A DNA stretch of 64,000 bases from Arboricoccus pini (GTDB lineage: Bacteria; Pseudomonadota; Alphaproteobacteria; Geminicoccales; Geminicoccaceae), in NCBI RefSeq assembly GCF_900187945.1, contig NZ_FYEH01000010.1, forward strand, positions 1 through 64,000. Reading direction: 5' to 3'. The translations under genes were made by a program, and so were the position numbers. The notes below the pieces were generated by a model, which was given only the letters and a program-made list of their open reading frames with translations, was not told the DNA's origin and did not search any database. Shown here one piece after another: positions 1 through 64,000 of the stretch; the stretch's first letter is position 1; each line of letters opens with the position of its first letter.

Positions 1-1566
1 CATGCCAGGGTCGGCCGCCATGACGGCTTCTTCCAACTGGGCGGCCACTCCCTCCTCGCCGCCAAACTCGTCGCCCAGATCCGCAAAGAATGGGGCCGGA
101 ACCTGCCGCTCAAGGGCGTGTTCGAGACGCCAGAGTTGGCCCGGCTGGCAGAGCGGATCGACGCCGCCCAGCCGGTTCCGGCGCCCAAGAATATCATCCT
201 TGCGGACCGCGCGGCGCCGCTGCCGGCAAGCGGCATGCAGACCATGCTCTGGCAGTGGCAAAAGGAGCATCCCGAGAGCGGCGCCTACAATATTTGTGGC
301 GCGGCGCGTCTCAAGGGGCCACTCGATGTCGGCATGCTGCGCGCTTGCTTTGCCTATCTGGTCGAGCGGCACGAGGCTCTGCGGACGCTCGTGCGCGAGG
401 GACCGGACGGTCTGGAGCAGGTCATTTGCGAGGCGGAGCCGCTTGCCTTTGCCGTCATCGACCTTATGGAGCTGGAACCCTGGGCGGCCCTGGCCCGAGC
501 CGCCGAGCTCGCCCACGAGCAGGCATCCCGCCCGTTCGATCTTGGCCGCGAGATGCCGATCCGCATCCACCTGACGAGGCTGGGAGATGAGGACTGGGTC
601 TTCACGCTGACCCTGAACCACGCCTTCGCCGATGGTCTTTCCATGGGCATCCTGGGCGAGGAAATCCAAAGTGTCTATCAGGCGCTGATCCTGGGCGTTG
701 AGCCCCATCTTCCTGCCACGCTCCAACTGGCCGACTACGCGGCCTGGCGGCGGCAGCGGGATCGGGATCCCGAAATCCAGCGGCGTCTGAGGCTGGCGTG
801 CGCGGCCCTGCCTTCCGCCTGGTGTACCCACCCGCTGAGGCCGGATCGCCCGCGCGAACGTGCGGGCACGACAGGAGCAAGGCTGCGTTTCCAGATCCCC
901 AAGGAAGCGATTGCCGCGGTGCGGCGGCATGCCGCCGAGAACGGTGCGACCCTGGCGATGGCGACGCTGACGGCACTCGGCATCACGCTTGGCAAGCGGG
1001 CCGATTGGGCCGCCATCGGTATCGGTCTCGTGAGCGCCGATCGCGAATTGCCCGAGTTCCAGCGTGTGTTCGGCTGCCTGCTTGAGACCGAGTTCGCCAT
1101 CGTGCAGGGGGCGCCCCAGCAGTCCTTCCTGGATGTCCTGACCGCCGTTCGCGAGGAGCGACTGGCGTCCCAGGCACGCGGCACGGTGCCCTTCAGACGG
1201 ATGACAGCCGCCCTGGAGGCCGATGGTCGGCTCGAACCGGGCGCGCCGCCCTATCAGATCTCCTTCAGCTATCTGGGGCGAGGCTTTGACGGTCGGAACA
1301 TCATTCCGGGGGTCGAGGCCAGCGCCTTTGCCGTCGAGAATGCGTTCGAGGTCTTCGAGCTCGCCTTCGATTTCAACGAACGGCCGGAAGGCAGCCTCCA
1401 CGTCTCGATGGGCTATCGCCGCGAGATCTTCGCCGCATCCACGATCGAGGGCGTGGCCGCCGATTTTCGCCGGACACTCATCGCCGCAGCGACTGATCCA
1501 AGCCAGCCCCTCGGGCGATTAGCCGGTTTCGACCCAAGCGAAGCCCTGAACAATGTCGGCGCCTGA
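1..1566 (+). CDS. Non-ribosomal peptide synthetase, C-terminal part (carrier + terminal condensation domain), 5' truncated
   Basis: Only the last 521 residues are in the window; the reading frame is open to base 1. The carrier domain is recognisable by DGFFQLGGHSLLA, with the phosphopantetheine Ser as visible residue 17. A condensation domain follows (about residues 75-510). Its HHxxxDG motif reads NHAFADG at residues 206-212, so the second, catalytic His is kept and the first is Asn. No adenylation or thioesterase domain follows, so the protein ends in a terminal C domain. In NRPS families such domains can release the product by cyclisation or by transfer to an acceptor (known of the family; the role here is inferred). 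The stop overlaps the start of the N-hydroxylase gene, which indicates one operon. Neighbours point to siderophore assembly. Confidence 0.93.
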   Translation, partial: HARVGRHDGFFQLGGHSLLAAKLVAQIRKEWGRNLPLKGVFETPELARLAERIDAAQPVPAPKNIILADRAAPLPASGMQTMLWQWQKEHPESGAYNICGAARLKGPLDVGMLRACFAYLVERHEALRTLVREGPDGLEQVICEAEPLAFAVIDLMELEPWAALARAAELAHEQASRPFDLGREMPIRIHLTRLGDEDWVFTLTLNHAFADGLSMGILGEEIQSVYQALILGVEPHLPATLQLADYAAWRRQRDRDPEIQRRLRLACAALPSAWCTHPLRPDRPRERAGTTGARLRFQIPKEAIAAVRRHAAENGATLAMATLTALGITLGKRADWAAIGIGLVSADRELPEFQRVFGCLLETEFAIVQGAPQQSFLDVLTAVREERLASQARGTVPFRRMTAALEADGRLEPGAPPYQISFSYLGRGFDGRNIIPGVEASAFAVENAFEVFELAFDFNERPEGSLHVSMGYRREIFAASTIEGVAADFRRTLIAAATDPSQPLGRLAGFDPSEALNNVGA

Positions 1567-2896
1567 ACGCGCGGAAAGCGAGATGCCAGCAATGTCGATG
1601 ATGGATCTAGATCTGCTAGGCGTCGGCTTCGGCCCCGCCAATCTCGCGGTCGCGGTGGCAATGGCCGAGACGCCGGCCGCCCGCAAGCTCAATTTTCGTT
1701 TTCTCGAGCGACAAAATGAGTTCCGCTGGCACCCCGACATGATGGTCGAGGGCAGCACGGTGCAGATCTCGTTCTTGAAGGATCTGGCCACGCTGCGCGA
1801 TCCCTCGAGCCGCTTCACCTTCGTCAATTATCTCCATGCGAAGAAGCGGCTCGAGGCCTTCATCAACCTGGGTCAATCCCATCCGACCCGAGCCGAGTTC
1901 AATGATTATTTCCGTTGGGCAGCCTCGGCCTTCAAGGATCAGGTAAGCTACGGCCAGACCGTCCAGCGAATCGAGCCCGTCCGCCGACAGGGTCGCGTGT
2001 CGCAATTGCGCGTGACATCTCATGGCGCCGACGGCGCTGTGCGTGCCTTCACGACGCGCGATCTCGTGGTCGCGGTGGGCGGGCGCCCGAATTTTCCCGT
2101 GCCCTTCGCCGCGCTGGGTCGCGAGCGCGTGGTGCACACTTCGGGCTACCTCGCCGCCGCGCAGCGGCTGATCGCGGCGCATGACCGGCCCACGCGGGTG
2201 GCGGTGATTGGCGGCGGCCAGAGCGGTGCCGAGGTGTTCTACGATGTGGCGACGCGCTTCCCGCATGCCGAGGTCACGCTGGTCCTGCGCGACCACGCGC
2301 TTCGGCCGGCCGACGATAGTCCGTTCGTCAACGAGGTCTTCGATCCGAGTTTTGTCGATGTGCTGCACGGTCTGCCGATCGAGCGGCGACGGTCGCTGCT
2401 CGATTCGATGCGCAACACGAACTATTCGGTCGTCAATCTTGATCTGATCGAGCGGATCTACGCGCTCCTCTATCGCCAGCAGGTGGATGGCAACGAGCGG
2501 CATCGGCTTTTGGCCGGCCACGTGGTCGAATCCGCGAGCGAAGGAGAGAAGATCGACCTGGCACTCAGGGACACAGTCTCGGGCGAGGCCGCCTTGCATC
2601 GTTTCGATCTCGTCATGCTGGCGACGGGATATCGCTACGACGCGCATCAACGACTTCTCGAAGGACTGGCCGACGATCTCGATGGCTTCGAGGTCGACCG
2701 ATTCTATCGGCTGAAGACGCCGCCTTCCTACAGCTCACGGATCTACCTGCTGGGCTGCAACGAGGACACGCATGGGCTCTCCGATACCCTGCTCTCGATC
2801 CTTCCCCGACGTGCCGGGGAAATGGTCGAAGACATGATCGGAGAATACGTTCTAGAAAAACCTATGCCATCGATGGTTTCATCGATGAACAGGTAA
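1553..2896 (+). CDS. L-ornithine N5- / L-lysine N6-monooxygenase (SidA/PvdA/IucD family)
   Basis: This 447-residue flavoprotein should hydroxylate the side-chain amine of ornithine or lysine with NADPH and O2, the first step towards a hydroxamate iron ligand. The N-terminal FAD motif GVGFGPANL lies at residues 23-31. RWHPDMM and the FLKDL stretch are typical of the family. An NADPH-binding VIGGGQSGAE motif lies near residue 220 and the C-terminal ATGYRY motif near residue 355. Length matches PvdA. The first ATG overlaps the NRPS stop; in-frame ATGs at 1583 and 1592 are alternative starts. Ornithine versus lysine cannot be settled by eye. The adjacent acetyltransferase would acylate the product. 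Confidence 0.93.
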   Translation: MSAPERAESEMPAMSMMDLDLLGVGFGPANLAVAVAMAETPAARKLNFRFLERQNEFRWHPDMMVEGSTVQISFLKDLATLRDPSSRFTFVNYLHAKKRLEAFINLGQSHPTRAEFNDYFRWAASAFKDQVSYGQTVQRIEPVRRQGRVSQLRVTSHGADGAVRAFTTRDLVVAVGGRPNFPVPFAALGRERVVHTSGYLAAAQRLIAAHDRPTRVAVIGGGQSGAEVFYDVATRFPHAEVTLVLRDHALRPADDSPFVNEVFDPSFVDVLHGLPIERRRSLLDSMRNTNYSVVNLDLIERIYALLYRQQVDGNERHRLLAGHVVESASEGEKIDLALRDTVSGEAALHRFDLVMLATGYRYDAHQRLLEGLADDLDGFEVDRFYRLKTPPSYSSRIYLLGCNEDTHGLSDTLLSILPRRAGEMVEDMIGEYVLEKPMPSMVSSMNR

Positions 2897-2923
2897 ACAA
2901 AATCTAAACAATAAAAAGAAGAT

Positions 2924-2950
2924 ACTTGGATAAACCACAATAATCCAAGT
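2924..2950. promoter_or_regulatory. 8-bp inverted repeat (stem-loop) upstream of the TonB receptor gene
   Basis: ACTTGGAT (2924-2931) and ATCCAAGT (2943-2950) form a perfect inverted repeat around an 11-base A-rich loop. It lies in the only AT-rich gap of the plus-strand operon, directly before the receptor start. It could be an operator, an attenuator or a weak processing hairpin. No U-tract follows, so it is not a classical terminator. Confidence 0.45.
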
Positions 2951-2963
2951 GCAAGTGTTAACA

Positions 2964-5204
2964 ATGGGGAAACGGGATTTGGCTAGGGACGTTTTACGCA
3001 AGGGTGCCTGGGGCATCGCATTGCCGGTATCTGTATTATTTGGCGCCCTGGATGATGCGGGCGCGCAGGAGGCCGGCGTGAGCGCGCTGGGCGAAATCAA
3101 GGTGGAGGGCCAGAGCGTCGCTGGCGAGGACGGCGGCAAGGGCCCGGTCGACGGCTTTGTCGCCAAGACCTCGACCGCCGGCAGCAAGACGGACACGCCG
3201 ATCATCGAGACGCCGCAGGCGATCACGGTCATCGGTCGCGACCGGATGGAGACGCTCCAGGCCACCAGCACCAACGAGGCCATCCGCTACGCGCCCGGTA
3301 TCGCCGTCGACGTCTACGGCCCCGATACACGCTCCGACAATTACCTGACGATCCGCGGTCTGCCCGGCAATTTCTACCAGGACGGGCTGCGGCTGCCCGT
3401 GACCAGGCCCTATGCCAGCTACCGTGTCGATCCGTGGATGCTGGACCGCATCGAGATTTTGCGCGGACCGGCCTCGATCCTCTACGGCCAAGGGGGCCCG
3501 GGCGGTACCATCAACTACGTCTCCAAACGTCCCGAGGACACGCCGCATACCATCATCGAGCAACAGTTCGGCAATCGTCGTCGCCTGGAGACAGCGATCG
3601 ATCAAAACGGCTTGATCGACAAGGCCGGCAAGTGGAGCTATCGGATCAACGCCCTGGGCAGCCGGAGCGATCTGGGTGGCGGTGATCCCTATACGGGGCA
3701 ACGTGTGGCTGTCGCCCCCTCGCTCTCCTTCAAGCCTAACGACCAGACCTCGTTGACGGCCTTTGCCAGCTATCTCCACGACGATACCAGCATCTCCTCC
3801 AACTTCCTGCCGGCGCGCGGCACCGTCCTGCCCAACCCGAATGGCAGGATTTCGCGCAATCAATGGACGGGCGACCGGGACTACGACGAGTATAAGAAGG
3901 AGCAATGGTCACTCGGCTACGAGTTCGAGCACCATTTCAACTCGATGTTTACCATCAGGCAGAATCTTCGCTATTCCAGCGTCGATTCGGACATCAAGAC
4001 GGTCTATGGCGCAGACCTGCTGCCATCGAGCTACGATCGTACGCTGAGTTATCTGAACCGCTACGCCGTCGGCGGCAACGTCAAGTCGAAGGCGCTCACG
4101 ATCGACAATCAGCTGGAGACTAAGCTCGATACGGGTCCGGCCAGGCACACATTCCTGCTGGGTGTCGATTTCCTTCGAGAAAAGAGCAGCGACCATCAAG
4201 ACTTCCGCTACGGCGACCCGCTCAATCTCTATACGGGCCAGTCGATCGCCTATCCCTTGAAAAACCCGACGCTCGGCATTCGCGGCGAAGACCAGACCGT
4301 TACGCAGACGGGGGTCTACGTTCAAGATCAGGTCAAGCTCTGGGAAAAACTGGTGATCACAGGCGGCATCCGCTTCGATGCCGCGACCAATGACTACAAA
4401 GATGTGACCGATGCCTCGCTGCCGGGTGATCGCGCCGCGATCAACAAGGCCAAGGCCAGGGACCATGACTGGTCGCCGCGCATCGGTGCCGTCTACCTCT
4501 TCGACAACGGTCTAGCGCCCTACGCCAGCTACACCGAATCCTTCTCCATGAACGCGGGTTCGGAATACGACCTTTCGACGCGCAAGACGAACGGCGATCC
4601 CTTCGCGCCCAGCAGCGGTAAGCAGCGGGAGGTCGGCCTGCGCTGGCAGCCGCCCGGCACGCGCCATTCCTTCACCGCCTCCTATTTCGACCTCGATCAG
4701 ACCAACGTCGTCTCGGGCTCCGCTCGAACGGCCTATGCCGAGGACCTGCGCTCGCGCGGCTTCGAACTCGAGGCCCTCATGCAGTTCGACCTCGGTGTCC
4801 GCGTCATTGCCTCCTACACGCATCAAAACGTGAAGGTCAGCGACAGCGAGAGCCGGCCGCAGGACGTGGGCAACCACCCGACGGCCGTACCCTCCGACAT
4901 GGCCCAGCTCTGGAGCGACTACACGTTTCAAGACGGCTTATTGAAGGGCTTTCGATTTGGCGGTGGCGTCCGCTGGACCGGCAGCACCAATGGCGGCACC
5001 GACAGCACGAGCGGCGAGAAGGTCAAGGTCCCCGATTTCGCGCTGTTTGACGCGGGTATTTCCTACGACATCAAGAACTGGCGCTTTGCTCTGAACGCCT
5101 CGAACCTGACCGACAAGACCTACGTCTCCGGTTGCGGCGATCCGACGTCATGCTTCTATGGCCCCGGCCGGCTGATTCTGGGCAGCGTGAGGTATTCCTT
5201 TTGA
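2964..5204 (+). CDS. TonB-dependent siderophore receptor
   Basis: An outer-membrane receptor of 746 residues that would import the ferric siderophore using TonB energy. It starts with a Sec-type signal (basic MGKRDLARDVLRKG, hydrophobic stretch, cleavage near GAQEA), then a possible TonB box around LGEIKVEG. The plug domain has ETPQAITVIGRD, a region around YLTIRGLPG and the hallmark LRGPASILYGQG. The barrel ends in the expected aromatic C-terminus VRYSF. An in-frame GTG at 2949 is an alternative start, but the ATG at 2964 gives the better signal peptide. It lies between the N-hydroxylase and the acetyltransferase in the siderophore operon. The FhuA/FpvA-like TIGR01783 type is most likely. 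Confidence 0.95.
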   Translation: MGKRDLARDVLRKGAWGIALPVSVLFGALDDAGAQEAGVSALGEIKVEGQSVAGEDGGKGPVDGFVAKTSTAGSKTDTPIIETPQAITVIGRDRMETLQATSTNEAIRYAPGIAVDVYGPDTRSDNYLTIRGLPGNFYQDGLRLPVTRPYASYRVDPWMLDRIEILRGPASILYGQGGPGGTINYVSKRPEDTPHTIIEQQFGNRRRLETAIDQNGLIDKAGKWSYRINALGSRSDLGGGDPYTGQRVAVAPSLSFKPNDQTSLTAFASYLHDDTSISSNFLPARGTVLPNPNGRISRNQWTGDRDYDEYKKEQWSLGYEFEHHFNSMFTIRQNLRYSSVDSDIKTVYGADLLPSSYDRTLSYLNRYAVGGNVKSKALTIDNQLETKLDTGPARHTFLLGVDFLREKSSDHQDFRYGDPLNLYTGQSIAYPLKNPTLGIRGEDQTVTQTGVYVQDQVKLWEKLVITGGIRFDAATNDYKDVTDASLPGDRAAINKAKARDHDWSPRIGAVYLFDNGLAPYASYTESFSMNAGSEYDLSTRKTNGDPFAPSSGKQREVGLRWQPPGTRHSFTASYFDLDQTNVVSGSARTAYAEDLRSRGFELEALMQFDLGVRVIASYTHQNVKVSDSESRPQDVGNHPTAVPSDMAQLWSDYTFQDGLLKGFRFGGGVRWTGSTNGGTDSTSGEKVKVPDFALFDAGISYDIKNWRFALNASNLTDKTYVSGCGDPTSCFYGPGRLILGSVRYSF

Positions 5205-6259
5205 TGAACGTGCCAATGACCGACGGTGCTGCTGCTCAGCTTTCGCCATTCGACCTGATGCTGGCTGACGGACGGCGCGTGTCGGTCGCCGTCGGTGGCG
5301 AGGAAGCGATCCTGCTGCTCGACGGCCAGACAAGCCTCGTCCTGGCAACGACAGCACCCGACCGCTTCGAAGCCAGGGTCGCGCCCGACCGCGCGTTTCC
5401 CGCCGCCGCCTTCCTGCCGCTTCTTGCCCACAAATTCTCGCATCGCCAGCGACCGGACAAGATCACCTTGTCACTGCCCGCTTCGGTGGATTGGGCCAGG
5501 GAGGCCGTGCGGGCTGGCGTGTTCCAGACAGTCTCGAGTGCGGACGGCATGACGACGCTCAGCGTCGACCGAGGAGCCTTCTGGCAGCTCCCACAGCCCT
5601 GGCTCGCCGGCACGACCAGCGCCACGACGCCGCTTGTCTACGTCATGACGGACGGCAAGCGGCACCCCAGGCGACCGGCAAAGCCCGTCGGCAACGTCTA
5701 TCGACGTTACATGCCGCGGCTGGCGACGACATTCTCCATGCGGGCGATTGATATCGATCGCGACGTCGAGATCTTCAATCGATGGATGAATCTCGACAGC
5801 GTCGCCGAGTTCTGGAACGAGCGGGGCTCCCTCGATGAGCACCGCGCCTATCTCCAGAAGGTGATGGACGACCCCCACACGATCAGCATGTTCGGCTGTT
5901 TCGATGACGAACCCTTCGCCTATTTCGAGGTCTACTGGGCGAAGGAGGATCGGATCGCCCCTTTCTATGACGTCGACGATTATGATCGGGGGGCCCATCT
6001 TCTGGTCGGCGATCCACGTCATCAGGGTCCTCGCAAGGTCGAGGCCTGGTTTCGCGCACTCAACCATTATCTCTTCCTCGACGACCCCAGGACGCGTCGC
6101 GTCGTCGGTGACCCACGCATCGACCATGTGCGCTGGATCGACTACATGCAAAGGCAGGGCCTTGTCCGGTTGAAGGAGTTCGATCTGCCGCACAAGCGCT
6201 CCGCCCTCATCCTGGCCGAGCGCGAGACCTTTTTCGGGCCGCCCTGGGGTGGCGTTTAA
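5204..6259 (+). CDS. GNAT-type siderophore N-acyltransferase (IucB/AlcB family)
   Basis: 351 residues. The ATG overlaps the receptor stop (TGATG), so the two are translationally coupled. The C-terminal half (from about residue 180) is the IucB/AlcB/RhbD acyltransferase domain, with the characteristic YWAKEDRIAPFYD stretch, the GAHLLVGDP segment and a terminal block rich in charged residues. The family transfers acetyl (or a similar acyl group) from acyl-CoA to N-hydroxylysine or N-hydroxyornithine, completing the hydroxamate. The N-terminal ~150 residues are a less conserved extension also found in such proteins. It is the last gene of the plus-strand siderophore operon; about 280 bases without a recognisable gene follow. 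Confidence 0.9.
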   Translation: MNVPMTDGAAAQLSPFDLMLADGRRVSVAVGGEEAILLLDGQTSLVLATTAPDRFEARVAPDRAFPAAAFLPLLAHKFSHRQRPDKITLSLPASVDWAREAVRAGVFQTVSSADGMTTLSVDRGAFWQLPQPWLAGTTSATTPLVYVMTDGKRHPRRPAKPVGNVYRRYMPRLATTFSMRAIDIDRDVEIFNRWMNLDSVAEFWNERGSLDEHRAYLQKVMDDPHTISMFGCFDDEPFAYFEVYWAKEDRIAPFYDVDDYDRGAHLLVGDPRHQGPRKVEAWFRALNHYLFLDDPRTRRVVGDPRIDHVRWIDYMQRQGLVRLKEFDLPHKRSALILAERETFFGPPWGGV

Positions 6260-6540
6260 ATGCTGTCGAGGCCGTCCGCATGTCGAGCAGGCGGCTGCCC
6301 GGCAAAGCCGGACCAACCGTTGCCGCGGTCCAAGCCCAGATTCCGTTGACGGACGCAGGGCGCGGATAAAACAAAGTCTCAGTATCATACAGTCGGGCGG
6401 GGGCAACCCATGTCGGCGCCCGGACCGGCAAGCGTCGATTAACGCGGCACGCTGCAGCTACGGGAAGAGAGTGCTAAGCCGAACATGCGTTTCGATCCGA
6501 TGGAGGCTCAAGCGAAACATCGGCCGGACGCAAAGCCTGC

Positions 6541-7383
6541 TCAGACGGGCGTTCCAGGTTTGATGTCGTAAGCTTTCTGTACGATCTCCGGGCGCCGCCC
6601 GAGTCCGTCCGTGACCTTGCGTGTCCAAACCGCCTCGAGCTGTTTGCGCTGCTGGCCGATGATCTCCTTCGGTTCGACGTTACGATAACTGACGATGTCT
6701 CCCGTAATCACGCCGATCGTCGTCTCGAAGACAGGCTCTGGATCATATTGTTCATGCGGGAACGCGATCTGACTATAGTCGTACAGGCGTTCCGATGGAT
6801 CGTCTTCCCAGCTCTTCCAGGTTTCGAACATGCGATCGTTGAAACCTGTCAGGAACGGCCCGGGATTGATCGTCGCGACCTCGATGCCGAACTCCCGCAT
6901 TTCCTGGCTCAAAGCATCCGCGATGGCTTCGACAGCATGCTTGGACGAGGCGTAGGCGCCGGCGAACGGGTCTGTAGTGAGACCTGCGACGGACGACATG
7001 AAGACGATTTTGCCTTTTTTCTTCGCGACCATCTTCTTGACGATCAGTTGCGTCAGCATCACCGGGCCAACGATGTTGACCTCATACTGGCGGCGCAGAT
7101 TTTCAGCCGGAATATCAGCGACAGCACCGCCTTCCGAGATGCCTGCGTTGTTCAGCAACACGTCCACGTCCCAGCCTGAAGCCTTGCGACGGTCACCATC
7201 GTGTGTGACGTCGAGCTTCTCGACCTGAAGGCTCACGCCGCGACGTTCCGCTTCCTGCGCCAGTGCATGGATCTGCGCGACGATCTCGACACCGGCGATT
7301 ACCTCGAGACCCCTGGCGGCCAGCCGGAGTGCCACCTCTTTGCCAAAGCCGCTGCCCGCGCCGGTTACGAGTACGGTCGTCAT
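6541..7383 (-). CDS. Short-chain dehydrogenase/reductase
   Basis: A classical SDR of 280 residues. The NAD(P)-binding TGAGSGFG lies at residues 7-14 and is followed by the NNAG motif. The active-site Ser is in the MSSVAG region and Tyr/Lys are in YASSK. The extended C-terminus after PGPFLTGF is long and Trp/Tyr-rich, which suggests a specific but unidentifiable substrate. It sits between the two halves of the siderophore locus, has no tight neighbours and reads opposite to the NRPS operon. A role in the siderophore is not supported; it may be an insertion of unrelated metabolism. Confidence 0.88.
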   Translation of the reverse strand: MTTVLVTGAGSGFGKEVALRLAARGLEVIAGVEIVAQIHALAQEAERRGVSLQVEKLDVTHDGDRRKASGWDVDVLLNNAGISEGGAVADIPAENLRRQYEVNIVGPVMLTQLIVKKMVAKKKGKIVFMSSVAGLTTDPFAGAYASSKHAVEAIADALSQEMREFGIEVATINPGPFLTGFNDRMFETWKSWEDDPSERLYDYSQIAFPHEQYDPEPVFETTIGVITGDIVSYRNVEPKEIIGQQRKQLEAVWTRKVTDGLGRRPEIVQKAYDIKPGTPV

Positions 7384-7975
7384 GGTATGTCCTTTCCGAG
7401 TTCCGGATTAAGCAGGTTCAAGACGCTCACTGCGCCACCGCTGCGGCTACGTTCTGATCCTGCCAGCCAGATCCTCCGTTCAATCCCACCTTGCCCACCA
7501 GCTTATCGCCAAAGTCGAGCGGTACCCCCCGGCGAAAGTGATGATCCGCCCGTCGATCGAGTCGGCGATCCATACAACCGGCGGCCGGGCGGGGCATTCT
7601 GCTATCCCGCGAACGCGCCAGATTGAAAAAGGTTGGGCCGTCTGGCCAATGCCATCAATGAATTGTTTGTGATTCAGCCATTCATTGAAAGTGGGGGACA
7701 TCCATGAAGCTTTCCCGCCCCCGCCATTTCCGCGCCTTGATCGAAGAAGGACCCGATCTGCTACCAGGTCGACCTTCCCATCTTGATCCTTCAGCCAATG
7801 CTCGGCCGATCCGCAAAAGAAGCTGTTCGAGGCGGTGTTCGACGCCGGTAATCTTCTAGGTCAACGGTCTCAGGTCCATTCAGGTTGCCCTTTTGACCCG
7901 CCTAGATGCGGTCGTAACCGCTCGGGACGAGCATGGTCAGCTTGCCAGCTCTTCTCCTGCCCGTTGCCAGGCTCT
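7384..7975. other. Gene-poor stretch, no convincing gene
   Basis: Short open frames occur on both strands, including an ATG-led 51-codon frame at 7704 (plus), but none has recognisable motifs or good coding character. It separates the SDR from the FhuD-like gene and may hold decayed sequence. No terminator-like hairpin was clear. Confidence 0.5.
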
Positions 7976-8899
7976 TTAAGGTGCCGCCAGGACCATGTCG
8001 GTCAGCCGCGTTGCGAGATGCCGGGCCGAAGCCGGACCGCCAAAGTTCCAGATATTACGCTCGATCAGCGTGACCCGCCCTTGAGCAAGGGCCGGCACAT
8101 GGGCCCAGGCAGCACTTTTGGTCTTGGCCGCGAGGTCGACCTGCGGACCGGAATAGCTGACCAGGGCGATGTCGACGTCGTCCAGCGCTAGCAATTCCTG
8201 CGAGGTCAGCACCCTGACCCCGTCGCGGCCACGATCCTTCGGCCAGAAATCCAGGCCCAGGCGCTGGGCCAACCCCGCCGACATGCTGTTGGCCGTAAAC
8301 ACCCAATAGGTGTCGAGACCACCCAGTTCCTGCAGCACCACGAGCCGACGCCCGCTCCGCCCGGCCTGAGCCAGACGGGCCGCGTCCTCCGCGATCGAGC
8401 GCTCGACCTCGGCGCGGATCTTTGCCGCCTCTGGATCCCGGCCGACATAGGCGCCAATCATGCCGATGAGTTCGAGCACGGCATCCAGTTGCGTGCCGGT
8501 CTGGCCAACGCCGAATTCCAAGAGCACGGTGGGTGCCAGGCTTTCGAGAACGTCGAAGAGTGGCGCGTGGCGGTAGGCGAGGCCGATGATGAGGTCCGGC
8601 TTCAGTCGCGCGATCGCCTCCAGGCTAGGCTGCTGCCGCGTCCCGACATCGGTCACGCCCGCCAGTCGATCGAGCTCCAGGCCGATCCAGCCGGGATAAT
8701 ATTTCGGGTCCGACATGCCGATGGGCGGCCGGTCCAGCATTGCCAGCGTTTCGGCAATCAGGAACTCCAGCGCCACAACGCGCGTGGCGACCCTCGGAAG
8801 TGTCCGCGACTGGCGCAGGGCCAGGGTGTCTTCCGCCATTGCCGGCGAAACGCTCAGCGAGGCGATCAGGGTCAGGATGTCGCGACGGGAGGGCATCAT
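7976..8899 (-). CDS. fhuD: Iron-siderophore ABC transporter substrate-binding protein (FhuD-like)
   Basis: 307 residues. The N-terminus MMPSRRDILTLIA is Tat-like (SRRDIL), as in many FhuD proteins. The periplasmic binding fold shows RVVALE near the start, GTRQQPSLEAI and LKPDLIIG. It delivers the ferric siderophore to FhuB. The start overlaps the FhuB stop (ATGA), so it is co-translated with the permease and is the last gene of the minus-strand siderophore operon. FhuD-type proteins bind hydroxamate siderophores, consistent with the N-hydroxylase and acetyltransferase nearby. An ATG one codon later is equally possible. Confidence 0.9.
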   Translation of the reverse strand: MMPSRRDILTLIASLSVSPAMAEDTLALRQSRTLPRVATRVVALEFLIAETLAMLDRPPIGMSDPKYYPGWIGLELDRLAGVTDVGTRQQPSLEAIARLKPDLIIGLAYRHAPLFDVLESLAPTVLLEFGVGQTGTQLDAVLELIGMIGAYVGRDPEAAKIRAEVERSIAEDAARLAQAGRSGRRLVVLQELGGLDTYWVFTANSMSAGLAQRLGLDFWPKDRGRDGVRVLTSQELLALDDVDIALVSYSGPQVDLAAKTKSAAWAHVPALAQGRVTLIERNIWNFGGPASARHLATRLTDMVLAAP

Positions 8900-10926
8900 C
8901 GATGATCGTCCCGGGTAGCGGGACGGCGGATCATCAGCCAAAGGAAGTAGGGTGCGCCGATCAAGGCCGTCAGCGCGCCGGCCGGGATCTCGGTCGGAGC
9001 AAGGGCGGCGCGTCCGACGATGTCCGCCGTGACGGTCAAGAGCGCCCCGAGCAGCATGGCAATGGGCAGTCGCGCGCCATGCCGGTGGAAGCCGAGCAGG
9101 CGGGCGAGGTGAGGGGTGAGAAGGCTCACGAAGCCGATCGGGCCGACAATGGCCACGGCGGTGCTGGCGAGAATGGTGGCCAACAGGAGGGCTAGCCCCC
9201 GGATAAGGGCGATGGGCAGCCCCAGTCCCGCCGCCGCGTCGTCGCCTAGGGCCAGAAGGTCGAGCGGCCGGGCCAGGAGGGCCAGTGCCGGCAGGGTCGC
9301 GACGAACCAGGGCAGGAGGGCCAGGGCATCGGCCCAGCTTCGCCCATAGGTTCCGCCCACCAGCCAGATCAGCGCCCGCGCCGGCTGGGCGCTGGTCTCG
9401 ACGATCAGCGTATAGGTGAGTGCCGCGAACAGGCCGCCCAGTGCGAGGCCTGTAAGGGCCACGCGGAGGGCCTCGAAGCGTTGACGATAATTGATGGCCA
9501 GGATGACGCCCAGCGTGGCGAGGCCACCTGAGAGGGCGAGCCCGAAGGCGCCGGGTCTCCCGAGCAGCGGCCAAAGGAGCGAACCTGTGAGCGTGACGAG
9601 CGCGGCACCTTGCGTCACGCCGATGATCTCCGGCCCGGCCAGCGCGTTGCGAATCACGCTCTGCAGCACGACGCCGCTGGCGGCCAGCATGGCGCCCGTC
9701 AGGGCGGCGATCGCGATGCGGGGTGCCCTGATGTCCAGGATGAGGGCCGCGATCGGATCTCGACCGGAGACCGCGTCCACGAGGCGGGCAGGAGACAGCC
9801 AAGCCTCGCCCCAGGCGAGGCCGAAGGCGCAAAGGGCGATCAGGGCCAAAGCACAGGCCAAGGCCACGACCAGGAACGGTGCCGTCCGTCCGCCAGTCGC
9901 CACGTCGCCCCGGCTGGTAGGTGCCGGCATGCGGCCGCGTGCAACGAGCGCCAGCAAAAGCGGCGTGCCGACCAGGGCAGTGGCGACCGTCGTCGACAGA
10001 CCGGTGCTCAAGCCGGTGCCGGCCACCGCGCCATCGGCCGCGAGCAGCAAAGCCGCGCCGGTGAGGGCGGCAAGCGGCGCCACGGTCTTGAGATCGTACA
10101 GGCCCAGGGCGCGAACGAGGTTTGGCGCCAGCAGGCCGATAAAGCCGATGGGGCCGGCGATCGCGACGGCGGCGGCGGTAAGTGCCGCTGCCGCCAGGGC
10201 CGCAAGAAGCCGAGTAAAGGGAACGGCCACACCGATCGATCGGGCTGCGTCGTCGCCGAGCGCCAGCGCTTCAAGCGGGCGAAGGAGGAAGGGAAGGACA
10301 GCGATCGGCGGGATCAGCCAGAGTGTCGCTGTCTTCAGTCCCTGTGCGCCCGGCTGGTAGAGTGCCCCCTGGCTCCAGAGGGCGACGCCGGCGATGTTCT
10401 GCTCGAAGAGTGCCAGCGTCATCGTCACCAGCGAGCTGAACAAAAGCGAGCAGGCGCCCCCCGCCAGTAGAAGCCTGAGCGGCGCTGCGCGCCAACCTCC
10501 GGCCGCGACCAGGGCCAGCGCTGCCGCCCCAAGCCCGAAGGCGAAGAGCAAAGGCGGCCCCGCGAGTGGTCGCAATGCCGGCACCGCCAGGCCGACCAGC
10601 ATGCCTGCCTGGGCACCGGCGGTGACGCCCAGAAGGTCGGGCGAAGCCAGCGGGTTGCGCGTGGCCGCCTGGAAGACCGTTCCGGCAAGGGCGAAGGCAC
10701 CCCCGGCCAGCAGGGCCGCAAGGAGACGCGGTAGCGAGAGTTGCCAGAGGAGGAATGAGGCGCTCTCCGCTTCCTTGGCCCCCGTTGCCCGCATGAGAGT
10801 GCTCAAGGGGTCAGCGAGCCGGAGTAAGACGACCGCGGCAATGACGACGAGGGCCGCCAGGACCAGGGGGTAGAAAGGCCTGGAGGGCCTTTGCCGCGTC
10901 GATGTCCAGCGTGCGATTTCGCTCAC
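8896..10926 (-). CDS. fhuB: Iron-hydroxamate ABC transporter permease, two fused halves (FhuB-like)
   Basis: 676 residues made of two homologous FecCD-type permease halves, as in E. coli FhuB (about 660 residues). Each half has many hydrophobic segments; matching signatures are LPRLLAALLAGGAFALAG in the first half and PRIAIAALTGAMLAASG in the second, plus IAGPIGFIGLLAPN and IVGPIGFVSLLTPH near the ends. It forms the whole inner-membrane channel alone. The GTG start at 10926 is chosen because it overlaps the stop of the ATPase gene (GTGA). The upstream in-frame sequence is only the ATPase gene read in another frame. Confidence 0.93.
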   Translation of the reverse strand: MSEIARWTSTRQRPSRPFYPLVLAALVVIAAVVLLRLADPLSTLMRATGAKEAESASFLLWQLSLPRLLAALLAGGAFALAGTVFQAATRNPLASPDLLGVTAGAQAGMLVGLAVPALRPLAGPPLLFAFGLGAAALALVAAGGWRAAPLRLLLAGGACSLLFSSLVTMTLALFEQNIAGVALWSQGALYQPGAQGLKTATLWLIPPIAVLPFLLRPLEALALGDDAARSIGVAVPFTRLLAALAAAALTAAAVAIAGPIGFIGLLAPNLVRALGLYDLKTVAPLAALTGAALLLAADGAVAGTGLSTGLSTTVATALVGTPLLLALVARGRMPAPTSRGDVATGGRTAPFLVVALACALALIALCAFGLAWGEAWLSPARLVDAVSGRDPIAALILDIRAPRIAIAALTGAMLAASGVVLQSVIRNALAGPEIIGVTQGAALVTLTGSLLWPLLGRPGAFGLALSGGLATLGVILAINYRQRFEALRVALTGLALGGLFAALTYTLIVETSAQPARALIWLVGGTYGRSWADALALLPWFVATLPALALLARPLDLLALGDDAAAGLGLPIALIRGLALLLATILASTAVAIVGPIGFVSLLTPHLARLLGFHRHGARLPIAMLLGALLTVTADIVGRAALAPTEIPAGALTALIGAPYFLWLMIRRPATRDDHR

Positions 10927-11753
10927 GCCTGCGTCCCGGACACCTGGCCGACGACGGGCCCGAAGGATGGCAGGCAGACCGGGAGGTCGCTTGCTGGATG
11001 GTCGAGCCGCCACATCTCGACCCCGAACGTCTCCCGCAGCGGGCCCGGCATCAACGTCGCCCCGGTCGTGCCGTCATGCAGGATCTTGCCGTTCTTCATC
11101 AGCATGATTCGATCGGCGATGGCCGCGGCCTGGTTGAGATCATGCAGCACGCAGACGATCGTGATGCCCCGCGTGTGGTTCAAGACCCTGAGGGCATCGA
11201 CGAGCTCGACCTGGTGGCGGATGTCGAGCCAGGTCGTGGGCTCGTCAAGCAGCAGGACCCGGCATTGCTGGGCCAGCGCCATGGCGATCCAGGCGCGCTG
11301 CCGCTCGCCGCCCGAAAGTGCGGTGACCGGCCGGCTGGCCTCCGCGGTTAGGCCGACCGCTTCGATGGCATCCGCGATGGCCCGCCGATCTTCGGCTGAA
11401 AGACCGCCCAGCAGGTGACGATGCGCATGTCGTCCATGGGTGACGAGCTCGGTGACGGTAAGCCCGGGTGGCGTTTCATTGGCCTGGGCCAGCACCGCCA
11501 GGGTGCGGGCGCGTTCCCGCCGTGTCAGCCGCTGCAAGGGGCGTCCTTCGAGCAGAACCTGGCCGCCCGCCAGTGGCTGCAGGCCGGCCAGGCTGCGCAG
11601 GAGCGTGGACTTGCCGCAGCCATTGGGCCCGCAAAGAGCGGTGATGCCGCCCCGGGAGATCGCGACGCTCAGGCCATCCAGCACGCGCTGATGGCCGTAT
11701 GCCACGGTCAAGTCGCGCCCCTCGAGGACAATATCTCGGACAGCGCTACTCAC
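10923..11753 (-). CDS. fhuC: Iron-siderophore ABC transporter ATP-binding protein (FhuC-like)
   Basis: 276 residues. Walker A is GPNGCGKST, the signature LSGGERQRAWIAMAL, Walker B LLLDEPTTWLD and the switch His is in CVLHDLNQA. DEPTTWLDI and HDLNQA are hallmarks of the FepC/FhuC siderophore group. It powers the FhuB channel. The GTG start overlaps the stop of the upstream hydroxylase gene (GTGA), the same coupling seen at the next junction. It ends where the permease begins. Confidence 0.94.
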   Translation of the reverse strand: MSSAVRDIVLEGRDLTVAYGHQRVLDGLSVAISRGGITALCGPNGCGKSTLLRSLAGLQPLAGGQVLLEGRPLQRLTRRERARTLAVLAQANETPPGLTVTELVTHGRHAHRHLLGGLSAEDRRAIADAIEAVGLTAEASRPVTALSGGERQRAWIAMALAQQCRVLLLDEPTTWLDIRHQVELVDALRVLNHTRGITIVCVLHDLNQAAAIADRIMLMKNGKILHDGTTGATLMPGPLRETFGVEMWRLDHPASDLPVCLPSFGPVVGQVSGTQA

Positions 11754-12700
11754 GCAGGCACGGGGACCTTGCGATTGGGCTCCGCCATGGCGACCACGAC
11801 CTTGCGCGGACCGGCATAGGATTGGCGCCCGTGCATCGTCAGCATGTTGTCGAGCATCAAGACATCGCCCGGTTGCCAGGGAAATGTGATCTTCTCGGCC
11901 TCGAGCACGCGGCGGATCTCCGCCAGTTCCGCGTCCGGGATCGCCTCGCCATCGCCAAAATAGACGTTTCTCGGCAACTCGTCCTCGCCGACGGCATCGA
12001 TCAGGACTTCCCGCTCGTCCTCGTCCAGCGCCGAGACATGGAACAGATGCGCCTGATTGAACCACACATCCGCGCCGGTGCGCGGATGGGTCGCCACGGC
12101 CTGGCAGAGCTGGCTGGTTCGAAGCTCGCCATCCTCCTTCCATGTGCAGTCGATCTCGTGGGCCCGGCAATAGCGCTCGACCTCGGCGCGATCTTGGGTG
12201 TTGAAGACCTGCTGCCAGGGGACGTCGAGTCCGTTGCCGAAATTGCGCACATAGCGCAGGCCGCGCGCGGCGAACTTGGCGCGGATATCCGGATCAAGCG
12301 CCTGGTAGATGGCGCGGCTGTCGGCCAGCGGCGTGGCCCCTCCCTCGGGGGAGGCCGTGACGCAGTGGAACCAGATGCGCATCGGCCAGTCCCGCGTGTA
12401 GGACTGCTCGTTGTGCAAGGGGATCTCCCGATGCGCCGGATACTCGGTCGAGGAGTAGACGCCGCCCTCGACCTTGCTCCGCGGCGTGGAGCCGAACTCG
12501 TAGGACAGGAGCGGATGGCCGAAGGCCGCGGCGAACCCGCGAAACGTCTCAACACTGTCGACTGTGTAGCCACGGAGCAGGACGCCGCCCGCAGTCAGGA
12601 GGGCCTCGTCGAGCTCGGCCCGGCGGTCGGACAGCGCCTCCATCAGGGGGCCATCGCCGGAAAGGGTGACAGGTAGGCGAGGGGAGGCATGATCAGGCAT
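11750..12700 (-). CDS. TauD/TfdA-family Fe(II)/2-oxoglutarate dioxygenase (SyrP-like)
   Basis: 316 residues. The iron ligands appear as H96-x-E98 (in LHNEQSYT) and distal H290, with the 2-oxoglutarate-binding Arg in GPRKVVV. The HxE rather than HxD facial triad and the HNExSYT context are features of the clavaminate-synthase/SyrP branch. SyrP-type enzymes beta-hydroxylate an amino acid, typically aspartate, tethered to an NRPS carrier domain (established for the family). Its position between the PPTase and FhuC genes implies it tailors the siderophore, for example giving a beta-hydroxyaspartate ligand (inference). It overlaps the PPTase gene by eight bases and FhuC by four. Confidence 0.88.
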   Translation of the reverse strand: MPDHASPRLPVTLSGDGPLMEALSDRRAELDEALLTAGGVLLRGYTVDSVETFRGFAAAFGHPLLSYEFGSTPRSKVEGGVYSSTEYPAHREIPLHNEQSYTRDWPMRIWFHCVTASPEGGATPLADSRAIYQALDPDIRAKFAARGLRYVRNFGNGLDVPWQQVFNTQDRAEVERYCRAHEIDCTWKEDGELRTSQLCQAVATHPRTGADVWFNQAHLFHVSALDEDEREVLIDAVGEDELPRNVYFGDGEAIPDAELAEIRRVLEAEKITFPWQPGDVLMLDNMLTMHGRQSYAGPRKVVVAMAEPNRKVPVPA

Positions 12701-13436
12701 TAGAAAACTCCATACCGGACGCCACGGCGTCCTGCTGTCGCGGGGGCGACGCTCCGGCGAGCATGGCCAAAGCGGCGACATAGCCGGCCGGTGCAGGCAG
12801 CGAGCGTATGCAAGCGAGGGACGGATCGAGCACGGTGCGGGCGGGATCGCTTGCCACCGGTCCTTCGCCACCCATGACGGTGACGTCCCGCGGGTCGATG
12901 AGGAAGCCGGTACCCTGGGCCTTCAAGAAGGCCTCCTTGGCGGTCCAGATCGCCAGAAAGAGCGCCTCGCGCTCATCAGGGCCGGCAGCCGACCAGAGAT
13001 GAAGTTCGGCCGGCGAGAAGGCAAGGCGGGCAAGGGGTGCCAGCGGTTCGTCCGGGGCCGGCCCCTCGACATCCACCCCGACCGGTCGATCCGAGGAAAG
13101 TGCCACGAAGCCGCACGTGCCGGCATGCGAGACGCTGAACCAGAGCTCACCGCCAGGGAGACGCGGCTTGCCGTGGCGGTCGAGGGCAACTGGCACGGCC
13201 CCGGGCGATATGCCCAGCCTTTCGCCCAGGCGATGGCGCAGAGCTGTTCGCGTCGCGGCAAAGCGCGCCCGATCCGCCATCCGGCGAAAGCTCGCAAGCC
13301 TTGCCTCTTCCATGGGCGTCAAGGTGGCCAGCAATGCTGGAGCGGGGTCTTGGCCGATATCGATGGCGACGCGCCAGACGGCGACGTCAGCCGACCTGAG
13401 ATCCGGGAGCGCGACAGGCTCGCCGCCCAGGGCCAT
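12693..13436 (-). CDS. 4'-phosphopantetheinyl transferase (Sfp/EntD type)
   Basis: It transfers phosphopantetheine from CoA to the carrier Ser of the NRPS, turning it on. The three family motifs are present in order: FSVSHAG, VGVDVEG (Mg2+-binding acidic residues) and WTAKEAFLK. Two halves of about 120 residues each match Sfp-type length (247 residues). The start at 13436 follows a GAGGCGG stretch just after the MbtH stop; in-frame ATGs at 13466 and 13478 are alternatives that would overlap the MbtH gene. It belongs to the same operon as MbtH and the hydroxylase. Confidence 0.9.
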   Translation of the reverse strand: MALGGEPVALPDLRSADVAVWRVAIDIGQDPAPALLATLTPMEEARLASFRRMADRARFAATRTALRHRLGERLGISPGAVPVALDRHGKPRLPGGELWFSVSHAGTCGFVALSSDRPVGVDVEGPAPDEPLAPLARLAFSPAELHLWSAAGPDEREALFLAIWTAKEAFLKAQGTGFLIDPRDVTVMGGEGPVASDPARTVLDPSLACIRSLPAPAGYVAALAMLAGASPPRQQDAVASGMEFSNA

Positions 13437-13449
13437 GTCCGTCGCCGCC

Positions 13450-13674
13450 TCAGGCGGCACGGCCATCCGAGGATCCATCCATAGCGTTGCGCAGGCTGCG
13501 CGTCCGCATGTCGGTCCAGACGGTCTCGATATGCGCAAGGCAGACAGCCTTGCTGCCGCGCACGCCCACCCGGTACCAGCCGGCCGGCGTTGGCTTGAAG
13601 TCGGGCCAGATGGAATATTGCTCTTCGTCGTTCACCACGACGTGAAACTCGATATCGTCTCGATCGAAACTCAT
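13450..13674 (-). CDS. MbtH-like protein
   Basis: A small 74-residue protein containing the MbtH signature [12 protein letters not shown] followed by PAGWYRVG and the C-terminal [10 protein letters not shown]. MbtH-like proteins bind NRPS adenylation domains and help them fold or act. It is the first clear gene of the minus-strand siderophore operon, 87 bases downstream of an SDR gene on the same strand, so a promoter may lie in that gap. The start is fixed by [10 protein letters not shown]; upstream in-frame sequence shows no family match. Confidence 0.95.
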
Positions 13675-13761
13675 GATGCGGGTCAGCCTTGGTCTCTGCA
13701 CGCTCGTCAAAGCCATGACGTTCCGCCGACGGAGAAATTTAGCGTGCCAACGCAAAGAGAC

Positions 13762-14508
13762 TCAAAGATTGCCGACGCCGCCATCGACCAGCAGCTCCGT
13801 GCCCACCACGAAGGCGGATTCGTCGGCAGCCAAAAAAACCGCCGCCTTGGCGAGCTCGAGCGGCGTGCCCATGCGGCCGATCGGCACGAGCCTGCCAATC
13901 TCCTCCCGCAAGGCTGTCTCAGCCACCATTTCAAGACCGAGCTTGCCCAGTGCCGGCGTCTCGGTGGGCCCAGGGCTGAGGCCGTTCACGCGAATGCCGC
14001 GATCCTTCAATTCGCCGGACAGCGTGCGGGCGAGCGAGAGCAGCCCGGCCTTGCTCGCTGCATAGGCGCTCGACTGTGGCAGGCCGATATGCGCCGAGAC
14101 CGAGCCGCAGAGAATGATCGAGGCGGGATTGGCGAATAGCCGCAGCAGGGCGCGGATCAGGAAGAACGGGCCCTTAAGATTGGTGGCCATGAGCGCATCG
14201 AAGGTTGCCTCGTCCCAGTCGCCGAGCGGCCGGTGCGTCACGTCGCCGGCATTGAGGTAGAGCACATCGAGCCTTGGCCACGCGGCCATCAATTGGGCCG
14301 CGAGCCTTTCCTGCCCTGCGACCTCGCCGGCATCGCTAGGGATGGCCAGCACGTCGCCCCCCAGTTCACGCCCGGCCGCCGCCAATCCTGTCGCCGAGCG
14401 GCCGGTGATGGCCACCTTGGCGCCCTCGGCGAGAAACTGCCGCGCCGTCTCCAGCCCGATGCCGCTGGTTCCGCCCGTTATGAGGGCATGCTTGCCTTGA
14501 AGCCGCAT
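13762..14508 (-). CDS. Short-chain dehydrogenase/reductase
   Basis: 248 residues of classical SDR. It has TGGTSGIG near the N-terminus, LNAGD in place of NNAG, GSVSAHIGLPQ with the active Ser, YAASK with Tyr/Lys, and a C-terminal GGVGNL. It belongs to the FabG-like group with no substrate readable from sequence. It is upstream of MbtH on the same strand and just downstream of a deleted MDR-oxidoreductase remnant, with which it may once have formed an oxidoreductase pair under the divergent LysR. A link to the siderophore is unproven. Confidence 0.9.
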   Translation of the reverse strand: MRLQGKHALITGGTSGIGLETARQFLAEGAKVAITGRSATGLAAAGRELGGDVLAIPSDAGEVAGQERLAAQLMAAWPRLDVLYLNAGDVTHRPLGDWDEATFDALMATNLKGPFFLIRALLRLFANPASIILCGSVSAHIGLPQSSAYAASKAGLLSLARTLSGELKDRGIRVNGLSPGPTETPALGKLGLEMVAETALREEIGRLVPIGRMGTPLELAKAAVFLAADESAFVVGTELLVDGGVGNL

Positions 14509-14517
14509 GGCGCTTCC

Positions 14518-14724
14518 CTACCAGTCGAGACTGATGGCGAGCTTGCCGAAGCGATCGCCCGTCGGCAGCTTCTCGTAAGCCTCGCCAATGTCGGCGGCCG
14601 CGAAGGTGTGGGCGACCGGCTCCAGCCGATGCAGCGCGACGGCAGCAGTGGCCTGGCCGGTATCGGGTACGCGAACCCGTCGAAGCCGGCCCACGTCGGG
14701 GCCGGGCGGCTCAATGCTGTGCAT
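14518..14724 (-). pseudogene. MDR/quinone-oxidoreductase remnant with internal deletion
   Basis: A 68-codon frame. Its last ~35 residues (RLEPVAHTFAAADIGEAYEKL, then GDRFGKLAISLDW) match the C-terminal end of zinc-type/quinone oxidoreductases. The first ~25 residues (MHSIEPPGPDVGRLRRVRVPD) resemble the N-terminal start of the same family. The whole catalytic and NADP-binding middle, normally some 250 residues, is missing, and the ends are joined in frame. It is divergent from the LysR gene. Confidence 0.6.
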
Positions 14725-14740
14725 CGTGGTTCTCCTTCAC

Positions 14741-14769
14741 GATGACGCTAATTGATGCAAGATGACGCT
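14741..14769. promoter_or_regulatory. Direct repeat in the LysR divergent promoter region
   Basis: GATGACGCT occurs twice, at 14741-14749 and 14761-14769, exactly 20 bases apart (about two helical turns), in the 81-base gap between the LysR gene and the divergent oxidoreductase remnant/SDR. LysR-type tetramers bind such phased sites, so this is a candidate operator. Confidence 0.45.
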
Positions 14770-14805
14770 GGAATGAGGCGAGGGTACAGCTTATAACTGC
14801 ATTCC

Positions 14806-15753
14806 ATGCAGCAATTGGCCGATATCGAAACGCTCGAAGCCTTTGTGGCGCTGGCAGAGTGCAGCAGCTTCGCGCGGGCCGGACGCCGGCTCGGCCGCGA
14901 TCCGACGATCGTCTCCCGGCGCTTGCAGGCACTGGAATCGCGGCTCGGCGTTCGACTGGCCGAGCGCAGCACCCGGCGTGTCACCCTGACCGAGGCCGGG
15001 CGATCCTATCTCGACCGGATCAGGCCGCTGCTACGCGAGCTTGCCGCCGCCGATCGCGACGCCGCCTCCTTCGCGCGCGGCCAGCCGCGTGGCCATCTGC
15101 GCCTGTCGCTGCCGACCAGCTTCGGCCGGATGTGGCTCTCGCCGATGATCGCGGCCTTTTTGCAGGCCCATCCGGGCGTGACGATCGAGGCGGTCTTGAG
15201 CAATCGTTTCGTCGACCTCATCGGCGAGGGATTCGATCTCGCGGTGCGGTTGGGCGTCCTGCCCGATTCCCGCCTGGTCGCACGGCGGCTGCTCGGGCGC
15301 GGCCGACTGGTCTGCGCCGCGCCCGACTATCTGGCCCGGGCACCGGCTCTAAAAACCCCGGCGGACCTCAGGCAGCATGCCTGCCTTTGCTACACGGGCA
15401 AGGCGAACCCGACGGCGTGGGAGTTTCTCGATGCCGAGGAACGCCTGGTGACGGTGCCGATCGATGGGGCACTCGCCAGCGACGACGCCGAGATCCTGGT
15501 CGATGCCGCGGTCGCGGGACTGGGCCTTGTTTATGCTACCGAGTGGCTGGTGGCACGGCAGCTCGCCTCGGGTTTGCTGGTCCGCGTTCTGACGGATTGG
15601 CGCATTGCCGACGAGGGCGCGATCTACGTCGTCACGCCTTCACTCGGAGGCCTGCCCACCAAGACCAGAGCCTTCTCCGATTGGCTGGCAGGTCGATTCC
15701 AGCCCGACCCGCCTTGGGCGCCAGCGAGGCTGCGCGACCTGGCAGACCACTGA
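14806..15753 (+). CDS. LysR-family transcriptional regulator
   Basis: 315 residues. The N-terminal winged helix-turn-helix is typical (ETLEAFVALAECSSFARAG, then RLQALESRLGVRL and RRVTLTEAG). The effector domain has the FDLAVRLGVLPDS and AAPDYLAR motifs of the CrgA/DgdR-like subgroup. It lies divergent from the SDR/MDR remnant and 131 bases upstream of the dialkylglycine decarboxylase, on the same strand. In Burkholderia the decarboxylase gene dgdA is controlled by the LysR-type DgdR, so this could be its counterpart (inference from context). The repeat at 14741-14769 is a possible binding site. Confidence 0.93.
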   Translation: MQQLADIETLEAFVALAECSSFARAGRRLGRDPTIVSRRLQALESRLGVRLAERSTRRVTLTEAGRSYLDRIRPLLRELAAADRDAASFARGQPRGHLRLSLPTSFGRMWLSPMIAAFLQAHPGVTIEAVLSNRFVDLIGEGFDLAVRLGVLPDSRLVARRLLGRGRLVCAAPDYLARAPALKTPADLRQHACLCYTGKANPTAWEFLDAEERLVTVPIDGALASDDAEILVDAAVAGLGLVYATEWLVARQLASGLLVRVLTDWRIADEGAIYVVTPSLGGLPTKTRAFSDWLAGRFQPDPPWAPARLRDLADH

Positions 15754-15836
15754 ATCTTTGACGTGTCGAAGGCTGGTCGCCGGCCGCCCTGAGACAAAGG
15801 CTGCCTGGCGCAGCTTTCCAGATGTTCTCTTAATGA

Positions 15837-17231
<1,395 letters not shown>

Positions 17232-17982
17232 CAGACTGACGTTGAGCGCTCTGTACGCCGGCTGGTCCACGGCGGAAGCAGTGGCTGCGGGCGCGACTGT
17301 CGAAGCCACCAACGTTCACCCCTTGCCCGTCTCGACCGCGGCTGGACGCATGGCGCCACGCTGGGGGCATCGGAAGGGCTGGCCGCGTTGTTCCTGCATG
17401 TCCTAGAGCGCGCACAATCCCCGAGGAACTGGGCGGCCGCTGCCTTGTCCCAGGCGCGAGCTCGTTTCCCGTTCTCCCGCCATGCCAGCCGGTCCTCGGC
17501 GAAAAGGCGGCTCAGCTAAAACAACCTAAACCCATCATTTGGTGGCTGTCGGCGGTTCCGGCGCAGCACTTGATCATTGATGAATGCGGTGGGCGCTGGC
17601 GCGAGCGACGTCGGTGGCAGGCCGGGCGGCGATCTCGTCGGCGCTAGGGGTGCCGACGCCGCCAATGATGGCGCGTCTGCTAGTCGGGAGACGCCGCTCG
17701 CTGATGCGATGGGTGGTGATGGCCATTCCTGTGGTGGCGGTGGGGACGCCACACGCAGGGCGGTCGCATCGAACCGCCAAAGCGGGTGGTGTGAGCGGGT
17801 TCTCCCCAGTGCGTGCTACCGCTATGGCCGCCAACGACAAGCCCTGCTGGCGGCAAAGCTTTGGCGGCGCCGTCGTCCTCGGTCACGCCACCGCCGGCAC
17901 CCGCACCGGAAACGCCTGTCTCCGAGGCCGTTTGTCCTCTCGTGGAGGGTGTCTGACTGCCAATTCTCAACGGGATTTTCGG
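17232..17982. other. Non-coding or decayed stretch
   Basis: Several overlapping frames of 60-150 codons exist on both strands, Arg/Ala-rich and without recognisable motifs. They look like chance frames in GC-rich DNA or the remains of decayed genes. It leads directly into the YfbU-family pseudogene. Confidence 0.5.
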
Positions 17983-18345
17983 CCGACCAAATCTGAAAAG
18001 CTGATGCTCTGGATGCTCGCGCAGATCAGGCTGGACTAGATTAGCGAGCGGAAGGACAAGAAAGACAATGAATACTACCTGAAAGACGTCGAGCCGATCG
18101 AGCAGGCTATCTATGGCGGGCATTTCTAGGCGCTCGATTGCGAAATGGCCGGCGTGCTTCACCACTACATAGACGACCCTAGGCGGGTTAGCCGTGTTGT
18201 GGATGTACGGGACATGTTGAACTTCATCGGAATGGCGTGCAAGGGCTTCGGAGAGGCCGAGAAGCAGCGCCTTATTGATGAAGTCGGTTCATGAGCTAAA
18301 GAGCCTGAGTTCGCGAGCTTCGGTGGTGACAATGAAGTCGAATGA
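17983..18345 (+). pseudogene. YfbU-family protein, inactivated by in-frame stops
   Basis: Read in one unbroken frame, the sequence gives TKSEKLMLWMLAQIRLD, then a stop (TAG, 18037), then a segment with DNEYYLKDVEPIEQAIYGGHF, a second stop (TAG, 18127), ALDCEMAGVLHHYIDDP, VVDVRDMLNFI, a third stop (TGA, 18292), and PEFASFGGDNE. This order of motifs (SEKLML, AIYGGH, ALxxE, VVDxxDMxxFI, FxGDNE) matches the YfbU family. The frame is kept throughout and only stops are introduced, so decay is recent or the gene is being kept in part. The N-terminal start codon is not obvious. Confidence 0.65.
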
Positions 18346-18370
18346 AGTGAAAGCGCTGGAGACTGCGTAA

Positions 18371-18814
18371 ATGACCCAATCACAGAACGAGCTGGAACCC
18401 GGTGAAGCATTTGCTAGCGGCAAGCTCGCACACTTGGTACGGATGCTATCGACTGGCCCCGATAACCCGACCCCGCCCGATGGCTACCTGGTGCGCGAGC
18501 ATGGAGACGAACTGCATTGGTTCGCGTTGTCGATCGGGCCGGACACGGATGGCCTTCGGCCCATCATGCTGTCGTTTGGCACGCAAACAGGCTTCGGAGT
18601 CAACATGACCACCTACGGCGAGCTGCGCGCATGGTGGAACCCGTCACTACCTGAGCCGGCGGGTCTGAGCGCCGTGGAATCTGTCGCCCTGGCACCGCCG
18701 CCGGTTAGCCTGGCCGCCTTCGTGGACGAAGCCATGCGCTATGTGTTGATGGACCTTCCACCCTGGCACGGGCCCCTATGTGAAGCCTTGATGGCAAAGG
18801 CTGGCCAAAACTAG
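18371..18814 (+). CDS. Hypothetical protein (147 aa)
   Basis: A 147-residue frame with balanced composition and a plausible GGAG ribosome-binding site 12 bases upstream. The sequence includes PDGYLVREHGDELHWFALSIG and a Trp-containing middle (ELRAWWNPSLPEPAGL). No transmembrane segment, signal or known motif is visible. It follows the YfbU remnant on the same strand and overlaps the next, convergent gene by four bases. I do not recognise its family; it may be cargo of a former mobile element. Confidence 0.55.
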   Translation: MTQSQNELEPGEAFASGKLAHLVRMLSTGPDNPTPPDGYLVREHGDELHWFALSIGPDTDGLRPIMLSFGTQTGFGVNMTTYGELRAWWNPSLPEPAGLSAVESVALAPPPVSLAAFVDEAMRYVLMDLPPWHGPLCEALMAKAGQN

Positions 18815-19068
18815 CTCTGCCTCACCCGCTCCACCCATCGGCCGACCTCACTATCTGGATTGGTGTACCAGTCGCACCGACGTTGGCCGTGATCCTTGTC
18901 GCGTTGATACACCCGCCAAGCCTCCAAGGGCGTCAACGTCCTATACACCGCAGCCTGATAACGGCGCACCCAACGCATGCGGTCGTAATGACCTAGGTCA
19001 CGCCACCAATCTTTCGCCTGGCATGCTCCTGCTTCCGCCTCGGCCATCCGGGCTTTCGCGTCGGTCAT
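18811..19068 (-). CDS. Hypothetical protein (85 aa)
   Basis: An 85-residue charged protein, rich in Trp, Arg and acidic residues (DWWRDLGHYDRMRWVRRYQ; ending in VGRWVERVRQS), probably helical and cytoplasmic. The composition looks like real coding sequence rather than a chance frame, but no family is recognised. It converges on the 147-residue gene with a four-base overlap, inside a decayed island. Confidence 0.45.
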   Translation of the reverse strand: MTDAKARMAEAEAGACQAKDWWRDLGHYDRMRWVRRYQAAVYRTLTPLEAWRVYQRDKDHGQRRCDWYTNPDSEVGRWVERVRQS

Positions 19069-19938
19069 GTCATGTCTTCAATGCAATTATCGGCCACGCT
19101 CTGGCTCGGCCTGACGACCCCGCTCGGCCTTCTCGTGGAATGCCGCCATCAGCGGTTGCCGGCGATCCTCGTTGCTTTCTTCCTTTGTGTCGTCCAGCCG
19201 TTACCGGGCTGCCGGCCAGCCATCCGTTGTTCGCTTTCAGGCTTGCGTTCAAACTCTTCGATGGCCGTCGCGCTGCTTGCGTCTTGATGGAGTCGCTTTT
19301 GTACTTGGTCAGCGCGCGCTTGGCGGGCGCTCCTGATCAGGCGGGCATAGCTCGCGGAAAGAAGCCAACTTACCGGTTGACGTCGGCGATCGCCGGGCGC
19401 GAACATCATCTGGGCATCGGCTCGTCCGAGCATCAAGGTGCCGGGCCGGCCGGGGTGCCGATCTTTCGCGAGGTGTCGCGCCCCTATTGCTATCCGTAGC
19501 CCAACGAGACACCGCCCAACTCGAGCGACTGTCGTCCCACGGCTAAGGGGTCGTGCAACCGCGTTTCTTGACCAAGGGCCCGGCTATGCTCTTCAAGGCG
19601 GATCGTCGGCGCATGGACCGCCAAGGCCAGCAGCCTCAAGGCTGTAGCAACGCTCATCAATACCGGACGCTGTGTCGACGTCCCGCCGGAGCACCACGCG
19701 ACCGGCACACTGACCTGACGGCCTTCATGACCGTGCCGGGCTTGGAGCATCTCTCAGTCCAGACGATCTTCTCGGTCGTGATCGAGCGCGACCGGACCGT
19801 GTCCCCCTCCGCAGCATTCCGGTCGACGTCGCGCGTCGCTCTGGATCGGCAGCCGGGCTCGGAGACCCCTGACCACACACCGGACCTGAGCCGATACTTA
19901 GGCCGGAGCGACACCCAAGGCCTCGAAACACCCGGTTC
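19069..19938. other. Decayed stretch without an intact gene
   Basis: About 870 bases of overlapping short frames on both strands with frequent frame changes and no complete domain. It could be the remains of one or more genes or of a mobile element, but no transposase motif was clear enough to name. It marks the downstream end of the kinase-containing operon. Confidence 0.5.
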
Positions 19939-20880
19939 CTAGATACGACTTAGATGAGCGACCCATTCCGGGTCGCGCATGAAAGTTCGCAAGCGGAGCA
20001 GCTTCCAGACGCCGTACTTGAAATAGTCGAACTCGAGCGTCGATATTTTCTGCTGCACGAACGACCAGAGCGCCCATTTGACGTCGGCAAGCGCCTTGTG
20101 GATCGCGACGCGGGAAACGATCTTCGGATCGACCCTGCCAAAATAAGCCTCGATCAACTCGAGCTCGACAGCAGCCGGATAGAACATCTCGCCGAACCAG
20201 ACGCCCAGATCGTAGCAGCGATCATTGTTGGCGGCGTATTCGTAATCGATCAGCATGATCGTCTTCTTGTCGTCGACCATGAAATTGCCGGCCATGGGAT
20301 CGTTGAAACATGGCACGAGGTCGAGCCCCGACGCTTCCAGTCGCGCGCGTGCCAGCCGATACTCGCCCATGATCCAGGCGAAATCCGGCGGCAACCAGCT
20401 GTCCAGTTCCTTCGCCTGCTCGATATGCTCCTCGATCATGTCGAAGATCGTCTTGGTGGCGCGCAGGAGGGGGGCCGAATGTAACGTCCGATAGGTATCG
20501 ATCGCCGCCAACCGCACCGCGCGGTCCTGGAAATCGCTATGCGTACAGGAGCGCCGGTCGGTAACGAAGGTCGTCACCTCGATGAGCGAGCCGTCCGGCA
20601 TCGGATGCACCGCAGGGCCGATCCCAAGCTGACTGGCCTTCTGCCCGGCATCGAGCGCGGTGCGCCGATCGATGAACATCTCGGTGCCATCGCCCGGAAT
20701 CTTGACGAAATAGTCGATAGGAGCACCCTCGACGACGACCCGCCAATTGGCATTGCTGATGCCGCCCGAGACGGGCTCGTAGGCGACGGCGCGTCCGCGC
20801 CAGTCCGGCTTCAGCAAGATCGCTGCCTCGATCCGGCGCTCGGCCTCACTCGAGGCCTCACCGAGCTTGCGACGTGTCAT
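19939..20880 (-). CDS. Choline/aminoglycoside-kinase-like phosphotransferase
   Basis: 313 residues of the APH/choline-kinase fold. GGISNANWRVVV forms the nucleotide loop and DYFVKIPG holds the ATP-binding Lys. The catalytic loop is FNDPMAGNFMVD (the usual HNDL reads FNDP), and IDYEYA carries the metal-binding Asp. The family phosphorylates small alcohols such as choline, ethanolamine or aminosugars in the cytoplasm. It is the last gene of the operon with an oligopeptide-type importer and lies 24 bases after a paralogous kinase. The replaced catalytic-loop His is common in LicA-like members and does not by itself mean inactivity. The substrate is unknown. Confidence 0.88.
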   Translation of the reverse strand: MTRRKLGEASSEAERRIEAAILLKPDWRGRAVAYEPVSGGISNANWRVVVEGAPIDYFVKIPGDGTEMFIDRRTALDAGQKASQLGIGPAVHPMPDGSLIEVTTFVTDRRSCTHSDFQDRAVRLAAIDTYRTLHSAPLLRATKTIFDMIEEHIEQAKELDSWLPPDFAWIMGEYRLARARLEASGLDLVPCFNDPMAGNFMVDDKKTIMLIDYEYAANNDRCYDLGVWFGEMFYPAAVELELIEAYFGRVDPKIVSRVAIHKALADVKWALWSFVQQKISTLEFDYFKYGVWKLLRLRTFMRDPEWVAHLSRI

Positions 20881-20904
20881 GGCATGTCCTCCGGCATGAT
20901 CGTC

Positions 20905-21864
20905 TCAAACATGGCGCAGCATCGCCTCGAAGCGCGGGTCATGGAGGACCATGCGCGCGCGCAGAAAGCGCCACTCGGCATATTTGACGAATTCGACATG
21001 CGATCTTGGACTGAGGCGTGCCAGGAGGTAGCCCCAGAGACCCCAGGCGATGTCATCAGCGGCACCCAGAAGTCGGGCGCGATGGTGCACACGTCGATCA
21101 TAGCCACCCAGGAACAGCTCGACCAAGGCGGCCTCCTCGTCCTCGAACTGGCAGATCTCGGCCATCACCGTGCCTAGGTCCCAATGCGGATCGGCGTCGC
21201 CCGCGAGGTCGAAATCGACGAGCTGCAGCCGGCCGTCCGGATGCAACATGACGTTGGACGACACGCCATCGAGGTGGCAGGGGCAAACATCCTGCCCAGC
21301 GCTGGCAATCGCCTCGGTGATGCCGGCACCCTGGCGAATCAGCCACCAGCCGTCGGGGGGCAGCGCGATGCCGAGGGTTTCGATCTTCCCTGCGAAAGCC
21401 GCCAGTCGCGGGCCCAGCTCCCGCTTCCTGGACATCGAGGGCGCAGCCTGGATCGCGCGCTTGGCGGCGATGAGCCTGGCCCGGACAGTGGGATCCAGGA
21501 ACTGATGAAGCCGCGCCCAGGCAAAGGGAGCTGGCAGGTAGTCAAAGAGGATGGCATCGTCGATCAGATAACGTGGCGCCGGCGAGACGCCGGCCTCCGC
21601 CGCGACCCGAGCGGCGGCGAAATCGCCTGTCGGGTCGAGGAAAGACGCCATTTCGGGCTCGGGCAGCTTCAAGAAAAGATGGGGCGGCGCATCGCCCTTG
21701 GCCACCAGCCAAGCGGTGGTGGCCACACCCCGATGGATGGGTGAGACGACCCCGCCCAGAGCGGGCGCGTAACGATAAGGCTCGCCTTCGCCGTCCGGGA
21801 GCTGGCGTAAGATGGCTTCAACCCGGGTCTCGAGTTTGCCCTCTGCCTCACCAACGGTCTTCAT
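20905..21864 (-). CDS. APH/choline-kinase-like phosphotransferase (paralogue of the next gene)
   Basis: 319 residues with the same fold as its neighbour. It has a SPIHRGVATTAWLV nucleotide loop, LFLKLPEPE with the ATP Lys, the catalytic loop CHLDGVSSNVMLHPDG (HLD form) and VDFDLAGDADPHWDLG carrying the metal-binding Asp. Both kinases end with a similar WGLWGYLLARLSP / EFVKYAEWRFLRAR type tail, which indicates duplication followed by divergence. The start is 14 bases after the carbamoylase stop, so it is part of the same transcript. Two kinases in one importer operon may act on two related substrates or form a heterodimer (inference). Confidence 0.87.
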   Translation of the reverse strand: MKTVGEAEGKLETRVEAILRQLPDGEGEPYRYAPALGGVVSPIHRGVATTAWLVAKGDAPPHLFLKLPEPEMASFLDPTGDFAAARVAAEAGVSPAPRYLIDDAILFDYLPAPFAWARLHQFLDPTVRARLIAAKRAIQAAPSMSRKRELGPRLAAFAGKIETLGIALPPDGWWLIRQGAGITEAIASAGQDVCPCHLDGVSSNVMLHPDGRLQLVDFDLAGDADPHWDLGTVMAEICQFEDEEAALVELFLGGYDRRVHHRARLLGAADDIAWGLWGYLLARLSPRSHVEFVKYAEWRFLRARMVLHDPRFEAMLRHV

Positions 21865-21878
21865 GGTAGCGTTCTTTC

Positions 21879-23126
21879 TCAGGTGCCGCTCGGGCGGCCA
21901 TCCATGCGATCAAGCCGCCAGAGCATTCTCGTCAGCAGCCGCGTGCCGTTCTCAAGATCCTCATGCGGCGTGAACTCGACCGCATTATGGCAGATGCCGC
22001 CTACCGAGGGTACGGCCACGACGATAGCGGGGCAGCGGGCCAGCACAGGTATGGCGTCATGACCGCCGATCGTGTCCAAGGTTTGCGTCGAGAGGCCGAG
22101 GTCTTCAGCCTCCTCCTGTGCGAGCCGGACAAGGCCCGGGGCGAAGCGACCGGCCGGGCGGCGATCGATGCTCAAGATCTCGGCGCGTACACCTGCCTTG
22201 TCCGCGCAGGGACCGAGCGCGGCGTTGAGCTCCCCCTCAGCCCACTCCAGGACAGCCATCTCCGGCGACCGCAGCTCGGCAAACAAGAGGGCCTCGCCGG
22301 GCACGATATTGGGCGAGTTCGGGATGACCTCGATGCGACCTACCGAGGTGTAGAGCGTGTCGGCCGCGCGCGGCGACAGGTCACGGATCGCGGCGATCAG
22401 ATAGGCCGCACCCAGGAGGGCGTCCTGGCGGTGCGCCATCGGCGTCGGCCCGGTATGCGTCTGGCGTCCGGTCACCTTGATCTTGACCTTGAGCGCCCCC
22501 CAATGCCGGGCAAAGGGGCCAATCTTCCGACCCGAGGCCTCGAGATCGCCGCCGCATTCCACATGCATCTCGAGATAGCTGACGGGATTGGGTGCCTCGT
22601 CCTTGCCGAGATAACCGGTCTCGCGCAACGCCGTCTCGACGCTGACGCCGTCGCCGTCCTTGCGGCTGAGCGCGTAGTCGAGCGTCAGTTGGCCACCAAA
22701 GACGCTGCTGCCCAGAAGGCTGGGCTGGAATCGGGCCCCCTCCTCGTTCATCCAGTCGACAAGGGCGAGGTTGCAGCGCGGGCTGAGGCCATGCGCCTGC
22801 GCGTGCCCCTTGAGGGCCAGGATCGCCTCGAGAGAAGCCACCACGCCATAGGCGCCATCGAAGCGGCCGCCATTGGGCTGGCTGTCCAGGTGGGAGCCCG
22901 TCAAGATGAGCGGCGCATCGGGGCCGGCCCATTCGAGAATGCCGAAAAGGTTGCCGATCGGATCGATGGCGACGCGAAGGCCTGCGGCCTCGAGCTGGCC
23001 CCGCAGCCAGTCGCGCGCTCTTCCATGCTCGCGGGTGCCCGCTGGACGATCCACGCCACCTCCCTTGGTGGCGCCGAAGGCGGAGACCTCGTCCATGAAA
23101 CGACGCAGGCGCTCGCCATCGATCAT
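21879..23126 (-). CDS. M20-family amidase / N-carbamoyl-L-amino-acid hydrolase-like (hydantoinase/carbamoylase)
   Basis: 415 residues of the Zn-dependent M20/AllC-type family. Metal-site motifs are TGSHLDSQPNGGRFDGAYG, the acidic pair in MNEEGARF and the C-terminal HNAVEFTPHED; YLEMHVECG lies in between. The lid/dimerisation segment contains GRQTHTGPTPM. Members hydrolyse N-carbamoyl amino acids, ureidoglycine or allantoate, so a C-N bond of a linear ureido or amide compound is the likely target. The start at 23126 lies 16 bases after the ATPase stop. It would process the compound brought in by the upstream ABC importer before or after phosphorylation by the two kinases (inference). Confidence 0.9.
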   Translation of the reverse strand: MIDGERLRRFMDEVSAFGATKGGGVDRPAGTREHGRARDWLRGQLEAAGLRVAIDPIGNLFGILEWAGPDAPLILTGSHLDSQPNGGRFDGAYGVVASLEAILALKGHAQAHGLSPRCNLALVDWMNEEGARFQPSLLGSSVFGGQLTLDYALSRKDGDGVSVETALRETGYLGKDEAPNPVSYLEMHVECGGDLEASGRKIGPFARHWGALKVKIKVTGRQTHTGPTPMAHRQDALLGAAYLIAAIRDLSPRAADTLYTSVGRIEVIPNSPNIVPGEALLFAELRSPEMAVLEWAEGELNAALGPCADKAGVRAEILSIDRRPAGRFAPGLVRLAQEEAEDLGLSTQTLDTIGGHDAIPVLARCPAIVVAVPSVGGICHNAVEFTPHEDLENGTRLLTRMLWRLDRMDGRPSGT

Positions 23127-23142
23127 TGGAAAGGACAAGGCC

Positions 23143-24978
23143 TCAGGCACCGGCGGTCTCCCTGGCTGCAACCCGCGGCGGCTCGACCAGAAAACAGGCC
23201 GCGAGGTCATGCGATGAGCGGGCGGTCAAGCCCGGATGCTGCGAGCGGCAGCGGTCGAAGGCGGATGGACAGCGGCTGGCGAAGCTGCAGCCGGGCGGCA
23301 GGTCGATGGGGCTGGGCGGCTCGCCCTCCAGCAGACAGTCCTCCGGTCGGTAGCGACGTTCCTCCAGCGTCGGCACGGCCGAGAGCAGCGCCTTCGTGTA
23401 GGGATGGCCGGGATCGAAGAAGAGCCGCTCGTTCGCGGCAAGCTCGACGATCTCACCCAGGTACATCACGGCGATCCGGCTGCAAACGCGCCGCACCATC
23501 GCGAGATCGTGCGAGATGAAGAGATAGGTGAAGCCATGCTGCGCCTGGAGACGCTCGAAGAGATTGAGGAGCTTGGTCTGCTCGGTCTGGTCGAGTGACG
23601 AGAGCGTCTCGTCCATGATGAGCAGCGCCGGCTCCAGGATCATCGCCCGGGCGACATTGACCCGTTGACGCTGGCCAGCACTGAGTCCAGCCGGCAGCTC
23701 ATCGATGAGAGTTGCATCCAGCCCCACTTCACCCATGACGTCCCTGACCTGGCGGCGACGCTCCTTGGCGCCTCCCAGGCCATGGATGCGCAAGGGCTCC
23801 TCGATGATGGCGCCGATCGGCGAGCGCGGCGGCAAGGAGGAGAAAGGATCCTGAAGGACCAGTTGCAGGCGGCGACGCAGTTTTTGCAGCGCGCTGCCGC
23901 CGCAGGTAGCCAGATCCTGGCCATCGAAGACGATCCGGCCGGTGTCGGGCGGCTCCAGCCGGGTCAGGAGCCGCATCAGGCTCGACTTGCCGCAGCCCGA
24001 TTCGCCAACGACGCCGAAATTGTCGCCCTTGAAGATATCGAAATTGGCGCGCCGGACCGCCTGGACGTGATTGTAACCGGCGAAGCTGTCGCGCTTCCTG
24101 ACCTTGTAGGTCTTGGAGACTTCCGAGACCGAGAGGAGCGGTTCCGTTGTCTGCCCGCGCGGCCTTTCGGCAGGGCCGTGGCCTTGCCAGATTGTCGGCA
24201 ACTCGCCGATGAGAGCTTGCGTGTAGGCGTGGATAGGATGACTGACGAGGCGGCGCGTGGCCTGACGCTCGACGATACGCCCCTCGTGGAGGACCAGGAG
24301 TTCGTCCGCGATGTCGGCCACGACCGGCAGGGAGGAGGAGACGAAGACAACAGCCGTGGCGAAGCGTTCCGTCAGTTCGCGCATCAGCTTCAAGATCTGG
24401 GCGGCGACCGTGACATCCAAGGGCTGGGTGACATTGTCGGCGACGAGCAGCTCCGGATCGCTGATCAGCGCATCCACGATCAGCGCCCGCTGCATCATCC
24501 CGCCGCTATACTGATAGGGATATTCGTGGAAGCGCTGGCTCGGGGAAGGAATGCGGACGGCTGCCAGAAGATCGACCGCCTTTTCGATCGCTTCGCGCCG
24601 GCTGGTGCGCGGCTGGACCGACAGGAGCTTCTCGACGATCTGCGCGCCCACCGTCTGAGTGGGGTCGAGCGTGCCCGCCGGATTGCCGCCCACATAGGCG
24701 ATCTTGCTGCCGCGCAGCCGGCCGAAGCCCTGTCGGTCGCCCAGAAGATCCTTGCCGCGCCAGGCGATCGTCCCGCCGGTGATGTGCAAGGGCTGCTCGA
24801 TCCAGTTGACGAGCGCCTTGGCCAGCACCGTCTTGCCGGCACCGCTGGCGCCGATCAGCCCCAAGGTGCGTTTGGCAGGGAGTTCGAAGGAGATGTCACG
24901 CAGGATCGGCCGCGTGCGACCACTCTGCAGTGCCAGGTCGACATTTAGCCCTTGGACGCCAAGCAGCGGGGCTTCCAT
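23143..24978 (-). CDS. Oligopeptide-type ABC transporter ATPase, two fused nucleotide-binding domains (DppD-DppF-like), first NBD degenerate
   Basis: 611 residues. The second NBD (from about residue 285) looks fully functional: GESGCGKSS, QDPFSS, LSAGQRQRVNVARA, LLIMDETLSSLD and FISHDLAMV, with the oligopeptide-type Cys-containing tail. The first NBD keeps Walker A (GASGAGKT, residues 43-50) and a YSGGMMQR signature. However, its Q-loop Gln is Gly98 (GGNP instead of FQDP), the catalytic Glu is Asn182 (ADNVTQPLD instead of ADEPTTALD) and the switch His is Ser215 (VSSSL instead of THDL). One ATP site is therefore probably non-hydrolysing. The start overlaps the permease stop (ATGA). Confidence 0.92.
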   Translation of the reverse strand: MEAPLLGVQGLNVDLALQSGRTRPILRDISFELPAKRTLGLIGASGAGKTVLAKALVNWIEQPLHITGGTIAWRGKDLLGDRQGFGRLRGSKIAYVGGNPAGTLDPTQTVGAQIVEKLLSVQPRTSRREAIEKAVDLLAAVRIPSPSQRFHEYPYQYSGGMMQRALIVDALISDPELLVADNVTQPLDVTVAAQILKLMRELTERFATAVVFVSSSLPVVADIADELLVLHEGRIVERQATRRLVSHPIHAYTQALIGELPTIWQGHGPAERPRGQTTEPLLSVSEVSKTYKVRKRDSFAGYNHVQAVRRANFDIFKGDNFGVVGESGCGKSSLMRLLTRLEPPDTGRIVFDGQDLATCGGSALQKLRRRLQLVLQDPFSSLPPRSPIGAIIEEPLRIHGLGGAKERRRQVRDVMGEVGLDATLIDELPAGLSAGQRQRVNVARAMILEPALLIMDETLSSLDQTEQTKLLNLFERLQAQHGFTYLFISHDLAMVRRVCSRIAVMYLGEIVELAANERLFFDPGHPYTKALLSAVPTLEERRYRPEDCLLEGEPPSPIDLPPGCSFASRCPSAFDRCRSQHPGLTARSSHDLAACFLVEPPRVAARETAGA

Positions 24979-25901
24979 CAGGCGAGCCCTCCAAAGATCC
25001 GGTTGCGTGCTCGCTCGAGTGCCGCGCCCATGAGATTGACCGAGGTCAGCGTGACGCAAAGGAAGATGCCGGGCATCGTCGCGATCCACCAGGCGTTCAA
25101 GAGATATTTCCGGCCATCGGCGATGAGGTTGCCGAAGGTCGGGGTCGGCGGCTGTACGCCCAGGCCGATGAAACCCAGGATCGATTCGAAGATCATCATC
25201 CGCGCGATGTCGAGCACGGAGACGAAGACGATGGGCGGCAGGACGAGCGGGGCCAGGAGTAGTGCCATGATCCGGATGTCGGAAGCGCCTAGAACCTTGG
25301 CGCCCCGCACGAATTCCTTGCGACTCTCGGCCATGACGACACTGCGCGTGACCCGGGCATAAGTGGGCCAGCCCGCCAAGCCCAGGACCAGGACGATCGC
25401 CGGAATCGTCGGCCGCGAGACACCCAGGATAGCGATCGCCAGAATGATCATCGGAATGGAGAGCTGCGCATCCGTGAGGCGCATGAGGATCGTGCTGATC
25501 CAGCCGCCTTTGTAGCCCGCCACCATGCCGATCGTGCAACCGATCAGCAGCATGACGATGACTGTCGAAACCCCGATCAGAAAGGAATAGCGCAGGCCGA
25601 CCAGGCAGCGAAGTAGCATGTCGCGGCCGAGCTGATCGGTCCCGAGCGGATTTGTAAAGCTCCAGTTAGGCCCCAGGAAGAGCGGGGGCAGGAGGCGCCC
25701 GCGCACATTCATTTTCAAAGGGTCGATCGAGCTGAGCTCGGGATAGAAGCAGGCAAGCAGGAAAAGGATCAGGAAGACGACGAGGCCAATCTTGAACTCC
25801 GGCTGGCGGAACGCTTCGGCCCAGACGCGGCGGGTAAGCGATCTTCCCCGATCAGGCGCCATCGCGAGCTTGCCCATGAGGGCTGGATCGACGCTAGCCA
25901 T
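24978..25901 (-). CDS. Oligopeptide-type ABC transporter permease (DppC-like)
   Basis: 307 residues. It has a cytoplasmic N-terminus, then six predicted membrane segments starting at IGLVVFLILFLLACFYP. The DppC features are present: HPLGTDQLGRD-like NPLGTDQLGRDML and the EAA coupling loop at EFVRGAKVLGASDIRIM. It pairs with the DppB-like permease. Its start overlaps the DppB stop by one base and its stop overlaps the ATPase start, so the three subunits are translationally coupled. Confidence 0.93.
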   Translation of the reverse strand: MASVDPALMGKLAMAPDRGRSLTRRVWAEAFRQPEFKIGLVVFLILFLLACFYPELSSIDPLKMNVRGRLLPPLFLGPNWSFTNPLGTDQLGRDMLLRCLVGLRYSFLIGVSTVIVMLLIGCTIGMVAGYKGGWISTILMRLTDAQLSIPMIILAIAILGVSRPTIPAIVLVLGLAGWPTYARVTRSVVMAESRKEFVRGAKVLGASDIRIMALLLAPLVLPPIVFVSVLDIARMMIFESILGFIGLGVQPPTPTFGNLIADGRKYLLNAWWIATMPGIFLCVTLTSVNLMGAALERARNRIFGGLA

Positions 25902-26881
25902 CAGTAGTCGAGCCTCGGATCGATGGTGGTGGCCAAAAGGTCGACGGCGATGTTGATCAACACGAAGGCGGCGCTCGTGATGATGGCGATACCCTGGATC
26001 AGCGGGAAGTCACGCTGCAGCACCGCGTTGATCGTCAAGAGACCGAGACCCGGATAATCGAATATGTACTCAACAACGAGAACGCCCCCCAGGAGCATGC
26101 TGAACTGCACGCCCAAAAGGTTGAGGAGGGGGACGGAGGCGTTCTTCAAGCCATGTCGCAGGACGACGCGGGAGCGGCTGAGTCCTCTGACCGGGCCGGC
26201 GGCGATAAAATATTCCTGCATGACCTGCGCCACCGAAACGGTGAGGGTGCGGATCATGAAGGGGGCCATCTCGATGGCAAGGACGAAGGCCGGCAGGATG
26301 GTCCAGGCAAAGCCCTGATAGCCAATGGCGGGCAGCCAGGCGAGCTTCACCGAAAGGAGTAGGATCAGGACGATGCCCAGCCAGAAATTCGGCAGGGAAA
26401 CGAAGATCGATCCCAGATAGAGTGCCAGCCGGTCGGGCCAGCGGCCAGGGTAGAGGCCGCCCGCGACGCCCAGTGGGAGCGATATCAGGAGTGCCATGAG
26501 GATGGCGGTGAGGGCCAGCTGAAAGGTGCGGGGTGCTGTCTGGGCCACAAGTGTGAGAACCTCAGCACGCTCGCTGCGGCTGGCGTCGTTGAAGGCGGCG
26601 CCCCCCGTTGCCGCCCCATCCGCCGGCCGGACGAAGGATTGGCCGAAATCGCCTTGCACCACGTGTGCTGCATAGCGGCCGAACTGAACGAGGATCGGGT
26701 CGCGGAGCCCCATTTGGGTCGCGATCTGCTCGATCAGCGCCTCGGGGGCCATGCCGCCCGCCATCAATCGGACAGGATCGCCCGGCACGACCCGAAGCAA
26801 CGTGAAGATCAGGAACATCACCAGGAAGATGATGACGAACCCCTGAAGCAGCCTGCGAGCCAGAAAACTCAAGACGAACAT
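25901..26881 (-). CDS. Oligopeptide-type ABC transporter permease (DppB-like)
   Basis: 326 residues. The N-terminal membrane segment runs into the DppB motif LLRVVPGDPVRLMAG. The EAA loop region reads YFIAAGPVRGLSRSRVVLRHGLKNASVPLL, and the C-terminal VVEYIFDYPGLG and DLLATTIDPRL are standard for the family. A periplasmic loop of about 50 residues between the first two membrane segments is normal for DppB. It follows the binding-protein gene by 36 bases. Confidence 0.93.
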   Translation of the reverse strand: MFVLSFLARRLLQGFVIIFLVMFLIFTLLRVVPGDPVRLMAGGMAPEALIEQIATQMGLRDPILVQFGRYAAHVVQGDFGQSFVRPADGAATGGAAFNDASRSERAEVLTLVAQTAPRTFQLALTAILMALLISLPLGVAGGLYPGRWPDRLALYLGSIFVSLPNFWLGIVLILLLSVKLAWLPAIGYQGFAWTILPAFVLAIEMAPFMIRTLTVSVAQVMQEYFIAAGPVRGLSRSRVVLRHGLKNASVPLLNLLGVQFSMLLGGVLVVEYIFDYPGLGLLTINAVLQRDFPLIQGIAIITSAAFVLINIAVDLLATTIDPRLDY

Positions 26882-26917
26882 GCCGGGCGGTCCTAAAGAT
26901 CCTTGGTGCGATAGGGT

Positions 26918-28495
26918 TCAGGCGTCGGTTGCCTTGGACGCGTCCATGTCGCCTGCGGGATTGATGAAAAGCCCGTCCAGTTCCTTGCGCATCGCATGGA
27001 TCAGGACAGAGGTGAAGAGCGAGAGGGCCGGCATCTTGCTGGCGATGGTCGGCAGCGTTTCGGTCTGCAAGACCTGCTTGCGCTCCTCCAGGCTGCCGGC
27101 ACCGCGCTCTTTGTCGAGCACCGCATCGATCTCTGGATCGACGATGCCACAGATGCGCTTCGAGCTCGAATGGAAGTGGGTCCGGATAATGAGGTCCGGC
27201 TCCGGCGAGCCGGTCGACCAGCCGCAGTCGATCATATGGCCCGGACCGCCGCCCGGGCGGTCATAGAGTCGCTCGTTCCAGGCGGCGACTTCCATGACGT
27301 TGAGCGTCACCGGGAAACCCTGCTCCTGCAGCATAGCGGTAATGAGTTCGCCATATTCCTTGGTCTTTGGGTAGAAGCCGGTCGAGGTAATGTATTCGAG
27401 GGGCGGCAGGCCCTGACCATTGGGAAAGCCCGCTTCCTTGAGGAGGGCCTGGCACTTCTCGGGATCGTAGGCGGGATAGTTCGGCAGGTCGCTATAGCCG
27501 AACTTGATGGGCGAGATGAAATTGTTCGAGCCATGGCCGGCGTCGCCCAGGATTTCCAGGACCTGCGAACGGTCGATCGCATGGCAGGCGGCGAGACGCA
27601 GGCGGGGATCGTTGAAGGGCGGCTTGGAGCAGCGGAACCAGAGATATTTGTTCTCGACGGAGACCAGCGAGGAGATCTTGACGTTCGCGTTCTGCTTGGC
27701 GGTCTCCACCTGCTCGGGCTCGAGCCGCTCGATGATGGAAGCCTGACCGTTCAGGAGCGAGAGCAGCCGCGTCGTCGCGTCGCCGACGAACTGGACCTGG
27801 ACGCCCGGCACCTTGGGCGCACCCTTGAAGTAGCCGGGGAAGGCTTCGAGCACGGTCGTATTGCCCTGCTGCGCGACGAATTTGAAGGGGCCGGTGCCGT
27901 TCAGCCGCTGGCTCAGCGGCCCGTTCGGCCCGCCCGCCACGTCCTTGGCCGACATGATCGGCAGGAAGGCCGCGAGGAAGACAAAGAGGCTCGAACCATA
28001 GCCGCCCTTCGTCGTATCGACGATCACCGTGAAGTCGTCGGGTGTCGTCACGTCGAAGGTTGTGTTGTTGCCCGGATACCATTGCGCCGGCCGGTCGGGC
28101 AGGCTGCCATATTCGAAGGTCGCCTTGACGTCGGCCGCCGTGAACGGCTGGCCGTCGTGGAAGGTGATGCCCTGACGAAGCTTGAACTGGATCTTGTGCG
28201 GATCCAGCACCTGAATGTCGGTCGCCAATTCCATGACGATCTCGTCGGGCTTCTCGGGACGCATGGGCGCGCGCGCCAGGAAGCCCATGCAGAAGCCCTC
28301 GATGTTCTTTTGCGAGAGCGTCGTGTGCGCGGTCGGATCCCAGTTGCCGGTAATATTCTCGGCCGACTGAAAGACGATTGGCTTGTTCTCGGCGGCGAAT
28401 GCACTGTTGATCAGGAAATCCGGGTTGAGGCGAGGCAGCCCGAACATGGCGCCGCCCAACGCAGCGCCCTTCAGAAAATCACGACGGTCGACCAT
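26918..28495 (-). CDS. Peptide/nickel-type ABC transporter substrate-binding protein (family 5), Tat-exported
   Basis: 525 residues. The N-terminus MVDRRDFLKGAALGGAMFGLP is a twin-arginine signal (RRDFLKG), so it is exported folded. The SBP family 5 features are the QFKLRQGITFHDGQPFTAADVKATF segment (the HDG signature) and a long two-lobed body ending in INPAGDM. It would capture the operon's substrate in the periplasm. Family 5 proteins bind oligopeptides but also opines, glycosides, nickel chelates and other bulky solutes, so a peptide cannot be assumed. It follows the phosphatase-like gene by 50 bases. Confidence 0.93.
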   Translation of the reverse strand: MVDRRDFLKGAALGGAMFGLPRLNPDFLINSAFAAENKPIVFQSAENITGNWDPTAHTTLSQKNIEGFCMGFLARAPMRPEKPDEIVMELATDIQVLDPHKIQFKLRQGITFHDGQPFTAADVKATFEYGSLPDRPAQWYPGNNTTFDVTTPDDFTVIVDTTKGGYGSSLFVFLAAFLPIMSAKDVAGGPNGPLSQRLNGTGPFKFVAQQGNTTVLEAFPGYFKGAPKVPGVQVQFVGDATTRLLSLLNGQASIIERLEPEQVETAKQNANVKISSLVSVENKYLWFRCSKPPFNDPRLRLAACHAIDRSQVLEILGDAGHGSNNFISPIKFGYSDLPNYPAYDPEKCQALLKEAGFPNGQGLPPLEYITSTGFYPKTKEYGELITAMLQEQGFPVTLNVMEVAAWNERLYDRPGGGPGHMIDCGWSTGSPEPDLIIRTHFHSSSKRICGIVDPEIDAVLDKERGAGSLEERKQVLQTETLPTIASKMPALSLFTSVLIHAMRKELDGLFINPAGDMDASKATDA

Positions 28496-28545
28496 CGATC
28501 AATGCTCCGAGATTGGCCGCGAGGCGCGGCAGGCGGGGGAGAGGG

Positions 28546-29340
28546 TCAAGGACAACCGCGCATCCGCGCGACGAGTTCGCGGTGCAAGATCGGGTTGGCG
28601 GCAGCGATGACCCGGCCATGCGACTGCAAGGAAAGCGCCGAACCGTCCCAATCGGTGATGCAACCACCGGCCCCTTCGATGACAGGGATGAGCGGAAGGA
28701 AATCGTAAGGCTGGAGGCCTTCCTCGATGACCGCATCGACATGGCCGGCTGCCACCAGGGCGTAAGCGTAGCAGTCGCCGCCATAACGAGTCAGGCTCGC
28801 AAGTTCGGCGACGCTGGCAAAGGCTGTCCTGCCGGCCGACGTGAAGCTGTCCGGCGAGGTCGTATAGAGAATGGCTTCCTGGATCTGAGCGACTTGGCGC
28901 CCCCGGCACGGGCGACCCTGATTGTCTTCGGTCCGCCCGGGCAACCCATGCCAGCGTTCATGCGTAAAGGGTGCGTCGATCACGCCGAGGAGCGGCCGAC
29001 CCTGATGCAGAAGTCCCAGCAATGTACCAAAGAGGGGATTGCCGGAAACGAACGCCTTCGTTCCATCGATCGGGTCGATCACCCAGACGAATTCCTGATC
29101 CAAGGCGTCGGCGCCATACTCCTCGCCCAAAATCCCATGCTCGGGAAATCTCTCGCCGATCATCCGGCGGATCGTTTCCTCGATCGAGCGATCGGCGATC
29201 GTCACCGGCGAGAGATCCGCCTTGCTCTCGATCGCAAGCGGCTCGCGGAAATAGCGAAGTGCCAAGGCGCCCGCACTGTCGGCCAGCTGCATCGCGAAAC
29301 TTTGCAGTTCGGCAATCATCGAGGAAGGAGGATTAGTCAT
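28546..29340 (-). CDS. Inositol-monophosphatase-family phosphatase (HisN-like)
   Basis: 264 residues. The Mg2+-dependent phosphatase motifs are GEEYG (residues 72-76), DPIDGTKAF (89-97) and the C-terminal GGDCYAY (187-193). The GTKAF and short C-terminus favour the HisN/histidinol-phosphatase-like branch over true inositol phosphatase. As the first gene of the kinase/importer operon it probably dephosphorylates an intermediate of that pathway, opposing or following the two kinases (inference). Housekeeping histidine synthesis is less likely, as no his genes are nearby. It is divergent from the DeoR-type regulator. Confidence 0.88.
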   Translation of the reverse strand: MTNPPSSMIAELQSFAMQLADSAGALALRYFREPLAIESKADLSPVTIADRSIEETIRRMIGERFPEHGILGEEYGADALDQEFVWVIDPIDGTKAFVSGNPLFGTLLGLLHQGRPLLGVIDAPFTHERWHGLPGRTEDNQGRPCRGRQVAQIQEAILYTTSPDSFTSAGRTAFASVAELASLTRYGGDCYAYALVAAGHVDAVIEEGLQPYDFLPLIPVIEGAGGCITDWDGSALSLQSHGRVIAAANPILHRELVARMRGCP

Positions 29341-29390
29341 GGATAGGGCTCACGCGCCGGTTCACTCACATCGTCGCAAGTCTGATGCCA

Positions 29391-29447
29391 AATGCAAAAT
29401 AGCGCACGAATCTCAACAAGAATGCACATTGGCTGCTTATGAATGCG
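29391..29447. promoter_or_regulatory. Three phased AATGC repeats in the DeoR/operon divergent region
   Basis: AATGCA occurs at 29391-29396 and 29421-29426, and AATGCG at 29442-29447. The intervals are 30 and 21 bases, close to whole turns of the helix. They lie in the 206-base gap between the phosphatase gene and the DeoR gene and are candidate half-sites for that regulator. The motif is short, so chance is possible. Confidence 0.3.
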
Positions 29448-29546
29448 GCATATGCTCGTCTTTTTGGCCCTCGACCGCCTCGTCCGCGCGGCTTATGGTC
29501 CGCTATCTCGTACAGTACCCCAACTATCACGGAGCCGATCGTTAAC

Positions 29547-30326
29547 GTGTGGACGCCTGAGCGCCATCATCGCATCCTCTCGCTCATCAATTCGGCGGGC
29601 AGGCTGAAGACGGAAGAGGTCGCACAGGCTTTCGGAGTCTCGCGGGAGACGGTGCGCAGGGATCTTCTCGAACTCGAATCCGCAGGCCATCTGCGCCGTG
29701 TTCACGGCGGTGCCGTGGCGCGCGAGGTCGCACCGGAAGAACCTTTCTCGACGCGCACGCAAACGCGGCGGCAGGAGAAGGAAGAAATCGCCATGGCGGC
29801 TGCCGGCCTTATCGAGCCAGGCCAGACATGCTTTATCGACGCCGGCACGACAACGCTGGCATTCGCCCGAGCCCTAGGCTCGGTCGGCGGACTTCGCATC
29901 ATCACCAATTCCCTCGATATAGCCGGGATACTGATGCGCGACGGCCATGAGGTCGTTTTGCTGGGCGGCGCACTGACGAGCGATGTGCCGGCGACCTTCG
30001 GTCCGCTTGCACTCCAGGCGATCGACCATTTCGTCGCCGACGTCGCCGTCATCGGGCCGGTGGCGGTGGATGCCCGTCATGGCATCATGAACTATGAACT
30101 GCACGAGGCCGAACTGGCGCGCGCCATGATCGACCGGGCCAAGCAGACACTGATCCTGGCTGATCACACGAAGCTTGGTGCCTCCAGCCGCGTCGTGGTC
30201 TGCAAGCTCGCGCAAACCCACATGCTGATCACCGATCGTCAGGGCGATAGCGAAATACTGGCCGAACTGCGGATCAAGGGCCTCAGCTCGATCCTGGTTG
30301 CCGGCCAGCCCCGTGATCTCGTCTAG
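29547..30326 (+). CDS. DeoR-family transcriptional regulator
   Basis: 259 residues. An N-terminal DeoR helix-turn-helix (RHHRILSLINSAGRLKTEE, then FGVSRETVRRDLLELES and RRVHGGA) precedes a DeoRC sugar-phosphate sensor domain with FIDAGTTTLAFARAL, ITNSLDIAGIL and ADHTKLGASSRVVV. DeoR members usually repress an operon until a phosphorylated substrate binds, which fits an operon containing two kinases and a phosphatase. GTG at 29547 is chosen because the helix-turn-helix follows at once and a GGAG lies upstream; sequence before it does not resemble the family. It is divergent from the 29340-19939 operon. Confidence 0.92.
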   Translation: MWTPERHHRILSLINSAGRLKTEEVAQAFGVSRETVRRDLLELESAGHLRRVHGGAVAREVAPEEPFSTRTQTRRQEKEEIAMAAAGLIEPGQTCFIDAGTTTLAFARALGSVGGLRIITNSLDIAGILMRDGHEVVLLGGALTSDVPATFGPLALQAIDHFVADVAVIGPVAVDARHGIMNYELHEAELARAMIDRAKQTLILADHTKLGASSRVVVCKLAQTHMLITDRQGDSEILAELRIKGLSSILVAGQPRDLV

Positions 30327-30833
30327 TCGCCGGGTAGGGCGCGGGCCTCTGATGCTCGAGGGCCAACCGAGCTGCCGGCTGCGGAGCCTCGAGGCGGCGG
30401 CGATCGCCGGGTCGAAGTCGAAGGCGCCTTTACCGGTCGATCCTCTCATTCATGATCTGACATCCTTCCCGACATACATCCGGCCGATGATGGCTGGGCT
30501 GAATCGACGCCAGCCTGTCGACGCGATCGCGATGGCCCGCAGCATGGCCCATCGCCGGTCTTCCAGATCTTGGCCCTCATGCCCCTCGTCCGTTCCCTTG
30601 CCGAAGAAACTGATGCTTCCAGCCTGGCGTTTTCACGGCACTCACGGTCAATTCTCGATCTGAGGGTTTATCCCCTGCCTGCAAAGCCAATGACGACGAC
30701 GAGGTGCGCGATGAAGCACCGTCGCCCCTCGGCCGCCCTGGCTTAGACGCGCAAGTCCGGACGTTCCCGATTGAGCATGTCCCAGGTTTCGTCAGGCAGC
30801 GAACGCGACTTGGCGGGTCTTAAGCGGCATCGT
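30327..30833. other. Intergenic stretch without a recognisable gene
   Basis: About 500 bases between convergent genes (the DeoR gene and the DszC-like gene). Only short low-quality frames are present. No clear terminator hairpin with a U-tract was found, although one is expected between convergent genes. Confidence 0.5.
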
Positions 30834-32060
30834 CTATTCGGCGGGTCGTCCAACCCGCCACTGGGGCGGAGGAGCCGTTCCGTTCACGGCATAGTCGCCG
30901 ACGATGCGATCTTTGTAGATGCGCGGATTGTGGGAGGCCAAGGTGCGGACATTGCGCCAGTGCCGGTCCAGACCAGCGTCGCGCTTGACTGCGGATGCGC
31001 CAAGGGCGTCGAAGGCGATTGTCGCGGCATGCAGGACGAGATCGGTGATAACGGTCTGAGCCTGCGCGCTCTCAAGTTCGGCGATGTGAACGGCGGTCTC
31101 GAAGGCCGTCGCATCCTGCCTGGCGTCCGCCGCCCGTTGCAGCGCCTCAGCGACCTGCAGGACGATGGCGCCGGACGCGTAGGCCGCCCCTCTCACCCTC
31201 CCCACAACCTGGAGCACTTGCGGGTCTTCCGACGACCGTGAGGCAGCCGCGTGCGTATAGGTACGGGTTCGCGCCGCGACGGCACGAGCAAGGTCGGTTG
31301 CAAGAGCCCTACCAATGCCAGCGATATTGGCGAGCTGAAAGAGTTGGAAGAAGGCCGGGGCATATCCAAAGCGAAGATCGGCTTTGGATATGTCGGCCGG
31401 ATCCAGGGCCACACGGTGGAAGGTCGCGCTTCCGCTGGCGGTCAGCGTCTGCCCGATACCGTCCCAATCGTCTTGGATATCAACACCTGGATCATGCCGC
31501 GAGACCACGACACTGATCCCCTCGCCGGCTTCATTGGTTGCCCCGACATCGATCCAGTCGGCGAACAGGGAACCGGTCGTGTAATATTTGCGGCCGTCCA
31601 GGCGAAGGTCGCCGGGCTGGCCCGTCACCCTGGTCGAGAACGCGTCGAGTTTGGCACTCTCGCCGGTCTCGCTCCAGGCACCGCCAAAGACGTCGCCACG
31701 CCCGACCCTGCCAAGCCAGCGGTCACGCCGCGATGGATCGGCACTATTGATCACATCCTCGACATAGCCGAAATGCGCGCGATAGGCCTGGGTCAGGTTG
31801 GACTCGCCCTCCGACAACTCGATGAGCAACGCGAAGAGTTCCGGCAGGCTGGCCCCGGCGCCGCCATATTCCTTTGGCACACGCAAGGCGCCAAAGCCTG
31901 CTTTTTTCAAGTCGGCGAATTCCTGGTCTGGCAGACGCCGTTCAAGATCGCGCTTTGCCGCCCCTTCACGAAAACGCGCAAAGAGCGGACGGAAGCGTGA
32001 TGCCAGGGCTTCGTAGTTGACGCTGGGGCCGCCGCCCCAGGCTCGGTCGATCTGCGTCAT
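30834..32060 (-). CDS. Acyl-CoA-dehydrogenase-fold flavin monooxygenase (DszC/SfnB-like)
   Basis: 408 residues with the acyl-CoA dehydrogenase fold: PDQEFADLKKAGFGALRVPKEYGG at the N-terminus, the flavin-binding FGGAWSETGESAK and DGRKYYTTGS segments, and the C-terminal NPRIYKDRIVGDYAVNG. The C-terminal HNP...VGDYxxNG form is typical of the DszC/SfnB/sulfur-compound monooxygenase branch, which uses reduced flavin and O2 rather than oxidising acyl-CoA. It is the last gene of the operon with three luciferase-like monooxygenases and a CUT2 importer, after a 280-base gap. No flavin reductase gene is visible nearby. Confidence 0.87.
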   Translation of the reverse strand: MTQIDRAWGGGPSVNYEALASRFRPLFARFREGAAKRDLERRLPDQEFADLKKAGFGALRVPKEYGGAGASLPELFALLIELSEGESNLTQAYRAHFGYVEDVINSADPSRRDRWLGRVGRGDVFGGAWSETGESAKLDAFSTRVTGQPGDLRLDGRKYYTTGSLFADWIDVGATNEAGEGISVVVSRHDPGVDIQDDWDGIGQTLTASGSATFHRVALDPADISKADLRFGYAPAFFQLFQLANIAGIGRALATDLARAVAARTRTYTHAAASRSSEDPQVLQVVGRVRGAAYASGAIVLQVAEALQRAADARQDATAFETAVHIAELESAQAQTVITDLVLHAATIAFDALGASAVKRDAGLDRHWRNVRTLASHNPRIYKDRIVGDYAVNGTAPPPQWRVGRPAE

Positions 32061-32340
32061 GTCCTCAGTCTTTCAGAATTGAGCGGCGGCGATGCCGCGA
32101 CCCTGCCTGACCTTTTCTCGTCCCACGAGGCTGCATTCGCCGGCCAACTCGGCTTGGTGAAGGCGCCGCGAGAAAAGGCGTCTCGAACTTGTCCTTGTGG
32201 ATTTTCCGCGCTCGACGATCTGCGTCGCGCTCGCCGTTCAACTCCAGCGTCGAACGAAAGAACGCATCCAGACGATGCGATCGTGCTCGCCAGGTCGTCG
32301 ATACGCGTTGGAGAATCGACCGCGTGGGAATCCGTCCACA

Positions 32341-33738
32341 TCAGCCGCGACCGGTTGCTGCGAGGGCGGCGGAGGCGTTTTCAGCCACACGTCGATAACG
32401 CGTTGCTGGGTGGGCGCCTTGGAGCGTCGCGGGGCGGCCCGGGAACAGCCGCTCCCGCAGCGTACCTGGCGCATATTCAATCTGCGCCAGGCCACGTGCC
32501 CGCAACACCGGCATGAGATGGTCGACGACATCGACGAATGAGCCCGGTGCCGTCTGATAAGCGACGTTGATCCCGTCGATACCGGCATCCTGCCAGGCCT
32601 CGAGGGAATCGGCGATCTGTTCGGGCGTCCCCACGATCCGCCCGTTATAGGACATGGAGGTGACGAGATCGATCAGCCGTGCCTTTCGGCCGGGATTAGC
32701 CTCTTCAAAGAACTGGGTGAAGCCGCGCAAGCCCTCGATCGCATAGTCGGCCACGGGCCGCTCGGGATCGAGCCGGCCGAAATCGATGCCAAGGTCGCGC
32801 CCCACATGTGCCGCCAAGCCATCGGTGCTGACATACTCGTCAAGGGCACGCGATTTCCGCCAGGCCTCCTCCTCGGTGCTGCCAATCACGAAGGAGAGAC
32901 CCTGGAAGAAGAGCAGGTCGGACGGATCGCGGCCGGCCGCCACGACGTCGCGGCGAATTTCATTGACCGCGACACGCGCCGCTTCGGGCGTCAGGCAGAC
33001 GACGAACGTTGCCTCTGCGTTACGCGCGGCGAAAGCCCGCCCTGCCTTTGAGGAGCCCGCCTGGATCAGGACAGGGGTGCGTTGCGGCGAGGGAGAACTC
33101 AGATGCGGCCCCTCGACCCGATAGCGCTGGCCTCGATGGCCGATCTCATGGATGAGGCTAGAGTTCGCATAGCCGCCCGCGGCAGGATCGTTGAGCACCG
33201 CGCCATCTTCCCAGGAACCCTCCCAGAGCTTGTAGACCACCTCGACATATTCATCGGCCCAGGCATAACGCTCGTCATGCGCGACCGGCTCGTCGAAGCC
33301 GAAATTGCGCGCCGCGTTGCGACTGGTGGTGGTAACGATGTTCCAGCCGATGCGGCCATCGCTCAGATGATCAAGCGTCGACACGCGTCGGGCGAAGTCG
33401 AACGGATGGCTTTGCAAGATGGAGCTCGTAAACATCAGCCCCAGATTGCTGGTGGCGCCGATCAGCGCCGCGGAGAGGATTGCCGGATCATTGGCGGGCA
33501 GATGAATGCCTTCTTTGAAATAGGTGTCGCGCCCGCCATTGTGCCCTTTATCGATGCCGACGACGTCGGCCAGGAACAGGGCATCGAAACGGCCGCGCTC
33601 GAGGGTGCGGGCGAGGTCGGTCCAAAACGCCAATGTATTGAACGACGTCTGCCGATTGGCGGGATGGCGCCATAGTCCATGGTAGACATGAGACACGGCG
33701 TTCATCTCGAAGGCGTTGAACACCAAGCGCTTGCGCAT
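32341..33738 (-). CDS. Luciferase-like flavin monooxygenase (NtaA/SnaA/DszA family)
   Basis: 465 residues. The N-terminus MRKRLVFNAFEMNAVSHVYHGLW matches that of the paralogue at 35157-36551, which fixes the ATG at 33738 over a GTG at 33747. FDALFLADVVG, RVSTLDHLSDGRIGWNIVT, FGFDEPVAHDERYAWADEYVEVV and the C-terminal region SFVDVVDHLMPVLRARG are characteristic of the long NtaA/DszA class. These enzymes use FMNH2 and O2 to cleave C-N or C-S bonds (nitrilotriacetate, dibenzothiophene sulfone and similar). It starts six bases after the stop of the next luciferase-like gene. Confidence 0.93.
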   Translation of the reverse strand: MRKRLVFNAFEMNAVSHVYHGLWRHPANRQTSFNTLAFWTDLARTLERGRFDALFLADVVGIDKGHNGGRDTYFKEGIHLPANDPAILSAALIGATSNLGLMFTSSILQSHPFDFARRVSTLDHLSDGRIGWNIVTTTSRNAARNFGFDEPVAHDERYAWADEYVEVVYKLWEGSWEDGAVLNDPAAGGYANSSLIHEIGHRGQRYRVEGPHLSSPSPQRTPVLIQAGSSKAGRAFAARNAEATFVVCLTPEAARVAVNEIRRDVVAAGRDPSDLLFFQGLSFVIGSTEEEAWRKSRALDEYVSTDGLAAHVGRDLGIDFGRLDPERPVADYAIEGLRGFTQFFEEANPGRKARLIDLVTSMSYNGRIVGTPEQIADSLEAWQDAGIDGINVAYQTAPGSFVDVVDHLMPVLRARGLAQIEYAPGTLRERLFPGRPATLQGAHPATRYRRVAENASAALAATGRG

Positions 33739-33743
33739 GTGCC

Positions 33744-35123
33744 TCACTCCGCGGCCAGGACGCTATCATTGCAAGCTGCATCGGGGCGGCCTGTATCGAA
33801 GCGACTTGTGGCGGGGCGACGAAGCCCGAGATTCTCGCGCAGCGTACGGCCCTCATACTCGATCCGGAACAGACCGCGTCGACGAAGTTCCGGCAGGGCA
33901 AGTTCGATGAAGTCGTTCAACCCACCGGGCAAGGTTGGTGGCATGATGTTGAAGCCGTCGGCCCCGCCCTTGGTAAACCGTTCCTCGAGTTGATCGACAA
34001 TGTCCTCAGCCGTCCCGACCACTTGCCAGTGGCCCCGGGCGCCAGCGATCCTGCGCGCCAGTTGAAGGATGCTGAGGCCTTCCTTGCGGGCGAGTTCAAA
34101 CAGCAGCTGCTGGCGGCTCTTGCCGCCATTCGTTTCCGGCAGGTCCGGCACCGGTCCATCCGCGGGATAGCGACTGAGGTCGAAGCCGCCGATCATGTCC
34201 GAGAGCAGCCGAATTCCGACCTTTGGATCGATCAGATCCTGCAGGCGCGCGAACTTGTCCTCCGCTTCAGCACGGGTGCGGCCAATGACCGGAAAGATGC
34301 CCGGCATCACCAGCAGATCACTCGGATCTCGACCGTAGCGGCTCATCCGCGCTTTCAGGTCGCTGTAGAAAGCCTGCGCGTCGGCAAGCGTCTGCTGGGC
34401 CGTGAAGACGATTTCGGCAGTTCGCGCGGCTAGCTCCATGCCGGGAGCGGAGGAACCGGCCTGAACCACGACGGGATGACCTTGCGGCGAACGGCGCACA
34501 TTGAGCGGCCCCTGCACGCTGAAATGCACGCCCTTGTGGTTCAAGACGTGCATCTTGTCCGGCTGATAGAAAGTGCCCGAGGCCTTGTCATATGCGAAGG
34601 CATCATCGTCGAAACTGGCCCAAAGCCCTGTCACGACATCAATGAACTCTTCAGCCCGGCGGTAACGATCGGCATGCAGCAGATGAGGATCGTCGCCGAA
34701 ATTCCTGGCTTCGGCCTCCGTGTTGGAGGTGACCAGATTCCAGGCGGCGCGCCCCTGGCTGATCAGATCGAGCGAGGCGAACTTGCGCGCCAGCGTGTAG
34801 GGCTCGTTGAAGGTCGTCGAGACGGTGCCGGCCAGCCCGATTCGCTCGGTCACCGCCGCGATGCCCGATAAGAGGGTGATGGGCTCGAAAAAAGCCGAGC
34901 GCGCCGAAAATCGCCCAGTCTGTGGACTGGTGTCCTTGATGGCCAATGTGTCGTCGAGAAAGACGAGATCGAACTTTGCGTCCTCGGCCGCCTGCGCGAT
35001 CCGCACATAGGCCTTGAAGTCGGCACCGAGATCGGCCTGGGCATCCTGATGGCGCCAAGCCGCCACATGATGGCCGGGCGACATGAGAAAGGCACCCAAT
35101 TTGAGCTGGCGAGGGGAGGCCAT
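33744..35123 (-). CDS. Luciferase-like flavin monooxygenase (NtaA/DszA family), divergent member
   Basis: 459 residues. KLGAFLMSPGHHVAAWRH at the N-terminus is the type seen in NtaA and SnaA proteins. KFASLDLISQGRAAWNLVTS, NFGDDPHLLHADRYRRAEEFIDVV and GADGFNIMPPTLPGG confirm the family. It is clearly less similar to the two flanking luciferase-like genes than they are to each other, so it probably does a different step. It lies between those genes on the same strand with gaps of 5 and 33 bases. Confidence 0.92.
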   Translation of the reverse strand: MASPRQLKLGAFLMSPGHHVAAWRHQDAQADLGADFKAYVRIAQAAEDAKFDLVFLDDTLAIKDTSPQTGRFSARSAFFEPITLLSGIAAVTERIGLAGTVSTTFNEPYTLARKFASLDLISQGRAAWNLVTSNTEAEARNFGDDPHLLHADRYRRAEEFIDVVTGLWASFDDDAFAYDKASGTFYQPDKMHVLNHKGVHFSVQGPLNVRRSPQGHPVVVQAGSSAPGMELAARTAEIVFTAQQTLADAQAFYSDLKARMSRYGRDPSDLLVMPGIFPVIGRTRAEAEDKFARLQDLIDPKVGIRLLSDMIGGFDLSRYPADGPVPDLPETNGGKSRQQLLFELARKEGLSILQLARRIAGARGHWQVVGTAEDIVDQLEERFTKGGADGFNIMPPTLPGGLNDFIELALPELRRRGLFRIEYEGRTLRENLGLRRPATSRFDTGRPDAACNDSVLAAE

Positions 35124-35156
35124 GCGCTTATCCTTAGGCAGACGAAGACGGTCGTT

Positions 35157-36551
35157 TCAGGCGGCCGGCCAAATCGGGGATGCGGCCCGAGCCGAAAAAG
35201 CGCCGCGATAGCGCGCGGCGGGATGCCGGGCAGGGAGCCGGGCGGCCCGCCCGGGAAACAGCCGCTCGCGATACGTCCCATCGGCATAATCCGTCTGGGC
35301 AAGTCCGCGTCGTTGCAGCACGGGTGTCACATTATCGATGAAGTCAGCGAACGAACCCGGCGTGGTATGATAAATCATATTGACGCCATCGATCCCCGCC
35401 GCCTGCCATTCGGCCAGCTGGTCGGCGATGGTCTCAGGCGTGCCGACAATCTGGTTCGACAACGCATAAGCGCGGCCGAGATCCGCCACGGTGGGCTTCT
35501 TTCCGGGATTGCCTTCCTCAAAGGCGCGAACGATGCCTTGAACGCCTTCGACCTTGAGCTCGTCGACCGGCCTGCCCGGGTCAAGCATGCCCAAATCGAT
35601 CCCAAGATCGCGGCTGATATGGGCCAGCAGACCATCCACGCTGACCAGTTCGCCCAGGTCACGCGCCTTGCGTTGCGCCTCTTCCTCCGTCCCGCCGACG
35701 ACAAAGGACAGTCCTTGCACGAATAGCAGGTCATCGGGATTGCGGCCGGCGGCGCGTACCAGGGCTCGCGTCTCGTCGATCTGACGCCGCGCGCCTTCCG
35801 GGTTGACCGCAGCGATGAACGTGCCCTCCGCGTGACGCGCCGCGAATGCGCGGCCCGCTCGCGAAGAGCCGGCCTGGAAGAGGACTGGCGTGCGCTGTCG
35901 GGACGGTTGGCTGAGATGCGGCCCCAGTACCTTGTAGCGCTCGCCCTCGTGGTGAATGCGATGGACCTTGGCGGGGTCGGCATAGAAGTTGCCAGCTTTG
36001 TCAGCCTTTACGGCGTCCTCGTCCCAGGACCCTTCCAAGAGCTTGTAGACGACGTCGACATATTCCTCTGCCCAGCGATAGCGCTCGTCATGCGGCACGA
36101 TCCGGTCGAAGCCGAAATTCTGCGCCGCGTTATGACTGACGCTGGTGACGATGTTCCAGCCGATCCTTCCCTTGCTGAGATGATCGAGCGTCGAAAGTTT
36201 GCGCGCAAAATTAAAAGGGTGTTCCTGGAGAATCGAGCTCGTCAAGGTCAGGCCGATATTCTCGGTCTGCGAGATCAGCGCACCGACGAGAGCGCCGGAA
36301 TCATTGATCGGAATTTGCACCGCTTCTTTGACATAGGTGTCCCAGGTGCCGTTATAGGCAGGATCGACGCCGATAATGTCAGCGACGAAAAAGGCATCGA
36401 ATTTGCCCTTCTCGAGCAGTCTGACGAGATCGATCCAGGTCTGCAGGTCGTTGAAGGCGGTCTGGCGCGTCTCTGGATGGCGCCAGAGCCCATGATAGAC
36501 ATGCGAGACGGCATTCATCGAGAAGCCGTTGAAGATAAGACGTTTGGTCAC
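35157..36551 (-). CDS. Luciferase-like flavin monooxygenase (NtaA/SnaA/DszA family)
   Basis: 464 residues. It is a close paralogue of the 32341-33738 product: MTKRLIFNGFSMNAVSHVYHGLWRH, KLSTLDHLSKGRIGWNIVTS, HDERYRWAEEYVDVVYKL and DGVNMIYHTTPGSFADFIDN follow the same order. It is 10 bases downstream of the ABC permease gene, which ties the oxygenases directly to transport. The active-site region gives no substrate information. Sulfonated, thioether or amino-carboxylate substrates are all possible for this class. Confidence 0.93.
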   Translation of the reverse strand: MTKRLIFNGFSMNAVSHVYHGLWRHPETRQTAFNDLQTWIDLVRLLEKGKFDAFFVADIIGVDPAYNGTWDTYVKEAVQIPINDSGALVGALISQTENIGLTLTSSILQEHPFNFARKLSTLDHLSKGRIGWNIVTSVSHNAAQNFGFDRIVPHDERYRWAEEYVDVVYKLLEGSWDEDAVKADKAGNFYADPAKVHRIHHEGERYKVLGPHLSQPSRQRTPVLFQAGSSRAGRAFAARHAEGTFIAAVNPEGARRQIDETRALVRAAGRNPDDLLFVQGLSFVVGGTEEEAQRKARDLGELVSVDGLLAHISRDLGIDLGMLDPGRPVDELKVEGVQGIVRAFEEGNPGKKPTVADLGRAYALSNQIVGTPETIADQLAEWQAAGIDGVNMIYHTTPGSFADFIDNVTPVLQRRGLAQTDYADGTYRERLFPGRAARLPARHPAARYRGAFSARAASPIWPAA

Positions 36552-36561
36552 GGCAGGAGTC

Positions 36562-37557
36562 TCACTTTACAACGGTGGTGCGGGAGCGGTCGCGGCTAAC
36601 CAGCACCGCTGCGATGACTACCAGTCCCTTCACGACCATTTGGGAATATTGCGACACGCCCATCAGGTTCAGCCCGTTGTCGAGGATGGCGATGATCAAG
36701 ACGCCGATCAGGGTACGATGCGGGCCACCGATTCCACCTGAAAGCGACGTTCCGCCCACCACGATTGCAGCCAGGCTATTGAGCAGCAGGTCCGTGCCGA
36801 GTGATGGACCGGCAGCTCCGAGCCGCGCCACGGACAAGACTGCCCCGATGCCGGCAAGCACCCCGGACAGCATGAATGCATAGATCTTGTAGCGCGTGAC
36901 CGGGACACCGGCCGTACGCGCCACGGTCTCCCCGCCGCCGATCAAATACATGTAGCGGCCAAAGCGCGTGCGGGACGCGATGACGACGACCACCGCCCAT
37001 GCGACCAGCGCCCAGAAAGCAATGTTCGGGAGATGAGGCACTAGTTGGCCGATGGCGATCGTTTCGAAGCCGTCGAGGTCGAACTGGATCGCTCTTCCAT
37101 CGAGAATGGTCAGCGCGAGGCCGCTAAAGACCGACAAGGTGCCCAAGGTCACGATGAACGAGGGAATGCGGCCCCATGTATAAATAGTGCCATTGACGAG
37201 GCCGAGCAGGCCGCCCAGCAATGCGACCGCCGGAATCGTGGCGAAGCCGAGTGGCGTGTGGTTCAAGAGCGTCACGCTCATCGCGCCACCGAGCAGCACG
37301 ACTGCGCCTACGGACAGGTCGATCGAACCCATCAAGATGACAAAGGTCCCACCAAGACAGGCGATCAGAAGAGTCCCGGCCTGACCGCTGATCGCCGTGA
37401 AATTGCGTAGCGTCGCGAAGGAATCGGTCGCCAGCGAAAAGAAAACGAGCAGGAAAAGCACGACGCCAACGGGCAGCCAAAGACTGGCGTCAATGGCATT
37501 TCTGTCGAAGGCAAAGCGCGCGGCACGACGGGGCGCGGCCTCGGCTAGGGCGCTCAT
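36562..37557 (-). CDS. Sugar-type (CUT2/RbsC-like) ABC transporter permease
   Basis: 331 residues with about nine to ten hydrophobic segments. CUT2 permease motifs are present: AISGQAGTLLIACLGGTFVILMGSIDLSVGA, FVVTLG-like FIVTLGTLSVFSGLAL, SGVLAGIGAVLSVARLGAA and IVVGGTSLSGGIG. It forms the membrane channel with the ATPase that overlaps its start by four bases. CUT2 systems import ribose, xylose, autoinducer-2, inositol and related polyols. The oxygenases downstream suggest a modified or heteroatom-bearing substrate here. Confidence 0.93.
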   Translation of the reverse strand: MSALAEAAPRRAARFAFDRNAIDASLWLPVGVVLFLLVFFSLATDSFATLRNFTAISGQAGTLLIACLGGTFVILMGSIDLSVGAVVLLGGAMSVTLLNHTPLGFATIPAVALLGGLLGLVNGTIYTWGRIPSFIVTLGTLSVFSGLALTILDGRAIQFDLDGFETIAIGQLVPHLPNIAFWALVAWAVVVVIASRTRFGRYMYLIGGGETVARTAGVPVTRYKIYAFMLSGVLAGIGAVLSVARLGAAGPSLGTDLLLNSLAAIVVGGTSLSGGIGGPHRTLIGVLIIAILDNGLNLMGVSQYSQMVVKGLVVIAAVLVSRDRSRTTVVK

Positions 37558-39179
37558 TGCAGGGTCTCCGGGATTTGGTGGACGGCGGAACGACCGGGGG
37601 TGCCACTCCGCGGCAACATGAACGTTACGAGTTCGCGCTCGGTCGGCTTGGCATCTGGGGGCGCGGCAACCTCGGTTACAATGCTGCCGCGCTGCATGAT
37701 AAGAATGCGATCGGAGAGGCCGATCAGTTCGAGCAATTCATCGGTGATCAGCAAAACACCGACGCCCTGGTCGGTCAGGTCGCGGATGAGCCGATAGATT
37801 TCCTCCTTGGCGCCGGCGTCGACACCACGGGTCGGATTGTCCAGCACCAGCAATTTGGGCTGGCGGCAAAGCCATCGCGCCAGCACGACCTTCTGCTGGT
37901 TGCCGCCGGAAAGTCTGGCGCAGCGTTGAGCCGGCGTCGCGGAGCGGATCGACATCTCTTTGGCATACCGCGCCGCCGTCGCCAGCTCGCGCCGTCGCCG
38001 CCACCAACCGAGAGGTCCCGCGAAGAGATCGGCGCCGCTCGCCAGCGAGATGTTCCAAGCCACGCTGAAGGCCGGGATCATGCCTTCAGTCAGTCGCTCG
38101 GCCGGCACGTAGCCAAGCCCTTTGCGGACTTGCGAGCGAATATCCGGAATTTCCGGAGGGCCCGACACGAACGACACGGTCCCGTGCTCGGCTGGTTCCA
38201 CCCCCGCCAGGGCCTTGCCCAGGGCACTCTTGCCCGAATCAAGCAGGCCACCAATGCCCACCACCTCGCCCGGTCGAACTTCGAGCGTGACGTCCGCAAA
38301 ATGCCCCGACCGGCCGAGCTTGCGGACGCCGAGAAGGGCCGGGCCATCGGTGACGGGACGCTGGCGGCGCTCATGATAGTAGTCAGCGGCACGCTCTCGG
38401 CCGACCATCAGGCCGTGCAGGGTTTTCTCATCCGTCGTCGCCGGGTCGAGTCGCGCGACCAACTGGCCGTCCTTCAGCACGTAAATGAGATCAGAGATGG
38501 CCAGCACCTCTGTCAGACGGTGCGACACAAACAAGAGCGAACCCTGGCCCTTGATGCGCGTCACCAACTTAAAGAATGCGTCCTCGTCACGACGATCCAG
38601 GGCGGAGGTTGGTTCATCCAGCAGTACGAAGGGCTCGACGATGCCTCCGAGGTGCGAGGTGGCGAGACAAGCCCGCGCGATCTCGATCGACTGGCGCTTG
38701 GAGAAATCGTAGTCGGCAGTCCGCCTGCGTACGTCGACGTCGATACCCGCGGCTTCGATGATCCCTTCCGCCGCGGCAATCATCGCCCGGCGATCCAGCC
38801 ACTGGCCGGCATGGGTGAAGCGGCCCTCATAGCCAAGCAACAGGTTCTCGTAGACCGGCACGTTGCCGACGAGCGATTGTTCCTGAAACACGCGCGAGAC
38901 GCCAAGACGCAGCGCCTCGCCATAACCATGCGGCCGGTAGTCCCGGCCGTTCAGTCGCATGCTGCCGGCGTCTGGAGCCACGATGCCGCTCAGGAGATTA
39001 AAGAGGGTCGACTTGCCGGCCCCGTTCTCGCCTACGAACGTGACAATGGCCTTGCGCGGCACCTCGAATTCGACGCCGTCCAGGATGACGTTTGGTCCAA
39101 AGGACTTTGTCAGCCCGTGAGCCTTGAAGAGTGGGGTCACGCTCGTGGGTGCCGGCGGGATTTGACTATGCGGGCTCAT
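37554..39179 (-). CDS. Sugar-type (CUT2/RbsA-like) ABC transporter ATPase, two NBDs
   Basis: 541 residues. The first NBD has GENGAGKST, FQEQSL, FSKRQSIEIARA, LLDEPTSALD and FVSHRLTEV. The second, as usual for RbsA, has a modified Walker A (GLLDSGKSAL), LSGGNQQKVVLARWL and LDNPTRGVD, where the catalytic Glu position is Asn, and no switch His (LITDELLEL). The second site is thus structural, and only the first NBD should hydrolyse ATP. The ATG at 39179 lies 8 bases after the stop of the nearer binding-protein gene; upstream in-frame sequence belongs to that gene in another frame. Confidence 0.93.
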   Translation of the reverse strand: MSPHSQIPPAPTSVTPLFKAHGLTKSFGPNVILDGVEFEVPRKAIVTFVGENGAGKSTLFNLLSGIVAPDAGSMRLNGRDYRPHGYGEALRLGVSRVFQEQSLVGNVPVYENLLLGYEGRFTHAGQWLDRRAMIAAAEGIIEAAGIDVDVRRRTADYDFSKRQSIEIARACLATSHLGGIVEPFVLLDEPTSALDRRDEDAFFKLVTRIKGQGSLLFVSHRLTEVLAISDLIYVLKDGQLVARLDPATTDEKTLHGLMVGRERAADYYHERRQRPVTDGPALLGVRKLGRSGHFADVTLEVRPGEVVGIGGLLDSGKSALGKALAGVEPAEHGTVSFVSGPPEIPDIRSQVRKGLGYVPAERLTEGMIPAFSVAWNISLASGADLFAGPLGWWRRRRELATAARYAKEMSIRSATPAQRCARLSGGNQQKVVLARWLCRQPKLLVLDNPTRGVDAGAKEEIYRLIRDLTDQGVGVLLITDELLELIGLSDRILIMQRGSIVTEVAAPPDAKPTERELVTFMLPRSGTPGRSAVHQIPETLQ

Positions 39180-39187
39180 AGTTCCGG

Positions 39188-40531
39188 CTAGGCCTTGGCG
39201 TACGGCGAGGGGCCGTCGAACCTGATCTTGTAGTGATCGGCATATTGGGCCCTGACCCGCTCGAACTCGCCGTTCGACCGCGCATCGGCATAGGCCTTGG
39301 GCACCGTCCAACCTTGCGGCTTGGCTATTCCCTGCCAGTGCTTTTCGATATCGATGGGATAGACTTCGGCCTGGGGGTCCCAATCGTCCGGATGCAGGAC
39401 TTTGGAGATCTTGCGGTAGTCGAAAGGCTTCACGTCGCCATTATCGACAAACCGCTTCAGGTAACCTTCGACATTCGTTTTCGTTGTAGTGAGCGACCGC
39501 CAGTTGAGCATGCGCTCGGCGGCGCGCGGTTGCCAGCCATGCGTCACGTCGTAGATTCGCCCGGCGAAGAGCGCTGCCGCATAGGCCGGGCTGTTGGCGC
39601 TGGTCGCCAGCTGGGTCCCCTTGGCAATCGACTTCGCGCCCAGGCTGGTACCGTCCGCGCCGACAACCAGAACATCCTCGCCTGGCCTCAATCCGGCGGC
39701 ATTCAACGCTGCGATCACTCCCTGTGCCACGTCGTCGTTCTGCGCCACGATCCCCACAACGTCTTTGTGGCGGCTGAGCAGGTCTTCCGTGGTCTTCAGC
39801 GCGTCCTCGCGGTTCCACTTGCCGGGTAGCTGATCGACGAGCCGGGTCTTGGGATATTCTTTGAAGGCGGCATCGCGGCCCCCGCTGCGGGCAATGTCAC
39901 TCCAATTGCCTGGGGAACCGGTCACTCCCAGAATATCGCCGCCGCCGAATTTCTCCGTGACCGCCTTGAGTAATTCCTCGGTCACCGCCTTGTGGGCCGC
40001 GAATTCCTCCGGCACGGCATAGAGGGTATAGTAATCGCCGGCCTCGAAGGGCGTGAACCAGGCCAGGGTATCCCAGACATTGCCGACATAGACCTTGTTG
40101 TCCTCGGCGCCCTTGGCGATGCGCGGCAGCGGACTGCCATCCGCTAGATTGAAGATGGCAGAGCCAATGCCGGCAGCGGTCTGTTGCTCGAACTGGTTGA
40201 GTTGAAGCTGACTGTCGAAATTTCCGTCCAGGCCGACATAGCCGCTAAAGCCCAATTCCGTCGTGGCATCCGCAAAGGCCTTGTCGAGGATGATGTTATA
40301 TTCGTTGCGATAGAAGGCCGTCAGAAATGCCAGCTTGCCGGAAGGTGCGACGGCGGCGGCGGCGGGCATTCCCATGGTGGCGGCGGCAACGCTGGCGACG
40401 GCACCCGCCGAGGCCAGCGCCAGGAAATCCCGTCGCGAGACGCCATGGGTGTCCAGCCGGTCCATATGACGATCGACGACGCGCCGGTCGGTAAAGTCGG
40501 GAAATCGCCGGGGGTCGATGACGCGGCTCAT
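39188..40531 (-). CDS. CUT2-type ABC transporter substrate-binding protein, Tat-exported
   Basis: 447 residues, longer than the usual ~320-340 of ribose-type binding proteins. A 30-residue charged leader (FPDFTDRRVVDRHMDRLD...) precedes the twin-arginine core SRRDFLALASAG. The periplasmic binding domain has NIILDKAFADATTELGF, DVVGIVAQNDDVAQGVIAALN and VLVVGADGTSLG. About 95 extra C-terminal residues follow, including KVLHPDDWDPQAE and DHYKIRFDGPSP. Its close paralogue lies immediately upstream. The substrate is unknown. Confidence 0.92.
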   Translation of the reverse strand: MSRVIDPRRFPDFTDRRVVDRHMDRLDTHGVSRRDFLALASAGAVASVAAATMGMPAAAAVAPSGKLAFLTAFYRNEYNIILDKAFADATTELGFSGYVGLDGNFDSQLQLNQFEQQTAAGIGSAIFNLADGSPLPRIAKGAEDNKVYVGNVWDTLAWFTPFEAGDYYTLYAVPEEFAAHKAVTEELLKAVTEKFGGGDILGVTGSPGNWSDIARSGGRDAAFKEYPKTRLVDQLPGKWNREDALKTTEDLLSRHKDVVGIVAQNDDVAQGVIAALNAAGLRPGEDVLVVGADGTSLGAKSIAKGTQLATSANSPAYAAALFAGRIYDVTHGWQPRAAERMLNWRSLTTTKTNVEGYLKRFVDNGDVKPFDYRKISKVLHPDDWDPQAEVYPIDIEKHWQGIAKPQGWTVPKAYADARSNGEFERVRAQYADHYKIRFDGPSPYAKA

Positions 40532-40592
40532 GAACGTTCCAGTGAATGAGAGATCGGTGAACTCGAAGGCCATTGCTCGACAGGCCCGCGAG

Positions 40593-41915
40593 CTACGCCT
40601 TGCGGTTGGGCGAGGGGCCGTCGAATTTGATTTTGTAGTGATCGGCGTACTCGGCCTTGACCTTCTCGAATTCGCCATTGGCCCTGGCCTCCGCATAAGC
40701 CTTTGGCGGCGACCAGTCGGCCGGCTTGGGATAGCCCAGCCAGTGGCGTTCGAGATCGAGAGGATAGAGGTCGGCCTGAGGATCCCAGTCGTCGGGATGC
40801 AGAACCTTGGACATCCGTCGATAGTCGAAAGGTTCGGTATCACCGTTGTCGACGTATCGGTCGATGTAGCCGTCCACATTGTCCTTCGTCACGACCGTGG
40901 CGCGCCAGTACAGTTGGCGCTCGGCCGCCCGTGGCACCCAGCCATGGGCCACGTCGAAGATGCGTGTTGCAAACAGCGCACCGGTGAAGACCGGGGAATT
41001 GCCGCTGGTCGCGATTTGCCGGCCTGCTCGAACGGCCTTGGCGCCCAGGGACGTGCCGTCAGCGCCGGCAACAAGGACGTCCTCGCCCGCCTTGAGCCCG
41101 ACGTTGCGCAAAGCGGCTATCGCGCCTTGCGCCTCGTCGTCATTCTGCGTGATGATTCCAACGATGTCCTTGTTGCGGGTCAAGAGATCCTCGGTCGCCC
41201 GCAGCGACTCCTCGCGCAGCCACTTTCCGGGCAACTGATCAACCAGCTTGATGTTGGGAAACTTGGCCAGGGCTTCCTCTCGGCCCCGGTTACGGGCCGT
41301 TTCACACCAACCCCCAGGCGATCCGGTAAGGGCTACGACCTTGCCACCACCGAATTTGTCGGAGACCGCTTGAAGCAACGCCTCGCTGACGCCGCGGTGG
41401 GCGACATCTTCCTCGGGGTTGGCATAGAGCGTGTAGTAGCCGGCACCATCAAACGGTGTGAACCATGGCAAGCTGTCCCAAACCGCGCCGAAATAAACTT
41501 TAGATGCGTCGGCTAACTGGGAGACGCGGCGCAGAGCGCTGCCGTCCAGGATATTGAAGAAGCCGCCTGTCGCTTGAGTGGTCGCCAGTTCCTCGAACTG
41601 GTTAAGCTGGCGCCCCGCATCGATCTGGCCGTCAAGCAGAGTATAGCCCATGCCCAGCGCCGCCGCAGCCGCGCCTGCCCCCTTGCCGACCAATTGATTA
41701 TATTCGGTGCTTGCGCTCCAGGCGAGATAGGCAATCTTGCCGCTCGGGTCGGCGACGGCGACCGCGGGCCAGCCCATCGCCGTGGCGGCTGCGGAAGCAG
41801 CGACGCCCGCGGAGGCCAGCGCCAGGAAGTCGCGCCGTGCTACGCCGCGAGTATCCAGACGGTCAAGATGTCGGTCGATCACGCGCTTGTCCGCGAAATC
41901 CGGAAATTTTGGCAT
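40593..41915 (-). CDS. CUT2-type ABC transporter substrate-binding protein, Tat-exported (paralogue)
   Basis: 440 residues with the same layout as the next gene: leader KFPDFADKRVIDRHLDRLDT, Tat core ARRDFLALASAG, binding domain with DIVGIITQNDDEAQGAIAALR and VLVAGADGTSLG, and the same C-terminal extension (KVLHPDDWDPQAD, HYKIKFDGPSP). The body has diverged, so the two proteins probably bind related but different ligands for the same membrane complex. The ATG at 41915 gives the paralogous N-terminus; an upstream extension in frame is not supported. It is the first gene of the operon, so the promoter should lie just above 41915. Confidence 0.92.
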   Translation of the reverse strand: MPKFPDFADKRVIDRHLDRLDTRGVARRDFLALASAGVAASAAATAMGWPAVAVADPSGKIAYLAWSASTEYNQLVGKGAGAAAAALGMGYTLLDGQIDAGRQLNQFEELATTQATGGFFNILDGSALRRVSQLADASKVYFGAVWDSLPWFTPFDGAGYYTLYANPEEDVAHRGVSEALLQAVSDKFGGGKVVALTGSPGGWCETARNRGREEALAKFPNIKLVDQLPGKWLREESLRATEDLLTRNKDIVGIITQNDDEAQGAIAALRNVGLKAGEDVLVAGADGTSLGAKAVRAGRQIATSGNSPVFTGALFATRIFDVAHGWVPRAAERQLYWRATVVTKDNVDGYIDRYVDNGDTEPFDYRRMSKVLHPDDWDPQADLYPLDLERHWLGYPKPADWSPPKAYAEARANGEFEKVKAEYADHYKIKFDGPSPNRKA

Positions 41916-42986
41916 GGGCTCATCCGAGCGTAGGGAGAACAGACGGATCAGACTAAACGATCCGAAAACAAGGGTCGGCCGCTCCAATCTCCGTTAACGA
42001 CCCGAGCGGGCCCGTCGAAACGGCGAAGCTTACTTAGGAAGACTATAAGTCGTCGGCGCCATCATTATTATGATTGGCACCCAATTCGCCTCGCGATCAA
42101 CACGTACATATCTTATTATGACTTTCGCGTACTTCGGGTTTATTCCCATTTTTGCATTCGAACATTATTCGTTCCTCTTCAAGAGGCGCGACATGAGAAG
42201 CCAGGCTATCGCCGTCGTCGATAGCGTTCCCGCTTGATCGCTTCCGCAGGTTTATACCACAAACCCTATGGGTCAAGTCGTGAATTAGGAATATGTCATC
42301 GCGAATATAAAGGGGGCCCACCGGAGCGGTACGATTACGGCTATCGCCTCAGGTGTCACGCCCGGACGTGGGCGAGATAACGCGGACCGGCGAGCTTCTA
42401 CCGGGACGTCGAGATCATGACCGTCCTGGAGGGATCAGATTTGACACGTTCGAAGGAACGTAGTGACCACCTTGCTGGCAAGGAGCGATCCTGTCGGGCA
42501 GCTGGCCGCGCATCATTTTGACGGGGTTGAAGCGAGACTGGGTGCTTACGCTGGTGCTACGGCTTGATCGGCCCGCAAACCGGTATCGACTATCAATTCT
42601 GGTCTCACATTAGCTTCGGCCTGACCTATGAGGGCTGCTCGCGGGCGCGGCCTGAAGCTATGGCATTGTCGCCAATCTCGTCGTCGGCTCTCGAGTCGAG
42701 GGGTCAAAGCCTCCAGGAACGTCCAGGCCTCGCAGCAGGTCTTTACCCGGAGATCTGGTCGCGACCTTCAGCTGAAGGCTGCATTGGCTCGGCAGTGACG
42801 AAAGCCGGACACGACTACCCATGCGGGCACGATCACCTCAAGATCGGCCATGCGATTTATGCATTGAAGCGCCGACATTCTGGCGGTTCCGGCCGGCCGA
42901 TTAACTCAGCACAGCGTCGAAAGGAAATAGCGCTGACGCCTACAATGTGACCCCCGCGCCTCTTCCTTGCTCGCTAGCTGGGCTCT
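41916..42986. other. AT-richer, gene-poor region with a possible IS630-type transposase remnant
   Basis: The first ~400 bases are visibly AT-rich for this genome and probably hold the promoter of the binding-protein operon. Further on, around 42515-42600 on the plus strand, one frame gives LKRDWVLTLVLRLDRPANRYRL, which resembles the DGPINR region of IS630-family transposases but soon meets stops. No intact gene is seen up to the LnmK-like gene. Confidence 0.35.
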
Positions 42987-43847
42987 CTAGCTGGCTTCGC
43001 CCCGTTTCTCGGTGCGGGCAATGGCAAGGATGGCGTCATCGGAGAGGCGCCGGACAGCGCAGGTTGCGATCCGTCCAGCCGAAGTCGGCTCCAGCGCCAG
43101 GAGTTCGATCGCCAGCGGAACGGCCGGCCCCACATTGCCGAAGTAATGGATCTCGCGCATGACTAGGCGCTGATCGAGCTCATGCCACCAGTGCCAGTCG
43201 GCGCGCTCGAGAAAGGCCTGAAAGCTGGCGAAATAGAGGAAGCCCGCTCCGTTGAAGTCGGTGAGCGGGCAGGGTTCGATGGTGAATCGCTGGCTGACCT
43301 CGCTCATCGCCTGCTCGCGGGCCGTGTGGTGACGGCGTGCGAGGTCGGGTAATGCCTCGAGGGGAGCCAGCGCGCACTGGCAGCCTGCGGGCAGGTCGCG
43401 CGCCACCCTTTCATTGCAGCCCTCCTCGTGGCGATGGATGAAGACCGAAATCATCTCGATCGAGGCGATCACGCGTCCGTCGCACGACACCCGCTGGCGG
43501 CTAGCAAAACGTGTGGCCGAAAGCCGCGAGAGCTCGCCTTCGAAGATCAGCCTCGCCCCCTCGCGAACAGCCTCCAGGCAAAGATCCGCCAGCCGCAATG
43601 ACACGAAACTCGGATAGAGGCGCTGGCCGCGGCTGTTTTGAAACGCGGGCTCGAGTTGGCCGAACGCTGCCGCAAGCATCAGCCAGTGCCGGTGGCCACA
43701 ATATTTGAGCAGCCATGTCTCGGCCAGGCCGGCTGGTGCAAGCTCGGGCATACCGACGACCACGACGCTGGGGGCGGCATACCTCGCCGGCAGCGGATGG
43801 CGCTGGCCCTCGAGAAAGGCCATCTCGGGAAACGCGGTCTCAGACAT
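42987..43847 (-). CDS. LnmK/Pnap_2097-like double hot-dog biosynthetic protein
   Basis: 286 residues. Two similar halves each carry hot-dog-like segments: PELAPAGLAETWLLKYCGHRHW with YPSFVSLRL in the first, and FNGAGFLYFASFQAFLERADW with VMREIHYFGN in the second. The pattern (AETWLLKxxGHxHW ... NGAGFLYFAxF) is that of the Pnap_2097 family, related to LnmK, a bifunctional acyltransferase/decarboxylase that loads carrier proteins in leinamycin synthesis (known for LnmK). No acyl-carrier gene is visible nearby, so the acceptor may not be a carrier. The start overlaps the flavin oxidoreductase gene by eight bases, making it the terminal gene of the Nit1C operon. Confidence 0.75.
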   Translation of the reverse strand: MSETAFPEMAFLEGQRHPLPARYAAPSVVVVGMPELAPAGLAETWLLKYCGHRHWLMLAAAFGQLEPAFQNSRGQRLYPSFVSLRLADLCLEAVREGARLIFEGELSRLSATRFASRQRVSCDGRVIASIEMISVFIHRHEEGCNERVARDLPAGCQCALAPLEALPDLARRHHTAREQAMSEVSQRFTIEPCPLTDFNGAGFLYFASFQAFLERADWHWWHELDQRLVMREIHYFGNVGPAVPLAIELLALEPTSAGRIATCAVRRLSDDAILAIARTEKRGEAS

Positions 43848-45153
43848 GTGCGGCGCCCGCTCCATTCAAGGTCCGCCCCTGGCGGGAGGAAGCTCCCGTT
43901 GCCAGCCAGGCGGCAAGCTGCTCGACGATGAAGCCGGCATCGCGGGCGATGCCGGCAAAGCGGCCCGAACCCCAGCTATGCAACCAGGGAAGGCCGATGA
44001 AGGCCAGGCCCGGCATGGCACTCATGCCGCGCCGATGCGTCGGGTACCCCGTGCCATCGAAGACCGGCAGGCGGACGAAGCTGAAGTCGCTACGAAAGCC
44101 CGTCGCCCAGACGACGCTGTTGATGCCGGCCTCCTCGAGGTCGAGCGCGTCGCGCTCGATCGTCGGCTGCCAGACCGGCCGATAGGGCGGCTCCGACGGC
44201 GCGTCGATGCCCTTCTCAGCGATGTGCTTGTCGATGACGGACTTGATCCCTTCGGCTACCTTGTCGGCGGCATCGAGATTGGCCTTGAGGTCGGTGCCGA
44301 GCCTCAGGCTCGATCCGTCGATCTCAAGGAGGCGCCCATAGAGTTCCATGCCCTCCGTCGCGAAGCGGCGAAGATCGATCTCGCGACCGCCGTCACGGCC
44401 GGTCAGGTAGTGATTGGCGTTCTTCCGTACCCCCTCCTTGAGGGGATGCTGCTCGACCGGCACATCGTAGTAGCCCATGTCATGCAGCCATGCGATGGCA
44501 TCCCGGCCGCGATAGCGGCGCGGTGATTTCGGCGCCCGCCCGACGCAGAGATAAACCTTTCGGCCGGCCAGATGCAGGTCCTCGGCGATCTGGCAGCCGG
44601 ACTGGCCCGAGCCCACCACCAGGACGGCTCCCTCGGGCAGCGCATCAGGGTTCTTGTAGTCGCGGCTGTGCAGCTGGTGGATCGACCTTGGCAGCCGCTC
44701 GGCGATGCGCGGGATAACCGGCAGGTGATACCCGCTGATCGCGACGACGACGGCATCGGCGGTAAAGGGGCCGCGCTCGGTTGCAAGCTCGAAGGGGCCA
44801 TCCGGCTGGCGCGTCAGGGCCGTGACTGCCGTATGCTCGAGAAGCGGCGGGTGCACCTTGTCACGATAGGCCTGTACATAAGCCACGATCTCGTCGCGGA
44901 GCATGAAGCCATCCGGGTCTGGCCCCGGATAGGGAAAGTCCGGCAACTGACATTGCCAGTTGGGCGTCACCAGGCAGAAACTGTCCCAGCGCTCGTTGGC
45001 CCAGGCATGCCCGGTTTCCCGCTTCTCGATGACGAGATGGGCGATGCCCTGCTGCATGAGATAATGACTGACCGAAAGGCCAGCCTGTCCGCCGCCAATG
45101 ACGATCACGGGGTAATGAGGCGGCGTTGCTGCCTTCTCCATTCTGGTCCTCAT
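43840..45153 (-). CDS. Nit1C flavin-dependent oxidoreductase (MSMEG_0569 family)
   Basis: 437 residues. The FAD motif is VIVIGGGQAGLSVS near the N-terminus, a second NADPH-type Rossmann motif is VLVVGSGQSGCQIAEDL in the middle, and WATGFRSD is the C-terminal flavoprotein signature, so it resembles flavin-containing monooxygenases. ETGHAWANERWDSFCLVTPNW is a family-specific stretch. It is one of the conserved Nit1C members and should catalyse an oxidation in the product's synthesis. The start at 45153 overlaps the stop of the MSMEG_0570-like gene (ATGA); an in-frame ATG lies four codons later. Confidence 0.9.
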   Translation of the reverse strand: MRTRMEKAATPPHYPVIVIGGGQAGLSVSHYLMQQGIAHLVIEKRETGHAWANERWDSFCLVTPNWQCQLPDFPYPGPDPDGFMLRDEIVAYVQAYRDKVHPPLLEHTAVTALTRQPDGPFELATERGPFTADAVVVAISGYHLPVIPRIAERLPRSIHQLHSRDYKNPDALPEGAVLVVGSGQSGCQIAEDLHLAGRKVYLCVGRAPKSPRRYRGRDAIAWLHDMGYYDVPVEQHPLKEGVRKNANHYLTGRDGGREIDLRRFATEGMELYGRLLEIDGSSLRLGTDLKANLDAADKVAEGIKSVIDKHIAEKGIDAPSEPPYRPVWQPTIERDALDLEEAGINSVVWATGFRSDFSFVRLPVFDGTGYPTHRRGMSAMPGLAFIGLPWLHSWGSGRFAGIARDAGFIVEQLAAWLATGASSRQGRTLNGAGAAHV

Positions 45154-45431
45154 GTGTTGAATGCGCCCACATGGACGAGGGCATCCGGCTCGAAGCGCGC
45201 GGCCTGGGCTTCGAGCCTTTCGAGCTGGCCGATGGCACGGCTGCAGGCAAAGCCGTATTTGGCCTCGACGCGGGCGCTGGCGATGGTAAGCGCCTGACGG
45301 CAACGATCCATCAGGTCGGTGAGACGATAATCGCTGCCGGGCTTGAGAAATTCCTGCACGACCAGGGATGGCGAATAGCAGACCTCATCCCGGCCGTCGG
45401 GCCAGCGAAGCGTGAAGGTCATCTCCGGCAT
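45150..45431 (-). CDS. Nit1C small protein (MSMEG_0570 family)
   Basis: 93 residues. The N-terminal half (MTFTLRWPDGRDEVCYSPSLVVQEFL) resembles the MSMEG_0570 nitrogen-starvation-response family, a small conserved Nit1C member without a known activity. The C-terminal half is helical and charged. It overlaps the glycosyltransferase stop by 13 bases and the oxidoreductase start by four, so it is firmly embedded in the operon. It could be a partner or carrier-like subunit (inference). Confidence 0.88.
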   Translation of the reverse strand: MPEMTFTLRWPDGRDEVCYSPSLVVQEFLKPGSDYRLTDLMDRCRQALTIASARVEAKYGFACSRAIGQLERLEAQAARFEPDALVHVGAFNT

Positions 45432-46591
45432 CGCGCACTCCTCTCGGTCGATGCGGCCAGACGCGCGTAGAGCGGCACATGCCGGTCCGCCACGTCTTGC
45501 CAGTCAAAGCGGGCCGCCACCTTGGGTCCACGCCGCGCAAGATCCGGCCCGATCTTCGGGTCCAGGGAGGCACGCATCGCGGCCGCGATGGCGGCCGGGT
45601 CGGATGGATCGACCCACAGGCATTCATGCGCGCCCAGATAATCGCGAAAGGGCGGTCGATCCGCGACGATGACCGGCGTGCCCGAGGCCATCGCCTCGAT
45701 GACGGCCAAGCCAAATCCCTCCTCGAAGGAAGGGAAGACCAGGGCGTCCGCCAGGCGATAGAGACTCTCCATCCGCGGCTGTGGGAGCGCGCCGGTGACC
45801 TGCACAGCCCGGATGAGATCCGGATCGTACGCCGCCAGTTTCGCCGCGAACGCAGCCTGATAACTGCTGTGATCGAGAAGCGTGGCGCCGCCTGCAAAAA
45901 TCAGCCTTGCCTCGGGGAGGGCCGCTTGCACCCAGCGAAAGGCCGCAAGGATGTTCTGGCTGTTCTTGCGGGCCTCGATGCCGCCCACGGCCAGGAAAAG
46001 CGGCCCCTGTCCGAGCTCGAGCTCCTGGCGCAAGGCGGCGTCCTGCGGCCTCGGCGCCGGGCTGAAGCGGTCAAGGGCGACGCCGTTGCCGACACAGAAG
46101 GCCTCACGACCATGCGTTTTGCGTAAGATCGCCTGCCAATGCGCGCTGACGCAGCAAAGGACATCCGGTTTCTCGATCGCCCGCTGGCTCCAGCAGGCCA
46201 GCACCGGATCGGCGAAATTGTCCACATGGTGCACGGTACGAACCAGGGGGGTCTTAATCCGCGCGGGCCTGAGGGCCAGCACGGCATTGGCACTGATGGG
46301 ATCCTGGGCGTGGAGGATGTGGAAACGGTCCGGCGGCTGGTTCGCCACATAGGCGCTGATCTCGTCAATCCGCTGCGACACCAGTTGGCGCAGATCCTTG
46401 CCGACAGCGGCCACGGGCAGGGCCACGGTTTCGCAGGCGGCCTGACGAAAAAACCCGCGCCCGTCCTGGTCAGGGCCAATGACGACCGCCTCGACGCCGC
46501 GTGCCAAGAGGGCCTCGCCCAAAGCCAGCGCGTGCGCCACGCCGCCGCGCGGATTGACCGAATGCGTGAAGAGGGCGACGCGCAGCCTCAT
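45419..46591 (-). CDS. Nit1C glycosyltransferase, family 4 (MSMEG_0565 family)
   Basis: 390 residues, GT-B fold. The N-terminal NPRGGVAHALALGEAL motif marks the acceptor domain. The C-terminal donor domain has FLAVGGIEARKN, VFPSFEEGFGLAVIEAMASGTPVI and the E-x7-E motif typical of GT4. It should transfer a sugar from a nucleotide donor to the cluster's product or an intermediate. The ATG at 46591 overlaps the stop of the AIR-synthase-like gene (ATGA). Glycosylation implies that the final metabolite is a glycoside or that a sugar is used as a scaffold (inference). Confidence 0.91.
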   Translation of the reverse strand: MRLRVALFTHSVNPRGGVAHALALGEALLARGVEAVVIGPDQDGRGFFRQAACETVALPVAAVGKDLRQLVSQRIDEISAYVANQPPDRFHILHAQDPISANAVLALRPARIKTPLVRTVHHVDNFADPVLACWSQRAIEKPDVLCCVSAHWQAILRKTHGREAFCVGNGVALDRFSPAPRPQDAALRQELELGQGPLFLAVGGIEARKNSQNILAAFRWVQAALPEARLIFAGGATLLDHSSYQAAFAAKLAAYDPDLIRAVQVTGALPQPRMESLYRLADALVFPSFEEGFGLAVIEAMASGTPVIVADRPPFRDYLGAHECLWVDPSDPAAIAAAMRASLDPKIGPDLARRGPKVAARFDWQDVADRHVPLYARLAASTERSARCRR

Positions 46592-47559
46592 GCATCCGGT
46601 CTCCGGCCACAGCCGATCAAAGGCTGGACCCCAAAATCCCAAACGGTGGCTTCCTGCCCACCCTGGGCGATCCTGACGGACGATCCCGCCTCGACATGGC
46701 CGATCGGGGCGCAGGCGATGTCCCGGCTGGCAAAGTGACCGGCGACCAGATCTCGCGCGGCGGGCGGCACGGCCAGGAGAAAGCCGAAGCTTGGAAAACT
46801 CGTGAGCCAGCGCAAGGGGTCGATCCCCTCCGGCCGCGGAATGGCGTCGATGTCGAGACGACCGCCGCAGCCAGAGCTCTCGAGAAGCATGACGGCCGTG
46901 CCGACGAGGCCGGCCTGACTGATGTCCTTGGCGGCGCCGCAGGCGGACATCTCGGCCAGGCTCGGCAGCAATTCAAGATCGCCGCGCAGCCGCTCCGCCG
47001 GTCTGCCGGTGCTGGCGTCCCAAAAGGGGTGCGGCTCGCGAAAGCGCCCTCTAAGATCAATGGCCGCCATCAATAGCTGGCCAGGCTCGGCCGCAAAGCC
47101 CGAGAGCAGGCGGCGCGCTCGTCCGAGAACGGCCACGGCCAGCTGATCGCTCGGGCTGCGAAGGTTGCTGTGACCGCCGACGATCGGCACACCGTAGCGC
47201 GACGAGGCCGATTTCAGCCCGTCGAGGAGAGGCAGGCTGGCGACCGCATCTCGCGCCCAAAGGGCATCGACGACGGCGATCGGCCGCCCGCCCATGGCAG
47301 CGATGTCGGAAAGATTGACCATGAGGCCGCAATAGCCGGCGAAAAAGGGATCGGCGGCAACGAAACTTGGCAGAAAGCCCTCGATCGCCAGAAGAAGGAA
47401 GCCATCGCCATCGGCAATGGCGGCGCAGTCGTCGCCGACCTCGATGGGCGAGTCTGAGAGGCCCAGCCGTTGCGCCACGCCCGCGATATCGCGCTTTTGC
47501 GCCAGCCCCAAAGTCTGGCTGATCGCCAGGGCCAGGCCATCGAGCGAGGTGCGGGTCAT
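46588..47559 (-). CDS. Nit1C AIR-synthase-like ATP-grasp-related enzyme (sll0787 family, PurM/ThiL/SelD superfamily)
   Basis: 323 residues. VGDDCAAI and the GGRPIAVVDALWA stretch match the N-terminal PurM-like ATP/metal-binding half; VGGHSN and SACGAAKDISQAGLVGT belong to the C-terminal half. PurM-superfamily members activate an amide or carboxylate oxygen with ATP and often form a ring or a phosphorylated intermediate. In the Nit1C cluster the substrate is not established. It overlaps the GNAT stop and the glycosyltransferase start by four bases each. Confidence 0.88.
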   Translation of the reverse strand: MTRTSLDGLALAISQTLGLAQKRDIAGVAQRLGLSDSPIEVGDDCAAIADGDGFLLLAIEGFLPSFVAADPFFAGYCGLMVNLSDIAAMGGRPIAVVDALWARDAVASLPLLDGLKSASSRYGVPIVGGHSNLRSPSDQLAVAVLGRARRLLSGFAAEPGQLLMAAIDLRGRFREPHPFWDASTGRPAERLRGDLELLPSLAEMSACGAAKDISQAGLVGTAVMLLESSGCGGRLDIDAIPRPEGIDPLRWLTSFPSFGFLLAVPPAARDLVAGHFASRDIACAPIGHVEAGSSVRIAQGGQEATVWDFGVQPLIGCGRRPDA

Positions 47560-48056
47560 GCGACCAGCCGTCCGGCCACGATGAAGCCCTCCTCGCCCGC
47601 GGTATCCGGAGGATAGAAGTCGAGGTCGGCCTGCATCAGGTGATGCGGATGGTCATGCAGGAGCACTTCGCCCTGGCTTTGCCAGTGTAGGCGGCGAAAA
47701 AGAACGACGTTGCGGCGCTGCACGTGGGCAAGAAAGCGGGTGCTGCCTCGGGCATGCGCGGTCGAGACTGCAAGGCGGATTAAGGCCGCCCCGAGCGGGC
47801 CGGCGCGGCGATGATCCGGATGGACGCAGAGTCGCGAGCCCCACCAGAGGCCGGGTTCGCTCGAATGAATGCGCACCGTGCCGACAACGACGCCCGCCTC
47901 GTCCAGGGCGACGATCGGCAGGGCGATGGCGTCGATCGCATCCCGGTCGTCGTCGGCAAAGAGGCCCTGCTCCTGACAGAAGACCTGACGCCGCAAGGCG
48001 GCCGCACCCTGGCATTCCTCTGGTAGCGTGGCGAGTTTGACCCGGTAATCCTGCAT
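47556..48056 (-). CDS. Nit1C GNAT-family N-acetyltransferase (MSMEG_0567/sll0786 family)
   Basis: 166 residues. The acetyl-CoA-binding motif appears as SRLCVHPDHRRAGPLGAALI, with VVGTVRIHSSE as the preceding strand and NVVLFRRLHW near the C-terminus. RRQVFCQEQGLF in the N-terminal part is characteristic of this subgroup. It would acylate an amine in the pathway. It lies three bases after the radical SAM stop and overlaps the AIR-synthase-like gene by four. Confidence 0.9.
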   Translation of the reverse strand: MQDYRVKLATLPEECQGAAALRRQVFCQEQGLFADDDRDAIDAIALPIVALDEAGVVVGTVRIHSSEPGLWWGSRLCVHPDHRRAGPLGAALIRLAVSTAHARGSTRFLAHVQRRNVVLFRRLHWQSQGEVLLHDHPHHLMQADLDFYPPDTAGEEGFIVAGRLVA

Positions 48057-48059
48057 GGC

Positions 48060-49196
48060 TCAAAAGGCTCCGACCGCGCGGTCCGGTTTCTCATAAGAGG
48101 CGAGGGCGGAGCAGGCGCCGCATTTAGCGCAGCCTGCCTTGACATCCAAGGAGCGGAGGCCAGCCGACCAGAGCATGGCCCCCAAAGGCTCGAGGATCGC
48201 ATGCATGAAGGAGGGATCGGGTGTGGGATGGCTCTCCAGGGGCGTGCCAGATATCGGCACGAAGGGAACGACGAAGGGGTAAACGCCAAGGCTAATAAGC
48301 AGCTCGGCCATCCCGAGGATCGCCTCCTTGCTGTCGCCCAGGCCCGCCAGGATATAGGTCGAGACTTGGCCCCGGCCGAAGACAGGGACGGCGGCGGCGA
48401 AGGCCTGCATGTAGCGCTCGACCGGCACGCCGGCCTTGCCAGGCATGAGGCGCTGGCGCAATTCGGGCGTGACGATCTCGAGATGCATGCCCAGCGAATC
48501 GACGCCCGACGCTTTCATTCGGGCAAACCAGTCATCGTCGTCGGGTGGCTCGCATTGCGCCTGGATCGGCAGGTTCACAGCTGCCTTGACGGCAAAGGCG
48601 CTCTCGGCCAGCACGGCCGCCCCGCGATCGGAAGTCGCCGGTGTGCCCGTCGTCATGACCATGTGGCGCACGCCATCGAGGCGCACGGCCGCCTCGGCGA
48701 CCTCGGCCAATTGGGCCGGCTGCTTGTGCGCGATGGTACGGCCAGCCGCCAGCGACTGACCGATGGCGCAGAACTGGCAGGTCTTGGTCCGGCTCTGGTA
48801 GCGGATGCAGGTCTGCAAGACGGTGGTCGCCAGAACGTCGCTGCCATGCATGACAGCGATCTTCGAATAAGGAACGCCTTCGGCCGTCTGCAGCTGATAG
48901 AAGCGTGGGCCCGCCGGAAAAGCGATTGTCGCGACCGGAACGCCATCCCGAAGCAGGACGCTTTGGCCCGAGGCATCGGGTCGCTCGGCCATAAAGGGGC
49001 TCTCGAAGGCTTGAGCGGTGTGGACGGGTATCATGACCGTCCGGTCGCCGATGGTCACGGCCTTGTGGTCGGAGGGTCCGGCACCGCCGCGGCGGCTGGC
49101 GATGCCGGCCTTCGGATCGACCAGTCTAAGACCCGAGGACTGCAGCTCGTTGATCAGCTGTTCCAGCCCCGGGGGCGTCGAACAAACTGGGGTCAT
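48060..49196 (-). CDS. Nit1C radical SAM protein (MSMEG_0568 family)
   Basis: 378 residues. The SAM-cluster cysteines are C130, C140 and C143 (C-x9-C-x2-C) instead of the usual C-x3-C-x2-C; they lie within [16 protein letters not shown]-terminal CAKCGAC suggests a second metal or Fe-S site. [12 protein letters not shown]-like sequence at the N-terminus ([12 protein letters not shown]) is family-specific. It should carry out a radical rearrangement or insertion on the nitrilase-related intermediate. The start at 49196 overlaps the nitrilase 3' end by 71 bases; no later Met would keep the family N-terminus. Confidence 0.88.
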
Positions 49197-50178
49197 GATC
49201 GTCTCTTCCGTATGGATCCGCGAAGGGAAAGGAAACAGCGTCCGATCGGCTGGTGGCCATCACCGGCTGCGGACGATCGTCGATCAGAAGGCGCAGGAGT
49301 TCGGGTCTGGCATAATGACCGACCGAATCCATCATCCGCTTGCGCTTGACGATGAGGGAGAGATCGAGCTCGGCCACGAGCAGGCCCTCGCCCTCCTTCA
49401 GGGGCGGGGCCAGATGCTGGCCCTCAGGCGATATGATCGCCGTGCAGCACCCGCCGCGCAGCGCGCGCTGCAGGCCCTGGTCAGGCGTTATGGCGACGAT
49501 CTGCGCGTCGGTCAGCCAGCCGGTGGCGTTCACCACGAAGCAGCCCGCTTCCAGCGCGTGGTGGCGGATCGTCACCTCCATCTGGTCGGCAAAGATCTGG
49601 CCCACCATTGAGCCCGGAAATTGGGCGATGTGGATTTCCTCATGCTGCGCCATGAGGGCAAAGCGGGCCAAAGGATTATAGTGCTCCCAGCAGGCCAAAG
49701 CACCGAGGTGGCCGACACGGCTCTTAACCACCTTGAGGCCGCTGCCGTCGCCCTGGCCCCAGATCATGCGCTCATGAAAGGTGGGCGTGATCTTGCGACG
49801 TTTTAAAAGCAGGCTGCCATCGGCGTCGATGAGAAGCTGTGTGTTGAAGAGCGAGCCGTGATCTCGCTCGTTGATGCCGAGCGCGACGACGATCTCATGT
49901 CGGCGGGCTGCCGCCGCTACTGCATCGACCAGTGGGCCCGGCACGGTAGGAGCAAGTTCGTAGAGCCGGGCGTGTGCCCGGCCGGACAGAACGGGCGGCT
50001 GGACGAACGAGAAATAGGGGTAATAGGGAACGAAGGTTTCAGGAAAGGCGATCAGCCCGGCACCTTGGCCGGCGGCCTCGCCGATGGCCGCCAGAACCTT
50101 GGCAAGGGTGCCCTCGGCCGAGTCGAGATCGGGGGCCAGCTGGGCTGCCGCCACCTTGATCGTCGGGGAAGCGCTCAT
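49126..50178 (-). CDS. Nit1C nitrilase (sll0784 family)
   Basis: 350 residues with the full catalytic triad: Glu47 in [12 protein letters not shown], Lys129 in [20 protein letters not shown] and Cys163 in [22 protein letters not shown] and [11 protein letters not shown] are those of true nitrilases rather than amidases. Such enzymes turn a nitrile into a carboxylate and ammonia. In Pseudomonas the Nit1C cluster is linked to growth on cyanide (published). It is the second gene of the operon, 34 bases after the MSMEG_0572-like gene. Confidence 0.94.
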
Positions 50179-50212
50179 TGACGGCTTGTCTCCAGGCGAC
50201 GGTCGGTCAGGA

Positions 50213-50695
50213 TCAAAGCGTCCAGGTATCAAGGATGAAGGCGTTGGCCTTGCGGTGCAGAAGGACGAGATCCAGCACGTCCAGGGGGCTGATCGGCTGG
50301 ATGCCTTCCATAAGCGCCGGCTCGCCGCTGCCATAGAGGGCCTGCAGCGCGAATCGGCAGGCATACACCTTGCCGCCCTCGCTCATGATCTTGCCCAACT
50401 GGTTGTTGAAGTTCAGGTGACCGGGGAAAGCCTCGTCACCCAGGGTCGGGAAGCCGCGCTGGATGCCAAGGGTCACGCCAGGCCCATAAAGGAGGACAGA
50501 CGTCTCGAACCCCTTGCGGATCAAACGCGTGGCCTGCAGCAGGTTGACGAGGCCGATCGAGCCTTCAAAGGCCACCGTATGAAAGGTGACAAGCGCTTTT
50601 TCGCCGGGCTCGGCTTTCACGTCCTCGAACAATTTCGACTCGTAATCGACCAGATAATCGCCCTTCTGGTGCTTGGCTTTCTTTACGACCGGCAT
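50213..50695 (-). CDS. Nit1C conserved protein (MSMEG_0572/sll0783 family)
   Basis: 160 residues. [22 protein letters not shown] and [11 protein letters not shown] are DsrE-like fold features, and the N-terminus is Lys-rich ([25 protein letters not shown]). The sll0783 homologue of Synechocystis is induced by nitrogen starvation and affects polyhydroxybutyrate accumulation (published). Its biochemical role is unknown. It is the first gene of the operon, so its expression reflects the promoter in the divergent region at 50696-51019. Confidence 0.92.
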
Positions 50696-50801
50696 GGCTT
50701 CAACTCCATCAAGGGATGATCAAGCGCAACGACACAGCTCCGTAGCGGCGGCATCGTCTCGCCTGGCAGGCTGAATGATCGCAAGCATTATGCCAGTCAA
50801 T

Positions 50802-50986
50802 TTGAATGTCAGACCATGGTCATTATCCATTCAATAATGCATTCAATTCGCTAAGACAAATGACTTAGAATTACCCATTTTGTGCATTTTATGAGGCAAA
50901 ATGCCTACTGATCGGGCAATTGGGGCGTGCTTTACAAGTGGCTGCCACCGGGTTACTGCTGCGATCAATTCAGAAATTGAATGCAT
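50802..50986. promoter_or_regulatory. AT-rich divergent promoter region with multiple inverted and direct repeats
   Basis: Between the Nit1C operon and the MocR gene lie: TTGAATG (50802-50808) facing CATTCAA (50828-50834); ATGCATTCAAT (50837-50847) and its exact reverse complement ATTGAATGCAT (50976-50986); two ATTCAAT direct repeats 12 bases apart (50829 and 50841); and GCATTTT/AAAATGC around a 7-base loop (50884-50904). The density of matching half-sites suggests binding sites for the MocR-type protein. MocR regulators usually bind direct repeats in such gaps. Confidence 0.55.
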
Positions 50987-51019
50987 CTATCTCGACCCTT
51001 CACCAGGAAGACATCCTCG

Positions 51020-52399
51020 ATGTGGCTGCCCGACCTTGGCGATCATGCGCGACCGCATTATCTGGCGATTGCCGATGCCATTGCCGAGGATATCCGAGTT
51101 GGCCGGCTGCGCGCCGAGGACCGTCTGCCGCCGCAACGGCATCTGGCCGCGCGGCTCGACCTCAACTTCACGACCGTGGCCAGAGGCTATGTGGAGGCGC
51201 AGCGGCGCGGCCTGGTCGAGAGCCGGGTCGGGGCTGGGACCTTCGTGCGCTCGCAGGCAACGGCATCGGCTCCGGCGCGTAGCATCCGTCGTACCGATCT
51301 CGTCGATTTCAGCATGAATCTGCCGCCCGAGCCGGACGATCCGGCCCTCCTGGAGCGGATGCGGCGGGCATTCACGGCCGTTGGCGGCGATCTTACGACC
51401 CTCTTGCGCTACCAGGGCTTCGGCGGCACGCCGGAGGACAAGGATGCGGCCCTTGGCTGGTTGACGCGGCGCCACGTGAGCGCCACCCGCGACCGCCTCC
51501 TCATCTGTCCGGGCACACATAGCGCGCTCTTGGCCATCATTGGTTCGCTGGCGCGCCCAGGCGAAGCCGTTGCTTGCGAGATGCTGACCTATCCGGGGCT
51601 GAAGGCGATTGCCGGCCAGCAGGGGGTGCGGCTGGTGGGTGTGGAGAGCGACGCGCAAGGCATGCGCGCGGATGCCCTGGAAGCGGCCTGTGCCGAAGGT
51701 GCCATCAAGGCCCTTTACTGCAATCCCACGCTCTTGAACCCGACGACGGCGACGATCACCGCACCGCGCCGCCTGGAACTGATCGAGGTGGCGAGAAAAC
51801 ATAGCCTGCGCATCATCGAGGACGATGCCTACGCGTTGGTTCCGAGACAGCCGCCGCCGGCCTTCGCAACGCTGGCGCCGGACATCACCTACTACGTCAT
51901 GGGTCTGGCTAAATGCTTAGGGGCGGGTCTGCGCATATCCTACCTCGTACTGCCCGAAGGCGGTCGCTCATGGGCGGTCGCGACGGCCCTGCGCGCCGCC
52001 AACGTCATGGCCTCGCCCATAACGTCCGCTTTGGCCTCGCGCTGGATCGCCGAGGGGATCGCCGATGACGTGCTGGAGCAGATCCGCGTCGAGTCACGAG
52101 CGCGACAGGAACTGGCCCGGGAGAGCCTGGCCGGTCACGAGGTGGCCAGCGATCCCGAGGGCTTCCATCTTTGGATCACCCTGCCGCCGCACTGGACTCG
52201 CTCGGCCCTGACCGGCCAGTTGCGGACTTCTCGCATCGGCGTCGTTGCCAGCGACGCTTTCGCCGTGGGCGAAACGCCGCCCGAAGCCGTGCGCGCCTGC
52301 CTCGGCGGGTTCACCAACCGGGCCGAGACCCGGCACGCGCTGGAGTTCCTGGCGGAGGTCCTGAACACGCCCCCCAGCATGATGAGCGGCGTCATCTGA
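51020..52399 (+). CDS. MocR/PdxR-type regulator: GntR helix-turn-helix fused to aminotransferase domain
   Basis: 459 residues. Residues ~5-75 form a GntR winged helix-turn-helix (HYLAIADAIAEDIRVGRLRAED, RLPPQRHLAARLDLNFTTVARGY, ESRVGAGTFV). The rest is a class I aminotransferase-like domain with the PLP-binding Lys in GLAKCLGAGLRISY and ILDDDAYA-like IIEDDAYALV. MocR proteins sense PLP-amino compound adducts and control neighbouring genes. ATG 51020 is preferred over 50981 because an AGGAAG lies about 12 bases upstream. It is divergent from the Nit1C operon, so it is the likely regulator of it (inference); known Nit1C clusters often use other regulators. Confidence 0.9.
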   Translation: MWLPDLGDHARPHYLAIADAIAEDIRVGRLRAEDRLPPQRHLAARLDLNFTTVARGYVEAQRRGLVESRVGAGTFVRSQATASAPARSIRRTDLVDFSMNLPPEPDDPALLERMRRAFTAVGGDLTTLLRYQGFGGTPEDKDAALGWLTRRHVSATRDRLLICPGTHSALLAIIGSLARPGEAVACEMLTYPGLKAIAGQQGVRLVGVESDAQGMRADALEAACAEGAIKALYCNPTLLNPTTATITAPRRLELIEVARKHSLRIIEDDAYALVPRQPPPAFATLAPDITYYVMGLAKCLGAGLRISYLVLPEGGRSWAVATALRAANVMASPITSALASRWIAEGIADDVLEQIRVESRARQELARESLAGHEVASDPEGFHLWITLPPHWTRSALTGQLRTSRIGVVASDAFAVGETPPEAVRACLGGFTNRAETRHALEFLAEVLNTPPSMMSGVI

Positions 52400-52630
52400 G
52401 CGCAGGGCACCTATGGACAGACGAATGCTAAGGGCCGTCCCTCGTGCGCGCTTGCATGGCAGGCGAGGCAAGCCGGCCGGACACGATCAAGGTGCTCTGC
52501 ACCCTGCCGCGGCACGCGCATCGCTGCAGTACTCGAGGTCGAGTCGGGCCAGCGCCCCTCTACGGGCGGCAGCCGAGCCCCATAACTAGGACGACCTTGA
52601 CGAATAGCCTGGCCGGCAACGCCACGGGCC

Positions 52631-53944
52631 TCAAGGCTGCCAATGGCTAAGCCTTTTCTCCAGCCAGGTGGCGGCGGCCAGCAAATCGGCGTCGCCTTGC
52701 TCGCGTCCCACCAGTTGCAAACCCAGCGGCATGCCCTCGAGCGTCAGTCCGGGCAGGCTGAGGCTGGGTGCGCCGAGAAAGGTCCAGATCGAGGCCAGGA
52801 TGGGGTCGCCGGTGCCGGCCTCGAACGGCCCCGCCACATGAGTGGTCGCGGCTGTGATCAACGCATCAAAGGGAGCGGCGATCGCCGCGAATTCCTGCCG
52901 AAGCGTCTCACGAAGCCGACGGGCCCGGGCGAGCGCGGGATCGCCGATCGACTGGCCACGCTCGATCAAATCCACCAGGATGGGTGACATCAACGCTCTT
53001 CCCCGCCGGTAGTCGACGTCGAGCTCGGTTGCGAGACCATGCATTAAGAGGTCGCCCAATGCCGGACTGGCCTCGGCGAAGCTCTTTGGCAGATCGAGGC
53101 GCTCGACCTCGGGGCCAAGCGAGCGGACAAAGGCCTCGATCAGCGCCCGGGAGGCAGGACTGACCTGGTCCCAATAGGGGCCGGGCACGAAGGCCAGGCG
53201 GGGCAGGGCCGGCGACCCGATGTGAGATGCGTCGAGCAGGCCCGGCTCGGTCAGAGCCGCAAGGAGAACTGCCGCGCCTTGAACGTCCGTCGTCATGAAA
53301 CCCGGCTGATCGAGAAGCTCGGCCTGGGGAAGAATGCCCGTGCGAGGCAGGAGTCCGAAGCTGGGCTTGAAACCGACGATGCCGCAATAGGAAGCTGGTC
53401 GGATGATCGATCCGTTCGTTTGCGTTGCGAGCGCGGCCGGCACCATGCCGGACGCGACGGCGGCGGCCGATCCGCTCGACGAGCCGCCGGGCGTGCGCCC
53501 TTTATCATGCGGATTGCGCGTAGGACCGGCGGCGAAGGTGGCAAATTCGGAGGTTACCGTCTTGCCGATGATAACGGCCCCAGCCTGCCGCAGCCGCGTG
53601 ACCAGCGCCGCATCCGTCCCCGGCCGGCGCCCTTCGTGCAAGGGCGAGCCATAGGCGGTCGGCATGTCGGCCGTATCGATGATGTCCTTAACCCCGACCG
53701 GCAGGCCATGCAGCGGACCAGGCGGCTTTCCTGCCTTGCGCGATGCATCCAACGCCCGGGCCCGGGCCAACGCCCCGGCCGGGTCCAGATGGACGAAGGC
53801 CCGGATCTCGGGCTCCTCCGCCGCAATGCGCGCGAGACAGGCGGCGGCGAGGTCGACCGCCTCGAGATCCCCATCGCGAAGAGCACGGAGAAGATCCGCA
53901 AGGGACCGGCCGGGCGAGTTGCCCGGGTTCAAGGATGCCGTCAT
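52631..53944 (-). CDS. Amidase (amidase-signature family, GatA/AtzF-like)
   Basis: 437 residues. The Ser-cisSer-Lys triad is visible: Lys in GVKDIIDT and Ser residues in GGSSSGSAAAVASG, with TQTNGSIIRPASYCGIVGFKPS as the substrate-pocket signature. GKTVTSEFA is also typical. It hydrolyses an amide (or allophanate-like compound) to acid plus ammonia. It is the last gene of the importer/hydrolase operon. ATG at 53944 is chosen over a GTG at 53980 because the amidase homology begins soon after. The gap to the racemase-like gene is 63 bases. Confidence 0.92.
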   Translation of the reverse strand: MTASLNPGNSPGRSLADLLRALRDGDLEAVDLAAACLARIAAEEPEIRAFVHLDPAGALARARALDASRKAGKPPGPLHGLPVGVKDIIDTADMPTAYGSPLHEGRRPGTDAALVTRLRQAGAVIIGKTVTSEFATFAAGPTRNPHDKGRTPGGSSSGSAAAVASGMVPAALATQTNGSIIRPASYCGIVGFKPSFGLLPRTGILPQAELLDQPGFMTTDVQGAAVLLAALTEPGLLDASHIGSPALPRLAFVPGPYWDQVSPASRALIEAFVRSLGPEVERLDLPKSFAEASPALGDLLMHGLATELDVDYRRGRALMSPILVDLIERGQSIGDPALARARRLRETLRQEFAAIAAPFDALITAATTHVAGPFEAGTGDPILASIWTFLGAPSLSLPGLTLEGMPLGLQLVGREQGDADLLAAATWLEKRLSHWQP

Positions 53945-54007
53945 AGCGGGCTCCCATCGTTCCGTTTTAGAGCCGCTCACGCTCCGAGGCCAGCGACATG
54001 GGCAAGG

Positions 54008-54751
54008 TCAACCGGCCTGGAAGAGCGCGCGAAGCTCGGGGGTGACACCAAGGACGGGCTTGCTCGCGGAGCCGCGAGGACGACGGGACCCGCCGGGCTT
54101 GGGCGGGAATGCCGCAAGGGCTTCCGCCTGGCGGGTCGCCGCCGCCACGCAGTCGAGGATCGGCACGGCCACGCGCTCCGCGAGCCGCTCGGCCAGCCCG
54201 GCCAGCGGCGCGCCCGCGAGAATGATGATGTCGGCACCGTCCAATTCGACGGCCTCGCGGCACAAGGTCAGGAGGGCCGTTTCCTTCTCTTCCTGGATAC
54301 GGGTGATGTCGCCGAACCCGTCCTGCAGGCAGCGGATCGATGCCAGCCGCGAGCGCAGGCCCAGCCGTTCGACGGCGTCTTCGTACCAGGGCTTGAATTC
54401 CGCTGCGAAGGAGACGAGCGAGAAGCGGCGTGCCAGCATGGAGGCCGTCAGCATGGCACTCTCGGCAACACCCAGCACCGGCACCGACAATAGCTCGCGC
54501 GCGGCATCCAGCCCGGGATCACCGAACGCCGCGATCACCGCCGCATCGCAGTCGGCAGCGTGGGCGGCCAGCATTTCCAAGGTAGCGCAGGCGGCGATCG
54601 CGGCTTCCGCGCGGGTGACGATGTAGGGAACACCCCAGGTCACGGTGACGGCCTCGATTTCGGTATCGGGCGACGCAGCGCGCCTTGCCGTAGCCGCGAT
54701 ACGCGCGGTTATGTCCGTCGACGTGTTGGGATTGACGATCAATAGCCTCAT
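54008..54751 (-). CDS. Asp/Glu/hydantoin-racemase-superfamily protein lacking both catalytic cysteines
   Basis: 247 residues. MRLLIVNPNTSTDIT and the GVAESAM region are those of the hydantoin-racemase group. The first catalytic Cys is normally in IACFxDPG; here it is IAAFGDPG. The second is normally in LGCAGMAG; here it is LAGAPLAG. Cys-less members are known as a subfamily near amidase and importer genes, but their reaction is unproven. A two-base-type racemase activity is therefore unlikely, and a lyase, isomerase or binding function is possible. It overlaps the upstream C-N hydrolase gene by four bases. Confidence 0.85.
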   Translation of the reverse strand: MRLLIVNPNTSTDITARIAATARRAASPDTEIEAVTVTWGVPYIVTRAEAAIAACATLEMLAAHAADCDAAVIAAFGDPGLDAARELLSVPVLGVAESAMLTASMLARRFSLVSFAAEFKPWYEDAVERLGLRSRLASIRCLQDGFGDITRIQEEKETALLTLCREAVELDGADIIILAGAPLAGLAERLAERVAVPILDCVAAATRQAEALAAFPPKPGGSRRPRGSASKPVLGVTPELRALFQAG

Positions 54752-55644
54752 GCTTCGATCCTTATGCCAGGCGTGATGAAGCCCTGGGTGAGAATGGGAT
54801 GGCGCCGCTCGAACAGGGGCAGGGTGGCACGCGCCCGCTCGATGTCGGCTCGCTCGATCGCCGCCACGGCCATACCGGCCGTTGCCGCCGCGCCGACGGC
54901 AGAGCGGGCCAGAACGGTGCCGTCCGCAGCGATGACGCAGCTGCCGCCGGGCTGCGGAATGCTCGTGCCGGCCAGCCGATCCTCTCCTGCACGGCTGGCA
55001 TAGATCACCGCCAGGCCGTTCTCCCGCGCATGCGTGCGCAGTTCGCCCAGGACAAAGGCGTCATCCTCCCCGCTCAGGCCGGCAACCGGCACCGCGACCA
55101 GATCCGCCCCCAGCGCACGTAGCGCTCGCCATGCTTCCGGAAAACGGCGGTCGTAACAGATCAGACAACCGAGTCGCAGGCCACCGAGATCGAAGACACG
55201 AAGATCGGCCCCGGGGCGGAAATGACCCGCCTCGTCGGCATCGGGACCGCTTGGGAGATGCAGTTTGCGGGCGACGCGGCCCGACCCCTGCAAGCCGGCG
55301 CCAGGAACGAGCCTGCCATCGGCTCCGATCAACACGGCGCTGTTATAGCCTGGCCCATCGGGGTCCCATTCGTAGAACGGCAATAGCGCCGCAATGCCAA
55401 GGCTGGCACAATGCGCCGCCACGCGCGCGAGCACGTCAGCATCGATGGACACCGCCCAATCGCATCGCGACCCAGCCGGCTCGGCACAGAAATAGGGAAG
55501 CATCGCCAACTCTGGCAGGACTGCCAGCTTGACCGATGCCGCAGCGGCGGCTGCGAGCGCGGCGCAGACCGCCGCCTCGTTCACCGCCAAATCTTCCATA
55601 CAGCCCTTCGGCTGCAGGGCGGCGACCAGCATGGAACTTGGCAT
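54748..55644 (-). CDS. Nitrilase-superfamily C-N hydrolase (N-carbamoyl- or omega-amidase-like)
   Basis: 298 residues with the catalytic triad Glu45 (LPELAMLPYF), Lys127 (ARKLHLP) and Cys163 (LICYDRRFPE). The LICYDRRFPE type of cysteine region is that of carbamoylases/omega-amidases, distinct from the Nit1C nitrilase (CWEHYNP). It probably hydrolyses an N-carbamoyl or amide intermediate. It lies between the amidohydrolase and the racemase-like genes in one operon. ATG 55644 gives the longest protein; an in-frame ATG lies four codons later. Confidence 0.9.
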   Translation of the reverse strand: MPSSMLVAALQPKGCMEDLAVNEAAVCAALAAAAAASVKLAVLPELAMLPYFCAEPAGSRCDWAVSIDADVLARVAAHCASLGIAALLPFYEWDPDGPGYNSAVLIGADGRLVPGAGLQGSGRVARKLHLPSGPDADEAGHFRPGADLRVFDLGGLRLGCLICYDRRFPEAWRALRALGADLVAVPVAGLSGEDDAFVLGELRTHARENGLAVIYASRAGEDRLAGTSIPQPGGSCVIAADGTVLARSAVGAAATAGMAVAAIERADIERARATLPLFERRHPILTQGFITPGIRIEA

Positions 55645-55650
55645 CCCCGC

Positions 55651-57186
55651 CTAGAAGCGCGCACTCTGCCGATAAAAGGGCACGTGGCCCTCAGGATCGA
55701 TATAGCCTTCATAGAATGCACGCATGTGCGGCAGCACGGCCTTGGACAGCCGCCGGCGATCCTTTTCGCTCTCGCTCAACTCCCGACTCAGGAGGTCGCT
55801 GATCTGGCCAAGCGCCGCGTCGCGGTCAACCTTGGTGAACCTGCCGCCCTGATAGACGACCTCGCCCGCGACCATGACCGTGTTGACGCCCTCGGTCTTG
55901 GCCCGCTGGATCACCGCATCCAGCACCGGAACCTCGCGGTCGAGATAGGGGTAGCTCACCTGGCGCCAGTCGATCAGGACCATGTCCGCCCCACGTCCCA
56001 CCTCGAGCCGGCCCAAGGTCGAGCCGTAAGGCGTGGTCATGGCTCCGCCCTCGGTCGCCATGCGGAAGACCTGGGCCGGGGTGGGCACGCTATCGTCCAT
56101 GCCCGGCTCCCGATGAGCGCGCAGCACCATGCGCATTTCCTGCAGCATGTCGCGATCGTCATTGATGCCAGCCTCGTCGATGCCGATCGCGACATTGATC
56201 CCCTTGGCCTCGAAGCGGTTCAGGGGAGCCACACCCGAGCGCAGACGGAAATTCGAGCTGCAATTGTGACAGATGCAGGTGCCCGTCTCGGCGATGCGCT
56301 CGATATCTCCCTCCGAGAGCCACACCCCGTGGCCCAGGGTCAGCTTCGGGCCGAGCAGGCCGAAACGAGCGATGTAGTCGAGCGCCGTGCCGCCGCCACG
56401 ACGCCTTGCATACTCTTTCTGATATGCCGTCTCCACCAGATGCATGTGCAACGGGGCATCGTAGCGTTCCGACGTCTCGGCCAGCATCTCCAGCGCCCGG
56501 TCGGAGCACCAGTGCAGATTGGCGGGTGCGAGTTGGATCTTCACCCGTTCCTTCGCCTGATGCTTGCCGTGGAGGTGGCCGAAAAGCTCGATAGCCTCTT
56601 CGGCGCCAAGCTGGAAACGATCGAAATATTTCGCCAGCAGCGGCTTAACGTCATCCGGGACGCGGGCCAGGAAATCTTCGTTGGATTCGTAGACGAGATG
56701 ATTCTGATCTCGCAGCGCGAAGCAGTAGGAGACCCGCATGCCGATGGCTTCGTAGGCCGCGATGACCTGGTCAGCACTTGCCTCAACCTCCGGCAGCCTG
56801 CCCGGCATCCAGCCGTGGATATGCTGCACGGTGGTGATGCCCGACGCGATCATCTCGAAGGCCGAATAGAGCGTGTCGAGATAGAGATCGACATCGCGCG
56901 TGACCATCCGTGTGGCAAACCAGAGTTCCAGCGGCATGTCGGGCGAGCCCAACTGTAGGGGGGTCAGACCTACATGGTGGTGACCGTTGACGAAGCCCGG
57001 CAGCAGCACCTCGTTGCCGGTGCCGATTACCGATGTCTCGGGATTCTGACGCGCCAGATCCTCAAACCGGCCGATCGCCGCGATCACACCGTCTTTCTGC
57101 AGGACAGCGCCATCCTCAATCTGCTCCCAACCGTGCCGGTCAAGGGCGCGCGTGATGACATACTTGCCGCGAATGATGCTTTGCAT
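55651..57186 (-). CDS. Amidohydrolase, metal-dependent deaminase/chlorohydrolase type
   Basis: 511 residues. The TIM-barrel amidohydrolase metal motifs are HxH in GFVNGHHHVGL near residue 70, the distal MHLVET, GHGVWLSE and HNCSSNFRLRSG, with the metal Asp in IGIDEAGINDD. This is the cytosine-deaminase/TrzN/melamine-deaminase-like branch, which removes an amino or halide group from N-heterocycles. It is 25 bases downstream of the importer ATPase. It would supply a ring or amide intermediate to the two C-N hydrolases and the amidase (inference). The substrate cannot be read from sequence. Confidence 0.9.
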   Translation of the reverse strand: MQSIIRGKYVITRALDRHGWEQIEDGAVLQKDGVIAAIGRFEDLARQNPETSVIGTGNEVLLPGFVNGHHHVGLTPLQLGSPDMPLELWFATRMVTRDVDLYLDTLYSAFEMIASGITTVQHIHGWMPGRLPEVEASADQVIAAYEAIGMRVSYCFALRDQNHLVYESNEDFLARVPDDVKPLLAKYFDRFQLGAEEAIELFGHLHGKHQAKERVKIQLAPANLHWCSDRALEMLAETSERYDAPLHMHLVETAYQKEYARRRGGGTALDYIARFGLLGPKLTLGHGVWLSEGDIERIAETGTCICHNCSSNFRLRSGVAPLNRFEAKGINVAIGIDEAGINDDRDMLQEMRMVLRAHREPGMDDSVPTPAQVFRMATEGGAMTTPYGSTLGRLEVGRGADMVLIDWRQVSYPYLDREVPVLDAVIQRAKTEGVNTVMVAGEVVYQGGRFTKVDRDAALGQISDLLSRELSESEKDRRRLSKAVLPHMRAFYEGYIDPEGHVPFYRQSARF

Positions 57187-57211
57187 CGGGATTTCGTCCT
57201 AGAAAAAATCG

Positions 57212-58024
57212 TCAATTGGCGGAGGTCAACGCTTCCTGCTCGGCGAAGGCCCGGTCGACCTCGTCGCGCAGGAGGCCGGTCAGCTCGCGTCGCAGGGCCA
57301 TCGCCTCGGGCGCCTCCACGTCTCGTGGACGCGGAAGGTCGACGTCGATCACGGCCTTGATGCGCCCAGGCCGGGCGGTGAATACGGCGACCCGATCGGC
57401 CAGGGCTACCGCCTCGTCGATATGGTGGGTGACGAACATCACCGAGGCGCCGGTGGCGTGCCACACGTCGAGCAAAAAGCCCTGCATCTTGGCGCGCGTC
57501 TGCACGTCCAGGGCGGCGAACGGCTCGTCCATCAGGAGCACGCGCGGCCGCATCGCCATGGCGCGGGCGACCGAGACGCGCTGGCGCATGCCACCCGAAA
57601 GTTCATCCGGGCGCTTGTCGAACGCCTCCGACAGGCCGGCCCGGGCCAGAACCTCGCGGGCCACTTGGCGACGCTCCTCGGTGGAGACGCCGTGAAGGGA
57701 CAGGCCAAAGGTAACGTTCTGCCAGACCGACAGCCAGGGGAGGAGGGCGGCCTCCTGGAAGATAAGGCTGCGCTCCGGTGCCGGGCCGTTCACCGTCTGG
57801 CCATGCGCCAGGATCGCGCCGGAGGTCAGTTTCTCGAGACCGGCGATCAGATAGAGCAGCGTGCTCTTGCCGCAGCCCGACGGTCCCAGCAGGCAGACGA
57901 ACTCGCCCGGCGCCACGTCGAGGTCAACACCGCGCAGCGCCTCGTGCGCCCGTGGCGAGCCTGCGGCCCAGGTCTTGCCGACGTCCCGGCAGGAAACGGC
58001 GGACGAAGTCATTGCAATACCCAT
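57212..58024 (-). CDS. Nitrate/sulfonate/pyrimidine-type ABC transporter ATPase (SsuB/TauB-like)
   Basis: 270 residues. GPSGCGKST, FQEAALLPWLSVWQNV, LSGGMRQRVSVARAM, LLMDEPFAALD and VTHHIDEAVAL are diagnostic of the SsuB/TauB/ThiZ group. It energises the membrane component encoded immediately upstream, one base before the ATG at 58024; an in-frame ATG at 58012 is an alternative. This family imports sulfonates, taurine, nitrate and pyrimidine or thiamine precursors; an aromatic N-compound fits the downstream hydrolases. Confidence 0.93.
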   Translation of the reverse strand: MGIAMTSSAVSCRDVGKTWAAGSPRAHEALRGVDLDVAPGEFVCLLGPSGCGKSTLLYLIAGLEKLTSGAILAHGQTVNGPAPERSLIFQEAALLPWLSVWQNVTFGLSLHGVSTEERRQVAREVLARAGLSEAFDKRPDELSGGMRQRVSVARAMAMRPRVLLMDEPFAALDVQTRAKMQGFLLDVWHATGASVMFVTHHIDEAVALADRVAVFTARPGRIKAVIDVDLPRPRDVEAPEAMALRRELTGLLRDEVDRAFAEQEALTSAN

Positions 58025-58025
58025 T

Positions 58026-58958
58026 TCAGCCGCCCCCCATGCTGGCCTGCCCCTTGGGCACCCAATAAAGGACGCGTGCCTGAACGGCGCGCAGAGTGAA
58101 ATCGAACACCGAGCCAATGACCCCGATAATGACGATGGTGAAAAAGACCAGACCCGGATTGAAGGTGTTGCGCGCCATCATGATGACTTGGCCCAGGCCG
58201 TAGCCGACTCCGGTTGCCTCGGCGATCAGGACAACCATCCAGGCGCCGAACAGGTTTAGCCGAAGGACGACGAGGAGCCCCGGCAAGATTGCCGGCAGAA
58301 TCACCCGCAGGAAGATCTGCCGGCGTGTGGCACCCATGATGCGGCCCACATTGATGTAATTGCGATTGACCGAATCGATCTGGCTGATCGTCGCCAGCAC
58401 CATGGTGAAAAAGAGGGCAACGAACACCATAAACACGGCCGGCTTGTTGCCGATGCCGAATAGGAAGATGGCAACGGGCAGCCACGCCACCGGCGAGACC
58501 GGTGCCAGGAGGGTGACCGTCGGCAGAACCAGCTTTTCCACCGGCGCCCAGTAGCGAATGGCGATGCCCAGCATCAAGCTCGCCACCGTCGCCAGCAGGA
58601 GGCCAGCTAGGACGCGCAGGATCGTGGCCATGATCGTCAAGAGCACCGCCATGGTCGGCGACGGCCCAGCACTGGCATCGACGCCAATGGTCCATCGCTC
58701 GGCTGTGTTGAAGAACTGAGCCTGCTCGGCAAAGTTTCCGAGAAAGATGTGTGGTGGCGGCAGAAGTCTGGGGTCAGCCCAGCCAATATACCACAAGAAT
58801 TCCCATATTCCGGCAAAGAATGCAATCGACAGGCATGTCCAGAACAATTTTGGCAATGCCCCGAGGATCGCGGCCCATAGCCGAAACATGCGCGACGGCG
58901 CATGTTTCGGCGCATTCGTTCGGCCAGCGCGCGGAGACGCCGTCGCCGTCGTGCCCAT
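58026..58958 (-). CDS. SsuC/TauC-like ABC transporter permease
   Basis: 310 residues with about six membrane segments after a basic N-terminus. LRVLAGLLLATVASLMLGI, SPVAWLPVAIFLFGIG and the coupling loop INVGRIMGATRRQIFLRVILPAILPGLL are the family's BPD-transporter features. It forms the channel for the ATPase that follows. It lies eleven bases after the binding-protein gene. Confidence 0.93.
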   Translation of the reverse strand: MGTTATASPRAGRTNAPKHAPSRMFRLWAAILGALPKLFWTCLSIAFFAGIWEFLWYIGWADPRLLPPPHIFLGNFAEQAQFFNTAERWTIGVDASAGPSPTMAVLLTIMATILRVLAGLLLATVASLMLGIAIRYWAPVEKLVLPTVTLLAPVSPVAWLPVAIFLFGIGNKPAVFMVFVALFFTMVLATISQIDSVNRNYINVGRIMGATRRQIFLRVILPAILPGLLVVLRLNLFGAWMVVLIAEATGVGYGLGQVIMMARNTFNPGLVFFTIVIIGVIGSVFDFTLRAVQARVLYWVPKGQASMGGG

Positions 58959-58969
58959 ACGTTGTTTCC

Positions 58970-60022
58970 TCAGGCCGATTTGTATTTCAGTTTACCATAG
59001 ACCTCCGACGATTCCTTGATCGCCGCTTCCAGAAGGCTCCAATCGATCGCGTCCTTCCCGGGCTTCTTCTTCAGATATCCCATCTCCATCACCGATTCGA
59101 CGCGGGTCAAGATGAAGTCTTCCTGAGCGCGCTGATCGACCTTGGGTGGCTGCTTGCTGGCGCCGATCCGGGCATTCTCGAGCGAGAGCTTGTAGTAAGG
59201 CCCGACCAGTTGCTTGAGCGTCTCCTCGCGCTCGCTCTCGAAGAGATACTGTCCTTGCAGCATGCCTTTGATCAGGGCCTTGATGCCGTCGGGGTTCTTC
59301 TCAATCACCTCCGTGCGGGCGGCCAGCACACAGTCGGAATATTCGGGGCCGTATACGTCGATGCCATCGGACAGCAGCACGGCTCCCTTGACATCCTGCA
59401 AAAGAGCGGAGGCGTAGGGCTCGATGACACCGGCAATGTCGATGGCGCCCGCCTTGAAGGCCTCGACTTGCTCCGGTGTCGAGCCCAGATAGCGGACATT
59501 GATGTCAGAAAAGGACAGGCCGTTCTTCTTCAGCCAGTCGTAGGGCAACACTTCCAGCGTATCGAGCTGGAAGGTGCCGAGGGTCTTGCCCTTGAGCTTG
59601 GCAGGCGTGTCGAGGCCGGGCTGGGCGACGACCGAGCATCCTTGAATGCCGCCGCCGCCGACGATCCGCACCGGCGCGCCGCCATCATAGAGTGCCAAGA
59701 AGCTCGTATAGGGCAGCACGCTCACATCGACCTGGCCAGTGGCGAAGAAGGTCACCTGATCGGCGTTGGTCGGCGTGTTGACGAACTGCAGGGTAACGCC
59801 TTCCTGCTTTGCCAGCTGGCGCGCATGGGTCATGAAAAAGGCGCTGTTGCAAAAGCCGGTGCCATGGGTGCCCTTGAACACCGTATCCTCCGCCGCCTGG
59901 GCCGAAGGAACGAAAGGCAGCCCAATGGTCAGCGCCCCGGCTGCGGTGGTCTTGAGGAAAGACCGCCGGCCGAGACGCATATGGCTCGGATTCGGAAATC
60001 CGCGATCGCAGAATTGGCACAT
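58970..60022 (-). CDS. SsuA/TauA-like ABC transporter substrate-binding protein, Tat-exported
   Basis: 350 residues. The N-terminus MCQFCDRGFPNPSHMRLGRRSFLKTTAAGALTIG has a CxxC-containing leader followed by a twin-arginine core (GRRSFLK), so the start at 60022 is well supported; AAGGAG lies upstream in the leader. The SsuA-like periplasmic binding fold has QVTFFATGQVDVSVLPY and KGKTLGTFQLDT. It would capture the solute for the importer and is the first gene of the operon, opposite the GntR gene at 60369. The CxxC is unusual before a Tat signal. Confidence 0.92.
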   Translation of the reverse strand: MCQFCDRGFPNPSHMRLGRRSFLKTTAAGALTIGLPFVPSAQAAEDTVFKGTHGTGFCNSAFFMTHARQLAKQEGVTLQFVNTPTNADQVTFFATGQVDVSVLPYTSFLALYDGGAPVRIVGGGGIQGCSVVAQPGLDTPAKLKGKTLGTFQLDTLEVLPYDWLKKNGLSFSDINVRYLGSTPEQVEAFKAGAIDIAGVIEPYASALLQDVKGAVLLSDGIDVYGPEYSDCVLAARTEVIEKNPDGIKALIKGMLQGQYLFESEREETLKQLVGPYYKLSLENARIGASKQPPKVDQRAQEDFILTRVESVMEMGYLKKKPGKDAIDWSLLEAAIKESSEVYGKLKYKSA

Positions 60023-60162
60023 GACGCGCGTCTCCTTCGTCTCGATTGAATGTTTCGGGCTGCGACCCCGCGGCCGCCGTCGAGACAGCGGCCATAAAGC
60101 AATCCGCATGCCATTATTTAAAGTGCAGGTTTTACAGGTAGTTAGATGCTTTCGATCAAAAT

Positions 60163-60214
60163 ATTGTAGACAATTTTTGCAGATTGGCGACAAAAAGCAC
60201 ATATTGTATGCAAT
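60163..60214. promoter_or_regulatory. Two ATTGTANNCAAT palindromes: candidate GntR operators
   Basis: ATTGTAGACAAT (60163-60174) and ATTGTATGCAAT (60203-60214) are matching palindromes, 40 bases apart (about four helical turns). They lie in the 346-base gap between the importer operon and the divergent GntR gene. FCD-type GntR proteins commonly bind AT-rich palindromes of this kind, so these are likely its operators. Confidence 0.6.
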
Positions 60215-60368
60215 CTAGCCAGTTGCCGGCCGATTCATAGGCTGATGGCTGGGCATCAAGCGTGGGGCCTGCTATCCGACAGGCATCAAAACATTCTAAT
60301 CATGGGGAATTATAGCGTTGCGGCCAGGTGCTCAGCGCAAACGCACCGGCCGGAAGGGAGCCTGCCAA

Positions 60369-61079
60369 TTGCCTCCGAGCCGGCTGGCAAGCAACGAGAC
60401 CGGGTTTTGGGCAGCGGCCCAGAACGACCCGATCGTCCGAGCTATCGTCGATGCCATTTCCGCCGGACGGCTACGCGCGGGGACCAAGCTCGGCGAGGAG
60501 GAACTGGGCGCCTTGTTTGGCCTCGGGCGGACGCGTGTGCGCCAAGCCCTGCGTGCGCTCAGCTTCGCCGGGCTTGTCCGGCTGGAACCCAATCGCGGTG
60601 CCTTCGTCACCTCCCCTTCGTTTGAGGAGGCCGAGGCGGTCTATGCGGCCAGACGCCTGATCGAGAGCGAGACGGTGCGCGAGGCAACGCGGCACTGCAC
60701 GGCCAACGATATCCGCCGCCTGCGCACCCATTGCCAGGCCCAGGAGGCGGCGAGGGCGGACCAGCCACGCTACATCCGGCTCCTGGCCGAATTTCATCTC
60801 CTCATCGCCGAAATCGGCGGCAACGTCGTCCTTAGTGAATTGCTGGCTCAACTCCTCCCGCGTACCGCCCTTATGCAGGCGCTCTATCAGCCGGCGGGCG
60901 AGGGCGGCGGCGCCTGCCCGACGGACCACCACATGGAGATTGTCGGGCTGATGGCACAGGGCGACGAGGTCGGCGCTGCCTCCAGCATGACCACGCATCT
61001 GACGCGCAACCTGCGCGCCCTGGCTATCACGGAGGAGCCATCGCCGCCATCGGATCTGACGAGCGCCCTTCTCCTCTAG
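60369..61079 (+). CDS. GntR-family regulator, FCD type
   Basis: 236 residues. An N-terminal winged helix-turn-helix (PIVRAIVDAISAGRLRAGTKLGEEELGALFGLGRTRVRQAL, NRGAFVTSP) is followed by a helical FCD ligand domain (AVYAARRLIESETVREA, FHLLIAEIGGN). TTG at 60369 is chosen because a strong AAGGGAG lies about nine bases upstream; an in-frame TTG at 60318 has no such signal. FCD domains bind carboxylates or related metabolites through a metal site. It is divergent from the importer/hydrolase operon and probably represses it through the palindromes at 60163-60214. Confidence 0.9.
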   Translation: MPPSRLASNETGFWAAAQNDPIVRAIVDAISAGRLRAGTKLGEEELGALFGLGRTRVRQALRALSFAGLVRLEPNRGAFVTSPSFEEAEAVYAARRLIESETVREATRHCTANDIRRLRTHCQAQEAARADQPRYIRLLAEFHLLIAEIGGNVVLSELLAQLLPRTALMQALYQPAGEGGGACPTDHHMEIVGLMAQGDEVGAASSMTTHLTRNLRALAITEEPSPPSDLTSALLL

Positions 61080-62323
61080 CGACCGCGCGCGCCGAGCCTG
61101 TCCAACCACCCTGGTCAATGCCTCTAGCCGGATGGATCACGACGTTCGCACAGGCCATACCCTGCGCCGAGACCCCGGCCAAGGCCGGCTTGGCATAGGC
61201 GAACTCTACGCGAATTTGCCCGGAAAGCTCGTCGAGAATGTTGATTTTGTTGACGCCTGGACCATGCAGGAGATCCTGGCGGATCACCCTGGCCTGTCGT
61301 GCCGGCCAGTGCTTCGGCAATCCCTTGGCCGCCACGCATAAGGACCAAAACTTACATCGGAATATTCGCCGTCGACGAGCGGTTTAAGGACACCCGGCGG
61401 CTGATTCCGCGCCTCGTCTCCAAGCTTCTTGCGCCCCGATCAATTCTTCTTCAACGAGCGATAGAGGGTGCTGTCCTTCAACTTCACCGTCAGAAAGGCG
61501 TAGCCGGAGCACGAGGTCATCGCTACACGGTCGCACCGTCTTAGTTGCTGAAACCGCTTCTCAACCAGCTCGTCCACAAGGCCATGCATCGCACGCCCGG
61601 CGCCTTCCCCGCGATGCCGGGCGGCGAAAAAGATCAATCTGGTCGGCGGTCCATCAAAGGATTGGTCTAGGCGCGCAGCCTCCGCTTCTCGCTCATCAAG
61701 TCCCGCGGGGTGACGCCGCCGAAATACCGCTTGCGGCGTCGTGGACAGCCCGTCCCTGGGAGGACCCGGCTTTCTTGTGATGTTCTTTCTGCTCGGCCAG
61801 CAACCGCCTTGCCCCGGCTTTCCCGTGGTCACGCCCGCCGTCTTAGCGGCGAGGATAGCTCGCTGCCGCTATACTTCGCCTGAACCGTGTAGTAGGTCGC
61901 GCACGACATTCCATGCTGATGTCAGCCCTTGTCGCCAACACACTCGTTTTGCCTTTGGCATGACACGTTCTTTTGAAACTTGATCGCGGCTTCGTCACCC
62001 CTCGTTTTAATGGATCTGATCCCGGCTCCGAGCAGACAGAAATCCAACGACGTCATGGGCAACGGGATCGACGCTTCAATAGACAATTTTCAGCGCCGCC
62101 TGAAGAACAGGACTTATATCTTTGCGCGATGGACTATCGAAAACCATGCGTCGGCACAGGTGTTCCGCTTGGGAGGTGTTTGTTGAGGAGGGTGGATGTC
62201 AAGCGCGGCCAAGCACTTGGGCGATCTGTTCTGTCGCCTGCCCCGGAGCAACGGGTCCGACTGGCCCGTCGACCCTGACCATCCGGCCGGTCATTGGCGC
62301 GCTCCCCGTCGAGGTAGCACTCG
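61080..62323. other. Gene-poor, probably decayed region
   Basis: About 1.2 kb with only broken short frames. On the minus strand around 61640-61760 one frame reads RYFGGVTPRDLMSEKRRLRA before a stop, loosely like an IS3 OrfA-type helix, and another at 61440-61832 has a RHRGEGAGRAM stretch loosely like a GNAT motif. Neither is convincing. No intact gene is seen. Confidence 0.4.
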
Positions 62324-63025
62324 ATGAATGACCACGACATGGCGGTGAAGCTCAGAGGCAAGCACCCGATCGAGGATGTCATCTATGAGCGGCTTGTCGA
62401 CGCCATCATCGACAAGCATCTACGCGCCGGTGCGCATCTGAATGAGGTCAGGCTGGCGGAAGCCTACCAAGTACCACGCTCGCGCGTGCGTCGCGTCCTG
62501 GAGCGGCTGCGTGATGAGGATGTTGTCGTTTTCGAGCTCCACCGCGGAGCATTCATCAGCCGACCGACGATCGAAGATGCGTACCAAGTATACGAAGCGC
62601 GCCGGGAGCTCGAGTGCGTCGCCGTAAGGCTGGCATGCCAGCGAGCCACATCTGAGGATATAGCCCGACTGAGCGAGCATCTAGATATAGAGCACGCCGC
62701 CTTCGACAAGCAGGATCCCAGCGTCAACCGTGTTGCGAGCAACTTCCATACATTGATCGCCGATATTGCCGGCAACCCCGTCCTGTCCCGAATGCTTTCA
62801 GGTCTCATCCGGCGCTGCGTGCTCATTCAATCGGTCTATGAGCGTAAGAGCGGCATTCTATGCTTAACGCACGAGCATAAGGCACTTGTCGCGCATATCG
62901 CCGCTAATCGCCCGGACGATGCGGCGCGCGAGATGGCAGATCATTTCAACAATATTCTCTCGAGCCTCGACCTGACCGAAGCCCGACGTCAGGAAGCCGA
63001 CGTCTACGAGTTCCTCCGAAGCTAG
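62324..63025 (+). CDS. GntR-family regulator, FCD type (second)
   Basis: 233 residues. The winged helix (PIEDVIYERLVDAIIDKHLRAG, RLAEAYQVPRSRVRRVLERL, HRGAFISRP) and the FCD domain (VYEARRELECVAVRLA, FHTLIADIAGNPVLS, HEHKALVAHIAANRPDDAAREMADHF) are complete. The FCD histidine set for metal binding is present. It is paralogous in type to the gene at 60369 but not close in sequence. It precedes the PuuE-like gene by about 100 bases on the same strand and probably controls it through the palindrome at 63087-63102. Confidence 0.92.
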   Translation: MNDHDMAVKLRGKHPIEDVIYERLVDAIIDKHLRAGAHLNEVRLAEAYQVPRSRVRRVLERLRDEDVVVFELHRGAFISRPTIEDAYQVYEARRELECVAVRLACQRATSEDIARLSEHLDIEHAAFDKQDPSVNRVASNFHTLIADIAGNPVLSRMLSGLIRRCVLIQSVYERKSGILCLTHEHKALVAHIAANRPDDAAREMADHFNNILSSLDLTEARRQEADVYEFLRS

Positions 63026-63086
63026 CCAACAATCAAACTCTTGAAGAGGCAGAAAGATTTTCGGCACGTCTTTTGCTTGATGTGGT

Positions 63087-63102
63087 TGCACGCAATCGTG
63101 CA
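63087..63102. promoter_or_regulatory. Perfect 16-bp palindrome upstream of the PuuE-like gene
   Basis: TGCACG-CAAT-CGTGCA is a perfect inverted repeat starting 38 bases before the ATG at 63125. It is a strong candidate operator for the GntR-type product of the preceding gene, which would make the PuuE-like gene a regulated unit. Confidence 0.6.
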
Positions 63103-63124
63103 TACATTTTTGCCGGAAATCTGC

Positions 63125-64000
63125 ATGCCGCCTTCTCCGCACCTGCGACCCGAGCGCAATCTCGTCGGCTACGGCAGACAGACACCGACCGGCGCCTGGC
63201 CGAACGGCGCTCGGCTGGCGATCAACGTCGTAGTCAATTATGAGGAAGGCTCGGAGCGCTCTTTCGCCATGGGCGATGCAGATCAGGAGCCGATGACCGA
63301 ATGGGGGAGCTATGCCTTCCCCAAGGACATCCGCAATCTGGCCATGGAGTCCATGTATGAGTATGGCTCGCGCGTCGGCGTGTGGCGTATTCTCGATTCG
63401 CTGGCCGATGCACGAATCCCAGCGACCTTCTTCGCCTGTGCCGTGGCATTCGAGCAGAATCCGGCCGTGGCACAAGAAGTCGTGGCGGCCGGCCACGAAG
63501 TCTGCAGCCACGGTTATCGTTGGGAGGAAGTGTTCCGTCTCTCCGAGGAAGAGGAGCGCGAGCATATTCGGCTGGCCGTAAGCTCCTTTGAAAAGACGTG
63601 CGGCAAGCGACCTGTCGGCTGGTATTGCCGCTATGGGCCTAGCATCCGCACGCGGCGACTGGTTACCGAAGAGGGGGGATTTCTCTACGATTCCGACGCC
63701 TATAACGACGACGTGCCCTATTTCGTCACGGTGGACGGCGTACGCCGCCTCGTTGTGCCCTACACGTGCGACGTCAACGACATACGCTTCTGGAATTCAC
63801 CAGGCCTCTCCCAAGCCGACGATTTTTTCCGCTACATGCGCGAGACGTTCGACGTGCTTTACGCCGAGGCCGCGCGTGGCCCGCGCATGATGTCGATCGG
63901 GCTCCATCCGCGAATGATCGGCAGGCCCGGACGCATTGGCGCCCTGAAGCGCTTCTTCGACTATGCCCGCGGGTTCGGCAATGTCTGGTTTGCGACGCGC
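63125..64000 (+). CDS. PuuE-like allantoinase / polysaccharide-deacetylase-family hydrolase, 3' truncated
   Basis: 292 residues are visible and the frame is still open at the window end. The PuuE-type features are INVVVNYEEGSE near the N-terminus, YGSRVGVWRILDSL, and GHEVCSHGYRW carrying the metal-binding His. RPVGWYCRYGPS and LHPRMIGRPGR follow. PuuE-type enzymes are cofactor-light allantoinases or cyclic amidohydrolases of the NodB/polysaccharide-deacetylase fold. A hydantoin-like ring could be the target, which matches the neighbouring C-N hydrolases. The ATG at 63125 lies 22 bases after the end of a perfect palindrome. Confidence 0.88.
   Translation, partial: MPPSPHLRPERNLVGYGRQTPTGAWPNGARLAINVVVNYEEGSERSFAMGDADQEPMTEWGSYAFPKDIRNLAMESMYEYGSRVGVWRILDSLADARIPATFFACAVAFEQNPAVAQEVVAAGHEVCSHGYRWEEVFRLSEEEEREHIRLAVSSFEKTCGKRPVGWYCRYGPSIRTRRLVTEEGGFLYDSDAYNDDVPYFVTVDGVRRLVVPYTCDVNDIRFWNSPGLSQADDFFRYMRETFDVLYAEAARGPRMMSIGLHPRMIGRPGRIGALKRFFDYARGFGNVWFATR

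Follow-up and report, generated by a model that had tools for sequence, protein, structure and literature searches.

Nit1C gene clusters are widespread and have been tied to growth on cyanide, nitrogen starvation, and peroxide resistance, and their product is given no name in the cited passages of the literature. In the window considered here, a 64,000-nucleotide stretch of the Arboricoccus pini genome, such a cluster stands together with a gene resembling lnmK of leinamycin biosynthesis and with a divergent gene of the MocR type, and the question is whether these two genes belong to Nit1C and what they might contribute to it.

The Nit1C Operon and Its Gene Content

The ten genes of the Nit1C region were confirmed, nine on the minus strand (42987-50695) and one, the MocR-type gene, divergent from them (Table 1). 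Families were assigned by NCBIfam curated cut-offs, and all nine cluster proteins score above theirs. The seven Nit1C families lie contiguously on one strand within one operon, so that an earlier note made from the sequence was right to call the cluster complete. Its description of nine overlapping minus-strand genes holds for their number, families, and strand, but not for every junction: with corrected starts, six of the eight overlap, and the others are gaps of 34 nt (MSMEG_0572/nitrilase) and 3 nt (radical SAM/GNAT).

Table 1. Genes and putative regulatory boxes of the Nit1C region, in window coordinates.
Feature	Position	Strand	Remarks
MSMEG_0572/Sll0783 family protein (nitB-like)	50213..50695	-	operon gene 1; TIGR04044 277 bits, cut-off 110
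Nit6803-family nitrilase (nitC-like)	49126..50178	-	TIGR04048 550 bits, cut-off 503
MSMEG_0568-family radical SAM protein (nitD-like)	48060..49196	-	TIGR04043 594 bits, cut-off 304
MSMEG_0567/Sll0786 GNAT (nitE-like)	47556..48056	-	TIGR04045 213 bits, cut-off 68
sll0787-family AIR-synthase-like protein (nitF-like)	46588..47559	-	TIGR04049 438 bits, cut-off 321
MSMEG_0565-family glycosyltransferase	45419..46591	-	TIGR04047 440 bits, cut-off 260
MSMEG_0570-family small protein (nitG-like)	45150..45431	-	TIGR04042 125 bits, cut-off 80
MSMEG_0569-family flavin oxidoreductase (nitH-like)	43840..45153	-	TIGR04046 648 bits, cut-off 498
Pnap_2097/LnmK-like double-hotdog protein	42987..43865	-	last gene of operon; TIGR04099 236 bits, cut-off 125; TIGR04098 223 bits, cut-off 100
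MocR-type (GntR-aminotransferase) regulator	50981..52399	+	divergent; likely start near 51020; GntR and Aminotran_1_2 domains
Five ATTGAnYG boxes, putative MocR operator (within 50794..50983)	50794-50801, 50828-50835, 50840-50847, 50962-50969, 50976-50983	.	motif search

Read from the translations, the nitrilase likely starts at 50178 (longer ORF from 50364) and the glycosyltransferase at 46591 (longer ORF from 46642); the likely start of the flavin oxidoreductase is the ATG at 45153. The nitrilase contains a CWEHY stretch and a further stretch of 12 residues (letters not shown), and the translated radical SAM protein has the cysteine spacing CX9CX2C and also matches NF045502 (variant_rSAM; 166 bits, cut-off 125). 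A second match of the GNAT is to FeeM (PF21926; 27.9 bits, cut-off 27). The MSMEG_0570-family protein gave a structure model with a pLDDT of 94.8, for which PDB searches returned no match at E < 0.001 (best Z 4.2), weak matches that do not show a new fold.

The closest known cluster is Nit1C as represented by nitBCDEFGH of Pseudomonas oleovorans CECT 5344, the sll0783 genes of Synechocystis, and gpr of M. smegmatis. The window operon has all seven nit families as listed in passages of PMC11049912, and it differs from the Pseudomonas cluster in having a MocR-type gene in place of the sigma-54-type regulator NitA described in those passages, and in the addition of a glycosyltransferase and the LnmK-like gene.

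Linkage of the LnmK-Like Gene to Nit1C

That the cluster carries an extra LnmK/Pnap_2097-like gene, as the earlier note had it, is borne out by scores above both family cut-offs. Among the best 80 of its 262 genomic relatives, a choice biased toward window-like copies, 78 lie inside Nit1C clusters, one locus (L098) being without Nit1C and one (L071) truncated where its contig ends; the gene closes the operon in 77 of the 78 Nit1C loci (exception, L046). In one sampled family of 150 genomes, Nit1C occurs in 27 and an above-cut-off LnmK in 14, each of these 14 copies standing at Nit1C (Fisher 1e-12; this and the Fisher values below ignore relatedness). The 15 above-cut-off copies of two sampled families (1 in 31 genomes and 14 in 150) are all at Nit1C, as are five of seven above-cut-off Pnap_2097 copies in class and phylum samples, the two elsewhere being in G097 and G601, of which the G601 match contains a stop codon. 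The counts exclude matches scoring below the cut-offs of TIGR04099 and TIGR04044. The linkage, which the earlier note had offered for refutation in other genomes, thus held, and an accidental neighborhood is rejected on the counts from the best relatives and the 150-genome family.

LnmK is an optional Nit1C gene, being intact in 19 of 46 sampled loci, absent from 26, and a fragment in one; the 46 do not include G660, in which an LnmK fragment and MSMEG_0572 are on separate contigs. Eight plasmid regions picked from 60 matching records, which stand outside all counts except that L009 is among the 29 mutases described below, include two without Nit1C (L013 and L015). In L043, a 423-residue ORF starting inside the oxidoreductase gene lies ahead of LnmK, and L029 has a shorter, 310-residue version; the 423-residue ORF has no NCBIfam match up to 1e-10 and no Pfam match.

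Methylmalonyl-CoA Mutase Beside LnmK

The LnmK-linked methylmalonyl-CoA mutase is a newly found Nit1C association. Of the best 80 of 262 loci, 28 have a mutase match downstream of LnmK, the alignment covering 650 residues or more in 25; the two matches are 15-153 nt apart in 27 loci and 1207 nt apart in L091. L096, L100, and L102 have partial mutase matches only. In the sampled family the mutase occurs in 13 of 14 LnmK-bearing loci and in none of 11 LnmK-less loci (Fisher 2.7e-6), and over the 46 loci in 13 of 19 with intact LnmK and none of 26 without (Fisher 3.7e-7), the latter count excluding one further LnmK-less locus, L115, which ends before that place. LnmK stands without an adjoining mutase in 6 of 19 loci. 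It is present without a mutase in L145. L141 has only an N-terminal LnmK fragment, and no mutase was seen there. All three linked mutases tested score above the methylmalonyl-CoA mutase equivalog cut-off (876 bits), and all 29 mutases compared retain the substrate tyrosine and arginine, as located by alignment with the enzyme of P. shermanii.

Many beta- and gammaproteobacteria show this adjacency. A mutase is missing from the window cluster, and among the best 80 of 262 loci none of those assigned to the alphaproteobacteria by organism name showed one, three loci (L035, L064, and L092) having less than 1.5 kb downstream; for the window and its alphaproteobacterial relatives the mutase link is therefore by homology only, and a methylmalonyl-CoA mutase is encoded elsewhere in the window genome.

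Methylmalonyl-CoA mutase makes the R form, and in the Sbm pathway of E. coli a mutase is combined with a methylmalonyl-CoA decarboxylase. The two steps would be the same here, a mutase and then a decarboxylase, except that the latter would be a hotdog enzyme and that the genes are part of a nitrilase operon. The pair would thus yield propionyl-CoA and might form a bypass from succinyl-CoA for general metabolism, outside the Nit1C product and co-regulated with Nit1C for redox balance in nitrogen starvation; in Synechocystis and M. smegmatis, redox balance is indeed connected with Nit1C homologues (passages of PMC3901256 and PMC6039565). We nevertheless consider such a bypass unlikely, as LnmK is the last gene of the same operon in all but one of the 78 loci from the best 80 of 262, its 15 above-cut-off family copies are all at Nit1C, and it lacks a neighboring mutase in 6 of 19 loci. 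The frequent adjacency of LnmK and mutase suggests instead a version of the pathway that needs a propionyl group.

Fold and Active Site of the LnmK-Like Protein

The LnmK-like protein was modeled with a pLDDT of 88.8, and its top structural match is LnmK (Z 27.9, rmsd 2.4, 257 aligned residues, 17% identity); in PDB searches the protein alone finds LnmK at E 0.13 only, and the alignment profile does so at 8.7e-17. Tyr84, Asn151, and Asn205 are identical in 56 of 56 alignment rows. Tyr84 aligns with the LnmK active-site tyrosine that was mutated by its crystallographers (Phe in PDB 4hzp), and Asn205 with the asparagine in DVNG of LnmK. Both score cut-offs, the double-hotdog fold, and the shared tyrosine and asparagine positions place the protein in the Pnap_2097/LnmK family.

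It differs from LnmK of leinamycin biosynthesis, a methylmalonyl-CoA:ACP acyltransferase/decarboxylase, in its low identity and in the mutase linked to many of its relatives. LnmK also uses an acyl carrier protein, whereas two ACP queries, run at E up to 1, detected none in any of the 78 Nit1C loci; they matched L098 and, weakly (E 0.021), window positions 4-165, far from the cluster. According to passages of PMC8666670, decarboxylation by LnmK uses a loop asparagine, its position not specified there, and LnmK is cited in the reference list of that paper for specifying (2R)-methylmalonyl-CoA. Malonyl-CoA or another acyl-CoA is a possible substrate instead.

Acyl-ACP thioesterases rank next in structural similarity (4gak: Z 24.6, rmsd 3.0, 241 aligned), as would suit a thioesterase of double-hotdog fold, acting to release an acyl group or to remove stalled thioesters. 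We think this less probable than the bypass, given the higher rank of LnmK, the invariance of its mutated tyrosine in all 56 rows, and the linked mutase, which would be unexpected beside a thioesterase. Least probable is that Nit1C here simply serves the use of nitrogen from nitriles and cyanide, with LnmK and mutase as neutral hitchhikers of a shared operon: this would fit the absence of LnmK from 26 of 46 loci and the best tree, on which LnmK was gained or lost 10 times, 8 of these events being required by branches with good support. Against it, LnmK is kept with invariant active-site residues in three classes, the alpha-, beta-, and gammaproteobacteria, as judged from organism names, and no mutase was seen in any of the 26 loci that lack intact LnmK and could be read.

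The MocR-Type Regulator and Its Putative Operator

The divergent gene encodes a GntR domain and a class I aminotransferase domain, the fusion described in the earlier note; a motif search confined to the window protein placed the PLP lysine at position 311, in a GLAK stretch. Its best NCBIfam model is EhuR (NF052286), but because the score (430.7 bits) is below the cut-off of 480, the gene is called MocR-type and an assignment as EhuR is rejected. A MocR homologue adjoins 45 of the 46 sampled Nit1C loci, so the proposed association of this regulator with Nit1C also withstood comparison with other genomes. A specific tie to LnmK is rejected, as MocR is equally common without it (15 of 16 and 10 of 10 LnmK-less loci in two sample sets); the MocR gene goes with Nit1C as a whole.

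Repeated ATTGAnYG boxes ahead of the operon look like a MocR operator, a putative role that is linked to the protein by co-occurrence. Such boxes number 214 in 70 LnmK regions (shuffle mean 5.85) and 81 in 25 LnmK-less regions (shuffle mean 1.9), the shuffles keeping single-base composition only and the regions being mutually related; the LnmK-less regions are the fairer test, since the 70 LnmK regions, that of the window among them, had served to choose the motif. Three loci have no MocR gene in the stretch covered, two of them without a box (L096 and L121) and one with three (L106). Direct repeats are frequent in the MocR operators catalogued by comparative genomics in PMC5320631, the main text of which does not contain 'nitrilase', 'nitrile', or 'radical SAM', so that no account of this regulon is given there in those terms.

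A Proposed Propionyl Module

We favor, with middling confidence, the interpretation that the window carries a Nit1C operon which is linked to a MocR gene and includes an additional acyl-thioester module, through which the Nit1C product would be made in propionylated form. Succinyl-CoA would be converted to (2R)-methylmalonyl-CoA by a methylmalonyl-CoA mutase, whose gene adjoins LnmK in many relatives and lies elsewhere in the window genome, and the LnmK-like double-hotdog enzyme would decarboxylate this and hand on the propionyl group as a thioester. The acceptor would be a Nit1C intermediate, reached either directly or via the GNAT; the evidence for the GNAT as propionyl user is one rearranged locus (L146), in which a second GNAT, LnmK, and mutase are grouped at the operon start. 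The MocR protein would bind the ATTGAnYG boxes and, sensing an amine or amino acid by means of its PLP group, would switch the operon; PLP-linked sensing, as had been suggested, is plausible. The core Nit1C enzymes probably also serve the use of nitrile or cyanide nitrogen, as in Pseudomonas.

The earlier suggestion that the LnmK-like protein adds an acyl group gains support from the linked mutase, which specifies that group as propionyl, while the glycosylated product also proposed is weakened, because the glycosyltransferase is found in only 51 of the 78 LnmK-bearing Nit1C loci (from the best 80 of 262). More tentatively, a large proteobacterial branch of Nit1C might make a propionylated metabolite by means of a portable acyl-donor module of dedicated B12 mutase and hotdog decarboxylase, controlled by a MocR switch that responds to a pathway amine.

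Significance

The mutase and the LnmK-like enzyme point to a likely building block, propionyl derived from succinate, so that isotope labelling can be used to look for the Nit1C metabolite. The MocR boxes provide a promoter to test, and the MocR regulator a handle for finding the inducer.

Organization of the Window Cluster

The complete Nit1C operon proposed in the earlier note is borne out, with all nine cluster proteins scoring above NCBIfam cut-offs. EhuR was rejected as the identity of the MocR-type protein, which scores below the EhuR cut-off. The genes lying past the MocR gene look like a set for the consumption of a cyclic amide or hydantoin-type compound. The MSMEG_0570 protein has a confident structural model (pLDDT 94.8), for which structural comparison gave no clear relative, and its CYSPS stretch and a second cysteine are unchanged in 10 of 10 alignment rows.

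Features of the window
Feature	Position	Strand	Content or basis
Nit1C operon	from MSMEG_0572 (start 50695) to LnmK-like gene	minus	NCBIfam
Pnap_2097/LnmK-like gene	42987-43865	minus	operon's far end from MSMEG_0572; NCBIfam
MSMEG_0570 gene	45150-45431		
MocR-type gene	50981-52399	divergent from operon	GntR and class I aminotransferase domains
Genes past MocR	52631-58117	minus	amidase, Asp/Glu/hydantoin racemase, second carbon-nitrogen hydrolase, amidohydrolase, ABC transporter ATPase
Genes downstream of LnmK	35157-41987		two tandem periplasmic binding proteins (same Pfam family), ABC ATPase, permease, luciferase-like monooxygenase

Linkage of LnmK to Nit1C

Relatives of the LnmK-like gene were sought by scanning genome contigs with an 11-sequence alignment, and the best 80 of 262 were retained. 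At least four Nit1C core genes lie beside LnmK in 78 of these 80 loci, with all seven present in 76 (loci L047 and L076 are the other two), and LnmK closes the operon in 77 of the 78. In L071, one of the two loci outside this count, LnmK lies at the end of its contig; in the other, L098 (Stappia), an acyl carrier protein homologue is found about 7.5 kb away. Less biased samples comprised 387 genomes of the class, 249 of the phylum, and 150 of the family of sampled genome G588; in these, respectively, the TIGR04099 cut-off was exceeded in 3, 5, and 14 genomes and that of TIGR04044 in 11, 13, and 27. When genomes shared by the class and phylum samples are counted once, 5 of 7 LnmK copies lie at Nit1C, as do 14 of 14 in the G588 family; in the window's own family, a match occurs in the window genome only (1 of 31). 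Nit1C is thus the usual home of LnmK, and the adjacency, which the earlier note would have called accidental had it been rare in other genomes, is not. Clusters with polyketide or fatty-acyl genes, seen at two plasmid loci, are another.

LnmK is nevertheless optional. Of 46 Nit1C loci compared from the samples (the window, L108-L127, and L131-L155), 19 carry an intact copy, L141 a fragment, and 26 none, its absence from L115 (a 6.7 kb contig) being taken from a whole-genome search. A tree built from three core proteins of these loci requires 10 changes to explain where LnmK occurs, and well-supported branches force 8 of the 10, so gain or loss of LnmK has happened many times.

Cluster content also varies. 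In L047 and L076 the only cluster genes seen within the stretch are those for MocR, nitrilase, radical SAM, GNAT, AIR-like, and LnmK proteins; in L010 the nitrilase, radical SAM, GNAT, AIR-like, and LnmK genes are grouped, and MSMEG_0572 and the glycosyltransferase lie separately. An extra protein with a signal-peptide-like start is encoded between the flavin oxidoreductase and LnmK in Methylobacteriaceae-like loci (L012:8845-9774, L063, and L127), and a different one, likewise with such a start, in sphingomonads (L029:8988-9917, L041, L043, and L045); no similarity was detected between the two, and both look like candidate outer-membrane barrels.

A Methylmalonyl-CoA Mutase Gene Often Accompanies LnmK

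At a Caballeronia plasmid locus, the gene directly after LnmK is annotated as methylmalonyl-CoA mutase. With this protein as tblastn query against the best 80 of 262 loci, a match was found downstream of LnmK in 28 (three partial), at 15-153 nt from the LnmK match in 27 and at 1207 nt in L091. All 28 loci come from organisms whose names are those of beta- or gammaproteobacteria. The three mutase proteins tested all exceed the methylmalonyl-CoA mutase equivalog cut-off, and 29 of 29 mutases, plasmid copy included, retain the tyrosine and arginine identified by alignment with the P. shermanii enzyme. These are presumably Tyr89 and Arg207, the pair that sets this enzyme apart from isobutyryl- and hydroxyisobutyryl-CoA mutases; entry 5req has Phe at the aligned tyrosine.

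Across the 46 Nit1C loci, 13 of the 19 with an intact LnmK carry the mutase, versus 0 of 26 without (Fisher 3.7e-7, relatedness ignored), L115 being left out because its contig ends within the cluster. Two rearranged loci agree with this pattern: in L141 LnmK is shortened and the mutase is missing, and in L146 a block made up of a second GNAT (58% identical to the first), LnmK, and the mutase stands at the start of the operon, beneath the MocR gene (L146:7898-11355).

The LnmK-Like Enzyme

The AlphaFold model of the window protein (pLDDT 88.8) has LnmK as its top structural match (Z 27.9, rmsd 2.4, 257 aligned, 17% identity), followed by acyl-ACP thioesterases (Z 24.6, rmsd 3.0, 241 aligned, and lower). 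Tyr84, Asn151, and Asn205 show no variation in a 56-row alignment, and in a profile alignment Tyr84 pairs with a tyrosine of LnmK, presumably Tyr62, which entry 4hzp shows as phenylalanine. According to PMC8666670, LnmK relies on an asparagine in a loop for decarboxylation, and a work among its references presents LnmK as specifying (2R)-methylmalonyl-CoA. A mutase in two parts is encoded elsewhere in the window genome, so the substrate can be made.

MocR Gene and Promoter Boxes

The proposed association with a MocR gene holds in 45 of the 46 sampled loci; only L121 departs from it. In the 78 LnmK-bearing Nit1C loci, the gene is present in 75 and directly divergent in 69; it lies downstream of the operon in L080, L095, L097, and L101, upstream on the same strand in L082 and L105, and was not found in L058 (which ends at a contig end), L096, or L106.

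Eight-base words are strongly over-represented in 70 divergent promoters. These regions contain 214 copies of ATTGAnYG, where shuffled sequences gave a mean of 5.85 and at most 12; a further 25 regions from loci lacking LnmK contain 81, against a shuffled mean of 1.9 and a maximum of 7. Within genes, 104400 bases contained 4 copies. The window has 5 in the divergent promoter and 24 across the whole 64 kb. In four Methyloversatilis loci where MocR has moved downstream, 2 to 4 boxes remain before MSMEG_0572 and none precedes MocR. Where MocR is upstream on the same strand, L082 has one box and L105 two. Three loci show no MocR gene in the stretch; L106 has three boxes, and the other two, L096 and L121, lack them. 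From these counts and positions, the boxes are probably the MocR operator.

Relation to Described Nit1C Clusters

Nit1C is tied to cyanide growth in Pseudomonas (PMC11049912), peroxide resistance in M. smegmatis (PMC6039565), and nitrogen starvation in Synechocystis (PMC3901256). The Pseudomonas regulator NitA is described in PMC11049912 as sigma-54-type, whereas the window cluster has a divergent MocR-type gene. Among the matches listed for Nit1C and its gene names, and for MocR with nitrilase and regulon, titles and abstract openings describe no LnmK, mutase, or MocR linkage; matches listed for Nit1C with methylmalonyl or propionyl do not mention Nit1C, and the name Pnap_2097 was not found in the literature searched. 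The co-location itself is visible in databases, because NCBI has a name for the Pnap_2097/LnmK family and applies it when annotating such loci; what is new is the pairing of mutase with LnmK, together with the MocR boxes. That the window cluster is a recurrent variant of a known cluster is well-founded, and that its product may be propionylated is a testable inference.
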